Source of the DNA: a virus
Reading direction: 5' to 3' (one strand)
Length of the DNA stretch: 41,716 nucleotides
IMG/VR virus record: IMGVR_UViG_3300036823_000392
Coordinates: 1 to 41,716 of that record
Notes under the pieces: model-generated
The model's database searches: none
Seen by the model: only the letters and a program-made list of their open reading frames with translations
What the model was told of the DNA's origin: nothing
Position numbers and translations under genes: made by a program
Part shown: piece after piece, positions 1 through 41,716 of the stretch
Numbering within the stretch: the first letter of the stretch is position 1
How the letters are laid out: each line of letters opens with the position of its first letter

Positions 1-219
1 TTATGCGGCTGATCGGAGAGCTTGCTCCAGATCCCGCTCAAATTCATCTAGGCTGACAATTTGAAAGTCCACCACGACATTGGTCCATGTGTTGAGCACA
101 TAAAACCGACCCAAGTTTGATTTATGTCCGTAGCTCCGCGAAGTGCATAGCTTCTCGTTACGCCTCGCCAGTCTCCTGTTGATCCGAGCGATCTGTACGG
201 TCTCTGCTACTGAATTCAT
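1..219 (-). CDS. Small conserved phage/plasmid-type protein, unknown function
   Basis: This 72-residue protein has a basic N-terminal half (INRRLARRNEKL) followed by a short region that reads like a small alpha/beta fold (LGRFYVLNT..NVVVDFQ) and an acidic C-terminal helix (LDEFERDLEQAL). The pattern 'NR+LA, then LG.+YV, then VV...V.L+E..R+L' matches a family of small hypothetical proteins I recall from phages and plasmids; no function is known to me. The ATG at 219 was preferred to the upstream start at 249 because it overlaps the stop of the preceding gene (ATGA) and a purine-rich AAGGAGAG tract lies just upstream. The stop codon is exactly at the window edge. Confidence 0.7.
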   Translation of the reverse strand: MNSVAETVQIARINRRLARRNEKLCTSRSYGHKSNLGRFYVLNTWTNVVVDFQIVSLDEFERDLEQALRSAA

Positions 220-404
220 AATCTTTTCTCTCTCCTTACTTGCTTCCAATCTAAAATCCCGGGGCCGTGGTGGGGGACGCCACGGCCCTTATTACTAGGC
301 GGTTGGTGACCGCCCTGACGCTCTGCCTGGATGCCGGCGACCAGAGCATCAACGTAGCGGCTACCGGTGAAGGCCATAGCGGACATCTGGCCGGTCAGTG
401 TCAT
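216..404 (-). CDS. Small hypothetical protein coupled to the next gene
   Basis: A 62-residue reading frame whose TGA overlaps the ATG of the following gene in an ATGA arrangement, which suggests translational coupling. It has a hydrophobic first third and a basic C-terminus (WKQVRREKRL). The start at 404 was chosen over 449 because an AGGAT element lies about 9 bases upstream. I recognise no domain. The overlap and the strand shared with both neighbours are the main support; a spurious frame is possible. Confidence 0.4.
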   Translation of the reverse strand: MTLTGQMSAMAFTGSRYVDALVAGIQAERQGGHQPPSNKGRGVPHHGPGILDWKQVRREKRL

Positions 405-459
405 AAACAAGATCCTAGGTTTCGGGGTGCCTGGAGCCAATCGGGACACCCCCTGAGTT

Positions 460-690
460 TTACGAATTTAGAGTCCTTTCTGGCTGTGCGGGCCCGCTTC
501 GCCGAAGAATGAAGGCCGATACCTCTGTCCTGTCGTATGGCTCTGTTTGCAACTTGCGTCCTAGAAGTTCGTACCTGTTCGCAATCTCGGAAGTCAGATC
601 CGCCGCCTTAGCTGCATCCCTGGCCTGCACAGCCTGAAGGCTGGCTTTCTCAAGGCTATAAATCTTCTGCAACACATCACTCACCGTCAT
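460..690 (-). CDS. Small helical hypothetical protein
   Basis: A 76-residue protein. The first 50 residues are strongly helical and heptad-like (VLQKIYSLEKASLQAVQARDAAKAADLTSEIANRY in two stretches), consistent with a short coiled coil or helical hairpin. The ATG at 690 has an excellent ribosome-binding site (AAGGGAGA, six bases before the start), so the longer frame reaching 876 is rejected. It heads a minus-strand run with the genes at 216-404 and 1-219. Two palindromes sit 35-100 bases upstream and may be its promoter or operator. Function unknown. Confidence 0.65.
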   Translation of the reverse strand: MTVSDVLQKIYSLEKASLQAVQARDAAKAADLTSEIANRYELLGRKLQTEPYDRTEVSAFILRRSGPAQPERTLNS

Positions 691-724
691 ACACGTCTCC
701 CTTTCGAGGCCCTGCAACCACTCA

Positions 725-789
725 CACACATAGCGTGTGGTGGGTTGAGTACTCGGCTCCAATGTTCTTTTGTCCCAGAATGGGAAAAG
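725..789. promoter_or_regulatory. Two palindromes upstream of the leftmost minus-strand genes
   Basis: Positions 725-739 read CACAC, a five-base loop, GTGTG. Positions 767-789 contain TCCCA-GAA-TGGGA flanked by T and A runs. Both lie upstream of the minus-strand gene starting at 690, where a promoter and operator would be expected. That they bind a regulator is inference from symmetry and position. Confidence 0.3.
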
Positions 790-1160
790 ACGCGGAGCCA
801 CGGCGAACAGCAAAGTGCTGTCCGCAACTGGCTCAACGCGTCTCTCACGTGAAGCTATTTGCCGGTTTTGTCCCACTGCCGTGGGTCCGGGTCAGGCGTC
901 CTTTCGGACCCTAATGGCGGGAGACTGTCACGCTTGCAGCCTGTATTCCGGCGCTGCGTATGACATCCGCACCTCAACTATTGCATCCTTAAAGCCAAAG
1001 CCGCAAAACCCGTAAGTAATTGAAAATGGGGGCTCCCACATCAATGGCACCTATGCAAAAGTGAACGAAGAAGTAGGCCCGGATACCGAAAGCTGAATGG
1101 ATCTAATGGATTCAGAAAGTTAGCTGTCGACTGGATTGATCGACTGCATTCCAAAGCCGA

Positions 1161-1212
1161 GTTCAGTTCAGCAGTGCAGTTCAGTGGTTCAGTGAACCGG
1201 GCGCGTTCACTG
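1161..1212. repeat. Clustered GTTCAG repeats with palindromes (operator or iteron-like)
   Basis: GTTCAG occurs at 1161, 1166 (overlapping), 1179 and 1187. The last forms a perfect palindrome, GGTTCA-G-TGAACC (1186-1198), and CAGTGAAC at 1190-1197 is repeated in inverted form as GTTCACTG at 1205-1212. The cluster lies in a stretch from 691 to 2030 with no supportable gene. Spaced short repeats with dyads in non-coding phage DNA are usual for repressor operators or replication origins; no repressor or initiator gene was identified nearby, so the role is open. Confidence 0.45.
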
Positions 1213-1448
1213 CCGTGGAGTAATCATTTTCGGGTTCTTGAAAGAAATATCCATCTTTTTCCGCCAGGAAATACTTACTAGATGGGTGTTGGGGGAAGAA
1301 TAGAAACTTTCTCAGAGCTTATGACGCGGTGATGTATTTGGCTCCCGCTGACGACATGACAGGATCTAGACATTGATAGCGCCAGGATGACCTCGGCGGG
1401 GCAAAGTAGAGGTCAACGGGCGGCGCTCGCCGATACCGAAGAGCGACT

Positions 1449-1911
1449 CCAGGCAACCGAGACCTGGATGACTGAGTGAAGTGAAGACGTTGTACGACAG
1501 GAATACGCAGCGACCGTGTGGCGACGCCACAGGATCGCCGCTGGTGGGTTCGCAGGACTCCTTCGCCAAGCCTAAGTGCTGAAACAACGGCCTGCTCTGT
1601 AACAAACCTCTATCCCCAGCGTCGGGGAGTCGTAAGCCGAGTCTGACGAACAGACGATTCACCTAAGCGGCTGAACGAGAGCAATCAAACGCGGGTCTGT
1701 ACGAAAGTACAGTTTCTGGGCAACGGGCGGGTAATCGATCTCGCAAACGGGCATACGTCCCAGTCACAAACGGCATATACAAAAAACCTGCAATAAGTAA
1801 GTTTCTCTCGGCGTTCAATGAGAAGTGATAGTCCCCTGTCGGACTAAGTAATACCTGAGCAGTGAGGCATAACAGCCTGCTATCTCAGCCTTAGAGGCGT
1901 AATGCCTAAGG
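1449..1911. other. Hairpin-rich non-coding region, candidate structured RNA
   Basis: Within the 1.3 kb gap between 691 and 2030 several hairpins occur in series: 1449-1467 (CCAGG/CCTGG); 1510-1538 (GCGACC, then TGTGGC-GAC-GCCACA, closing with TCGC); 1697-1712 (CTGTAC-GAAA-GTACAG, a perfect stem with a GNRA-type tetraloop); 1829-1846 (TAGTCC/GGACTA); 1855-1888 (CTGAG/CTCAG enclosing GGC/GCC); and 1889-1911 (CCTTA..GGC/GCC..TAAGG). No frame has coding character or a good ribosome-binding site. I could not fit group I or group II intron core signatures, a tRNA or a retron (no reverse transcriptase is present). Strand is undetermined. Confidence 0.3.
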
Positions 1912-2030
1912 GAATGCCCGTGGTGTCTCTCCACTTCTTATAAGCGTATGTGGCGGCGTCATGCCGACCAGTAGCGACTGACTGAATGCGATCTGTTTGG
2001 CTGCTCGTCCGCCTTCGTCACAATGGGTCT

Positions 2031-2240
2031 ATGACAGCTCAAGAGATCGAGAAAGCAATCACTCCTGCCGGCGGATACACGCGGGCAACCCTGGCGCAAT
2101 GGGGGGTGCCCTGGCCTCCTCCCAAGGGATGGAAGAAGCAACTCATTGAACAGGGCCTTCGCGACGCGAGCTATCTACCAGGGCAAGACCAACTCATAGA
2201 CCATGAATTGACCTGTCGATATTCTTTCGCATCCATTTGA
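2031..2240 (+). CDS. Small conserved protein with a WPPPKGWKK motif
   Basis: A 69-residue frame beginning MTAQEIEKAI. Residues 17-45 (TRATLAQWGVPWPPPKGWKK then LIEQG) match a motif I recall as the C-terminus of small hypothetical proteins in prophages and mobile DNA, in which an 'LGVPWPPPKGWK' tail follows a short helical region. Function is unknown. The start at 2031 was chosen over 1986 because the upstream 15 residues do not fit the family; the ribosome-binding site (GGG) is weak. The last 20 residues look non-conserved and overlap, convergently, the end of the gene on the opposite strand by about 70 bases. Confidence 0.45.
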   Translation: MTAQEIEKAITPAGGYTRATLAQWGVPWPPPKGWKKQLIEQGLRDASYLPGQDQLIDHELTCRYSFASI

Positions 2241-2746
2241 GCTGCGTCGTTGGAATTCAGACTGACGATCTCTGACTGGTCGTTCACCCCGTAAGAGAAT
2301 GGAACATCGATCTTCCGAAGCACGAAACTGTCCTTGTCAAAGAGTATGAGTGTGAGGTCACAGGCATGGATCTGCCTGATGGTGGCTGCAATCGATTCTG
2401 GTTTGTACGAGGTGGGAGATTTCGCATGCTCGATAGCTGAAGCGAAAATCGCCCCATATATCCGATAGCGGAACATCCCCCGGTGCTGGCCCCCAGGAAT
2501 CCAAGATGTCTCCAAGTGAAAGCTGACCTTAGGAGCCGGATCAGGAAGAATTGGAGGAACGTCTGTTCCCCAATCGACAACAGCTGCCAAATCCGGATTC
2601 GAATCCTGCCGTGCTAAATCCGCGTACGGGTCATGCTTGGCCTTGGATTGCGAACTTGCTTGGTGGCTAAGGATCGAAACGAGCAGAAACAGCCACGCGA
2701 ACTTTCGAGCCGCGCTCAATGGACCTCCCCTTCGGGTAAAAGCCAT
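2171..2746 (-). CDS. Exported protein of unknown function
   Basis: A 191-residue protein with a Sec-type signal peptide: a basic n-region (TRRGGPLSAARK), a hydrophobic core (FAWLFLLVSIL) and a polar c-region around HQASSQS. The mature part begins KAKHDPYADLARQD and is a mixed alpha/beta sequence with two cysteines; no family was recognised. ATG 2746 is preferred to the GTG at 2806 because it places the signal peptide near the N-terminus, although neither has a strong ribosome-binding site. It stands alone on the minus strand within the accessory left arm, as expected for a lysogenic-conversion type gene. Confidence 0.6.
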   Translation of the reverse strand: MAFTRRGGPLSAARKFAWLFLLVSILSHQASSQSKAKHDPYADLARQDSNPDLAAVVDWGTDVPPILPDPAPKVSFHLETSWIPGGQHRGMFRYRIYGAIFASAIEHAKSPTSYKPESIAATIRQIHACDLTLILFDKDSFVLRKIDVPFSYGVNDQSEIVSLNSNDAAQMDAKEYRQVNSWSMSWSCPGR

Positions 2747-3010
2747 TCTCAAGTTTATGTCGGACCGTTCAAGGCCGCCCTCCCACGCTTGCTCACGATA
2801 GCTCACTCTTTGGGGTTATCTATTTGGCTCCGGCAGCGTGCTCTGTACTCTGAAAATGTAAAGGTCGACGTTGCTGCAAAGCTCCCGAAAGCCCCGGGCA
2901 GGCGTTAATTCCGGACAAGCGTGTGAGCAATCAGTAATAAGTCCACACCTGGGGCGTCGACCTTTCATTCCGCTTCCGAAGCAGGCTATAGCCGTGCCTG
3001 CGTCCGTTGA

Positions 3011-3274
3011 CTCCGATCTCCGCACTCAGCATTCCAAAGGCACCACCTGCGTCAGCTCGTAGCCAAGTACGGCATCAGCAAGGCCCTTGTACGGGATCTG
3101 ACAAGCATGGGTCGATGGCACTCCTGCCAGCGTGGTAAGCCGTGGCGCCAGCCATCGGTGACCAGCGCCATGACGATCACACAGCCTGTACCGGCCTGCA
3201 TGAAAAATAAAGTTCATCTGGATCCGTCGTTTCGTGCCGAGAAACGCATTCTAGTCATGTCATGCGGGGGATAG
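3011..3274 (+). pseudogene. Possible remnant with a helix-turn-helix segment
   Basis: An open stretch with no in-frame ATG before its most protein-like part. Starting about 3044 it reads LRQLVAKYGISKALVRDLTS, which resembles the 'L..+YG+S+..+R.+' helix-turn-helix often found in phage regulators and in the DNA-binding tail of HNH proteins. The downstream sequence (MGRWHSCQRGKPW...) loses this character and reaches a stop at 3274. It sits just before an intact HNH-type gene, so it may be a fragment of a similar gene. The gap from 2747 to 3554 shows nothing else I can support. Confidence 0.2.
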
Positions 3275-3554
3275 GTGAACTTTTCATCTCTTTGGTTCCC
3301 GCCCGCCGATCGATAGATTGAAACAGTAAGGCCGAGGCGACTCGGACTGGCCCACGCGACAGGCCCTAGCGGCCAAGATCAAAGTAGCGGCCTAACAGTT
3401 ACGTTCCAGTGTGTTGCCTCCTGCTCACCCGGAACACCCTCGGCCTTCCATCACCCCAAAGTGACCGACAGTTCTATGAGTCGGCAACCACAGCCTTGAA
3501 GGCCATAGTGCCTCGGCCTGGATCCTCCCAGGATCCCGTAAGAGAAGAATCCCA

Positions 3555-4028
3555 ATGTCTGAAACGCCAGCGAAACCCACCAAGAAGAGAACTGTCGAAC
3601 AGCAGCTCGCCGACAAGATAGCCATCAACCCAGTCACCTCCTGCCATATCTGGAAAGGCGCTCGCTCAGGAAAAGACCTTTACCCAATCCTAGCCAGCCA
3701 GGGCAACGGCAAGAAGCCCGTTTATGTTCACCGGCTCTTGTGGGAACGCAAGCACGGCGAGATCCCCCAAGGTCGCTGCTCTGACGGATCACACAGGATG
3801 GAGATCCATCACGCCTGTGAGTCGGCAAACCAATGCACGAACGTAGACCACATGGTTCTGCTCACCAGCAAACAGCACTTTGCGATTCACCGCGCCATGC
3901 GCGCCTGTCAGCCTAAGAGACCCAGAACTGGCAAGTACTCACGCAAGAAGCCGGTTCAGCCAGACCTGAATGAGCACAGCTCTCCGTACGTTGACATGCG
4001 CGTACCTGCACAAGATGTCACCGCGTGA
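3555..4028 (+). CDS. HNH-type endonuclease-like protein
   Basis: A 157-residue protein with a pattern typical of phage HNH homing-type proteins: a Cys-x-Ile-Trp segment (CHIWKGARS, residues 30-38), a Tyr-Val-His-Arg segment (VYVHRLLWERKHGEIP), then MEIHHACESANQCTNVDHMVLLTSKQHFAIH, which supplies the His pair, the CxxxxxxC region and the final 'N.DHMVLLTSKQH' that replaces the usual 'NP.HL..GT...N'. The protein probably cleaves or nicks DNA using a beta-beta-alpha metal fold. A purine-rich site (AGAGAAG) precedes the ATG. It lies upstream of the sigma-like gene; free-standing HNH genes of this kind are common in phage early regions and may be mobile. The C-terminal 45 residues are basic and probably bind DNA. 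Confidence 0.7.
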   Translation: MSETPAKPTKKRTVEQQLADKIAINPVTSCHIWKGARSGKDLYPILASQGNGKKPVYVHRLLWERKHGEIPQGRCSDGSHRMEIHHACESANQCTNVDHMVLLTSKQHFAIHRAMRACQPKRPRTGKYSRKKPVQPDLNEHSSPYVDMRVPAQDVTA

Positions 4029-4250
4029 TGACGTGCCTTTGCACCGCGCCTGCAAGTCATCACCCTCATTGCGCCGAGCCAGCAGAAGCACCCAGCCTCT
4101 TATGCAGCGCCTGCCGCGTCTGCTGGGATCTAGCTGGTGAATGCGCTCCACCTCAACCGTCTCCATCACCTGGAATTGACGATCCGCCGCAAGGTGACAC
4201 GTCTCCCGTTCTGTTCTGACCCAGACCCACAATTCCCGCCCGAGGAAACA

Positions 4251-4463
4251 ATGCCCCGCAAGACCTCTCCACAGGAAACTCCTTCGCGCCCTGGCAGCAG
4301 CCTTTCTCTCCGACCTGATCAAATCCTGCTCGACGCGTACGTCGAAGGTAACGAGATCGCAGTCGCGATCGTCGAGAGCTGGAAGTTCAATCACCCAGTT
4401 CTAGTTCTTCCCGCGAATGATCCACTGTGGCGGCGGATCGGCGAGGTCACGTTTGGAGACTGA
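4251..4463 (+). CDS. Small hypothetical protein upstream of the sigma-like gene
   Basis: A 70-residue protein with a polar, proline- and serine-rich N-terminus (PRKTSPQETPSRPGSS) followed by a compact region (DQILLDAYVEGNEIAVAIVESW..NHPVLVLPANDPLWRRIGEV). The ATG at 4251 has a strong ribosome-binding site (GAGGAAACA directly before it), so the frame opening at 4137 is trimmed. Its stop overlaps the probable TTG start of the next gene by 11 bases, pointing to co-translation with the sigma-like protein. No family recognised; a cognate regulator of that sigma factor is one possibility, without direct evidence. Confidence 0.6.
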   Translation: MPRKTSPQETPSRPGSSLSLRPDQILLDAYVEGNEIAVAIVESWKFNHPVLVLPANDPLWRRIGEVTFGD

Positions 4464-4941
4464 CCTGAACGAGCTGTATTTAGCATTCACCGTGAATGTC
4501 ATCAATGCTGATTCTTTCTGGAGCACAATGCTCAGCTTCGTCACTCGCTGCACTCACGACGACGAGGACCTCGGCGGGATCGTCATGCTCAAGCTGATCG
4601 AAGCCCTTTCTGACTACAGACACCAGGGCAAGATCGAGAGCTGGGTCCGGCGCGTCATAAGAAACGCAAAGATAGACCAGTGCCGGCGCCACAGCGAGGA
4701 CACTATGGAATCAGATGAACTCGAGCGACTCCAGGCCGCTTTTCCTCAAGAGAAACCACTGCTCCTGGATCTGAGTGTCATCCAGGATCCGCTCGATCGT
4801 ACGCTGGCAGACTTCATCGTTATGCACAATGATTCCCTCGCCATCGCAGCAGGCAAGTGCAATCTTTCCGAACGCGGAGCGCGTAAGCGTCTCCGGCGCC
4901 TGGGAAGAAAGCTCGGATCTCCATCAACACTAATTTTCTAG
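4453..4941 (+). CDS. ECF-like RNA polymerase sigma factor
   Basis: A 162-residue protein with the layout of a small sigma-70 family factor. Region 2 is the clearest part: FWSTMLSFVTRCTHDDEDLGG is followed by IVMLKLIEALSDYR..GKIESWVRRVIRNAKIDQCRR, matching the 'DDEDL.QE.FLKL...L..F+....+..WL.RI.RN...D..RR' pattern. The C-terminal part (LADFIVMHNDSLAIAAGKCNLSERGARKRLRRLGRKL) has a helix-turn-helix rhythm suited to region 4 but is weaker. The start is probably TTG 4453, with GAGG six bases before it; ATG 4417 is the alternative. In this position it could direct phage late or accessory transcription by host RNA polymerase. A non-sigma helix-turn-helix protein remains possible. Confidence 0.6.
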   Translation: METDLNELYLAFTVNVINADSFWSTMLSFVTRCTHDDEDLGGIVMLKLIEALSDYRHQGKIESWVRRVIRNAKIDQCRRHSEDTMESDELERLQAAFPQEKPLLLDLSVIQDPLDRTLADFIVMHNDSLAIAAGKCNLSERGARKRLRRLGRKLGSPSTLIF

Positions 4942-5114
4942 GTCCAGTTCCGGATTCGACGTTCTACAGCGTTTAACAGTGTAGAGGGCAAAACCTGCCC
5001 GATTCGCGACGCTCACCGCCGCTCGTCACAATTACCCCAGACAGCGCACCGATGAAGTGAGCATGGGGAGCATGCGGCGGCTCTCAATGGCCGCCCGCTC
5101 CCGTACAATTCGAT

Positions 5115-5615
5115 TCATTTGGCTGCAGCCACATCATTCGGTTTAGGCAATACAGCCAGCACCTTGTAAGTCTCCGATTGTTTCTTCTTGCCATCCAGAC
5201 TCACAACCCATTCCAGTTTTGCCTTGTCGCCGTGGAAGTCAGCGTCGATTTCATCCACGAGAGGCGTCCTGCAGCTTCGATGGTTGCCTGCATGCCCCGC
5301 CATGCGTTCCGCAAATTTGCTTTCACAATTTACGATCGCGATTCTGCCATCAGGTAGCTGAAGCGAGAACGTCGCTCCCCTGACGTGGTATGGAACCGCG
5401 TGGGCCGGCGTGCTGAAGCCGTTCGTTGTCTCCGAGCCGTTACAGTTCGATCCGTAGCAATTCACGCTCGCATTAGATTGCGCTGTGAAATGGCCAGGAA
5501 CTACATAGGAGTAGTCCGTTTCACTGTCGCGTCGGTCTACGACGCGGACGGTGAACTTCTGCGCGGCCGCCGTGCCAGCGAATGTAAGAATTAGTGCTGC
5601 CACAACCAGTTTCAT
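5115..5615 (-). CDS. Exported acidobacterial-type protein
   Basis: A 166-residue protein with a clear signal peptide (MKLVVAALILTFAGTAAAQ, cleavage after AAA). The mature part starts KFTVRVVDRRDSETDYSYVVPGH and contains NCYGSNCNGS, a 'TPAH.V.Y.VRGAT..L.LPDGR' segment and paired cysteines. I recall similar small secreted proteins from Terriglobia genomes; none has a known function. The ribosome-binding site is GGAG, eight bases before the ATG. Its presence within a phage region suggests a host-derived accessory gene and supports an acidobacterial host. It is monocistronic, with no neighbour on the same strand for over 350 bases. Confidence 0.75.
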   Translation of the reverse strand: MKLVVAALILTFAGTAAAQKFTVRVVDRRDSETDYSYVVPGHFTAQSNASVNCYGSNCNGSETTNGFSTPAHAVPYHVRGATFSLQLPDGRIAIVNCESKFAERMAGHAGNHRSCRTPLVDEIDADFHGDKAKLEWVVSLDGKKKQSETYKVLAVLPKPNDVAAAK

Positions 5616-5972
5616 CTATCAATCTCCAGGCAACGCCATAGCAGCTATGCATAATAGTCCGCGAGACTGTCACTTGCTATGGCTTAAAGTTGATCGTTTC
5701 CCGAAAGCGGAACTGCATGGTCAACCGCGCCGCAAGATCAATCTCCGACGGCCCGCGAGCCGCTAAAAAATCCGGAGTAAAGACATCGTCAAATCATTAA
5801 GAACCTGTGCCACCTGCTCAGCCAGATTCAATAAGGCAATGGATGAGATTGACCGCCTGCAACAAGAGTTACAGCAGATCCTGCTCGATCACGTAGAAAT
5901 GTGTCGGCCCGCAGCACGACAAGAGGATGTCTAGACAATATTTAATAAACTAGCCGCTCGCGGCATGAGGGA
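5616..5972. other. Intergenic stretch, at most one tiny reading frame
   Basis: This 357-base gap lies between two minus-strand genes. A plus-strand frame at 5839-5934 (31 residues, MDEIDRLQQELQQILLDHVEMC) has a weak AAGG site three bases before its ATG and looks like an amphipathic helix. The frame remains open upstream through a CATC (Cys-x-x-Cys) but without a standard start codon. I would not call it a gene without conservation evidence. Confidence 0.25.
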
Positions 5973-6494
5973 TCATTTCCTTTGGGCTGTCGGAAGCTTT
6001 GCCGGGTCACAGTTCAGCATTTGGGCCACTGAATTGGCCGAAATCTGGTTGAAGTGAACATCTGGCACGTCTACATCATCGGCATACAGGAAGATCGGGC
6101 GCCTGCTCCCAAGACTAAACACAACTGCCAAATGTTCGTCCTTATACATGAGGCCCATTCCCTTCTCATTGGATGATGAGCCCTGGGCCCGTCCACACTC
6201 GGATTCAAAATTGCTCGGGATAGCGAGTACACCATCGTCCAGATCTCGTTCAAATTGCTCGATGCGGGCGTCGTCAGATTCGCTTTTCAGGACTTTCCCT
6301 CTGAACCAAAACAGCAGTAGCCCTCCGAAAATCGCCGCTAACGCGTAGACAAATATCGGACTGTCCAGCCAACCGAATAGTCTTGGCGTACTCTCGGCAA
6401 TGCTGATGACGGGCGCGCTGGGTTGAGGCGACCCGCAATGGGCGCAAAATCTTCCACCCGCAATCACGGGCTTCGCGCAACCTGCACAGTTCAT
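5973..6494 (-). CDS. Zinc-ribbon membrane protein
   Basis: A 173-residue protein. It opens with a double CxxC zinc ribbon (MNCAGCAKPV..GGRFCAHCGSPQP, residues 1-24) of the type placed at the cytoplasmic N-terminus of many small membrane proteins. A single membrane helix follows (PIFVYALAAIFGGLLLFWFRG, about 46-66). The remaining 105 residues are soluble and acidic, with CGRAQGSSSNEKGMGLMY and CDPAKL. The zinc ribbon probably mediates protein or nucleic-acid contacts. It follows another zinc-ribbon membrane gene on the same strand 21 bases upstream, so the two are probably one transcript. Function unknown. Confidence 0.7.
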   Translation of the reverse strand: MNCAGCAKPVIAGGRFCAHCGSPQPSAPVISIAESTPRLFGWLDSPIFVYALAAIFGGLLLFWFRGKVLKSESDDARIEQFERDLDDGVLAIPSNFESECGRAQGSSSNEKGMGLMYKDEHLAVVFSLGSRRPIFLYADDVDVPDVHFNQISANSVAQMLNCDPAKLPTAQRK

Positions 6495-6515
6495 AAGTAA
6501 TTCACTGAGACCTCC

Positions 6516-6929
6516 TCAGAAGTACCAAACATTTCGACAGTTTCCGCAGTGAGCTTGAGTATTAGCCACTTTGCGAGAGAGACCAGTCGCTAGTAGTGAA
6601 ACGCCGCCGGTGAGTATTGCTGCTGTTGCCTTTCCACCGCTTATGCCCTGCTTTGTAGTGTTCCGCTTGGTTCGGACCATTCCACGAATTCCGCAGTGTT
6701 GACAGATCATCTGAAGATTAAGGTTTCCGTAGATCCAGGAGTCTGAGGCGTCCTGTTTACGGCGTGCAATCGCGGCTTTCTTCGCTAAGTAAGTTTCGCG
6801 TTCGGCGGGCACAAGAGACGCAATGTGGACCTGCTCAGCCTTTCGCTTCTCGCTATCGCGGCTAGCGACGAGAAACAAGACGAGGAAGAACAGGACGACA
6901 AAGAATAGGAAGACAAGTAACCAGCCCAT
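6516..6929 (-). CDS. Membrane-anchored zinc-ribbon protein
   Basis: A 137-residue protein. The N-terminus is a very hydrophobic anchor (WLLVFLFFVVLFFLVLFLV, residues 3-21). It is followed by a charged helical linker (SRDSEKRKAEQVHIASLVPAERETYLAKKAAIARRKQ) and a C-terminal domain with two CxxC pairs (CQHCG near 76-80 and CGNC near 128-131) that should bind one zinc. Between the pairs is a Gly/Ala-rich hydrophobic segment (GGKATAAILTGGVSLLATGLS). It looks like a free-standing short zinc-ribbon protein of a type found in bacterial accessory regions. It is upstream partner of 5973-6494. Function unknown. Confidence 0.7.
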   Translation of the reverse strand: MGWLLVFLFFVVLFFLVLFLVASRDSEKRKAEQVHIASLVPAERETYLAKKAAIARRKQDASDSWIYGNLNLQMICQHCGIRGMVRTKRNTTKQGISGGKATAAILTGGVSLLATGLSRKVANTQAHCGNCRNVWYF

Positions 6930-7075
6930 AGGTGCTGAGAATCTACCTCATCGCATCGTATTGGTTAAATACATTTTTTCGTAATCGCCGTGCGGGAGGG
7001 GGCAGATGGCAAGATGTTGTTTTGGCAAGGTCTTGTGCCTTCTCTCAACACAACCTGGCGGATTATCGTCTTCAG

Positions 7076-7291
7076 TTAATCGGAAAGTCGGCTCTTAGAT
7101 TCCAGTCCGGATATGGAAGCCTCCAGCCGGGATAAGCTCTCGTTGAGGCTTTCTCCCAACGCGTCGAGGCCTTCTCCCAACGCGTCCAGTTTTCTACCAA
7201 GCCGCCAACACAGATAAGCCGCCGAGAGAGGAATCGTAATCACAACGATTGCGAAGCGGATCTGCGGTCCGAACTGATGAATGATCTGCAT
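7076..7291 (-). CDS. Small membrane protein with a coiled-coil tail
   Basis: A 71-residue protein: one membrane helix (IRFAIVVITIPLSAAYLCW, about 11-29) followed by a heptad-repeat tail (LGRKLDALGEGLDALGESLNESLSRLEASISGLES). The LDALGE unit is encoded by an imperfect direct DNA repeat around 7145-7190, showing recent expansion of the coil. It could oligomerise at the membrane. No family recognised. It is the first minus-strand gene after the repeat block at 7411-7516. Confidence 0.55.
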   Translation of the reverse strand: MQIIHQFGPQIRFAIVVITIPLSAAYLCWRLGRKLDALGEGLDALGESLNESLSRLEASISGLESKSRLSD

Positions 7292-7410
7292 GGCGTCTTG
7301 ATACCAGATTGTATTGCAGCACAGCTACATGACGTGCTCATCTGCTGTCGCAAGGCCTTGAAACCCCGCCGTCTTCGTATCGATGTAGCGATATATCAGG
7401 TCACCGGGCT

Positions 7411-7516
7411 GTCCGGCTATCCGGCTAGCGGGCTAGCAATCCTGATAGCCGGCTAGCAATCCTGCTGTCGGGACATCAGGACTGCGGGACATCATTCCTG
7501 ATGTCCGGAAGTCCCG
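7411..7516. repeat. Intergenic direct and inverted repeat block
   Basis: GGCTAGCAATCCTG occurs at 7431-7444 and 7451-7464 (20-base period). CCGGCTA occurs at 7413, 7421 and 7449. GGGACATCA occurs at 7470-7478 and 7486-7494 (16-base period). GGACATCAGG at 7471-7480 pairs perfectly with CCTGATGTCC at 7497-7506 around a 16-base loop. The block lies between divergent genes (7291 minus, 7597 plus). In HK97-like phages an HNH gene lies near the packaging start, so a packaging or replication site is one possible reading; a regulatory site is another. Confidence 0.5.
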
Positions 7517-7596
7517 CTTGACGCCTACTCATGTAGGTTGTGTGCAATCAGTGACATACCCTAACCGTCTGTCCTGCCCTTCACCTTCGATACCAG

Positions 7597-7916
7597 ATGC
7601 CTGTCCGTCCATTGCGTCCGTGTTCAGATCCTGGATGCCCAGAACTGAGCCCCGCCGGCAGGTGTGAAAAGCATCTTGTCGCGTATTCGACACAAAGAGA
7701 GCGCTGGCGCGGTACATCAGCATCACGAGGCTACGGATACCGGCACCAGCAGGAACGTGCCCGCCATTTGCGACAGAATCCACTATGTGCCAGGTGCCTA
7801 GAGCGAGGCCGCGTTACCCCGGCCACGAGCCAAGCAACTGGCAGAGCCTTTGCGAGGATTGCCACGCGACGAAGACAGCGCAAGACACGCTCACCTTCCC
7901 AGAGTTCTACTCCTAA
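7597..7916 (+). pseudogene. HNH endonuclease with internal deletion and frameshift
   Basis: The N-terminal part is a good match to small phage HNH proteins found beside terminases: CSDPGCPELSPAGRCEKH, then SASRGYGYRHQQERARHLR, then NPLCARCLERGRVTPAT. After Thr (about 7824) the family continues with a VVDH-type catalytic stretch and 'LFW..NNW.alC..CH..KT'. Here the catalytic stretch is absent, and the C-terminal part resumes at about 7829 in another frame as SNWQSLCEDCHATKTAQDT, stopping at 7916. A deletion of roughly 50 bases, not a multiple of three, therefore removed the DH of the active site and shifted the frame. The uninterrupted frame runs on to 7974 without family resemblance. An assembly error is less likely but possible. 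Confidence 0.7.
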
Positions 7917-7927
7917 CGGCTGCCGTT

Positions 7928-8602
7928 CTATGGTGAGACCCTCCCTGCATCATGGACGCCCATCATCACTTTGATTGTGGCCGGCACCTCAAGTCCTGAT
8001 GCTTCGAATGTGGCCTTTCCTTTTACAGACCACGTTGGCATGGCGCCGGTATCCGAATACATGGTCACCGTGTAAGACTGGCCGTCGATTCGCGTGAGAT
8101 CGTGTCCATTCACCAGGACGGCACGCCGATCAGAAGATACCGCAAACGAAAGCATAGGGTTGGGTTCTGACGAGGCCGTGCTATTTATATCGCAGGTAAG
8201 ACGGTGAATGTTGGCATTGCCCTGGATTGCCATTGTGGCATCGCCTCTGAAATCGCTTTGCACCACCGTCGTTAAGATAGGCTGATTGAACTCAACTACA
8301 AGATGCAGGCTCTTGATCGGAGCACTGGGATAAACGACAAGGCTTGCGACGTTGCAATTCGGGCCGATGTGACCCAATTGAAGCGTGGTAGTAACAATGT
8401 GTGCTGGTGTCAGCAGTTCCTGAACCAATGAAAATGAGCTAGCGGCCGCTGTAAAGATAGCGAATGCCGTAGTGCCAAGGATGACCCACCGGCGCTTGCT
8501 CATTACCTTTCGAGTTTTCGTTACCCACTTTGGTCGCGCGTCACGCCATCCCTGGTAGCTAGCAATGGCTATTGAAGCGATGGTGCAAATGAACGACAGC
8601 AT
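7928..8602 (-). CDS. Two-helix membrane protein, paralogue of its upstream neighbour
   Basis: A 224-residue protein. Two membrane segments (LSFICTIASIAIASY near 2-16 and WVILGTTAFAIFTAAASSF near 39-57) flank a short, very basic loop (WRDARPKWVTKTRKVMSKRR), which should be cytoplasmic. The rest should be a periplasmic or extracellular domain of beta-type sequence ending NPMLSFAVSSDRRAVLVNGHD..YTVTMYSDT...GLEVPATIKV. ATG 8602 has GGAG six bases upstream and follows the neighbour's stop by 28 bases, so the frame reaching 8950 is rejected. Same topology and C-terminal pattern as 8631-9374, so the pair arose by duplication. Function unknown; superinfection exclusion or another surface role in a lysogen is a guess from topology. 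Confidence 0.65.
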   Translation of the reverse strand: MLSFICTIASIAIASYQGWRDARPKWVTKTRKVMSKRRWVILGTTAFAIFTAAASSFSLVQELLTPAHIVTTTLQLGHIGPNCNVASLVVYPSAPIKSLHLVVEFNQPILTTVVQSDFRGDATMAIQGNANIHRLTCDINSTASSEPNPMLSFAVSSDRRAVLVNGHDLTRIDGQSYTVTMYSDTGAMPTWSVKGKATFEASGLEVPATIKVMMGVHDAGRVSP

Positions 8603-8630
8603 AAAATCTCCGTAGACCTGACAGGAAACG

Positions 8631-9374
8631 TCACTCAGCTTTCCAACGAATCGTTGCGGGTAGCTCCCGCCCGAACGCGCTGTACGTTGATTCTCCGTTC
8701 CAATCAAGACCTGAGCGCAAGTCATCCCACTTAATATGATCGGGATAAAACGTAACAATGATGTGTTGCCTATCATAATGAGTAAACTCGCGGCCCCGGA
8801 TGATGACCTCGCGTCGGTCTGCTGAAACTGTGAACGTAAGGGCATTGTCGCGGTCTGTAGACTTCGCCTGGATTTCGCAAGGCCAACTGACCCTGGTTCT
8901 AAGGCTCTCGCCATCGCGTACGTTAAGCACCACGTAGTCATGAATCTCATGCGGGAAAAGGATCACCATTCCCAGTGACTTGATACTCTCGGCCTGAGTA
9001 TCAATATCAATCCCGCCCACTAAACAATCCGGCATAGATAGTGCTCTCTGATCTTTTGTGGTAACCAGCACAGTTGGTTTGTGGGAGAAGTGAAGCGCAA
9101 ACCAGTCAGAGCCGGAAAGCAAGGCGCTAAAGATCGCTATGGCTCCGGTTAGAACGATGAGGAGGTGCTCCATCCGTGTGCCAGCCGGCTCCTCTTTGTG
9201 CTTTGGACGTTTGGGCCGCCAGGCACCAAAGCAGTTCAGCATGATCGCCAGAATAGATACTGCGAGCACGACATGGGGCATGAGGACGCCGTGGATAAGC
9301 TGAGACATATCCGGCAACGACATCGCTAGCAGGTCGACGAATCCACACAAAGAGAATGCGCCTGTCATCGGCAT
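8631..9374 (-). CDS. Two-helix membrane protein, first of a tandem paralogous pair
   Basis: About 247 residues from ATG 9374. Two membrane segments (LMPHVVLAVSILAIMLNCFG, then HLLIVLTGAIAIFSALLSG) flank a basic loop (WRPKRPKHKEEPAGTR). The C-terminal domain has NALTFTVSADRREVIIRGREF, then 'HIIVTFYPD', then ELPATIRW; each element has a counterpart in the same order in the downstream gene (SSDRRAVLVNGHD, YTVTMYSD, EVPATIKV). GGTGG lies seven bases before ATG 9374; starts at 9422, 9368, 9323 and 9308 cannot be excluded. The region 9375-9585 up to the divergent plus-strand gene probably holds promoters for both directions. No known family recognised. Confidence 0.6.
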   Translation of the reverse strand: MPMTGAFSLCGFVDLLAMSLPDMSQLIHGVLMPHVVLAVSILAIMLNCFGAWRPKRPKHKEEPAGTRMEHLLIVLTGAIAIFSALLSGSDWFALHFSHKPTVLVTTKDQRALSMPDCLVGGIDIDTQAESIKSLGMVILFPHEIHDYVVLNVRDGESLRTRVSWPCEIQAKSTDRDNALTFTVSADRREVIIRGREFTHYDRQHIIVTFYPDHIKWDDLRSGLDWNGESTYSAFGRELPATIRWKAE

Positions 9375-9585
9375 CTGTAATCCACCATGCTTGGTAAACG
9401 GGAAGTAGCCACTATATCCCATAGTGGCGGAGCGAATAGCACCTGAAGGGCTCTTCTGACCGGGTATGGCAGTCTGATGTGCCCGCCGCCGGCACGGCCT
9501 AGACCACGCCCCAGTCGATTTTCTGTATCCCCAATTCAGCAGATCGGCCTCCGCGTCAGCGTCGAGGCCGGATCCACGAACGCAC

Positions 9586-9798
9586 ATGACACCACTAACA
9601 GACATCCTGACTGCTTCCGCAGCCCAGTGGTTCCGAGGTCTGCTCACCGCGAATGCTTCCGGAGTCGGTACAGCGCTGGCCGGAATCGTTGTGGATATGG
9701 GCGTCCACACCATTCTGACCATGACCGCCATCCAGGCTCTGGTCCACATCGGTTTATATCTTCAGCACCCAGCGGGCGCTGCAAAGGATCAAAAATGA
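9586..9798 (+). CDS. Small hydrophobic protein, possibly membrane associated
   Basis: A 70-residue protein, mostly hydrophobic from residue 12 on: LLTANASGVGTALAGIVVDMG then VHTILTMTAIQALVHIGLYLQ, ending in a short polar tail (HPAGAAKDQK). The composition suits two short membrane or amphipathic helices, so a small holin-like or membrane-associated protein is possible but unproven. Its TGA overlaps the ATG of the next gene (ATGA), which supports it as a real, coupled gene. There is no strong ribosome-binding site before ATG 9586. Confidence 0.5.
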   Translation: MTPLTDILTASAAQWFRGLLTANASGVGTALAGIVVDMGVHTILTMTAIQALVHIGLYLQHPAGAAKDQK

Positions 9799-10199
9799 GC
9801 CTCGCAACTATTGAGCACAAGGTAGTCAACGGCCTGGAACTGGCCGGCAAGGACTTCGTCCACGGCCTGGCGATCGTTGAGAAGTACGAAGCACCTGTAG
9901 TAGCTCTGGCGTCTATCTTCTTCCCCGCTCAGGTGGGCGCGATTCAGGTCGGTGTCACTTCCGTCAACCTGATCCAGAATGCTGTTATTGAGATTGAGCA
10001 GAAGTACGCTGCCAGCGGAATCGCGAAGTCCACTGAGACGAGCGCGCAGAAACTCGCCGATGTGACCGCACTCGTGGCTCCGACAGTGACCAGCCTGCTC
10101 GCTTCCGAAGGCGTGAGTATCGACACCGCCGGCATCCAGGAGATCATCAACGCCGTCGTGACCGTCCTCAAGGTCCAGATTGTTCCGGTTGCAGCCTAA
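9795..10199 (+). CDS. Hypothetical helical protein coupled to the upstream small gene
   Basis: A 134-residue protein, entirely helix-like and Ala/Val-rich: HKVVNGLELAGKDFVHGLAIVEKY, then PVVALASIFFPAQVGAIQVGVTSVNLIQNAVIEIEQKYAA in two segments, then TALVAPTVTSLLASEGVSIDTAGIQEIINAVVTVLKVQ. No transmembrane segment is fully convincing. ATG 9795 overlaps the preceding stop; the frame opening at 9477 runs across the upstream gene and is rejected. I recognise no domain. Its position before terS is compatible with a lysis, packaging or accessory role, none of which is shown by the sequence. Confidence 0.6.
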   Translation: MSLATIEHKVVNGLELAGKDFVHGLAIVEKYEAPVVALASIFFPAQVGAIQVGVTSVNLIQNAVIEIEQKYAASGIAKSTETSAQKLADVTALVAPTVTSLLASEGVSIDTAGIQEIINAVVTVLKVQIVPVAA

Positions 10200-10252
10200 C
10201 TAGGGCAATAATATAGTTCGCAAAACAGAGGTTGGAAAAGTGTCGATTTCCG

Positions 10253-10507
10253 CTATGTGAGCCAACCGACCCGCTTTTTAGCGATATTGCGGATTTGAAG
10301 GACAAAAGCATGATCCGAACGCCCACGCATTTTGATAGTTCCTTTTGGGGACATCGCCCACCTATAGATCATTTCGATTGCGCCCTCTGTGCGCTGAAAA
10401 CGGGCGGCGTACTTGACGGCATTGGCGTGTGTGGGCGCGTCTGACAGGATCGTAATCAGGTCTTCGTCGCTATAGGGCTGATGGTATTTCTCTGGGCGCT
10501 TAGGCAT
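10253..10507 (-). CDS. Myb/SANT-like small DNA-binding protein
   Basis: An 84-residue protein. Residues 7-50 (YHQPYSDEDLITILSDAP...AVKYAARFQRTEGAIEMIYRWAM) have the spacing of a Myb/SANT-type helix-turn-helix: an acidic 'Y+.EDL..IL' first helix, an 'A..+AA.FQRT' second helix and a 'GAIE.IYRWA' recognition helix. Similar small proteins occur in phages near the packaging genes. It could bind the repeated DNA just upstream of terS. ATG 10507 has GGAGG nine bases before it and is preferred to 10525. It is transcribed away from terS, so the two genes share the intergenic region with the 10-bp-period repeats. Confidence 0.55.
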   Translation of the reverse strand: MPKRPEKYHQPYSDEDLITILSDAPTHANAVKYAARFQRTEGAIEMIYRWAMSPKGTIKMRGRSDHAFVLQIRNIAKKRVGWLT

Positions 10508-10550
10508 GTCTGGTTCCCTCCGCATTAGGGTCTCTCAGTTTACTGCCCTT

Positions 10551-10590
10551 GTCTTGTCGTGTCTTGCCAAGTCCCGCCGGGTCTCGTCTT
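10551..10590. repeat. 10-bp-period repeat upstream of terS
   Basis: Four consecutive 10-base units begin at 10551, 10561, 10571 and 10581: GTCTTG, GTCTTG, GTCCCG and GTCTCG, each followed by four variable bases. A weaker continuation (ACCTGG, GCCCAG) follows. The helical period places every unit on the same face of DNA, as in binding arrays for oligomeric proteins. Position 52 bases before the terS ATG and opposite the Myb-like gene suggests a TerS (pac) site or an autoregulatory operator. Confidence 0.5.
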
Positions 10591-10641
10591 ACCTGGCCCA
10601 GCCCAGCCTAGAGATCCAGCCCTGGAGAAGTAAATCCCGTC

Positions 10642-11058
10642 ATGCCCTCTAAAGATCAACTCACACAACTCTCAAATCGAAAAAGGGCGATCTTCATTGA
10701 GGCACTTTCATCTGGCATGAGTGTTACTGCCTCAGCGAAGGCCGCCGGCATTGCCCGTCGATACGCCTATCAAATAGCCGAGGCAGATCCGGAATTCAAG
10801 GCTGCCTGGGATTCAGCTATAGAGGAGGCGACAGACCTCCTCGAAGACGCTATCCGCAGGCGTGCCATTGAAGGCGAGACTGAGCCTGTCTGGTACAAGG
10901 GCGAAATTGTCGGCCATGTACAGAAGACCTCGGACATCCTGAAGATGTTCCTGATGAAGGCTCGCCGACCGGAATACCGCGACAACGCCAAGATCGAAGT
11001 GAATATTGGCGACAGACTCGATGAGCTGGCTGATGCCATCCAGGGCAAGCCGGATTAG
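10642..11058 (+). CDS. terS: Terminase small subunit
   Basis: A 138-residue protein that should recognise phage DNA and recruit the large terminase to start packaging. The N-terminus has a helix-turn-helix (FIEALSSGMSVTASAKAAGIARRYAYQIAEADPEFKAAWDSAIEEATDLL, in two adjoining parts), typical of terminase small subunits and related phage DNA-binding proteins. The middle region includes 'AIRRRAIEGETEPVWYKGEIVGHVQKTSDILKMFLMKARRPEYRDN', read here as the common 'D..L+.FLL+A..P..Y+' motif. It precedes terL but is separated from it by a reversed accessory cassette. GGAGAAG lies about 12 bases before the ATG. Confidence 0.85.
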   Translation: MPSKDQLTQLSNRKRAIFIEALSSGMSVTASAKAAGIARRYAYQIAEADPEFKAAWDSAIEEATDLLEDAIRRRAIEGETEPVWYKGEIVGHVQKTSDILKMFLMKARRPEYRDNAKIEVNIGDRLDELADAIQGKPD

Positions 11059-11079
11059 CCAGATCCACAACTATTAGGC

Positions 11080-11280
11080 TCAACTCGTTCGTTGCTTAAG
11101 AACATTCAAATCGTCCTGCCAGAGCCGGAGGGTAGCTTCTCCGCAATTTCGGCAGACAATCATGGTACTGGGTTTCAGTGTGATGCCCGCGCCGTGCGGA
11201 ATGCCTTCTGTCACTTCTGACCAGAGCTTTACTTCGGCCTGCCAATGCTGCTGATATTGCGCTCCGCAACCACAAGGCAT
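11080..11280 (-). CDS. Small zinc-finger-like protein
   Basis: A 66-residue protein with two cysteine pairs: MPCGCG at the N-terminus and CRNCG near residue 43. Together these could bind one zinc ion. The rest (WQAEVKLWSEVTEGIPHGAGITLK, later LWQDDLNVLKQRT) is unrecognised. GGGGT lies five bases before the ATG. It is the most distal gene of the minus-strand cassette between terS and terL and ends 21 bases from the terS stop, in convergent orientation. Confidence 0.55.
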   Translation of the reverse strand: MPCGCGAQYQQHWQAEVKLWSEVTEGIPHGAGITLKPSTMIVCRNCGEATLRLWQDDLNVLKQRTS

Positions 11281-11319
11281 AATCTACCCCATTTGCTTGG
11301 TTTAGCTTGCAGATAAGTC

Positions 11320-11628
11320 TCACAACAGGCCGAGCCGCCGCATCTCCTGATTCAGCTTCACATAGAACTGCTTGATTGCAACATTGCCTGCTTCGGGTTC
11401 AGTCTGCCACCGATTGTCACGCAGGCCATCAAATACAGCCTCTAAATGATTTTGCAGGTTCTCTGTCAGCAGCACCTGTTCTGCCGAAAGTGGTTTAAGC
11501 GTGTCGAAGGACGCGCCAAATGCGCGAGATGGGTCTTCCGCCATGCCCAGTTGATAACGCATGGCGCGATCGAAGACGTGCTTCACCGTCTTGAAGTGAT
11601 CCGGAATATAGGCTGCTGTTTCGTTCAT
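11320..11628 (-). CDS. Hypothetical helical protein in the terS-terL cassette
   Basis: A 102-residue, mainly helical protein (YIPDHFKTVKHVFDRAMRY at the start, LTENLQNHLEAVFDGLRDN in the middle and VAIKQFYVKLNQEMRRLGLL at the end). It has an excellent ribosome-binding site: AGGAG six bases before the ATG. No domain recognised. It lies 39 bases before the small zinc-finger gene on the same strand and is probably co-transcribed with it. Confidence 0.65.
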   Translation of the reverse strand: MNETAAYIPDHFKTVKHVFDRAMRYQLGMAEDPSRAFGASFDTLKPLSAEQVLLTENLQNHLEAVFDGLRDNRWQTEPEAGNVAIKQFYVKLNQEMRRLGLL

Positions 11629-11683
11629 TGAAAGCTCCTGACCTCTAGCGATAGCAGATAACCCGCGATCTCGCTATGGCTTT

Positions 11684-11920
11684 TTATTTCAGTTTCCACA
11701 GCAGTTGGGGCTTTCCAATGGCCGGAACCAGTTCACAGGTGAAGCCTCTCTCATAAGCCTGATGCCTTCCAAGGCACGCCTGAGGATCCGAAGCAAGATC
11801 CCAAGGGTGAATTAAGTTGAGGCCTGCTTTGCGAATCCTGCAAAGATCCACCCTGTCACTCGAACTAGGTAGAGCCCAATGACCGCCATCCCGAGGCTGT
11901 AAAGAGCCCTCAGACTCCAT
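11684..11920 (-). CDS. Possible overlapping small gene
   Basis: A 78-residue frame with a good ribosome-binding site (AAAGGA, seven bases before ATG 11920). Its first 36 codons overlap, in another frame, the C-terminal membrane helix of the gene ending at 11812; its last 42 codons lie in otherwise empty sequence (HPWDLASDPQACLGRHQAYE, then CELVPAIGKPQLLWKLK). The overlap is long for a phage gene pair, so either this is an overprinted gene or the frame is chance. Confidence 0.3.
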   Translation of the reverse strand: MESEGSLQPRDGGHWALPSSSDRVDLCRIRKAGLNLIHPWDLASDPQACLGRHQAYERGFTCELVPAIGKPQLLWKLK

Positions 11921-12231
11921 TGTTTCGTCCTTTCGGATGTTCCTGGGTACCCACCGACGGAGCATACATGTCGGTCGAACTCATCGGCCTTGTCGTAACA
12001 GCTCTTATCGATGGACTCGGGTCCGCATCGCGACTTTTGGAAGGCAACCATTTGTTCACAACTGTCTCGGAATTTAACTAGGCCCTCGTTGTACTGCTGC
12101 GTGAACCACCAGAAGGACGCGATCGCTACCAGAACGGCGACTAGAAGGGATAGTCTCTTCCAGCCTTCGCCACACGCAGGTGTAAGTCGCATGATGGCGA
12201 TTCTAAGCGTGTGAACGCCGTCCGCAATCAT
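11812..12231 (-). CDS. Two-helix membrane protein in the terS-terL cassette
   Basis: A 139-residue protein. TM1 is about residues 27-43 (LSLLVAVLVAIASFWWF) and TM2 about 112-130 (ALYSLGMAVIGLYLVRVTG). The 65-residue loop between them carries four cysteines (DSCEQM, SRCGPES, KSCYDK, RHVCSVGG), consistent with two disulfides in a periplasmic loop. ATG 12231 has GAGG four bases upstream and is preferred to 12279, which lies only two bases before the terL start on the other strand. Function unknown; accessory gene by position and orientation. Confidence 0.6.
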   Translation of the reverse strand: MIADGVHTLRIAIMRLTPACGEGWKRLSLLVAVLVAIASFWWFTQQYNEGLVKFRDSCEQMVAFQKSRCGPESIDKSCYDKADEFDRHVCSVGGYPGTSERTKQWSLRALYSLGMAVIGLYLVRVTGWIFAGFAKQAST

Positions 12232-12281
12232 TTTCCTCAAGGTCCGCCCATCTGGTGGGCCTTCGCATTTCCAGGACATAG

Positions 12282-13517
12282 ATGAGCAAGATCCGGTTTT
12301 CTCCCAAGGCCCTGGCGTTCATTCGCCGGCCGCCGGAGCAGGACAGGATGATCAATATCCTGCAGGGTGCTACACGCTCAGGAAAGACATACGCCTGTAT
12401 CCCCAAGATCCTGACTCTCTGCAAGTACAAGGTTGAGGGACATAGGGTCATCTGTGGTGTCACCAAGGCCACGGTATACAAGAACTACCTTGCTCCGCTG
12501 TTCAGCATCATCGGCCCGAAGAATTACACGTTCAATAAGAACTCTGGTGAACTGACCATCTTTGGTGTGCCCTGGATTGTAGAGGGCGCGGCAGACGAAG
12601 GCGCGGTCAGACGTTTGCAGGGTCTTACGATCGGCATTCTTCTGATCGACGAAGTTGCCAACGTACCCAAGACTGTATTCGAGATGTTGTACAGCCGTAT
12701 GTCTCCTGAGGGAGCGCGGCTATACGCCACCTGCAACCCCGCCTCAAGTTATCACTGGCTGAAAACCGATTGGCTGGACAATCCAGATAAGCAGCAGGAC
12801 CTCTGGACCGAAGTCTTTTACATGCGCGACAACCTGTCGCTCAGTGCAGAGACTATAGCCCGGTACGAACGATCATTCACTGGTGCATTCAAGCGCCGCA
12901 TGATCGGCGCCGAGTGGTGCAACGCAGAGGGTGCCATCTACTCCGATGCGTGGTCGGATGAAGTCCTCTTCGATGACGGCGACATGCCAGCTGGTCTTCT
13001 CAATGACCGTGTTCACCTGGCCCGATATTGCACGGTTGACGTAGGAACCAAGAATCAATTTGTCTCCCTTGACGTCATCGACGATGGCAAGACCCTCTGG
13101 GTCCTGCGTGAATTCGTCTGGGACTCGGCGAAAGAGAAACGCCAGAAGACGAACGGACAGTACGCAGACGATATACACGCGTTCCTGAAGCTTTCACCCA
13201 CGGCGAAGGTGATCATCGATCCCTCCGCGGCCTCAATGAAGACCGAGCTGGTGCAGCGTGGGATCTGGCATAGCGATGGAAAGAATGATGTTCTGCCCGG
13301 CATTCAGGCCGTCGCCACGATGCTGGCGACAGGACGCCTGCGTGTCCATCGTGATTGCACAAACCTGATCAGTCAGATGGCCTCTTACGCCTGGGATGAG
13401 AAGGCGGCTGCCCGCGGAGAAGAAAAACCGCTCAAGGTCGCAGATCACGGCCCCGACGCACTTCGTTATTGCATTTACACAGAGATTCCCGAGTACAGAC
13501 TCGCGATCGCAGCATGA
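12282..13517 (+). CDS. terL: Terminase large subunit (PBSX-type ATPase/nuclease)
   Basis: A 411-residue packaging motor that pumps DNA into the prohead and cuts it. The ATPase part has Walker A GATRSGKT (29-36), Walker B ILLIDE (119-124) and a coupling motif TCN (150-152). The RNase H-like nuclease has acidic residues at VDVG (Asp253), IIDP (Asp313) and DHGPDALRY (Asp388, Asp392). All motifs expected of an active enzyme are present and the length is normal for the PBSX-like family. AGGA lies five bases before the ATG. The portal gene follows 14 bases after the stop. Confidence 0.95.
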   Translation: MSKIRFSPKALAFIRRPPEQDRMINILQGATRSGKTYACIPKILTLCKYKVEGHRVICGVTKATVYKNYLAPLFSIIGPKNYTFNKNSGELTIFGVPWIVEGAADEGAVRRLQGLTIGILLIDEVANVPKTVFEMLYSRMSPEGARLYATCNPASSYHWLKTDWLDNPDKQQDLWTEVFYMRDNLSLSAETIARYERSFTGAFKRRMIGAEWCNAEGAIYSDAWSDEVLFDDGDMPAGLLNDRVHLARYCTVDVGTKNQFVSLDVIDDGKTLWVLREFVWDSAKEKRQKTNGQYADDIHAFLKLSPTAKVIIDPSAASMKTELVQRGIWHSDGKNDVLPGIQAVATMLATGRLRVHRDCTNLISQMASYAWDEKAAARGEEKPLKVADHGPDALRYCIYTEIPEYRLAIAA

Positions 13518-13531
13518 TTTTGAGGATTTGA

Positions 13532-14965
13532 ATGGCAACGAAGCGGACCAAGAAATCTAAGAGATCCGCTCAGGCAGAGGATGCCTACAGCAATATTCCG
13601 GCCAGGCTTGGATTCGGTACCCCTTCTTTAACGGAAGGATCTGAATACCCGCTTACCCGGTTCAGTAACAACTACCAAGCGCTGCTCTCGCTTTATAGAG
13701 AGTCATGGCTGTGCAAAGCGATCGTCTCCATTCCCGCGCAGGACATGGTGAAGGCATGGCCGACGATCACCTCTGAGCTGACCCCGGACGATCTGAAGCA
13801 GTTCGATCGGACCCTGGCTCGCACCGGCACGAAGAAACAGATCCTGACCACTCTGCGCTGGGCCAGATTGTTCGGCGGAAGTGGTGCTCTTGTCTGTATT
13901 GACGGGCAAGAAGACATGCTCGATCAGCCCCTTGATCTGGATTCGATCGAGCTCGGCAGCTTCAAGGGCCTCATTCCGTTCGATCGCTGGTCTGGAATCA
14001 GCCCGACCATGGGCGTCTGCGCCGACATCACGCGGCCACTGCAGTTTGGTCTACCCGAGAGCTACCAGGTACACGGTCCGTCGACCAGTACATCGTTTCA
14101 GGTTCACGCAAGCCGGATCCTGCGGTTCACCGGCCCTGACATTCCTTCGCCCGAGTTCCAAGCCCAAAGTTACTGGGGCATCAGTTGCCTCGAGCCTGTC
14201 ATGGACCAGATCAAAATGGTCGATTCGGCGCTCTGGTCGATAGTGAACTTGCTGTTCCGCGCTCAGATCCTCTCCGAGGTCAATCCGGAGCTGGCTCAGA
14301 TGCTCTCCGGCGCGGGCGCTTCGCAGCAGGCAATGCGCAAGTTTCAGGAGAGGATGCAGGCCAAGAATCACCTGCTCTCCAATCAGGGACTCAACATCCT
14401 CGGTAAGGACGGCTCGCTTCAGTCGAACACGTACTCCTTCGGTGGTGTGGCAGAGGTCCTGCAACAGCTTCAGCTCTTTGTGAGCGGCGCTGCAGAGATC
14501 CCTGTTTCGATTCTCTACGGACGCACCATCTCCGGCCTCGGCCAAAGCAATGATGCTGATCTTCAGATTTATGAAGATCGCATCGCACAGACACAGAACG
14601 TTGACCTTCGCCCCGTCCTGGAGCAGCAGCTTTATCCAGTCATCTGTATGAGTGAATTCGGCGAAGTGCCGGAAGATCTGGACTTGGACTTCCCTTCCAT
14701 CCGCTCTCTGACCGGTAAGGAAAAGGTCGAGCTCATGAAGACCGGCTCCGATGCCATCTTCGCCGGCTATGACCGTGGCGTCTACGGACGCAAGTCCACA
14801 CTGACCGGTCTCAAGCGCCTTGGAGATCCCATTGGTGAGTACTCCTGGATCACACAGGCCCAGATCGACGCAGCCGATGACGACATTCACGAGCAAGGTG
14901 ACGTTCCCCCGCTTGAAGGTATGAATCGTGACGACTCCGCGTCCAGCCTGGAAGCCGCCTCGTAG
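13532..14965 (+). CDS. Portal protein (DUF1073 type)
   Basis: A 477-residue portal forming the dodecameric ring at the packaging vertex through which DNA enters and to which the neck attaches. It matches the DUF1073 portal family: an N-terminal 'LSLYRESWLCKAIVSIPAQDMVKAWP' segment, a central 'RILRFTG..IP' segment, and the region around ILYGRTISGLGQSNDADLQIYEDRI, where the clip and stem helices are expected, followed by 'LYPVICMSEFG' and 'TGKEKVELMKTG'. Length is typical. GAGGATT precedes the ATG. It sits between terL and the maturation protein, the standard order. Confidence 0.9.
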   Translation: MATKRTKKSKRSAQAEDAYSNIPARLGFGTPSLTEGSEYPLTRFSNNYQALLSLYRESWLCKAIVSIPAQDMVKAWPTITSELTPDDLKQFDRTLARTGTKKQILTTLRWARLFGGSGALVCIDGQEDMLDQPLDLDSIELGSFKGLIPFDRWSGISPTMGVCADITRPLQFGLPESYQVHGPSTSTSFQVHASRILRFTGPDIPSPEFQAQSYWGISCLEPVMDQIKMVDSALWSIVNLLFRAQILSEVNPELAQMLSGAGASQQAMRKFQERMQAKNHLLSNQGLNILGKDGSLQSNTYSFGGVAEVLQQLQLFVSGAAEIPVSILYGRTISGLGQSNDADLQIYEDRIAQTQNVDLRPVLEQQLYPVICMSEFGEVPEDLDLDFPSIRSLTGKEKVELMKTGSDAIFAGYDRGVYGRKSTLTGLKRLGDPIGEYSWITQAQIDAADDDIHEQGDVPPLEGMNRDDSASSLEAAS

Positions 14966-15015
14966 CGGATAGAGCAATCGTCCCCGGCATTCATTCAACT
15001 TTCAGGACCATAAGC

Positions 15016-16290
15016 ATGGACATCAGTTACTACGGCGTCGCCCTCAGCGACAACATCGCGAGGACCGACGAAGGCTATGTCATTTGTAAGGACGTAGTCA
15101 TAGGCCGCACAGGCTATCAGGAATACCCCGTCTCGCAGCTTTCGAAGTCTCAGCTCAGAGACCTGGGCCTGCTCGACCGCTTCAACGATCCGGATGAGAT
15201 TGTCCAGGTCTGGCGCGATCCTGATGAGGTTTTCGCTCCGGCGACGATCGCCTCTTTCGAGGGCAAGCCAGTAACGGACAACCATCCGAAGGAGTTCGTG
15301 GACGCCGATTCTCACGCTGAGCTTCAGCGCGGGCACGTTCAGCACATACGGCGTGGAGAAACGCCACTAAATTCGGGCGACATACCGAAGCTCGCCGACA
15401 TGATCATCACCGATCCCGACCTGGGGGAGGACGTTTTACAGCGCCGTAAGAGGGAGCTCTCCTGCGGTTACACATACAAGCTCGCCTGGGATGGCAATCG
15501 TCTTTCCCAGACACAAATCACTGGCAACCACGTAGCAGTCGTCCCAAAAGGCCGCGCGGGAGCCGAGGCGCGAATCAATGATTCCGCCGATATCCCGCAA
15601 CCCCAAAGGAAACAGAAGATGAAGATCAGAGACTGGTTCTTCAGCAAGGGCATCACTGCCATGGCTGAGGACAACGTTGAGCCGGAGCAGATCGCTGCTG
15701 CGGCAACCGCCTTCGCTAAGGACGAAGCTCCCGAGCAGAAGGAAGAGAAGGTCGAAGAGAAGAAAGCGGAAGACGCCGATCCTCTCGCAGAGGTCAAGGA
15801 TTCCCTGAAGGGTATCGCCGACGGCATGAAGTCTGTCTGCGACCGCCTGGACAAGCTGGAAAGCCCAGAGTCCGAGGAAGAGTCAGAGGACGAAGATCCG
15901 AAAGCCGACGAAGAGCCCGAGTCCGAAGAGGAAGAGGCCGAGTCGGAAGACGCAGATGAGGACGAGAAAGAGGAAGCAGAGGATAGCAAGGCCGAGGACG
16001 CGTTCATTGCGCCCGCCGCTTCTGAGTCGGATCTGATCAAGATCCTCAAGCCCCTGGTCGCCCGCTCGAATGATGCCCCGCTGAAAAAGGCGTTCAACGA
16101 GGCAATCGCGAAGGCGAATGACTCCGTGCGTGGTGGATCTCCCAAGGGTGCCTATGGCGCCGTGAAGTCTGCCGCTGAAAAGAAGTCCGCAGCAGCGAAT
16201 GATTCCCAAGATGCAAATGCCGCGTACATCGCGCGGCTCAACGAAAAAGCTCAGGCCGCCTGGAGTGGCCAGAATAAGGAAGTGAAGTAA
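15016..16290 (+). CDS. DUF2213 capsid maturation protein fused to a scaffold-like tail
   Basis: A 424-residue protein. Residues 1 to about 190 match DUF2213, a putative prohead protease family (NIARTDEGYVICKDVVIGRTG, ASFEGKPVTDNHP, QRGHVQHIRRG, KRELSCGYTYKL, QTQITGNHVAVVPKGRAGAEARI in order). The C-terminal half is helical and extremely acidic (about 282-331 are largely Glu, Asp and Ser), ending in Ala/Lys-rich helices, as in capsid scaffolds. An internal start at Met202 probably makes the scaffold separately. It should act in the prohead and be removed or cleaved during maturation. AGGA lies nine bases before the ATG. Confidence 0.85.
   Translation: MDISYYGVALSDNIARTDEGYVICKDVVIGRTGYQEYPVSQLSKSQLRDLGLLDRFNDPDEIVQVWRDPDEVFAPATIASFEGKPVTDNHPKEFVDADSHAELQRGHVQHIRRGETPLNSGDIPKLADMIITDPDLGEDVLQRRKRELSCGYTYKLAWDGNRLSQTQITGNHVAVVPKGRAGAEARINDSADIPQPQRKQKMKIRDWFFSKGITAMAEDNVEPEQIAAAATAFAKDEAPEQKEEKVEEKKAEDADPLAEVKDSLKGIADGMKSVCDRLDKLESPESEEESEDEDPKADEEPESEEEEAESEDADEDEKEEAEDSKAEDAFIAPAASESDLIKILKPLVARSNDAPLKKAFNEAIAKANDSVRGGSPKGAYGAVKSAAEKKSAAANDSQDANAAYIARLNEKAQAAWSGQNKEVK
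15619..16290 (+). CDS. Nested scaffolding protein from an internal start
   Basis: Inside the maturation gene, ATG 15619 is preceded by AAAGGAAA at six bases, a good ribosome-binding site that protein coding alone does not require. Translation from it would yield 223 residues (MKIRDWFFSKGITAMAED...) comprising the whole acidic, helical part without the DUF2213 domain. Separate in-frame scaffolds inside maturation protease genes are well established, for example in phage lambda. Expression here is inferred from the site and from the domain boundary falling just before it. Confidence 0.55.
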   Translation: MKIRDWFFSKGITAMAEDNVEPEQIAAAATAFAKDEAPEQKEEKVEEKKAEDADPLAEVKDSLKGIADGMKSVCDRLDKLESPESEEESEDEDPKADEEPESEEEEAESEDADEDEKEEAEDSKAEDAFIAPAASESDLIKILKPLVARSNDAPLKKAFNEAIAKANDSVRGGSPKGAYGAVKSAAEKKSAAANDSQDANAAYIARLNEKAQAAWSGQNKEVK

Positions 16291-16291
16291 T

Positions 16292-16855
16292 ATGGCCCCT
16301 TTCGGCGCAGTACTCTCCGTCACCGGTCTCCCGCTTGGGTTCCCTGGCCACGTCACCCGTGGCGGCGGAGCCCCCCAGAACATCTCCTCGAAGCAGGTGT
16401 TGACCACCGCAGCCAACCCGATTCAGTTCGGTCAGGCCGTGGTGATCAATGCGGCAACGAACTCGTACCAGTCGGTGGCGGATTTCATCGCCGGCGGCGG
16501 AACGATGACTGCGGCTCTGTTCGCCGGCATCGCGGTGGAAGAGATCAAGACGACCGGCTCGTTCCCCAGCACGCCCGGCCAGGAAGTCGTGGGCAGCTAC
16601 CCCCAGGGCGATTACGCTGACGCGCTTAACTTCGGCTCGATCATCGTGGCCGTCAACAACGGCACTCCGATTTCGCAGGCTCCCGTCTATCTGCGCATCG
16701 CTGCCAATGGAGCCGTTCCGAACGGCGTCATCGGCGGTCTGGAAGCAGGCAGCACGACCGGAACCATCGAACTCACCGGCGTCGTGTTCACCACTGGCTC
16801 GATGGACTCGAACAACTCCGCCGAGATCACCATGCTCAACCGCGTCGCGGCCTAA
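16292..16855 (+). CDS. Capsid cement/decoration-type protein
   Basis: A 187-residue, Gly/Ala/Thr-rich beta-type protein (VTRGGGAPQNISSKQVLTTA, FGQAVVINAATNSYQSVADF, LFAGIAVEEIKT, GDYADALNFGSIIVAVNN, APVYLRIAANGAVPNGVIGG). The pattern of short beta strands and the place between the maturation protein and the major capsid protein fit the phage structural cement (gp24-like) proteins that stabilise DUF2184-type capsids. It starts two bases after the previous stop. A different head decoration fold is possible. Confidence 0.75.
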   Translation: MAPFGAVLSVTGLPLGFPGHVTRGGGAPQNISSKQVLTTAANPIQFGQAVVINAATNSYQSVADFIAGGGTMTAALFAGIAVEEIKTTGSFPSTPGQEVVGSYPQGDYADALNFGSIIVAVNNGTPISQAPVYLRIAANGAVPNGVIGGLEAGSTTGTIELTGVVFTTGSMDSNNSAEITMLNRVAA

Positions 16856-16878
16856 CCCCCTTCGAAAAGGACAACACA

Positions 16879-17871
16879 ATGATTAAGCGCACCTCCCGTT
16901 CGCAGGCGCAGGCATTCGACGCCGCTGGTCCCAGCGGTAAAGCGTTCCTGCTCTCCAGCCTCTCGGTGATCGATCCGATCCCGACCCGCCCGCTCCAGGC
17001 ACAGACCTATGAGCGCGACGTATTCATCCGCTACGGCGGTGGATATGCCGATTCCATCAACGCATGGAGCCTGAGCTACGGTGACCCGACCGGCAACGAC
17101 CTTGCCACCCAAGGCACCAACAACACCGAAGTTGGAATGGTGGATGTAGACATCCAGCAGGGCACCTGGAAGTACTTCCCTTGGGCGAAGGGTTTCTTCA
17201 TCTCCCTGTTCGACCTGAACCGCATGAAGCAGGCGAACGACGCCAACATGGCGCCGCCTTTCTCACTGCAGGAGCTGTACGACACCGTGGTGCACTCCAG
17301 CTACGAGAAGTTTATGGACCGCACCGTGTATCTCGGCCGCGGTGGCCAGCCTGGCATCGTGAACAACTCCGCAGTCGCAGCGACGACTTTGTCCGCAACC
17401 TGGACTTCAGACGGAAAGACTCCGGTCCAGATGCTCACGGATCTGAACTCGCTGATCGAGACTGCACTGTCCACCTCCGGCTATGACCAGCGTGAGGGCA
17501 TGCCGAATCGCCAGCTCGTTCCGTGGAGCGTCTTCACCGTGCTCTCGCAGCCGATGACGACCGCGGGTTCCATCTCCGTGAAGAAATACCTGGAGGAGAA
17601 CAACTCGGCAGCTCTGTCGGGCACGCCGTTTCTTATCAACCCCCTTCCAAACGACTGGGTCAACGGCCAGGGTGTCGGTGCGACCAACCGCTCGGTTGTG
17701 TATCGCAATGACCCTGCCGCTCTGGACATGACCGTCGCGCTGGCTCCCCAGATCGCGATGACTGTGCCCACCAGCCGTAACAGCGGCGGGTATGAGACTA
17801 CCTACCATGCAAACGTGGGCCAGGTGCGTTGGAAACGTCCAACCACGGCGATCTACGGCGACGGGATCTAA
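16879..17871 (+). CDS. Major capsid protein (DUF2184 type)
   Basis: A 330-residue shell subunit expected to have the HK97 fold. Diagnostic stretches are TRPLQAQTYERDVFIRYGGG, YADSINAWSLSYGDPTG, QQGTWKYFPWAKGFFISLFD, FMDRTVYLG and, at the C-terminus, MTVPTSRNSGGYETTYHANVG, matching the DUF2184 capsid family that pairs with DUF2213 and DUF1073 proteins. AAAGGA lies seven bases before the ATG. The order cement, capsid, connectors is canonical. No obvious N-terminal delta domain is present, consistent with a separate scaffold. Confidence 0.9.
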   Translation: MIKRTSRSQAQAFDAAGPSGKAFLLSSLSVIDPIPTRPLQAQTYERDVFIRYGGGYADSINAWSLSYGDPTGNDLATQGTNNTEVGMVDVDIQQGTWKYFPWAKGFFISLFDLNRMKQANDANMAPPFSLQELYDTVVHSSYEKFMDRTVYLGRGGQPGIVNNSAVAATTLSATWTSDGKTPVQMLTDLNSLIETALSTSGYDQREGMPNRQLVPWSVFTVLSQPMTTAGSISVKKYLEENNSAALSGTPFLINPLPNDWVNGQGVGATNRSVVYRNDPAALDMTVALAPQIAMTVPTSRNSGGYETTYHANVGQVRWKRPTTAIYGDGI

Positions 17872-17873
17872 GC

Positions 17874-18200
17874 ATGAAGGTCACCTCCAAACAGACGCTC
17901 ATCTTCCGGGTGCCAGGACAGAAGAACTACGTCCTGCACCCGACGAAGCATCCGGTGTCGGCTCCCGAGTACATCCGTAGCACGTCGCTGTATAAGCTGG
18001 CGATCTCGGATGGCACCGTTGAGGAGTTCGTCCCGGTTGCGGTTCCCGTCACTCCTTCCGAAGACGATAAGGCGAAAGCGAAGGCTGCTGCTGACGCGAA
18101 GGCGAAAGCTGACGCCGAGCAGGCTGCTTTTGATGCAAAGGCTGAGGCTGAAGAGGCCGATGCCAAGGCTGACGCCGCGAAAGACAAGAAAGCAAAGTAA
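17874..18200 (+). CDS. Head-associated small protein with Ala/Lys/Glu tail
   Basis: A 108-residue protein. The first 60 residues are compact (KQTLIFRVPGQKNYVLHPTK then VSAPEYIRSTSLYKLAISDGTVEEF). The last 45 are a charged, alanine-rich helix (repeats of AKA, ADAKAKADAE, KAEAEEADAK). The start is ATG 17874, two bases after the capsid stop. Its stop overlaps the next start (TAATG). Position and size suit a head completion or minor head protein; the low-complexity tail may be a long single helix. No family firmly recognised. Confidence 0.65.
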   Translation: MKVTSKQTLIFRVPGQKNYVLHPTKHPVSAPEYIRSTSLYKLAISDGTVEEFVPVAVPVTPSEDDKAKAKAAADAKAKADAEQAAFDAKAEAEEADAKADAAKDKKAK

Positions 18201-18664
18201 TGGCCTCCTATCACGACAATTCGCTGTCGGCATCCGACGCGGCAGCGAATGTCGTGTATGGAACGAACTCTGCTTACGCTTCCACGGACTTCCTGGGCAT
18301 GTATCCGAAGTTCACGGATCTCGTTCCGGACGCGGTCCTCTCTGCTTACATCGCTTTCGCGAATGCCTGCCTCGTGCAAGCTCGCTACCAGGACTTCTGG
18401 CCGATCGCGATGGGATGGTTCATCTCTCATTTCCTGACCCTGTATCTCCAGAGCGATGGGAATCCAGCCTCGACGGCAGCCCAGGCAGCTCAACAGGGCC
18501 TCGCGAGGGGCATTCAGGTATCCAAGTCCGCCGGCGACGTATCCGTCAGTTACCAGGCCCTTGAAGGCCTGGACGGCTGGGCATCGTGGACGTTGACCAC
18601 CTACGGTCAACAGTTCGCGAGCACCGCAAAGGTGATCGGATCTGGCTCTATGTACATCTGGTAG
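18200..18664 (+). CDS. Head-tail connector (DUF4054)
   Basis: A 154-residue protein matching DUF4054, which forms part of the neck between portal and tail. Typical stretches are FLGMYPKFTDLVPDAVLSAYIAFANA, then YQDFWPIAMGWFISHFLTLYLQ, then a Gly/Ser segment (KSAGDVSVSYQALEG) and 'LTTYGQQF' before the end. The helical bundle and 'G+vs+sY' hairpin are as expected. ATG 18200 overlaps the preceding stop codon by one base. Confidence 0.85.
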   Translation: MASYHDNSLSASDAAANVVYGTNSAYASTDFLGMYPKFTDLVPDAVLSAYIAFANACLVQARYQDFWPIAMGWFISHFLTLYLQSDGNPASTAAQAAQQGLARGIQVSKSAGDVSVSYQALEGLDGWASWTLTTYGQQFASTAKVIGSGSMYIW

Positions 18665-18679
18665 CACCTCGGTGATCTC

Positions 18680-19159
18680 ATGAAGACTTCCGCATCAGTA
18701 ACACGCAAGAGCGGAGCCGAGGAATTCGCTGCACGGCTCGAAAAGCTGAAGATCGCAGCAGTCTACGTCGGCATTCCGGCAGATAGAAACCTTCGCAGTG
18801 ACAGTGAAGTCACCAACTCCCAATTGCTCTATATCCAGAGCAAAGGCTCGCCACTCCAGAACATTCCACCGCGGCCAGTCATCGAGCCGGCGATTGAGTC
18901 ACCCGACAACAGATCCCTCATCGCTGACGAGATGAAGCAAGCTGCGCAGTCAGCACTCGAAGGTGATGCCGAGGGCATGCACCAGCATCTCGAAAACGCC
19001 GGACAGCTTGGCGAGAACGCTGCGAAAGCGTTCTTCACGGATCCGCTGAACCAGTGGGCGCCAGATGCTCCTTCGACGATCGAAGAGAAGGGCAGCTCAC
19101 AACCTCTTGTGGACACCGGGTCCATGAGAAGCTCCATCACCCACGTGGTGCAGGAATAA
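18680..19159 (+). CDS. Head-tail joining/neck protein
   Basis: A 159-residue protein of the HK97 gp10-like or related neck class: an N-terminal 'FAARLEKLKIAAVYVGIPAD' strand-helix unit, a central 'NIPPRPVIEPAIES' motif (the usual 'IP.RPFl.p.+' region), a long helix (ADEMKQAAQSALEGDAEGMHQHLENAGQ) and a C-terminal 'PLVDTGSMRSSITH' motif. This family links the connector to the tail. It follows the DUF4054 gene by 15 bases. The 'PL+DTG.+..si' ending is strongly characteristic. Confidence 0.85.
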   Translation: MKTSASVTRKSGAEEFAARLEKLKIAAVYVGIPADRNLRSDSEVTNSQLLYIQSKGSPLQNIPPRPVIEPAIESPDNRSLIADEMKQAAQSALEGDAEGMHQHLENAGQLGENAAKAFFTDPLNQWAPDAPSTIEEKGSSQPLVDTGSMRSSITHVVQE

Positions 19160-19161
19160 AG

Positions 19162-19959
19162 ATGAAAAGAACACTCACCACAATCCTGGCTGTGATCCTC
19201 ACCAGCCTGCCGGCGTTCGCGCAAACCAAGGTCACCGGCGAGAAGATCGTCGATTCTACGGTCTCCACTTCGACGATCGATTCGACGCCAATCGGTAACA
19301 CCACCCGTAGCAGCGTATCCGCTACGTGGATGCTGTTCTCTGTGGCACCCCCTAACCCAATTCCCGGGAACTCCGTTGAAGTGGGCTGGGATGCAACGGG
19401 TCTAGGCGAAGCCGATTTCGTAGATGACTACGGCACAGCTGCCGGTGGATTCAATTGGTATGCGGTTGGCGGCTCTGGCTCCTCACACTCGTGGACCCCC
19501 AGCGCCTCCTTAATGCACCTGGACATCTCCGGGAACCTCACAGCGAATAAGTTCATCGGCTCCTTCTCCGGCAACGTAACAGGAAATCTGAACGGCAACG
19601 CGAGCACAGCTTCTGCGCTCGCTGCTGACCCCGCCAATTGCGGCTCCGGCCAGGTCGCAGTCGGAATCAACGCATCCGGAACTGCAACCTGTGTCAATGG
19701 TGTGCAGAGCGGAAGCGGACCTGGCGGAATGACGGGAAACGCTACGTACAGCGCCACAACAAGCACCGTTACTTTCTCTCCGGGTTATGGAGACGCCAAC
19801 TATCGGGCTGCCTGCACTCTGGTGGCTCCCAGTGATCCGCGAGCAGTCATCGTTGGAATCACCAACTTGGGCAACTCCAACCTCGTGGTTGAAGTCGCGA
19901 CGATGGGCTCGGTCTCAATCAGTTATTCCGGCATCGACTGTCTCCTCCAACACCCATGA
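19162..19959 (+). CDS. Signal-peptide-bearing fibre-like protein within the neck genes
   Basis: A 265-residue protein that starts with a textbook Sec signal peptide (MKRTLTTILAVILTSLPAFA, cleavage before Gln). The mature part has beta-rich, fibre-like sequence: FIGSFSGNVTGNLNGNASTA repeats, NCGSGQVAVGINASGTATC, GPGGMTGNATYS, and a C-terminal 'GYGDANYRAACTL' domain typical of short fibre heads. ATG 19162 follows the neck gene stop by two bases and its own stop overlaps the next neck gene (ATGA), so it is embedded in the late operon, not a host intruder with its own promoter. An exported protein is unexpected here. It could be a virion decoration, a secreted conversion protein or an adhesin. 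Confidence 0.75.
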   Translation: MKRTLTTILAVILTSLPAFAQTKVTGEKIVDSTVSTSTIDSTPIGNTTRSSVSATWMLFSVAPPNPIPGNSVEVGWDATGLGEADFVDDYGTAAGGFNWYAVGGSGSSHSWTPSASLMHLDISGNLTANKFIGSFSGNVTGNLNGNASTASALAADPANCGSGQVAVGINASGTATCVNGVQSGSGPGGMTGNATYSATTSTVTFSPGYGDANYRAACTLVAPSDPRAVIVGITNLGNSNLVVEVATMGSVSISYSGIDCLLQHP

Positions 19960-20318
19960 TCGATGTCTCCGAAATCTTGAACGACCCGGATCTCTGCGAG
20001 CCGTTCACGGCGCTGCGCTCTCCAGGCAGCCTCCAGGCCGGGCGCTTCGTCGTCAGTGACGCGACTACGGTACAGATCTACGGCTCAGTCCAGGTCGCAG
20101 ACGCGAACACTCTCCAGCAGGTTCCCGAAGGCGATCGCGTCACTGGCGCACGCACCTTCTGGAGCACGTCGCCGATGTACGAGACACGCACCGGGGAAAC
20201 CTCAGGACTGAGCGACTTTCTCATTCACAGAGGCGTTCAGTATCGCGTCGCTAAGGTCTGGGACTGGTCCGCGAATGGCTATTACAAGGCGCTAGGCGTC
20301 CGTATAAAAGGTGCCTGA
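19956..20318 (+). CDS. Head closure/neck protein
   Basis: A 120-residue protein coupled by ATGA overlap to the gene before and by a one-base overlap to the gene after. It reads DVSEILNDPDLCEPFTALRSPG, then 'GRFVVSDATTVQIYGSVQVADANTLQQVPEGDRVTGARTFWS', then SDFLIHRGVQYRVAKVWDWSANGYYKALGVRI. The last motif, 'Y+V.+v.dws..Gyy..l', is typical of small neck or head-closure proteins between the gp10-like and tail terminator genes of this phage type. Exact neck role is inferred from gene order. Confidence 0.7.
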   Translation: MIDVSEILNDPDLCEPFTALRSPGSLQAGRFVVSDATTVQIYGSVQVADANTLQQVPEGDRVTGARTFWSTSPMYETRTGETSGLSDFLIHRGVQYRVAKVWDWSANGYYKALGVRIKGA

Positions 20319-20932
20319 TGAGTTCGACGATGTTCCCCAATGGCCAAGTTCTCACCAGCTCAGCACTGACGCAGACGCAGATCGAGAATACCTTTCAGGT
20401 TCTGACGACTGAGATTCTTGGCGAAGGAACCGATCCGAACTCTGCGGTCCGCATTAGCTGGCCGACACGCGGGGCTACTGGATGGGAAATCACCGACGAT
20501 GTGGTCTTCCTCCGTGCGACGATCTCGGACGATCGGGTGAATCGGTCGCGAGATCGCAGTCATGCAAATCCGACCGATGGCTCTCTGACCGAAACCGTCA
20601 CATATATCCGGGTCTGGAAGATCGACTTCCTGCTCTACGGTCCGAACAGTTTGGACCATGCCCGTCTGATCAAGTCCGCTCTCTTCATGGCGTGGACGCA
20701 GACGACCCTGGCCGCTTCGAACCTGGCCATCGTGCTTGACGTTGCTGATCCCCGCCGCATGCCCGAGCTATTCGAGGCGGAATGGTGGGAGCGCTCTGAT
20801 TTCTCCGCGCGGTTTAACGAGCTCGTGACCGAAGTCGGATCTGTCCCCGCCATCGCCTCTATCGAGATTGATCTCTACACCGAGGACACATCCGTGTCGC
20901 AGCCGGTGCGCGTGATTCCCGTAACTCCGTAA
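20318..20932 (+). CDS. Tail terminator/neck protein (gp12-like)
   Basis: A 204-residue protein resembling the LIC_12616 / neck terminator family: 'VRISWPTRGATGWEITDDVVFLRAT', 'YIRVWKIDFLLYGPNSLDHARLIKSAL', 'PRRMPELFEAEWWERSDFSARFNELV' and 'ASIEIDLY'. The 'W.+.f..yGp.s.d.A..i+.al' and 'P.+.pE.fe..WweRsDl...fne' patterns are diagnostic. It should cap the tail tube at its head-proximal end. It follows the head closure gene with a one-base overlap. Confidence 0.8.
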   Translation: MSSTMFPNGQVLTSSALTQTQIENTFQVLTTEILGEGTDPNSAVRISWPTRGATGWEITDDVVFLRATISDDRVNRSRDRSHANPTDGSLTETVTYIRVWKIDFLLYGPNSLDHARLIKSALFMAWTQTTLAASNLAIVLDVADPRRMPELFEAEWWERSDFSARFNELVTEVGSVPAIASIEIDLYTEDTSVSQPVRVIPVTP

Positions 20933-20958
20933 CGCTCCTTCAGCTCAACAGTTTCCCG

Positions 20959-20979
20959 ACGGCTCCTTCGTGGAGCCGT
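20959..20979 (+). terminator. Hairpin between neck and sheath genes
   Basis: ACGGCTCC and GGAGCCGT form a perfect 8-bp stem around TTCGT, followed by TCGCATTTCT. The T-tract is poor, so it may attenuate transcription or stabilise RNA ends instead of fully terminating before the sheath gene at 21002. Confidence 0.45.
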
Positions 20980-21001
20980 TCGCATTTCTACGTGAGGTTT
21001 C

Positions 21002-22375
21002 ATGTCCACATTTCCCCTCAGTCTCAGCCCCATCGTCGATGTGACATCCGTCGTCGAGGCGGGTGCAATCTCTGCGCCTTCGTTCAATGCAGGCCTGGTT
21101 ATTGACAACAGCGGTCGCATTCCCACCACGGGGTCGAACTCGCGAATCCGTCAGTACAGCTCGACGAGCGCGATGCTCAGCGACGGCTTCCTGATCACCG
21201 ATCCGGCGTTCCTGGCGGCGCAACTTTATTTCAGCCCGACTCCGACCGCCCCGGCGCTCTACGTCGGCGCACAGGACCCCACGGCGATTCTGACCGCGGT
21301 CATCGATCCCGGCACAGCGGGTACCGGATTTGTTGTCGGCGACATCCTCACTGCTGGCGGCGCCGGCACCGGCGCGACCCTCAAGGTCACCGCGATCGGT
21401 GCGGCAGGTGTGATCAGCACACTGCAGACGCTCACCCAGGGTACCGGCTATGCCGTTGCTACAGGTGTGGCGCTCACGGGTGGCACCGGCACTGGCGCGG
21501 AACTGAACATCACCGCCATCGGCGAGACGCCGCTCCAGGCTGTTACTGCATGCCGCCTCGCAAATGCGAACTGGTACTCGGTCATGGTGTGCGGATCGAC
21601 CGATACCGACAACGAAGCCATCGCGGCCTATGTCCAGTCGGCATCGCCACAGACGATCCACTTCTATGGTAGCCAGGACACTTCGGCCTCCGCGGACAGC
21701 ATCTTCGCGCAGCTCCAGACCCAGACCATCGGTCGCTCGTTCGGTCATGCGTCCACAACCCAGTCCGACGAATACCCGAACAACGCGTACGTGGCCGCCG
21801 CTGACATGGGCGTGGCCATGGGCTTGAACACCGGCCTACCGTCCTCGAACTTCATCATGAAGTTCAAGTCCCTGCCCGGCATCGCTGCGGAGCCCTTGGA
21901 TCAGACCCAGGTATCAGCGCTTGAGGCTCTCAACGCGAACGTGTATGTGCTCCGTGGGAATGGCTTCACGATCCTTGAACAGGGCAACGTAGCCTCCGGC
22001 CAGTTCCTCGACATTGCGATCGGCATCGACATGCTGCTCTCGCAGATTCAGATCAACGTGATGAATCTGTACGTCAGCCTGGCTTCGGTGCCGCAGACGA
22101 ATCCCGGCGAGGGGTTGATCCGCAACGTCGTCGACCAGGCCTGCGCCGCCGCCGTCACTCGCGGCTTCATCGCGCCGGGCGTGTGGACGGGCAACACCGT
22201 CGGCAGCCTCACCGCAGGGACCTCGCTGCCTAAGGGCTACCTGATCCAGGCGCAGAGTTTCACAACTCAGAGCGCAGGCGATCAGCAAGCTCGCAAGGGT
22301 ATGCCGATCACTGTGTCCATCATCACTGCCAACGGCATTCAGTCGATCTCGATCGGCGTCACGGTTCAGGTCTAA
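21002..22375 (+). CDS. Tail sheath protein (DUF3383) with an inserted repeat domain
   Basis: A 457-residue contractile sheath subunit of the DUF3383 family: N-terminal 'IVDVTSVVEAGAISAPSFNAGLVI', 'IRQYSSTSAMLSDGF', 'ALYVGAQD', then RLANANWYSVMVCG, 'FYGSQDT', 'RSFGHASTTQSDEYPNNAYVAAADMGVAMG', 'FKSLPGI' and a C-terminal beta domain ending ITANGIQSISIGVTVQV. Residues about 100-176 are two copies of a Gly-rich unit (GTGF/GTGY, then GGAGTGA/GGTGTGA, then KVTAIG/NITAIG) inserted into the core. This establishes the virus as contractile tailed. GTGAGG precedes the ATG. Confidence 0.9.
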   Translation: MSTFPLSLSPIVDVTSVVEAGAISAPSFNAGLVIDNSGRIPTTGSNSRIRQYSSTSAMLSDGFLITDPAFLAAQLYFSPTPTAPALYVGAQDPTAILTAVIDPGTAGTGFVVGDILTAGGAGTGATLKVTAIGAAGVISTLQTLTQGTGYAVATGVALTGGTGTGAELNITAIGETPLQAVTACRLANANWYSVMVCGSTDTDNEAIAAYVQSASPQTIHFYGSQDTSASADSIFAQLQTQTIGRSFGHASTTQSDEYPNNAYVAAADMGVAMGLNTGLPSSNFIMKFKSLPGIAAEPLDQTQVSALEALNANVYVLRGNGFTILEQGNVASGQFLDIAIGIDMLLSQIQINVMNLYVSLASVPQTNPGEGLIRNVVDQACAAAVTRGFIAPGVWTGNTVGSLTAGTSLPKGYLIQAQSFTTQSAGDQQARKGMPITVSIITANGIQSISIGVTVQV

Positions 22376-22385
22376 GGGGTTTTAC

Positions 22386-22826
22386 ATGTTTCTATACAGC
22401 TTTGCATCGATCCAGTTCTCCTTCGTGCATCCGATCGCCGGCCAGTACCTCTCGAACGGAGAGGAAGCGAATGGTGGCATCACCATCGCTCCGTTGATCG
22501 ACCACACCGCTCAGGAAGTCACCCCTGGCGGCGCCACGATCACCAACTTCATTCCCGGTGACAACGCGACGCTCACCGTCCAGACCCAGCAGATTTCGGC
22601 GCTCAATGCGTTCCTGATCGGATGGCACAACGACTGTGTCGTTTCCGCAGACGCTGGCGACCTGTCGAACTACGCCACCGCCACCGCGCTGGTGATCGAT
22701 CCGAACAGCGGACGCACGCACACCATGCAGGGGATCGCTCCCAGCAAGATCCCCGACACGCCCTACGGCGCTCAGTCCGCGATGGTGAGCTGGGTTCTCA
22801 AGGTCTCTTCACTGGTAACGGAGTAA
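22386..22826 (+). CDS. Tail tube protein (DUF3277)
   Basis: A 146-residue tube subunit. 'YSFASIQFSFVHPIAGQYL', 'GGITIAPLIDHTAQEVTPGG', 'HSMQ'-type 'RTHTMQGIAPSKIPDTPYG' and 'SWVLKVSSL' fit the DUF3277 family, which accompanies DUF3383 sheaths. It polymerises into the inner tube through which DNA passes. It lies ten bases after the sheath stop, the standard sheath-tube order. Confidence 0.85.
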   Translation: MFLYSFASIQFSFVHPIAGQYLSNGEEANGGITIAPLIDHTAQEVTPGGATITNFIPGDNATLTVQTQQISALNAFLIGWHNDCVVSADAGDLSNYATATALVIDPNSGRTHTMQGIAPSKIPDTPYGAQSAMVSWVLKVSSLVTE

Positions 22827-22830
22827 TCGC

Positions 22831-23202
22831 ATGGAAATGTTCAAGGACATTGAAATCGGCGAGCACCGGTACCGCATCGGTAGGCTCTCCGCCAAGACAG
22901 GATCATGGATTCTCTCGCTGGCGTTGAAGGAAGCTCAGGGGAATCTATCCGAATCCGAATACGCGAATATCCAGCAGCATCTTCTGTCGGTCTGCTCTCG
23001 CTTCAAGGGCGAGCACCCGATGCCCATCTTGAAAAAGGATGGAACGTTTGCGGTGAAGGATCTGGAGTTCGACCTCGATATGGTCGTCAGGCTGCAGGGC
23101 GAAGCGAAAGGGTTCAATTTTGCAGATTTTTTCGAAAAGAGGGCACGCGAAATAAAAGACGCGATGTCCCAGGACCCGACTTCAGACAGTACGACGGCCT
23201 AG
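22831..23202 (+). CDS. Tail assembly chaperone, short (zero-frame) product
   Basis: A 123-residue protein encoded between the tube and tape measure genes, where tail assembly chaperones always lie. 'MEMFKDIEIGEHRYRIGRLSAKTGSWILSLAL' and 'DLDMVVRLQGEAKGFNFADFFEKRAREIKDAM' resemble phage tail chaperones. It should coat the tape measure protein during assembly and is not part of the virion. A -1 slippery heptamer at 23127-23133 allows an extended product. Confidence 0.8.
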   Translation: MEMFKDIEIGEHRYRIGRLSAKTGSWILSLALKEAQGNLSESEYANIQQHLLSVCSRFKGEHPMPILKKDGTFAVKDLEFDLDMVVRLQGEAKGFNFADFFEKRAREIKDAMSQDPTSDSTTA

Positions 23203-23372
23203 ATGCCTTCCTGTTTCGTCCTGTCGCTGCGGGGCTCTGGACTCACAGAGACATCGTGACCGATGTCTTCAACTTCCAGGACTTGATGGACGCTCACGAG
23301 TACCTCGACGTGCGTGAAGAGAACACCGAGATTTACAAGGCCTGGCAGGACAGTATACAGCCACAGAAGTAG
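22831..23372 (+). CDS. Tail assembly chaperone, -1 frameshift extended product
   Basis: The heptamer T-TTT-TTC lies at 23127-23133 in the phase required for -1 slippage. Shifting there joins residues 1-101 to a C-terminal extension that runs to 23372 and gives about 180 residues. The extension (DGLDAFLFRPVAAGLWTHRD, then VFNFQDLMDAHEYLDVREEN, then TEIYKAWQDS) is protein-like and has no start codon of its own with a ribosome-binding site. This matches the programmed shift in lambda G/GT and in many tail phages. Frame and position are seen; slippage itself is inferred. Confidence 0.7.
23127..23133 (+). promoter_or_regulatory. -1 programmed frameshift slippery site
   Basis: T TTT TTC with zero-frame codons TTT and TTC follows the canonical X XXY YYZ rule. 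It lies 69 bases before the zero-frame stop and within the overlap of the two chaperone frames. Confidence 0.65.
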
Positions 23373-23377
23373 GGACA

Positions 23378-25252
23378 ATGAGCGCCGGAATATTTGATGA
23401 ATATTTAGTTCGGATCGGATTCGATTCCGATCCTGCCGGCTATGCCAAATTCAAGGCTACCTTGGCCGATGCGTCGGCCACCGTCTCCCACCACACGAAC
23501 AAAATAATCAAGGACGTTGTTGGCGTCCAAACCGCGATCGTTGGCGGGTTTGCAGCGATTGACGGAGTGACTCTAGGTCTCGCTGAGCGTGTAGCCGACG
23601 CCGACCTCGGTTTCCAGCTATTCGCTACCCGCATGCATATGACCGTGGGTGCGGCTAAGTCCCTCAAGATTGCCACAGACGCCCTCGGCTATTCTCTCGA
23701 TGAGATTGCCTGGAACCCAGAACTGTTGCATAGGTTTGAGGCGCTTGAAGTTTTGCAATCCAAACTGTCGAAGCAGATGGATCCCGACTTCGAGAAGAAC
23801 ATGCAAGGCATCCGCGACCTCGGCTTCGAGCTGACGAAGCTGCGTGTTGAGGGCGAGTACATCGCCAGCAACGTCGTATCACAGCTCTTTAAGGGGCTGG
23901 ACGGTGAGGGTGCACTCAAAAAGCTCGAGGACCTAAACTCCTGGATTACGTCGCATCTTCCGGAAATCACCCAGTTCTTCACCCAACACTTAATCCCCGT
24001 TTTCAAAGATGGTGAAGCCGTCATCGGCGACACCGTCTCGGTGCTGAAGGATCTCGCGCTCGTTTTCACGAATGTTGTTGGGGCTGTTTTCTTCGATCCG
24101 TCAATCGAGAACTCCACATTCTCGATGGAGCGGTTTGCCACCGCAATTGATCACGTTGCGAATGGTCTCGCCGGTTTCGTGGGTTGGCTAAGCTCAGCCG
24201 AGAAGATGACTCTCAACACGGTCAGCATCCTCACTCATCTAGTGAAGGGCCGCATTGACCTCTTGCCTGGAGATTTGGTCCACAACGCACACGATACAAC
24301 GCCGGGTGGCATGAGTCTTCTCGCAGCCCTGGGTTTGGGATCCTACGGCGTATTCAAAGTCGCGTCACGCGGTTTGAGGCACGTGCGCGGCGGAGGGGCC
24401 GCCGGAGCCGCGGAAGGAGCCGATGCCGCTGAGGTAGCCGAGGCCGCTGGCGGATTAGGCCTGCTTGATTTCGTCCCGCCGCTCTTTATAGGTTCAATAA
24501 TTGGCAGTGGAGTGTCTGCATGGGACAAGAGCCAATATGCCACCCACTTCCGTAGGAATTTAGGTCTCAGCGAAAATCCCGGGGAGAATCGTCACCGTAT
24601 CTGGCAGCTCCTAAGCGGCCAGAAAATGGATCCGATCGGCACCGGTTCATCGAGCTCGGCATCGTCCACTCCAACTGGACATCCGGCCGGCAGCATCCAT
24701 GACCTGATCGACTCTCTCGCTCCAGGCTTCGGTATCGATCGGTCCCTCGCGCATGCTGTGGCGATGACCGAGTCAGGTGAGAGGCAGTGGAAAGACGGCC
24801 ACCTGTTCACCAGCGACAAGGGTGCGCAAGGAGTCTTCCAGCTTGAGCCGGGCACAGCGAGCCAATATGGAGTCGACGCCTCGGATATCGCTGGCAACAT
24901 CAAGGGCGGCCTGCATCTCCTGGCTGACCTGGGTAAGAAGTACAACGGGAACCTTGAAGAGGTCCTCGCGGCATACAACTGGGGCTCCGGCAATCTCGAT
25001 AAAGCCATCGCGCGTCACGGCGGATTCGACACCTCGTATCTGCCAAGAGAGACCCGCGACTATATCGCGGGCATCGAGTCTCGGATGATGGGTGGGGACA
25101 TCCACATCACCAACCAGATCTATGCGTCTCCCAATGCAAACCCGCAGGAGATAGGTAGACAGGCGTCTGATCAGACCGTTGCGCAAATCCGCGCATTGAC
25201 GCGTCGGCAGAACAGCATGACGACTGCCATGTTGGGGAGTTCGTATCAATGA
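23378..25252 (+). CDS. Tape measure protein with a C-terminal lytic transglycosylase domain
   Basis: A 624-residue protein that fixes tail length and probably opens peptidoglycan during injection. The N-terminal 350 residues are helical and contain hydrophobic segments (GGFAAIDGVTLGLAERVA; GMSLLAALGLGSYGVFKV; LLDFVPPLFIGSIIGSGV). From about residue 440 there is an SLT-type domain: SLAHAVAMTESGE (catalytic Glu near 465), then GAQGVFQLEPGTASQYGV, then LEEVLAAYNWGSGNLDKAI, which match the family motifs ES, GLMQ-like and AYN. The tail would be short to medium, as tape measures scale with length. Its stop overlaps the next gene (ATGA). Confidence 0.9.
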   Translation: MSAGIFDEYLVRIGFDSDPAGYAKFKATLADASATVSHHTNKIIKDVVGVQTAIVGGFAAIDGVTLGLAERVADADLGFQLFATRMHMTVGAAKSLKIATDALGYSLDEIAWNPELLHRFEALEVLQSKLSKQMDPDFEKNMQGIRDLGFELTKLRVEGEYIASNVVSQLFKGLDGEGALKKLEDLNSWITSHLPEITQFFTQHLIPVFKDGEAVIGDTVSVLKDLALVFTNVVGAVFFDPSIENSTFSMERFATAIDHVANGLAGFVGWLSSAEKMTLNTVSILTHLVKGRIDLLPGDLVHNAHDTTPGGMSLLAALGLGSYGVFKVASRGLRHVRGGGAAGAAEGADAAEVAEAAGGLGLLDFVPPLFIGSIIGSGVSAWDKSQYATHFRRNLGLSENPGENRHRIWQLLSGQKMDPIGTGSSSSASSTPTGHPAGSIHDLIDSLAPGFGIDRSLAHAVAMTESGERQWKDGHLFTSDKGAQGVFQLEPGTASQYGVDASDIAGNIKGGLHLLADLGKKYNGNLEEVLAAYNWGSGNLDKAIARHGGFDTSYLPRETRDYIAGIESRMMGGDIHITNQIYASPNANPQEIGRQASDQTVAQIRALTRRQNSMTTAMLGSSYQ

Positions 25253-25953
25253 ACGGCTATCGTCCCGCTGAATGGTCAGAGTCCGCGCAGACGGTGATCA
25301 CACTTACGACTAGTGCAAGCGTGACCACATCACAGGTCGATGACCTAACGAGCGGCCCGACGGCCAACCAGTCGGCGGTGTCCTCCAATTCATCGACCAG
25401 CACGCAGGTGTATGTCTTCGACGCGGTCTACCGCGTCATGCACAGTCGTCGTCTCAGGATGACGGAGCATCCCGTGCAGTCGGGTGCGAGCATCGCCGAT
25501 CACGCCTTCATCATGCCAGCAAAGATCTCCCTGGAGATCGGGATGAGCGATGCCATGCAAGCGTTCACCCCAAACGTGTTCACATCGAATGCGAGCAAGA
25601 GCGTATCCGCGTATCAGATCCTGGTCGCTTTGCAGCAGGGCCGGCAACCACTGACCCTGAACACGCGCCTCGACACCTACACGAACATGCTCATTGAGTC
25701 GATCGATGCACCTGATACGAAGGAAACCCGGTACGGTCTGAAGGCGACGGTGATGCTGGGCCAGATATTCACCGGCACCGTCACTGCGCAATCGGTCAGC
25801 GCCCGGCCGCAGACTTCTGACAGCACGAGCGTCGGTGCGAAGCAGGCGGTGCCCATATCGAGCAGCGACCTGCAGCGCTTCACGACTCTGATTCCCACGA
25901 GCGTCTACGGGGCAGGAAACGTAACAAGCACTCCGAGTTCGGGCGGTTCGTAA
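25249..25953 (+). CDS. Baseplate Dit-like/hub-associated protein
   Basis: A 234-residue protein. After a Ser/Thr-rich N-terminus of about 50 residues it has VYVFDAVYRVMHSRRLRMTEHPVQSGASIADHAFIMPAKISLEIGM (in adjacent parts), the 'hPv..g..I.DH....P..i.+e+' pattern of Dit-like and related baseplate proteins, followed by 'AYQILVALQQGRQPLTLNTRLDTYTNMLIESI'. It likely joins the tube to the baseplate hub. It overlaps the tape measure stop by four bases, and its own stop overlaps the next ATG (TAATG). Confidence 0.8.
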   Translation: MNGYRPAEWSESAQTVITLTTSASVTTSQVDDLTSGPTANQSAVSSNSSTSTQVYVFDAVYRVMHSRRLRMTEHPVQSGASIADHAFIMPAKISLEIGMSDAMQAFTPNVFTSNASKSVSAYQILVALQQGRQPLTLNTRLDTYTNMLIESIDAPDTKETRYGLKATVMLGQIFTGTVTAQSVSARPQTSDSTSVGAKQAVPISSSDLQRFTTLIPTSVYGAGNVTSTPSSGGS

Positions 25954-26291
25954 TGGCATTGCAACAGATTCCGCTCGATAACTCACCGAATCAGACCTTC
26001 AGCATCACCCTCAATGTGGACGGCAACAACCTTACCCTGCGGTTCTCCATCAGCTTCAACACGATGGCCGGCTACTGGATAATGTCCGTCTCGGATGCGA
26101 ACGGCAATCTCCTCCTGGCCTGCATTCCTCTTCTGACCGGAGTATGGCCGGCGGCCAATCTCCTGGCGCAACACGGCTACATGAAGATTGGCAGCGCTTA
26201 CGTGGTCAGCTACGGCGCCACGATCGATTACCCCGACTCAACGACCCTTGGTAGCAGTTTCGAGCTTTGGTGGGGAGACACCGCCGCATAA
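25953..26291 (+). CDS. Baseplate plug-type protein
   Basis: A 112-residue beta-type protein (QQIPLDNSPNQTFSITLNVD, LTLRFSISFNTMAGYWIMSV, NGNLLLACIPLLTG, SFELWWGDTA). The order Dit-like, small beta protein, hub, spike and the 'IPLd.spnq.F...L.+dg..l...+.+n...gyW.m.i.d' pattern fit the phage baseplate plug family that fills the hub lumen. Start overlaps the preceding stop by one base. Confidence 0.75.
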   Translation: MALQQIPLDNSPNQTFSITLNVDGNNLTLRFSISFNTMAGYWIMSVSDANGNLLLACIPLLTGVWPAANLLAQHGYMKIGSAYVVSYGATIDYPDSTTLGSSFELWWGDTAA

Positions 26292-26300
26292 AGGATACCC

Positions 26301-27326
26301 ATGAGCACTGCACCCACGATTCCTCTGTTCGGAAGAGTGTGGAGTCTCCAGGTCTTGACCTCTCCGGTCGAAGGCCAGGATCAGCAAACGCTGCTCAACG
26401 TTTCCACCAGCACCGGATCGGACGACGACAAGGCTCTTCGGATCGTCTTCGACGTCGAGATGTCTGTCGGTCACGCGCTCTGGGAAGCAAGCATCGCGAT
26501 CTACAACTTGGATCCATCAGATATTGGCCTGATCACGCAGGGCGCAGAAGTATCTCTGTCGATTGGCTACGAGGCAAATGGCAATCCCACTGAGATATTC
26601 CGTGGATTCGTCTTTCAGCCGACGTTTGAGCGCCAGGATGTGGTTGATTTCGTTCTGACTCTGCATTGCCTGCTCGGGCTCCCAGAGGTGGTCAACAACT
26701 TCACAAATTGCGCCGTTGGGCCTGTAGCGACCCAATGGAGCATCGTGCAGCAAGCGGCGAAGTCGGCCGGCATCAACATCGCGCACCTCGACGATCCGTC
26801 GGCCTTCACAGGGCAGCAGCTCCCGAGAGGCCGGACCGTATTTGGAACTCCGAATCGCCTGTTCGGTCAGATCGCACAACAGAACAATATGGTGAGTTTC
26901 TACTCACCGCAGGGTCTCGTGATGGGCAAGCCTGGAGCTTCCAGCGGGGCACCTGACCTTATATATGCCCCCCCACTCGCTGTGGGACAGCAGCCCTCGA
27001 GCGACGAGGCGAGCATCGATCGGCGTTTGATAGGCAGTCCTCAACAGACGGACCTTGGGGCGAGCTTTCGAGTCCTCGGAGATCCACGTCTGCAAATCAG
27101 ACTGCCTCTCATGCAGGTCAAGCTCGACCAGGCTGTGATTCGTCAGCAAGCATTACCGATTGGCCAGTTTGCCTCCATCCTGAATCAAGATGGCATCTAC
27201 CTGGTCGCTGGCGTGTCTCACACCGGCGATTCACGCGGCAATCAATGGTATTCCGAGGTCGTTGGTGTGACCTCTGTACAAGGTCTGCTCGCACTTCTAG
27301 GCAGCGGAAACTCTTCGTTCAATTAA
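26301..27326 (+). CDS. Baseplate hub protein
   Basis: A 341-residue hub subunit analogous to T4 gp27 / Mu gp44. It shows 'LRIVFDVEMSVGHALWEASIAIYNLDP', 'GAEVSLSIGYEANGNPTEIFRGFVFQPTFERQDVVDFVLTLHCL' and 'ADP...'-less central domains, ending 'RLPLMQVKLDQAVIRQ..LPIGQFASILNQDGIYLVAGVSHTGDSRGNQWYSEVVGV', where the last motif is the typical hub C-terminus ('G.y.V..v.H.GD.RG..W.te+.g+'). It forms a trimeric ring that carries the spike encoded next. Confidence 0.85.
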   Translation: MSTAPTIPLFGRVWSLQVLTSPVEGQDQQTLLNVSTSTGSDDDKALRIVFDVEMSVGHALWEASIAIYNLDPSDIGLITQGAEVSLSIGYEANGNPTEIFRGFVFQPTFERQDVVDFVLTLHCLLGLPEVVNNFTNCAVGPVATQWSIVQQAAKSAGINIAHLDDPSAFTGQQLPRGRTVFGTPNRLFGQIAQQNNMVSFYSPQGLVMGKPGASSGAPDLIYAPPLAVGQQPSSDEASIDRRLIGSPQQTDLGASFRVLGDPRLQIRLPLMQVKLDQAVIRQQALPIGQFASILNQDGIYLVAGVSHTGDSRGNQWYSEVVGVTSVQGLLALLGSGNSSFN

Positions 27327-27995
27327 ATGATCACTCTCAATGAAAGACTGGCGAACTCCACCACTCCGTGGATGCTGGCCCTCAAGCAGCTCGATCACGA
27401 TCTTCGAGTGGCCATGCCGGCGATCGTTCAGTCCTTCGATGAGGCTACCCAGACCGTTGTGGTGCAGCCGGCGATCCGAGAGCAGATGCTCAATAAGCAG
27501 CGGGTGCCTGTTCCGACCACGCTGCCGCTGATCTCGCACGTCCCGATCGTGCTACCCCGCGCTGGTGGTTTCGCATTGACGATGCCCATTCAGCAAGGTG
27601 ACGAGGGCTTGGTGATCATCGCGGATGCATGCTTCGATGCCTGGTACCAATCGGGTGGCGTGCAGAATCAGATCGACCTTCGCCGGCACGACCTGAGCGA
27701 TGCGTTTTTCATTGCCGGCTGCTGGTCGCAACCGCGCAAGCTGCCCAACTACTCCAGCTCTACGGCTCAGCTTCGTTCTGATGACGGCCAGACCTTCATC
27801 GAGCTGGGCAGCGGTGAGATCACGATCAAGGCTTCTACCGTGACGGTGCAGGCCACGCAGGTCAGTGTCACCGGCTCGGAGTCGGTCACGATCTCAGGCA
27901 ACAATCAGACGACGATCGATGGCGTGAATTTCAAGGAACATACCCACTCCGGCGTAACGGCTGGCGGCGGTGTGACAGGCCCAGTGGTGGGTTGA
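27327..27995 (+). CDS. Membrane-puncturing spike (Gp138 type)
   Basis: A 222-residue spike. The N-terminal OB-like domain matches Gp138 (MPAIVQSFDEATQTVVVQPAI, VPIVLPRAGGFALTMPIQQGDEGLVIIAD, LRRHDLSDAFFIAG). A beta-helix stalk follows (EITIKASTVTVQATQVSVTGSESVTISGNNQTTI). The tip reads VNFKEHTHSGVTAGGGV with His205-x-His207, the HxH motif that coordinates a metal ion at the apex of P2- and phi92-type spikes. It should pierce the outer membrane on contraction. Abuts the hub stop directly. Confidence 0.9.
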   Translation: MITLNERLANSTTPWMLALKQLDHDLRVAMPAIVQSFDEATQTVVVQPAIREQMLNKQRVPVPTTLPLISHVPIVLPRAGGFALTMPIQQGDEGLVIIADACFDAWYQSGGVQNQIDLRRHDLSDAFFIAGCWSQPRKLPNYSSSTAQLRSDDGQTFIELGSGEITIKASTVTVQATQVSVTGSESVTISGNNQTTIDGVNFKEHTHSGVTAGGGVTGPVVG

Positions 27996-27996
27996 G

Positions 27997-28359
27997 ATGG
28001 CGACAATTTCGGTCAGAAAACTCGATGAGAACTGGGAGCCTTTGTATGGTAATGGCCAGAACGACTTCATTAGCGATATAGACGCGGTGGCGCAAATCAT
28101 CGACCAGAAGCTCCTGTTCTTCCAGGGCGAATGGGTTCTGGATCGCACCGCAGGGACACCGATGTTCCAGTCGATCCTCGGAGCAAACCGCAGCATCGCC
28201 GCCGTGGTGGTGATCCTCAAAGGCGTGATCATGTCCGCTCCCTATGTAACCGGCGTGACCAACGTAGCTACGACCTACAACAACCTGACGCGTGCTTTCG
28301 CGTTCACCTGTCTCGCGCAGACGCCGTTCGGGACGATCCCGGTCACCGTCACTCAGTAA
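27997..28359 (+). CDS. Baseplate wedge-type protein
   Basis: A 120-residue protein (VRKLDENWEPLYGNGQNDFISDIDAVAQIIDQKLLFFQGEWVLDRTAGTPMFQSILG in adjoining parts, then ITVTQ-like ending). The 'G..d...di.AvaQ.i...l....GEW.ld...G.p....l' pattern is that of short baseplate proteins standing in for gp25/W in this phage type. It starts one base after the spike stop and precedes baseplate J, the normal order. Confidence 0.8.
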   Translation: MATISVRKLDENWEPLYGNGQNDFISDIDAVAQIIDQKLLFFQGEWVLDRTAGTPMFQSILGANRSIAAVVVILKGVIMSAPYVTGVTNVATTYNNLTRAFAFTCLAQTPFGTIPVTVTQ

Positions 28360-28381
28360 GTCAACCTTCAGCGTCACTCAC

Positions 28382-28408
28382 GGCTCGCCATCGGCGGGCC
28401 TTTTCTAT
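28382..28408 (+). terminator. Rho-independent-like terminator before baseplate J
   Basis: GGCTCGCC (28382-28389), loop ATC, GGCGGGCC (28393-28400), then TTTTCTATT. One G-U pair in the stem. The next gene's ribosome-binding site follows within 12 bases, so partial termination that lowers downstream expression is likely. Confidence 0.6.
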
Positions 28409-28419
28409 TGCAGGGATTT

Positions 28420-29598
28420 ATGGCATACGCAGCTCCGACAATCACGGCGGCGGGACTCACTGTCCCCGGACTCACGGACATCCTGCAGTTCTACCTGGAT
28501 GGCTTTCAGTCCATCTACGGAAGCACCACATATCAGCAGGCGGACGACAAGGATTACCAGCAGATCACGGCATTCGCCATGAAGGTGAACGACGTGATGC
28601 AGGCCGTCCAGCTTGCTTATAACGCCAGATCCCCCATTACGGCAGTCGGAGCAGATCTAGATTCCATCGTGAAGCTGAACGGTTTGGTGCGCGGCGGCGC
28701 CACCAACTCCACCTGCCCCCTCGTTCTCTCGGGATCCGCAGGAGCGGTGATCGCCAACGGTGTCATCAATGATCCGGTGGGGAACGCTTGGGCGCTTCCG
28801 GCTTCCGTAACTATCGGCCCGGGCGGCACTGCAACGGCCACGGCCACCTGTGCGACGGCAGGTCCAATCGCAGCAGTCGAGGGAACGATCACATCGATCG
28901 CTACCCCGACGGCGGGCTGGGTATCGGTCACCAATGCTGTGCCGGCGACGCTCGGCGAACTTGCCGAGACCGATTCACAGCTCCGCGCACAGCAATCGGT
29001 ATCGGTGGCTCTGCCCTCGATGACGATGCTGCAGGCAACTATTGCTGCGATTGCGGCGACGACAGGCGTCACTCGCTACACCATCGATGAGAATCCCACG
29101 GGCGCGGTGAACGCAAACGGAAACCCGGCTCACTCAATCACTGCGGTGGTCGAGGGCGGTGCTGACGCTGACGTAGCGCAAGCGATCTATTCGAAGCGCG
29201 GTATCGGCTGCTTTACCAACGGCACAACGACGGTGAGTGTGAACGATACAGTGAACGGGACAACGCTCCCGATCTCATTCGATCGACCGACGTACATCCC
29301 GATTTTCGTGACCATGACGGTTCACGGCTTGAACGGCTTTACGTCAACGACGGTGACGGCGATCCAGACGGCCATCGTGGCTTACCTCAACTCGCTGCAA
29401 ATCGGAGAAGAGGTCACTTATTCCGCCATGTACGGAGCGGCACTCTCAGTGATGTCCGATCTTTCGCTTCCGCAGTTCTCGATCAAGTCGGTCGCTATTG
29501 GCGAGGCAGCGAGCCCGACCGGTACGAGCGATATCACTCTCAACTTCAACCAGGTTGCACAGGGCGTCACCGGCAACGTAATCATCACGAGCGTGTAA
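28420..29598 (+). CDS. Baseplate J protein
   Basis: A 392-residue wedge protein of the baseplate J family. The N-terminus (LTDILQFYLDGFQSIYGS..YQQADDKDYQQITAFAMKVNDVMQAVQLAYNARSP) and 'GADLDSIVKLNGLVR' are typical, followed by a Thr/Ala-rich inserted beta domain (VLSGSAGAVIANGVINDPVGNAWALPASVTIG), 'ETDSQLRAQQSVS', 'GVTRYTIDENPTG' and a C-terminal 'YIPIFVTMTVHGLNGF..AIQTAIVAYLNSLQIGEEVTYSAM'. ATG 28420 with AGGGA is preferred to the TTG at 28408. Confidence 0.9.
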   Translation: MAYAAPTITAAGLTVPGLTDILQFYLDGFQSIYGSTTYQQADDKDYQQITAFAMKVNDVMQAVQLAYNARSPITAVGADLDSIVKLNGLVRGGATNSTCPLVLSGSAGAVIANGVINDPVGNAWALPASVTIGPGGTATATATCATAGPIAAVEGTITSIATPTAGWVSVTNAVPATLGELAETDSQLRAQQSVSVALPSMTMLQATIAAIAATTGVTRYTIDENPTGAVNANGNPAHSITAVVEGGADADVAQAIYSKRGIGCFTNGTTTVSVNDTVNGTTLPISFDRPTYIPIFVTMTVHGLNGFTSTTVTAIQTAIVAYLNSLQIGEEVTYSAMYGAALSVMSDLSLPQFSIKSVAIGEAASPTGTSDITLNFNQVAQGVTGNVIITSV

Positions 29599-29600
29599 CC

Positions 29601-30236
29601 ATGCCAGATACAAGTGAAGGATTTGGCATCGGCGGATTCGGTGTGGGATCGTTCGGTGGAGAGCCTGTAGAAAATCTCCCGATCAGTTACTACCTCAGCC
29701 TGATCACCAGCGAGTACCAGGGCTCTCCGAAGTTCCTGCGGTGGCTCAGCATTTTGCTTCAGCCGCTGGACGACGCGAGCCAATGCCTTGAAAGCATGAC
29801 GCTGGCATTCGACCTGGACCAGGCTGTAGGTGTGCAGCTCGACACCTTGGGCATAATCATCGGCCAGAGCAGAGTGATGACGTTCCAGCCGAGCGATGGG
29901 GTCAGCCCCATCCTGGATGACACGACCTATCGGATGTTGCTTCGAGCGCGTATCGCCCGCAATCAATGGGACGGAACGATCGACTCGCTCCAATCGACTT
30001 GGCAGACGCTGTTCCCCGGCGGATCGATCAGCATAGAAGATGCACAAAATATGAGCGCCACGATTGTGCTCTCCGGCGCGTTCACAAGCGTTGCTCAAGA
30101 TTTGATCAACAACGATCTCATCGTTCCACGTCCCGAGGGCGTGCTCTACCAGTACACATTCGGATCTCTCCCGGTTTTCGGATTCGGCCCGGTCACTTCG
30201 GTGATTGCTGGCTGGGGTGTCGGTAAGTGGACGTAA
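29601..30236 (+). CDS. Baseplate protein (DUF2612)
   Basis: A 211-residue protein of the DUF2612 family that links wedges to fibres. It starts GFGIGGFGVGSFG, then YYLSLITSEYQGSPKFLRWLS, 'LDQAVGVQLDTLGIIIGQSR' (the usual 'A.G..LD.lG.l.G..R') and 'LDDTTYRMLLRARIARNQWDGTIDSL' (the usual 'd+.yR.ll++ki..n.wdGt'). It follows baseplate J by two bases. Confidence 0.9.
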   Translation: MPDTSEGFGIGGFGVGSFGGEPVENLPISYYLSLITSEYQGSPKFLRWLSILLQPLDDASQCLESMTLAFDLDQAVGVQLDTLGIIIGQSRVMTFQPSDGVSPILDDTTYRMLLRARIARNQWDGTIDSLQSTWQTLFPGGSISIEDAQNMSATIVLSGAFTSVAQDLINNDLIVPRPEGVLYQYTFGSLPVFGFGPVTSVIAGWGVGKWT

Positions 30237-30260
30237 TCAGCTAACTCAACGCGCATTAAC

Positions 30261-30290
30261 AAAGGCTCCTGACGGGGCCTTTTGTATTTC
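30261..30290 (+). terminator. Rho-independent-like terminator before the fibre genes
   Basis: AAAGGCTCC, loop TGAC, GGGGCCTTT is a nine-pair stem (one G-U) followed by TGTATTTC. It separates the baseplate genes from the fibre module at 30303. Confidence 0.6.
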
Positions 30291-30302
30291 AGGGAATAGA
30301 CC

Positions 30303-30875
30303 ATGGCAGGCTCAACAAACTTTCAGGTGTTCGACCCCGAGGCAGAGAACATGCTCACGGATGCGGCGTACACCGACGACCCCACTCGCAGCGGCGGGGC
30401 GGTCGATGGTGAAGTGTTCGATGCGGAGACAGCGAACAAGCTGTTCTATCAGCTATCCACTGGGCTCACGGCTCTCATGCTCGCGATGGCTGCGAAGGGC
30501 TTTGTCACAAGCGACGCGAATCTGAACCAGCTCGTCACTGTCCTGTCGAACATCCTAACGACCGCCGATCAGAAGGCGCAGCTCCAGGTGGTGTCGTTCG
30601 GAGCTTCGCTCACATTCGATTGCTCGCAGGCGAACGGCTTCCAAGTCACGCTCGGCGGCAACGTCACAAGCTCGGTCGTTGAGAATGCTGCGCCAGGGCA
30701 GATCGTGACCTTCGTCCTGATTCAAGACGGCACCGGTGGCCACACCTTTGCGTGGCCTGCATCGATGACCGGCACCGCACCGATCGACGGCACCCCAAAC
30801 ATCACCAACATCCAGCAGTTCATCGCCCGCAACGACGGCACGCTCCGTCCGATCTCCGCTCTCGCGGCCAACTAG
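30303..30875 (+). CDS. Tail fibre-associated protein
   Basis: A 190-residue protein with no signal peptide. The N-terminal half (FQVFDPEAENMLTDAAYTDDP..SGGAVDGEVFDAETANKLFYQLSTGLTALMLAMAAKGF) resembles N-terminal virion-attachment regions of short tail fibres in related phages. The C-terminal half (LTFDCSQANGFQVTLGGNVTSSVVENAAPGQIVTFVLIQDGTGGHTFAWP..) is a beta domain seen at the tips of many phage fibres ('G+.v+f.l.qD.tGg.t.+wP'). It could attach the following fibres to the baseplate or bind receptors itself. Confidence 0.75.
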   Translation: MAGSTNFQVFDPEAENMLTDAAYTDDPTRSGGAVDGEVFDAETANKLFYQLSTGLTALMLAMAAKGFVTSDANLNQLVTVLSNILTTADQKAQLQVVSFGASLTFDCSQANGFQVTLGGNVTSSVVENAAPGQIVTFVLIQDGTGGHTFAWPASMTGTAPIDGTPNITNIQQFIARNDGTLRPISALAAN

Positions 30876-30916
30876 TCCCCGCGCCCAGACCTGGGCGACC
30901 CCAGCAGGAAATCCTC

Positions 30917-33565
30917 ATGAAGATACTCCGTACCATTCTGGTGCTCGCGATAGCGTGCGTGTCGTTCTCTGCCTTTGCTCAGACTGTGACGCCTAACGCA
31001 GCTCTTCAACTGCCCGCGTACCAGCAACAGAACTGGCAGGTTCCGCTCCTGTTCGACATGGCGCGGATCGATAACATCTTCGGCGGCACGGTGCCGATTC
31101 CGTCGATCACTCTGTCTGGTGCGATCACGAATGCGAACCAGGCCGTGACGAAGGCATATGTCGATGCGACCGCAGTCGGATTCCTGAGCGCCAGCGGTGC
31201 GACCATGACCGGTCCGCTCGTCTTGGCTGCCGATCCCACAGCACCGTTGCAAGCTGCGACGAAGCAGTATGTCGATAATGCTGTTGCTTCTGGCGGCGGT
31301 ACAGGCTCTCTGACAGCGACCGCGATTAACACTGCGCTTGGCTACACCGCCCAGAGCGCAGCGAATGTCTCAGCGGCGATCGCAGCAGAGATGACGGCCA
31401 CTCCTTCGTACACCACCGTCACGCTGACGGGCGCTATCACCAGTTCCACCCAGGCCGCGACGAAGGCTTATGTGGATGCGGCTATTGCAGGCGTCAGTGC
31501 GTCCACTTTCACCGGTGGTACGCTCACGCAGACTCTGATCCTGGCAGCCAACCCGACCACCAATCTCGGCGCGGCCACAAAGCAGTACGTTGACGCTGCC
31601 GTGGTCGGCTTCCTGTCTCAGTCAGGTGGAACCCTCTCCGGTCCGCTCACTTTGAGCGACGGCACTCTCGCTGCGTCTGAGGCCTACGTTGCGTCCGCTG
31701 TATCAGGACTCAGCGGTGGCGGCACAACCAATCAGCAGCTCGACCAGAAGGTCACTTCGGCATCGAGCTGGAACAAAATCTGCACGGCAGCCGGAACCCC
31801 CTCCGGCACCGTTGCTTGCGCTGGCGTGCAGGGTAACCCAATCGCAGTCAATGTTGCGACCAAGCAGGCCTCGCCCGTCCTGAACACCGTCGGTGTCACC
31901 AACGCTGTTGCAACTTACGGCCTCTCGGTCAACTCCTCCACCAATACGCAGATCCTCGTTCCAACCACGGTAGGCACGAATTACGCGGCCACCGTATTTA
32001 AGCGCGAGATGTGGTTTACCGGCGGAACGAACCTAAACGGTGTCGACAATTTTGAAACCGACACCTACATGTTCGACCTGCCTGACCAGTGGGAATTCAT
32101 GATGGGGTGGCAGTGCCGCCGCAATGCCGCGAGTCCCAATACCGGTTCGGATTTTTGGCAATATGACAATTTCAAGGGCGGGTGGAAGAACTCTGCCGTC
32201 CCTTGCTCGATCATAGCGGGCCACGTCTACCACTACATCCTGATGATGCACCGCGATCTTGCGTCGAGCACTGCTTGCTCGGGAACGGGAGCGGATGCTT
32301 CAGTCACTGCAGGACCTTGCGAGCACTGGGATACGTTCAAGCTCGATGATCTGACGGCGAGTACAACGAACACCTACACGCTGAATCTGACCTATGTCGC
32401 CGAACCGGCCAGCCTGGGAGGCTGGCAGACATGGACCGGCATCGGATCGCAGGTTCAGCTTGACGTTATCGATTCGTCCACCGGCGGCACGACCACACCT
32501 GTCTCGATGATCGTCGATGATGACAGCTTGACCACCTACGTCCCGGTCACTTCATCCGGGGGTGGATCAACCTCAGTCACGGAGACCACAGGCAACCTGG
32601 GTGAATACGATTTTGATGGAGCGAGTCCGACCAGTGGTCTGACCGCTACCGGCTCACCTACGATCGACACCACAAACTCCTACAGCTCCCCGAATGCTGT
32701 TTTGTTCAATGCGGCCAACGAGTATTACACAGCGCCGATCACTTCCTCATCGACAGTCTTTGCCCGTGCAGAAGTGAACGTCACCACCGCTCCCACTACG
32801 AGCAGCACGCAGTTTCTTGGTCTTTACAACGGATCTTCCCAACTGATTAACCTGTTCTTCAATTCAGTGGATGGTCTGATTAAAGCCAATAACACGGCGG
32901 GCACAAATACCGTCACCACGTGCTCCGCGTCGGGGCTTACTCCAGGAACATGGCATCGTGTGGAACTGGCATGGACCCAGAACGCCACATCAGGGTCTTT
33001 CCAGGTACTTATCGACGGAACTTCGACTTGTAACGTCACTGGGGTGACTACTGGTTCACTGCCTGCGACCTCAGTACATTTCGGTGAGATGGGTGCACCC
33101 AGCCCGGCATGGGTATTCGACCTGGATAACGTGGGCTTTAGCTCCACGGGTCTATTGGGCGCAGTCACGATCAATTCCGGCTCAACGAATCCTCTTTACG
33201 ATCTATATGGAAGCGCGGCAGCAGTGCAAATTGCTGATCAGGAGTATTCCTCTAATGCTTCTCACCTGAGCAGTGGCACGATACCTCCCAGCGTATTCCC
33301 TGCGATCATCCCTGGCTCTGTGGGCGCGGCGATCGCATCCGCTTCGACCATTGCTCCTGTCGCATCTCTTACCCACATCACAGGCACGACGAGTATCTCG
33401 ACGATCACGCCTCCGTACTCCGGATTCACGGGCTGCCTGGTTCTCATCGCGGATGGCGGGTGGCCCATGACTACGGGCGGCAACATCATGAACGCATTCA
33501 CGGCGACGACGGGCACGATGTACCGCGCATGTGATGACGGCACTAACGGCTGGTACGTGAAGTAA
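30917..33565 (+). CDS. Large tail-fibre-like protein with signal peptide and lectin domains
   Basis: An 882-residue protein with a Sec signal peptide (MKILRTILVLAIACVSFSAFA, cleavage before Gln). From about 70 to 260 there are fibre repeats: TKAYVDA or TKQYVDN near 76, 113, 181 and 219, alternating with 'GFLSASGATMTGPLVL'. From about 370 to 545 a beta domain (FETDTYMFDLPDQWEFMMGW, HWDTFKLDDL, WTGIGSQVQLDVID) looks like a carbohydrate-binding jelly roll. A LamG/concanavalin-like domain follows (YDFDGASPTSGL, FLGLYNGSSQLINLFF, WHRVELAWTQ, VHFGEMG) at about 563-750, then a C-terminal fibre tip (HLSSGTIPPSVFP...TGTMYRACDDGTNGWYV). It should bind cell-surface glycans. ATG 30917 has AGGAA seven bases before it, so the frame opening at 30752 is rejected. 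Confidence 0.8.
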   Translation: MKILRTILVLAIACVSFSAFAQTVTPNAALQLPAYQQQNWQVPLLFDMARIDNIFGGTVPIPSITLSGAITNANQAVTKAYVDATAVGFLSASGATMTGPLVLAADPTAPLQAATKQYVDNAVASGGGTGSLTATAINTALGYTAQSAANVSAAIAAEMTATPSYTTVTLTGAITSSTQAATKAYVDAAIAGVSASTFTGGTLTQTLILAANPTTNLGAATKQYVDAAVVGFLSQSGGTLSGPLTLSDGTLAASEAYVASAVSGLSGGGTTNQQLDQKVTSASSWNKICTAAGTPSGTVACAGVQGNPIAVNVATKQASPVLNTVGVTNAVATYGLSVNSSTNTQILVPTTVGTNYAATVFKREMWFTGGTNLNGVDNFETDTYMFDLPDQWEFMMGWQCRRNAASPNTGSDFWQYDNFKGGWKNSAVPCSIIAGHVYHYILMMHRDLASSTACSGTGADASVTAGPCEHWDTFKLDDLTASTTNTYTLNLTYVAEPASLGGWQTWTGIGSQVQLDVIDSSTGGTTTPVSMIVDDDSLTTYVPVTSSGGGSTSVTETTGNLGEYDFDGASPTSGLTATGSPTIDTTNSYSSPNAVLFNAANEYYTAPITSSSTVFARAEVNVTTAPTTSSTQFLGLYNGSSQLINLFFNSVDGLIKANNTAGTNTVTTCSASGLTPGTWHRVELAWTQNATSGSFQVLIDGTSTCNVTGVTTGSLPATSVHFGEMGAPSPAWVFDLDNVGFSSTGLLGAVTINSGSTNPLYDLYGSAAAVQIADQEYSSNASHLSSGTIPPSVFPAIIPGSVGAAIASASTIAPVASLTHITGTTSISTITPPYSGFTGCLVLIADGGWPMTTGGNIMNAFTATTGTMYRACDDGTNGWYVK

Positions 33566-33591
33566 GCCGAACTTCTCAACACATCATCAAT

Positions 33592-33620
33592 GGGCTGCCA
33601 TCGCGCAGCCCTTTCCTTTT
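33592..33620 (+). terminator. Rho-independent-like terminator between fibre genes
   Basis: GGGCTGC (33592-33598), loop CATCGC, GCAGCCC (33605-33611), then TTTCCTTTT. The next ribosome-binding site (GGAG) is 11 bases on, as at the other intercistronic hairpins. Confidence 0.6.
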
Positions 33621-33631
33621 CGGAGTTCAAA

Positions 33632-35710
33632 TTGAAATCTCTCCTCACCATCATCGCGATGGCATGCCTCTCTGTGTCCGCCGCATTCGGTCAGACCACC
33701 ACAATGGTGGCGTCTAATTTACAGAGCGACCTGACCGGCTCTAATAAGTTCACAGGTCGCATCTGCATTACGCCAATGCTGGCGGATCGCGCGACGGGTT
33801 TCAGCGCCGACGGCGCGGCTCAGGTAATGCCCGTTCGTACGTGCTACCCGATCGATGCGGGAATTTTGAACGCCGTCGTTCCAAATACCAGTCTGGCCAA
33901 TCCTCCGATCGGCCTGCAAACGGTCATCCAGGACGCGAACGGCTTTAACGTATATCAGTACCCTCAGCTTCTGTTCACTACGGCAGAGCCACTCGATCTC
34001 GATTCGTACGCGCCGACGCAGACCGTGAAGGTGACGACTCCGACCTTCAACTTCTCGACTTCAGCTCCTGTGGGTGATTGTGGAAGCGCTCCTGCGGAGG
34101 ACTACACCGGCAGCGTCACGGATGTCTCGGTTTACTACTGCATAGCTCATCAGTGGGCATTGCAGACTGGGACGGGTGGCCCCGGCTCGGTCGGTCCTCA
34201 GGGTCCGGCTGGTGCAACGGGAGCTACAGGACCACAAGGTCAGGCAGGATCTGCTGGCGCAACTGGAGCAACCGGCGCGACCGGGAACACTGGCCCCACA
34301 GGTCCCACAGGCGCGACCGGACCCTCTGGCACAGCCGGCAATGCGGCTGGTGATGTAACAGGCCCATACACGGCCCTGGTGGTCGCAAGGATCAACGGCC
34401 AGACTCCAGGCAACATCGTCACTCACAACGCGGCGGACTTCGATATTGCTGGCGCTGCTGCAACTGCACAGAGCAATTCAGAAACCTACACGAACACGCA
34501 GATCGCTGGCGTCAGTGGCGGCGGATCGAATCCGATCGGCGCTGCTGGTGGAGACCTGTCCGGCACCTATCCGAATCCCAATGTCGCAAAGATCAACGGT
34601 CACACCCCTGCAACCGTAGCCACGTCCGGCAGCTACACGGATCTGATCAACCTGCCGACCATTCCTGCTGCTCAAGTGCAGTCCGACTGGACTGCGGTCA
34701 CCGGCCTGGGAGTCATCCTCGATAAGCCGACGCTCGGTACTGCTGCCGCTCAGAACACATCAGCATTCGACGCGTCAGGGGCTGCCTCTACGGCAGAGAC
34801 AGCAGCGAAGGGATACGCAGATACCCTGGCATCGAACTATGACGCCACAGGGGAAGCAGCGGCTGCTGAGACGGCTTCCAAGAGCTACGCTGACTCCCTG
34901 GCTACGAACTACGACACGGCAGGGACTTCATCTGCTGCGATCGCAGCTCTGCCTGCTGTAGCGCGGAGCGGCAGCTATACCGACCTTACGAGCAAACCTA
35001 CTCTCGGGACGGCAGCAGCTCAGGCATCGACTGCGTTCGACGCGGCTGGTGCGGCCAGCTCAGCACAGACAGCAGCAGAGGCCGCGAGCGATCCTTCGGG
35101 ATCCGCCTCGACGGCGCTATCAAGTGCAGAGACGTTCTCTGCGAATGCTTCAAACATCAGCTCAGGGACTTTGAATCACGCTCGTCTCCCGACACTGGTG
35201 AGCGCAGACATTCCGAACAATGCTGCTTCTACGAGCAGCACGGCAGCGAACTTGTCAGGGACACCAGCACTGCCTAACGGCACCACGGCGACCACGCAGA
35301 CGGCTGGCGATAACTCGACGAAGCTCGCGACGACAGCTTATGTAGCGACCGCGGTCTCTGGCCTGGGTGGCGGATCTTCAAACACGATCACCGGCAGCGG
35401 GCTGACGACTGGCGACATCTACGCGAGTGTCTCCGGTACGCTCACGCTCGCCGAGGGCAACACCAGCACCTTACAGACCAGCCCTGCGATCTGCCTTGCC
35501 ACCTCGGCGACAGCTTGCCAGTTCGGCGGCGTATGGACGACCACCGGCCTCACGGCTGGCGCGGTGTACTACGTCTCCGACACAACCTCAGGCGCGATCA
35601 CAGCTACCGAGCCGACCACGAGCGGTCATTACGTTCAGCGTGTGGGCGTAGCGATCTCCACGACCCAGCTCCTGCTCATCCCGAGCCTGGACGTTGCAGG
35701 TATTCAGTAA
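33632..35710 (+). CDS. Collagen-repeat tail fibre with signal peptide
   Basis: A 692-residue protein beginning at TTG 33632 (GGAG six bases upstream). The N-terminus is a Sec signal peptide (KSLLTIIAMACLSVSAAFG, cleavage before Gln). A beta domain (about 25-180, including GRICITPMLADRATGF, VPNTSLANPPIGLQTVIQDANGF, DVSVYYCIAHQWAL) is followed by a collagen-like stretch of Gly-X-Y triplets rich in GAT, GPT and GPQ at about 183-239. Next come fibre repeats (SYTDLINLPTIP; LGTAAAQNTSAFDASGAAST and LGTAAAQASTAFDAAGAASS) and a C-terminal head ('GNTSTLQTSPAICLA', 'TGLTAGAVYYVSDTTSGAITATEP', 'YVQRVGVAIS'). Repeats of the 'Y+DL..kPTLGTAAA' type are a hallmark of phage tail fibres. Its stop overlaps the next ATG. 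Confidence 0.8.
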   Translation: MKSLLTIIAMACLSVSAAFGQTTTMVASNLQSDLTGSNKFTGRICITPMLADRATGFSADGAAQVMPVRTCYPIDAGILNAVVPNTSLANPPIGLQTVIQDANGFNVYQYPQLLFTTAEPLDLDSYAPTQTVKVTTPTFNFSTSAPVGDCGSAPAEDYTGSVTDVSVYYCIAHQWALQTGTGGPGSVGPQGPAGATGATGPQGQAGSAGATGATGATGNTGPTGPTGATGPSGTAGNAAGDVTGPYTALVVARINGQTPGNIVTHNAADFDIAGAAATAQSNSETYTNTQIAGVSGGGSNPIGAAGGDLSGTYPNPNVAKINGHTPATVATSGSYTDLINLPTIPAAQVQSDWTAVTGLGVILDKPTLGTAAAQNTSAFDASGAASTAETAAKGYADTLASNYDATGEAAAAETASKSYADSLATNYDTAGTSSAAIAALPAVARSGSYTDLTSKPTLGTAAAQASTAFDAAGAASSAQTAAEAASDPSGSASTALSSAETFSANASNISSGTLNHARLPTLVSADIPNNAASTSSTAANLSGTPALPNGTTATTQTAGDNSTKLATTAYVATAVSGLGGGSSNTITGSGLTTGDIYASVSGTLTLAEGNTSTLQTSPAICLATSATACQFGGVWTTTGLTAGAVYYVSDTTSGAITATEPTTSGHYVQRVGVAISTTQLLLIPSLDVAGIQ

Positions 35711-38223
35711 TGAAGACGTTCCTCTCTCTGATCCTGTTCCTCACTACGGCGGCGGCGTTCGCACAGAATACGCCGTCTGTGGTGCAGAGCAAGACCACAG
35801 GCGCGACTTCTACTTCCACGATCGCGTTCACATCCGCTGTCACGGCAGGGAACGCGCTCTATATCGCGATATTCGACGGAAACAGCAAGGGCGACACTGA
35901 TACCTTCACCGATTCGCTCGGCAACTCATACACGACTGTCAGCACCGTGAACCTCAACACCGACGGCGACACTATGGCCCTCGGTTGCGCGGTGGCCAGC
36001 TCGTCAGGCTCGGACACGATCACGATTAAGGTCAACGGCACGGCGAACACGGCCTGGGCCACGATCTACGAGGTCGCGAACTCGACATGCACGACAGACG
36101 TAACTCCGGCGACTAGCAACACGACCGCGAAAACGAGCTGCAATAGCACCGCGATCACGACGGTCACGGCGAAAGACTTCCTGTTCGGCTTCTGCGGCCT
36201 GACTAAGGAACCGACCACCCTGACTGCCGGCTCTGGATGGTCTAACAGTCTGCTCGTCGGCGCCAGCGGCGGCAATGGCGGCATCGGAGAGATCCAGATC
36301 GGCACCACTGCCGGAAGCTACACAGCGACCAGTGCAACGTTCTCACCGAGCAGCGAACAGGCCTCGATCATCGCCGCGTTCAAGGCCACAGCTTCTAGCC
36401 CTGCGGCTGGTTTCTCACCAACAGCGCTGTCCTTCGGGAATCAGAACACTCACTCGACCAGCACCGGCCAGACCGTCACCCTGACGAACACAGGCTCGGC
36501 ATCGATGACGGTGACCTCGATCGCGTTATCCACCGGCACACAATTCGCGATCTCGTCGAACACCTGCGGATCAACCCTCACCGCTGGCAGCAACTGCGTC
36601 GTGACTGTGACCTTCACGCCTACCAGCACCGGCGTGAAGACAGACAACGTCCTATTTACTGACAACGCGACAGGCAACCCTCAGGACGTAGCTCTGAGCG
36701 GCACCGGTACCGCGCCGGCTGTAGCGACCTTAGACACAAAGACAATCGGCGGACTGTCCGGAAACATCAGCAAGCTCAACGCGATCGGCCTGGGTACTGC
36801 GACCGGCAACATCTCAAGCTGGAATGGCCTGTTTTTTCCCCCCACCGGAGTGTTGACGATCGCGCTCGACACTCCGAGCTGCTCGTCGGCATCTACTAGC
36901 TGCACGCTCACCAGCGTGACGGCGGGCGACTTCATCGACTGCCATTACTTTGTCTATGCCTTTGCGCCACCAGCGCTCTATATCTCTGACTCGGTGAACG
37001 GCGCTTACTATCCCACGTTCTTTGAGCAAGTCGCTTCCAATGAGATCGCTGGCGAATATGTGATGCCGAACTCTGCATCCGGCACGATCACGCCGACGGC
37101 CACGTCCAACACCTTCCCCGATGGCGGGATCTCCTGCCAGACCTATAAGAACATCAACTCGACCGCGTTCACAGACCCCGCAATCGGACAGGTGAGCACC
37201 GGCACATCGACGAATCCGACCTCTGGATCGGCGCAGACTCCGACCGCAGCGAAAGAGCTGATCTCCGGATTCATGGGGAACCTGTCGGTGACGCCGACCG
37301 CTGGAACGAACTACACACGGATCGGCAACGTCGCTCTACCTGATAGCCTGCAAAATCTCTGGCCAGAATATTGGATTCAGACCACGGCTACGGCGACGAA
37401 TAGCCCATACACAGCGGCATCCGATACATGGGAGGACTTCACCACTGCCTTCATGCCCGCTGGACAAGCTGGTGGCGTCATTCCCTTCGGCGGAAACTAT
37501 ACCGATCTCGCTGGTGAGACGAACGGAACAACCGTCAGCGCGACCAACTTGGCTACAGGTGGCAAGTCGGCGTTCCCCGGAGGCTGGGGCGGAACCTTTG
37601 GCGGCGGCGTCTACAACACGACCGTTTCTCCGCCCAGCCGCACGCATTCGATCTGGACTAGTGGCAAGAACAGCACCTCGAATACGGGCGTCGCGATAGA
37701 CCACATCTCGACAGCGACAGAATCCTTCAATTGGGACACGATCCAAGCTGGGCCATCGACTGAAGCTCCGTCGCTTTCGTTCTTCTTCAAGACAACGTAC
37801 ACGGCGAACTCGGTCGGCAACCTCTGCGACTTCGCGCAGATCTCTGGTGCGAGTGGCGGTGACGGTGTGAACCTGCAGGTTGGTTATGACGCCACTGCGC
37901 ATCTTGCGATGCACATGGAAGTCACCAACGGCACGACGCAAGTCAGCCCTTGGATAGGCAGCCTGTCACCGAACACTTGGTACTGGGTGACGATGCAGCT
38001 GGCTCACAGCGGCAATCACGAACTCACTGTATATGGCTTTTCGGGCGGCTCATGGTCACTCATCGGAACCTCTACTTTTCCGGTGACAACGCCACCGAGT
38101 ACGAACATCAACTTCCAGGTAGGCAATCAAGGCTCCTGCGGCGATCCATCTGGAACTCACGTTTACTACGCGGACATCCAGATGGACCCCTGGGGTCAAG
38201 CTGGTTTCCCTGTACTGCCTTAA
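35710..38223 (+). CDS. Exported ASH-domain, lectin-like fibre or adhesin
   Basis: An 837-residue protein with a Sec signal peptide (MKTFLSLILFLTTAAAFA, cleavage before Gln) and ATG overlapping the preceding stop (TAATG). Residues about 25-225 form a beta domain (VQSKTTGATSTSTIAFTSAV, GNALYIAIFDGNSKGDTDTF, DFLFGFCGL). About 231-335 is an ASH / choice-of-anchor D domain (FSPTALSFGNQNTHSTSTGQ, TVTLTNTGSASMTVTSIAL, GSNCVVTVTFTPTSTGVKTD, DVALSGTGT), very common in secreted acidobacterial proteins. The last 230 residues look concanavalin-like (FPGGWGGTFGGG, LSFFFKTTYTANSVGNLC, WYWVTMQLAHSGNHELTVYG). A host-type module within a phage fibre operon suggests domain capture. It could be a receptor-binding fibre or a secreted adhesin. 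Confidence 0.75.
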   Translation: MKTFLSLILFLTTAAAFAQNTPSVVQSKTTGATSTSTIAFTSAVTAGNALYIAIFDGNSKGDTDTFTDSLGNSYTTVSTVNLNTDGDTMALGCAVASSSGSDTITIKVNGTANTAWATIYEVANSTCTTDVTPATSNTTAKTSCNSTAITTVTAKDFLFGFCGLTKEPTTLTAGSGWSNSLLVGASGGNGGIGEIQIGTTAGSYTATSATFSPSSEQASIIAAFKATASSPAAGFSPTALSFGNQNTHSTSTGQTVTLTNTGSASMTVTSIALSTGTQFAISSNTCGSTLTAGSNCVVTVTFTPTSTGVKTDNVLFTDNATGNPQDVALSGTGTAPAVATLDTKTIGGLSGNISKLNAIGLGTATGNISSWNGLFFPPTGVLTIALDTPSCSSASTSCTLTSVTAGDFIDCHYFVYAFAPPALYISDSVNGAYYPTFFEQVASNEIAGEYVMPNSASGTITPTATSNTFPDGGISCQTYKNINSTAFTDPAIGQVSTGTSTNPTSGSAQTPTAAKELISGFMGNLSVTPTAGTNYTRIGNVALPDSLQNLWPEYWIQTTATATNSPYTAASDTWEDFTTAFMPAGQAGGVIPFGGNYTDLAGETNGTTVSATNLATGGKSAFPGGWGGTFGGGVYNTTVSPPSRTHSIWTSGKNSTSNTGVAIDHISTATESFNWDTIQAGPSTEAPSLSFFFKTTYTANSVGNLCDFAQISGASGGDGVNLQVGYDATAHLAMHMEVTNGTTQVSPWIGSLSPNTWYWVTMQLAHSGNHELTVYGFSGGSWSLIGTSTFPVTTPPSTNINFQVGNQGSCGDPSGTHVYYADIQMDPWGQAGFPVLP

Positions 38224-38261
38224 CTCTCACCAGTGGCCGCCATTCGAGCAGCCGTTCTATC

Positions 38262-38363
38262 GCAACCGGCTCCAGCGGAACGAGCTACAACGTCGGCGTC
38301 CGCACGATGCGAGCGAGCGGCACAACGTCGGCATGGGCGACCGGTACAGGATCCGCCTCGTAA
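38262..38363 (+). pseudogene. Fragment of a fibronectin-III-like fibre C-terminus
   Basis: After the ASH-domain gene, a reading frame without a start codon encodes ATGSSGTSYNVGVRTMRASG then TTSAWATGTGSAS and stops at 38363. The pattern 'Y.V.VR......GtSaW..gtgsas' is the last two strands and tail of a fibronectin type III domain as found at ends of phage fibres. It looks like the stump left after the previous fibre gene was replaced. Confidence 0.5.
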
Positions 38364-38389
38364 GAACTGATTTCACTACACAGGGACCA

Positions 38390-38719
38390 ATGACTCCAGA
38401 ACTGATAGAAGCATCGGCCGCGGTCGCGACGCTGCTCGGCGCGGTAATCACATGGCTCTGGCGGACGGCTTCTTCCGTCACCAAAGCGCATACCACTCTT
38501 GCGATCTTTACGTCGGATGTTCAGGCGCTCAAGACAGATACCAGAGAGCTGAGGGATAACCACATCCGTGCTGATGGCGCCATCGCGAACATGGCGAATC
38601 AACTCGCCAAGCTGGACAAGATCGACACTCTGATCACATCCGTCGCAACGCTAACGGCCATCGTGGAACGCCTGGAGCGTCGAGTCGATCGCAGACCAGA
38701 TGAGGATTCCCGTCCATGA
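38390..38719 (+). CDS. Membrane-anchored coiled-coil lysis-cassette protein
   Basis: A 109-residue protein. One N-terminal membrane segment (IEASAAVATLLGAVITWLW, about 6-24) is followed by a long heptad-rich helix (FTSDVQALKTDTRELRDNHI, MANQLAKLDKIDTLITSVAT, LTAIVERLERRVDRR). The ATG of the endolysin overlaps its stop (ATGA). Single-span, coiled-coil proteins in this position serve as holin-like, spanin-like or endolysin-partner proteins; which one cannot be told. ATG 38390 has AGGGA five bases upstream. Confidence 0.65.
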   Translation: MTPELIEASAAVATLLGAVITWLWRTASSVTKAHTTLAIFTSDVQALKTDTRELRDNHIRADGAIANMANQLAKLDKIDTLITSVATLTAIVERLERRVDRRPDEDSRP

Positions 38720-39159
38720 TCCATAAACTTCAACCCTCGCAAGCATGCCTGGATCTGATTAAACGGTTCGAGTCATGCCGGCTGACGGGCTACAAAGACG
38801 CGAACGGCTTCCCGACGATCGGATGGGGTCATAAGCTCGGCCCGCATGAAACCTTCGTCAAAGGGATCTCCCAGGGCACAGCAGACTATCTGCTGCGCTG
38901 CGACGCGCAGGTCGCAGCGAACGACGTGAACTCCTACGTCACGCAGCAGCTCTCACAGAACCAGTTCGATGGAATGACGAGCTGGACATTCAATCTCGGC
39001 GGCGAGCGTCTCCGGGAATCAACTCTGCTGACCTACCTCAATGCAAATCGGATTCTGGACGCAGCTAACGAGCTCCTCAAGTGGGATCACGCTGGCGGGA
39101 AGGTCAGTGATGGCCTGGAGACACGGAGAGAAGCGGAGAGGGAGCTATTCCTGAGTTAG
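38716..39159 (+). CDS. Endolysin, GH24 lysozyme (muramidase)
   Basis: A 147-residue muramidase that cleaves the glycan strands of peptidoglycan at lysis. The catalytic signature Glu-8aa-Asp-5aa-Thr is complete: Glu19 (KRFES), Asp28 (YKDANG) and Thr34 (PTIGWGH). Other family motifs are QNQFDGMTSWTFNLG (usual 'q.qfdAL.Sf.fN.G') and GLETRREAERELFL at the C-terminus (usual 'GL..RR..E..l+'). No signal or SAR anchor is present, so release should need a holin. It is coupled to the preceding membrane protein. Confidence 0.95.
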   Translation: MIHKLQPSQACLDLIKRFESCRLTGYKDANGFPTIGWGHKLGPHETFVKGISQGTADYLLRCDAQVAANDVNSYVTQQLSQNQFDGMTSWTFNLGGERLRESTLLTYLNANRILDAANELLKWDHAGGKVSDGLETRREAERELFLS

Positions 39160-39205
39160 AGCCTTTAGTTCACTATCATCTCCGCACCATGTTGCTGTTG
39201 CTTTC

Positions 39206-39751
39206 TCACATGCCATTTTCAAGGCCCCACACGGCGAGCGGAAGCGGAAAATCTTTTGACCCGTAGAAGTAGAAAAACTTCCCATTTTTCTTCATAAGTG
39301 CCCCAAACGCATGGCTATCTTTGTTCAAAGCCCATGCGGCCGCGTCAGTGTCACAGCTTCCGGTCATGCACCCTTTGCCAACAATCCAACCATCTTCGGT
39401 TTCGGTTACAGGCAGCGCAGTCGTGAAGCGCGCAGCGAAATCTGACCAGTCCTTCTGTAACGAGGCTGGTAACTTTTCTTTAGCCCGAAAAATCGTGTCG
39501 GATAGCGGAGTAGGGTCGCAAGGAGCAGGCTGCCATTTTTGAGTGTCTGATAGACACCACCCCTGAGATTCAATCTCAAGTAAGATGGCGTCACGAAACC
39601 TGCAGGCTTGTTGATCACCTCCCTTGCAGGCATCGTTTTGCATTTCCCAACTCATTATGTAGGCTGCCACGGTTTGCGTCGGCTTGACTGATTCCTGAGC
39701 TTGAGCAATTCCGGCAGTGAGCAACAAGACCAGTAACACAAGTTTCTTCAT
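39206..39751 (-). CDS. Exported protein of unknown function
   Basis: A 181-residue protein with a signal peptide (MKKLVLLVLLLTAGIAQA, cleavage before Gln). The mature part has six or more cysteines in a pattern suited to disulfides (NDACKGGDQQACRFRD, GWCLSDTQKWQPAPCDP, GKGCMTGSCDTDAAAW) and ends GKFFYFYGSKDFPLPLAVWGLENG. The ATG at 39751 has GAGG eight bases before it and gives the signal peptide a normal N-terminus. It is convergent with the endolysin. Function unknown; an accessory gene after the lysis cassette is a common place for lysogenic-conversion genes. Confidence 0.75.
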   Translation of the reverse strand: MKKLVLLVLLLTAGIAQAQESVKPTQTVAAYIMSWEMQNDACKGGDQQACRFRDAILLEIESQGWCLSDTQKWQPAPCDPTPLSDTIFRAKEKLPASLQKDWSDFAARFTTALPVTETEDGWIVGKGCMTGSCDTDAAAWALNKDSHAFGALMKKNGKFFYFYGSKDFPLPLAVWGLENGM

Positions 39752-39934
39752 AACGCGATCCTCTTCCGGCCCGCATTCAGTAGAGCCCAAGCTCTGTTCT
39801 GTGTAGGGCTCGAAGCGAATAACGCGCGTTTTTGCAATGCTTGCTCACCTGTCGCCTCAATTCCATACCACTTTGGGCTTTGCTTAATCCCTCTCACAGT
39901 TGAGAAACAAGCTCCTATGGTGAGCTCCAGACTC

Positions 39935-40005
39935 CCTAAGAGCGCCGGCGGAAAGGTCAGCGATGGAATAGAGAGCGGAGAGAGGCAGAGCGGAAGCTCT
40001 TCCTG
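39935..40005 (+). pseudogene. C-terminal fragment of a second endolysin gene
   Basis: From about 39944 the plus strand reads AGGKVSDGIE, then, after loss of one base at about 39974, RREAERKLFL. The intact endolysin ends with AGGKVSDGLETRREAERELFL in the same order, so nearly all of its last 20 residues are preserved. Upstream sequence (RLPKS) is only faintly similar to LLKWDH. This is a decayed partial copy lying between two minus-strand genes, left by duplication or by recombination with another phage. Confidence 0.7.
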
Positions 40006-40042
40006 GCATGGCCTATCCTGACGCCCGTGCGTAGCTATTGTC

Positions 40043-40597
40043 CTAGTCAGGAATCGCACTCGAGCCAGGCCCATGAAGCGCTTCGTAAACAGCAGCCTGC
40101 AACGCTTTCAAGCTCTCTGAATACTGAGTGGCGTGACGGAAGAGAACCGCCATTTCGCCGTATCCGACCTGCTTTCCCCAAAATACAAAGAAGGCGTCCT
40201 TGAACGCCACATTGAGTTTGTCAGATTCGGCCAAAGCCTTGCGAACTGCTGGAAACTCAGGGCCAGACAGCAAGAAGATCTTTCGCCCCAGGGCAAGGTT
40301 AATTTTGAACAAATCGGCCTCGTCGCGTGACAGCTTCTCAATGGGTATCTTCCTGTTGATCTCACGAACGGCGGAGTTGAAGGTCTCTTCATAAAGACCC
40401 ACGGCTTCGTAAAGCTCTCTGATACGGTCTTCTCGTGCTCTTTGTGCCTTCCCCGTGCGGCTCAGCCGATTGGAATACCAAGTCGTTCCAAACGATCCGG
40501 CAAAGCCAATGAGTGCGCCTAAGGCCGTTGCGATTAACGTTGAATAGGTTCCGGTTGCGCTTCCGCAATGGACCTCTACACCCGGGTCAATGAACAT
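40043..40597 (-). CDS. Single-span membrane protein
   Basis: A 184-residue protein. One membrane segment near the N-terminus (YSTLIATALGALIGFAGSFGTTWY, about 18-41) precedes a long helical cytoplasmic domain (RTGKAQRAREDRIRELYEAVGLYEETFNSAVREIN, LSRDEADLFKINLALGRKIF, EFPAVRKALAESDKLNVAFK). This architecture (anchor plus helical bundle) is common in uncharacterised proteins of prophage and defence-associated regions, but I recognise no specific domain. GGGAG lies 12 bases before the ATG. A terminator lies between it and the upstream minus-strand gene, so it is probably transcribed separately. Confidence 0.65.
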   Translation of the reverse strand: MFIDPGVEVHCGSATGTYSTLIATALGALIGFAGSFGTTWYSNRLSRTGKAQRAREDRIRELYEAVGLYEETFNSAVREINRKIPIEKLSRDEADLFKINLALGRKIFLLSGPEFPAVRKALAESDKLNVAFKDAFFVFWGKQVGYGEMAVLFRHATQYSESLKALQAAVYEALHGPGSSAIPD

Positions 40598-40626
40598 GAA
40601 TTCGGAGATCTCCCGCCAGAAGAATA

Positions 40627-40653
40627 ACCCCGGCCTATCCAGCCGGGGTCTTT
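40627..40653. terminator. Terminator after the rightmost minus-strand operon
   Basis: ACCCCGGC (40627-40634), loop CTATCCA, GCCGGGGT (40642-40649), a perfect eight-pair stem. It lies 15 bases downstream of the minus-strand gene ending at 40664. Flanking T-runs exist on both sides (CTTTAT on plus; TTATTCT on minus), so it could act in both directions. Confidence 0.7.
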
Positions 40654-40663
40654 ATATCTCTCG

Positions 40664-41494
40664 CTATGCCTGTTGCCCGTATTGCGAGCGAAGAGTCCTC
40701 AATATTTCGTCTCGTGACTTTCCAGCGGCGAAATCTTGGGTGATGTGCAGTAGATGGTCGCAATACGTCTTTACTCTTTCAACAAACGCGGCCGCCGTGC
40801 TTGTCCTTTCTGGAAACTGATAGAACTTGCCGGCAAGAAGCAGTGATAGGAATGAGACATGCGCTGTCTGGTTGAACAGATCAAGTATTCTCATCTCGCG
40901 CAGGTCCGGATCCTCTGAAGTCATGTGGAGCTGTCCTTTCCCGGCAAAAGCGAGTTCATTGACCTGTTTGTAAGCAAGTCCCAATCCGTTGGGAAACACC
41001 TCAGAGAAGAAGTGGGGAATCTCGTCTTCGTTTGCTACGAGCAGTGCATAGATCGAGCTCACATAGAGCTCTTCAACTTGCCGAGAACGGGTGATCCACG
41101 CAATTATGTCGTCGTTCTCAATGTCTCGAATGATGGAATTCTTCAGAGCATTTAGTCCCGTGAAAGCGTAGCCCGCAAGTATTGCGGGCCTGTACTTCAC
41201 CATTTCCATTAGGTGAACAACGGCCGGGTCATCTTCGTGCGGGGCCCGTCCTCTGCAATTAGGCACTGGACAGTGCGGATTCCGTTTACGTTTACGCTTC
41301 AGCCTTTCTGTCTCCAGCTCTTCCACGTGGATCTGTAGAGCATCCCTGTCCTCGCGCAATATGGCGATGGTTTGGACATCGCCGCTCTTGTCACAGCGCG
41401 TCACCAAGTCATGAATGTACTGGCGAACCTTTTCAGGCAGCGTGTTTATCTCTTCAGCGGATGGATAGATCGATGCTGTTCGCTTCGCCGTCAT
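40664..41494 (-). CDS. Hypothetical protein with CPVPNC...PHEDDP motif
   Basis: A 276-residue protein. The N-terminal 75 residues are helical with a possible coiled coil (TIAILREDRDALQIHVEELETERLKRKRKR). A short metal-binding-like motif follows, CPVPNCRGRAPHEDDP (about 75-90), in which two Cys and a His could bind zinc. The rest is all-alpha (YRPAILAGYAFTGLNALKNS, VEELYVSSIYALLVANEDEI, VSFLSLLLAGKFYQFPER, FVERVKTYCDHLLHITQDFA). I recognise no known family. ATG 41494 directly abuts the stop of the upstream gene, so the two are coupled. Confidence 0.65.
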   Translation of the reverse strand: MTAKRTASIYPSAEEINTLPEKVRQYIHDLVTRCDKSGDVQTIAILREDRDALQIHVEELETERLKRKRKRNPHCPVPNCRGRAPHEDDPAVVHLMEMVKYRPAILAGYAFTGLNALKNSIIRDIENDDIIAWITRSRQVEELYVSSIYALLVANEDEIPHFFSEVFPNGLGLAYKQVNELAFAGKGQLHMTSEDPDLREMRILDLFNQTAHVSFLSLLLAGKFYQFPERTSTAAAFVERVKTYCDHLLHITQDFAAGKSRDEILRTLRSQYGQQA

Positions 41495-41716
41495 TCAGCC
41501 CTCTTTTACTACCTCGAAGCGATGGTCGTGCTTCGCCGCGTGAGGATCGGGCTTCACGAGTTGGAACGTAACGTTGTTCTCTTTGTTGGCATCTTTACCG
41601 CACATCCAGATCTCTCCACATCCAATGCATTGCACCTTAGCTAGTGGCTTGAGGCCGACGGGCCACCCACGCCCATCCGTCTCCACATACCTACGCCGGT
41701 TGCGTGCATCTTCCAT
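41495..41716 (-). CDS. Small zinc-finger-like protein
   Basis: A 73-residue protein with one visible CxxC plus Cys cluster (KVQCIGCGEIWMCGKD, about 28-43) that could form part of a zinc ribbon. The remaining sequence is polar and basic (VKPDPHAAKHDHRFEVVKEG). The ATG lies at the last three bases of the window, so a longer form starting further upstream is possible. It is directly followed by the 276-residue gene, with stop and start adjacent. Confidence 0.55.
   Translation of the reverse strand: MEDARNRRRYVETDGRGWPVGLKPLAKVQCIGCGEIWMCGKDANKENNVTFQLVKPDPHAAKHDHRFEVVKEG

Follow-up and report, generated by a model that had tools for sequence, protein, structure and literature searches.

Predicted Sec signal peptides on tail-fibre-type proteins of a myovirus-like contig and of cultured Tunturiibacter phages

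Introduction

In the textbook view, tailed phages are assembled entirely in the cytoplasm, and tail fibres and tailspikes are usually both made and assembled there without signal peptides. Familiar examples include CBA120 TSP4, the Klebsiella K1-specific depolymerase, lambda Stf and the fibres of T4. Signal peptides do occur in other phage proteins. Lambda encodes Lom and Bor, which are small outer-membrane proteins made with Sec signals, and the filamentous phages (Inovirus) make the virion proteins pIII and pVIII with cleavable signals, pIII carrying disulfides, and are assembled at the membrane and extruded without lysis. To our knowledge, no assembly route has been described in which an exported fibre attaches to a cytosolic virion, and a search of open-access full text found no precedent for Sec signals on the tail fibres of tailed phages.

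Here we describe a 41,716-base IMG/VR virus record (the window, meaning the whole stretch that was analysed), a myovirus-like contig that encodes a contractile-tailed phage. Its fibre genes resemble those of the tailed phages named above in genome position and in the pairing of a conserved N terminus with a variable enzymatic or binding C terminus; collagen and fibre repeats are also shared, and a K1-lyase_C or beta-helix domain is present in relatives of the window proteins. They differ from CBA120 TSP4, the K1 depolymerase, lambda Stf and the T4 fibres in having predicted Sec signals and paired cysteines. The signals recall those of Lom and Bor, but the window proteins are long, of fibre type, and encoded in the virion operon. 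In contrast to the filamentous phages, the phage of the window is tailed, with a lysozyme and cytosolic capsids.

Results

The late region of the window runs from a major head protein (position 16879) through a tail sheath (21002) and a lytic tail protein (23378) to the baseplate, where a baseplate J-type protein matching phrog_6 (28408 to 29598) and a DUF2612 baseplate/structural protein (29601 to 30236) are encoded, both on the plus strand and both without a signal. These are followed by a conserved 190-amino-acid protein (30303 to 30875, plus strand), also without a signal and with a weak tail-fibre PHROG match, a homologue of which precedes the fibre cassette in almost every related locus spanning the region; we propose it as a candidate cytosolic base of the fibre. 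At the far end of the cassette lie a small protein with a hydrophobic segment (38390 to 38719, plus strand), a candidate holin or lysis protein judging from its position next to the lysozyme, and a signal-less endolysin (38716 to 39159, plus strand; Phage_lysozyme, PF00959, Pfam E value of 3.4e-35). The 190-amino-acid protein and three signal-bearing fibre genes thus occupy the space between baseplate and lysis genes, and no other large receptor-binding candidate was seen there. Given this position, their domains and the lack of another large candidate in the window, the signal-bearing proteins are likely to be the receptor-binding proteins of the phage.

The initial annotation had placed Sec signal peptides at the starts of these three genes, and each is present there with an n-region, h-region, c-region and consensus cleavage site. 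Fibre 1 (882 amino acids; 30917 to 33565, plus strand) has an ATG start preceded by AGGA and a predicted signal, MKILRTILVLAIACVSFSAFA, at 30917 to 30979; the mature protein would start with the Gln encoded at 30980, in the sequence QTV. Its mature part has 10 cysteines and opens with a TPN domain (TPNAALQLPAYQQQNWQVPLLFDMARIDNIFGG), followed by TKAYVDA/TKQYVDN repeats, and its PHROG match is a phage hyaluronidase tail protein. A homologue in the related contig L002 (11205 to 13832) is also signal-bearing, while searching viral contigs directly with fibre 1 gave no matches. Fibre 2 (692 amino acids; 33632 to 35710, plus strand) begins at a TTG preceded by CGGAG, with a predicted signal at 33632 to 33691 (MKSLLTIIAMACLSVSAAFG, then QTT); SYTDL..PTLGTAAAQ repeats and collagen Gly-X-Y (Pfam Collagen, E value of 1.5e-6) make up a mature part with six cysteines. 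The L002 homologue of fibre 2 (13844 to 16573) has a signal and an ATG at the equivalent codon. Protein 3, of fibre type (837 amino acids; 35710 to 38223, plus strand), starts at an ATG that overlaps the fibre 2 stop codon as TAATG, with a predicted signal at 35710 to 35763 (MKTFLSLILFLTTAAAFA, then QNT), an ASH/HYDIN-type Ig-like domain and 12 mature cysteines. The ribosome-binding sites and the TAATG overlap on which the initial annotation had based these starts were likewise found.

The fibre hallmarks that had been listed for these proteins stood in part. The TKAYVDA repeats of protein 1 and the SYTDL..PTLGTAAAQ repeats and collagen of protein 2 are there, and protein 2 and its relatives match tail-fibre PHROGs, while fibre-family similarity is weak for proteins 1 and 3. 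The lectin-like domains were not borne out, the window proteins having no Pfam lectin match; an AlphaFold model of the candidate domain, built from the single sequence of fibre 1 residues 560 to 762, had a pLDDT of 49 and was discarded.

A fourth signal-bearing protein (265 amino acids; 19162 to 19959, plus strand; predicted signal MKRTLTTILAVILTSLPAFA at 19162 to 19221, then QTK) has fibre-like repeats and four mature cysteines. Its gene is part of the head-tail completion operon, separated from one neighbour by 2 bases and overlapping the other by 4, and homologues in two related records (L097, in the L002 record, and L098, in G018) are both signal-bearing, with six cysteines each.

Scanning of the fibre region with the sigma-70 consensus gave no promoter-like site above chance, and terminator counts did not exceed those of shuffled sequences. 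Terminator-like hairpins occur at 33592 to 33611, just upstream of fibre gene 2, and at 30261 to 30282, upstream of the 190-amino-acid base gene. Two minus-strand genes elsewhere in the window also encode proteins with signals. Past the lysozyme gene, a small protein (39206 to 39751) with a clean signal (MKKLVLLVLLLTAGIAQA, then QES) and no Pfam match is possibly an exported moron expressed during lysogeny, and in the early/lysogeny region a 166-amino-acid protein (5115 to 5615) begins with a signal peptide (MKLVVAALILTFAGTAAAQ).

Signals were called by a strict rule of our own rather than by SignalP, with consensus cleavage sites of [AGS]-x-[AGS] before Gln noted. When calibrated on lambda, the rule picked Lom, Bor, Rz1, Rz and RexB, each either exported or a membrane protein, and none of the fibres. 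No spike or fibre of crAss001, Cellulophaga phi38:1, ShakeNBake or Bacteroides B40-8 passed, and the single passing protein among the Flavobacterium 11b late proteins tested was one of 154 amino acids, encoded after the endolysin and lipoprotein-like in appearance. By the same rule, four of 27 late-operon genes in the window passed, namely those at 30917, 33632, 35710 and 19162. This count, together with the absence of any lambda fibre and the small number of other cultured-phage proteins that pass, indicates that the window signals are not due to chance. Myxococcus phage Mx8 (L095) encodes two proteins with strong signal peptides, Mx8p64 (36781 to 37854) and Mx8p66 (38169 to 38822), the latter with seven mature cysteines.

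Related loci were sought with the DUF2612 protein as anchor (15 loci) and with the N-terminal domain (73 loci), and the trait is present in dozens of IMG/VR contigs. The TPN domain (TPNxGLQxPxxNQxNWQVPxNxxxxLLDxIFGG) occurs in two settings. In long proteins, of about 300 to 2,500 amino acids, it is preceded by a signal peptide; those missed by the strict rule (L003, L023/L024, L027 and L067/L068) have a signal by looser rules, or by eye for L023/L024. Where the protein is small (126 to 135 amino acids), the domain begins at the initiator Met, none of the 31 aligned sequences has a signal, and there are no cysteines or only one. One phage family thus uses the same domain with and without a signal according to the type of protein. 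Homologues that start downstream of the hydrophobic segment, which the initial annotation had said would refute its reading if they were consistent, were found only as these separate small adaptors, and the long fibre homologues keep the signal.

Among 39 loci (not deduplicated) in which the gene following the small adaptor could be read, its product has a signal by rule in 34, or in 37 counting three more judged by eye, and the mature protein typically starts with Q-x-INPxTQINWPxxTGxGxP. Two fibres after an adaptor, L047 (8399 to 11155) and L045 (8395 to 10458), failed the strict rule with signal-like N termini; that of L047 reads GGC before Q, perhaps a lipoprotein-type site. Among the 31 small adaptors, 11 matched phrog_2710 and six matched phrog_18673, both tail fibre. 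The adaptor profile matched residues 134 to 171 of a K1-capsule depolymerase in the PDB (E value of 8e-4), and an AlphaFold model built from the 31 sequences has a C-terminal beta domain with a pLDDT near 90. The top Foldseek match of this model in the PDB was the N-terminal part of CBA120 TSP4 (7rfv; probability 1.00, E value of 3.8e-3, TM score by query of 0.43, 64 columns), and BFVD gave 64 hits at E values of 1e-3 or lower, many of them tailspikes. The model thus gives modest support for a tailspike anchor-domain fold of the CBA120 TSP4 N-terminal type in the C-terminal domain of the adaptor. Gene order suggests that the adaptor binds the fibre encoded downstream. We take the adaptor to be, probably, the anchoring part of a split fibre, remaining in the cytosol and joining the virion. 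The window phage has no separate small adaptor of this kind (A3 type).

The relatives have domains of the kinds usually seen in fibres that bind receptors or act as depolymerases. A signal-bearing TPN fibre (L038) carries a tailspike K1-lyase_C domain, L002 has a beta-helix domain, L060 a weak carbohydrate-binding module, one family member an arabinofuranosidase domain, and Tunturi_5 gp342 a GDSL lipase with laminin-G. Directly after the fibre gene in L033, a signal-bearing protein (10624 to 15183) contains a full GH10 domain (E value of 3.4e-41) and three CHB_HEX_C_1 domains.

The same signal-bearing fibre cassettes as in the window are found in cultured phages of Tunturiibacter (Acidobacteriota). 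Tunturi_1, Tunturi_4 and Tunturi_5 represent three morphotypes (podovirus, siphovirus and jumbo myovirus), with stocks of 10^8 to 10^9 PFU per ml (PMC11924767). Signals were called by rule at the annotated starts of Tunturi_1 gp12, gp13, gp14 (annotated as a tail spike), gp16 and gp17, of Tunturi_4 gp113 and gp114, and of Tunturi_5 gp337 to gp342 without a gap; few other proteins of these phages pass. Tunturi_5 gp337 aligns with residues 1 to 121 of window protein 1, signal included, and from its similarity to Tunturi_5 the window may be from an acidobacterial phage. Scans of genome contigs with baseplate J and with the TPN alignment found no host-genome relatives. The fibres of Tunturi_3 and Tunturi_5 gp28 and gp29 have no signal; export is therefore not obligatory, and the trait appears to be common rather than universal. 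In its main text, the Tunturi paper reports no virion proteomics, the terms tail fiber, mass spectrometry, structural protein and SDS-PAGE do not appear, and no statement on export was found there (PMC11924767).

If the signals are active, folding of the mature proteins would take place in an oxidising compartment, and few cysteines should be left unpaired. An even number of cysteines was found in 49 of 52 mature signal-bearing proteins with at least four (35 of 38 clustered IMG/VR fibres and 14 of 14 from the Tunturi phages and the window), versus 29 of 56 annotated proteins that lack a signal in the same Tunturi phages (Fisher, 4e-7). Cysteine density per 100 amino acids was 1.7 in the signal-bearing proteins versus 0.9 in the non-signal Tunturi control. 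A first control made of contig open reading frames turned out to include missed fibres and spurious open reading frames and was replaced by the annotated Tunturi proteins. The first choice of cut site gave 33 of 41 even and a preference for cutting before Gln gave 36 of 39 (two weak cases also dropped); this preference was fixed after the first count, and the 14 of 14 in the Tunturi phages and the window is independent of it. The cysteine pattern is the strongest support for real export, and these sequences make it very probable that the proteins do enter an oxidising compartment.

Discussion

We hypothesize, and hold it somewhat more probable than all other readings together, that these fibres and spikes carry cleavable Sec/SPI signals, acquire their fold and disulfides in the periplasm, and attach to tails at lysis. 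During late expression the proteins would be exported to the periplasm and mature there, while virions in the cytosol would by then have a fibre base or adaptor that lacks a signal. Once the holin opened the cytoplasmic membrane, these virions would meet the periplasmic fibres, docking at that moment being the simplest route by which an exported fibre could reach a cytosolic virion. The signals, operon position, fibre domains, cysteine pairing, adaptor fold and recurrence in cultured phages are seen in the sequences; cleavage, periplasmic folding, presence in the virion and the timing of attachment are what we infer.

Passage through the periplasm was one of three options offered by the initial annotation, and it is the one favoured by the late-operon position, the tail-fibre and tailspike domain matches, the domain shared with signal-less virion adaptors, the even cysteine counts, and the recurrence in cultured phages of three morphotypes. 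The second option, secreted surface proteins, has become the main rival: the proteins may be free or surface-bound adhesins or depolymerases, made late and exported without becoming virion parts, which would serve as decoys, mask receptors, block superinfection or, as enzymes, degrade matrix and so aid the spread of progeny. True signals and paired cysteines would suit any exported protein, and the GH10 (L033), arabinofuranosidase, GDSL lipase (Tunturi_5 gp342) and ASH domains would suit free enzymes. However, the genes belong to the virion operon, with baseplate genes on one side and lysis genes on the other, the proteins contain fibre repeats (one relative also has the C-terminal domain of a tailspike), the signal-bearing fibres come after a tailspike-anchor-like adaptor, and the window phage would otherwise lack an evident receptor-binding protein. 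We put the chance that the proteins are free in this way at about one in four. The third option, capture of host secreted genes with intact signals as morons, draws on the match of the ASH/choice-of-anchor-D-type domain of protein 3 to bacterial proteins, and some distal domains (GH10, arabinofuranosidase, GDSL lipase and ASH) may indeed come from host secreted proteins. As the whole explanation simple capture is unsupported, since the proteins with signals have a phage domain at the N terminus and a gene order in common, and we rate it as very improbable: the TPN and INPxTQINWP N termini are the same across many phages and morphotypes, and the genes overlap virion genes head to tail (TAATG) within the late operon, with no promoter-like site in the fibre region by the sigma-70 scan and no sign of an independent transcription unit.

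The hydrophobic N terminus might instead be a structural plug or membrane anchor on a fibre assembled in the cytoplasm, with no signal cleaved. Docking on the tail is the normal role of the N-terminal segment of a fibre, and cleavage here is a prediction; yet the [AGS]-x-[AGS] consensus before Gln is kept while the sequence of the segment varies between families, and a reducing cytoplasm would not select for even cysteine counts in 49 of 52 mature proteins, so that we consider a plug or anchor very doubtful. Hydrophobic starts arising by chance, or wrongly chosen start codons, for which the one TTG start might speak, have next to no probability: the starts have ribosome-binding sites, L002 has an ATG at the equivalent position, and this reading is refuted by the recurrence of the signals, both in dozens of contigs and, in cultured phages, at annotated start codons.

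Periplasmic maturation followed by docking at lysis, if correct, could amount to a second assembly route for tailed phages, common in those of Acidobacteriota, in which Sec-exported, disulfide-matured fibres join pre-assembled cytosolic virions through a split fibre with a cytosolic anchor and an exported distal part; we see the chances of this broader proposal as even. Fibre export, disulfide bonding and addition at lysis would then be a new step of morphogenesis and would explain the origin of cysteine-stabilised fibres in some phages, and the fibres could act outside the cell before lysis, in receptor masking or matrix degradation. It would also mean that a fibre gene with a signal peptide is not to be dismissed as misannotated. 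Because cultured hosts and phages exist (Tunturi_1, 4 and 5), the question is directly testable.
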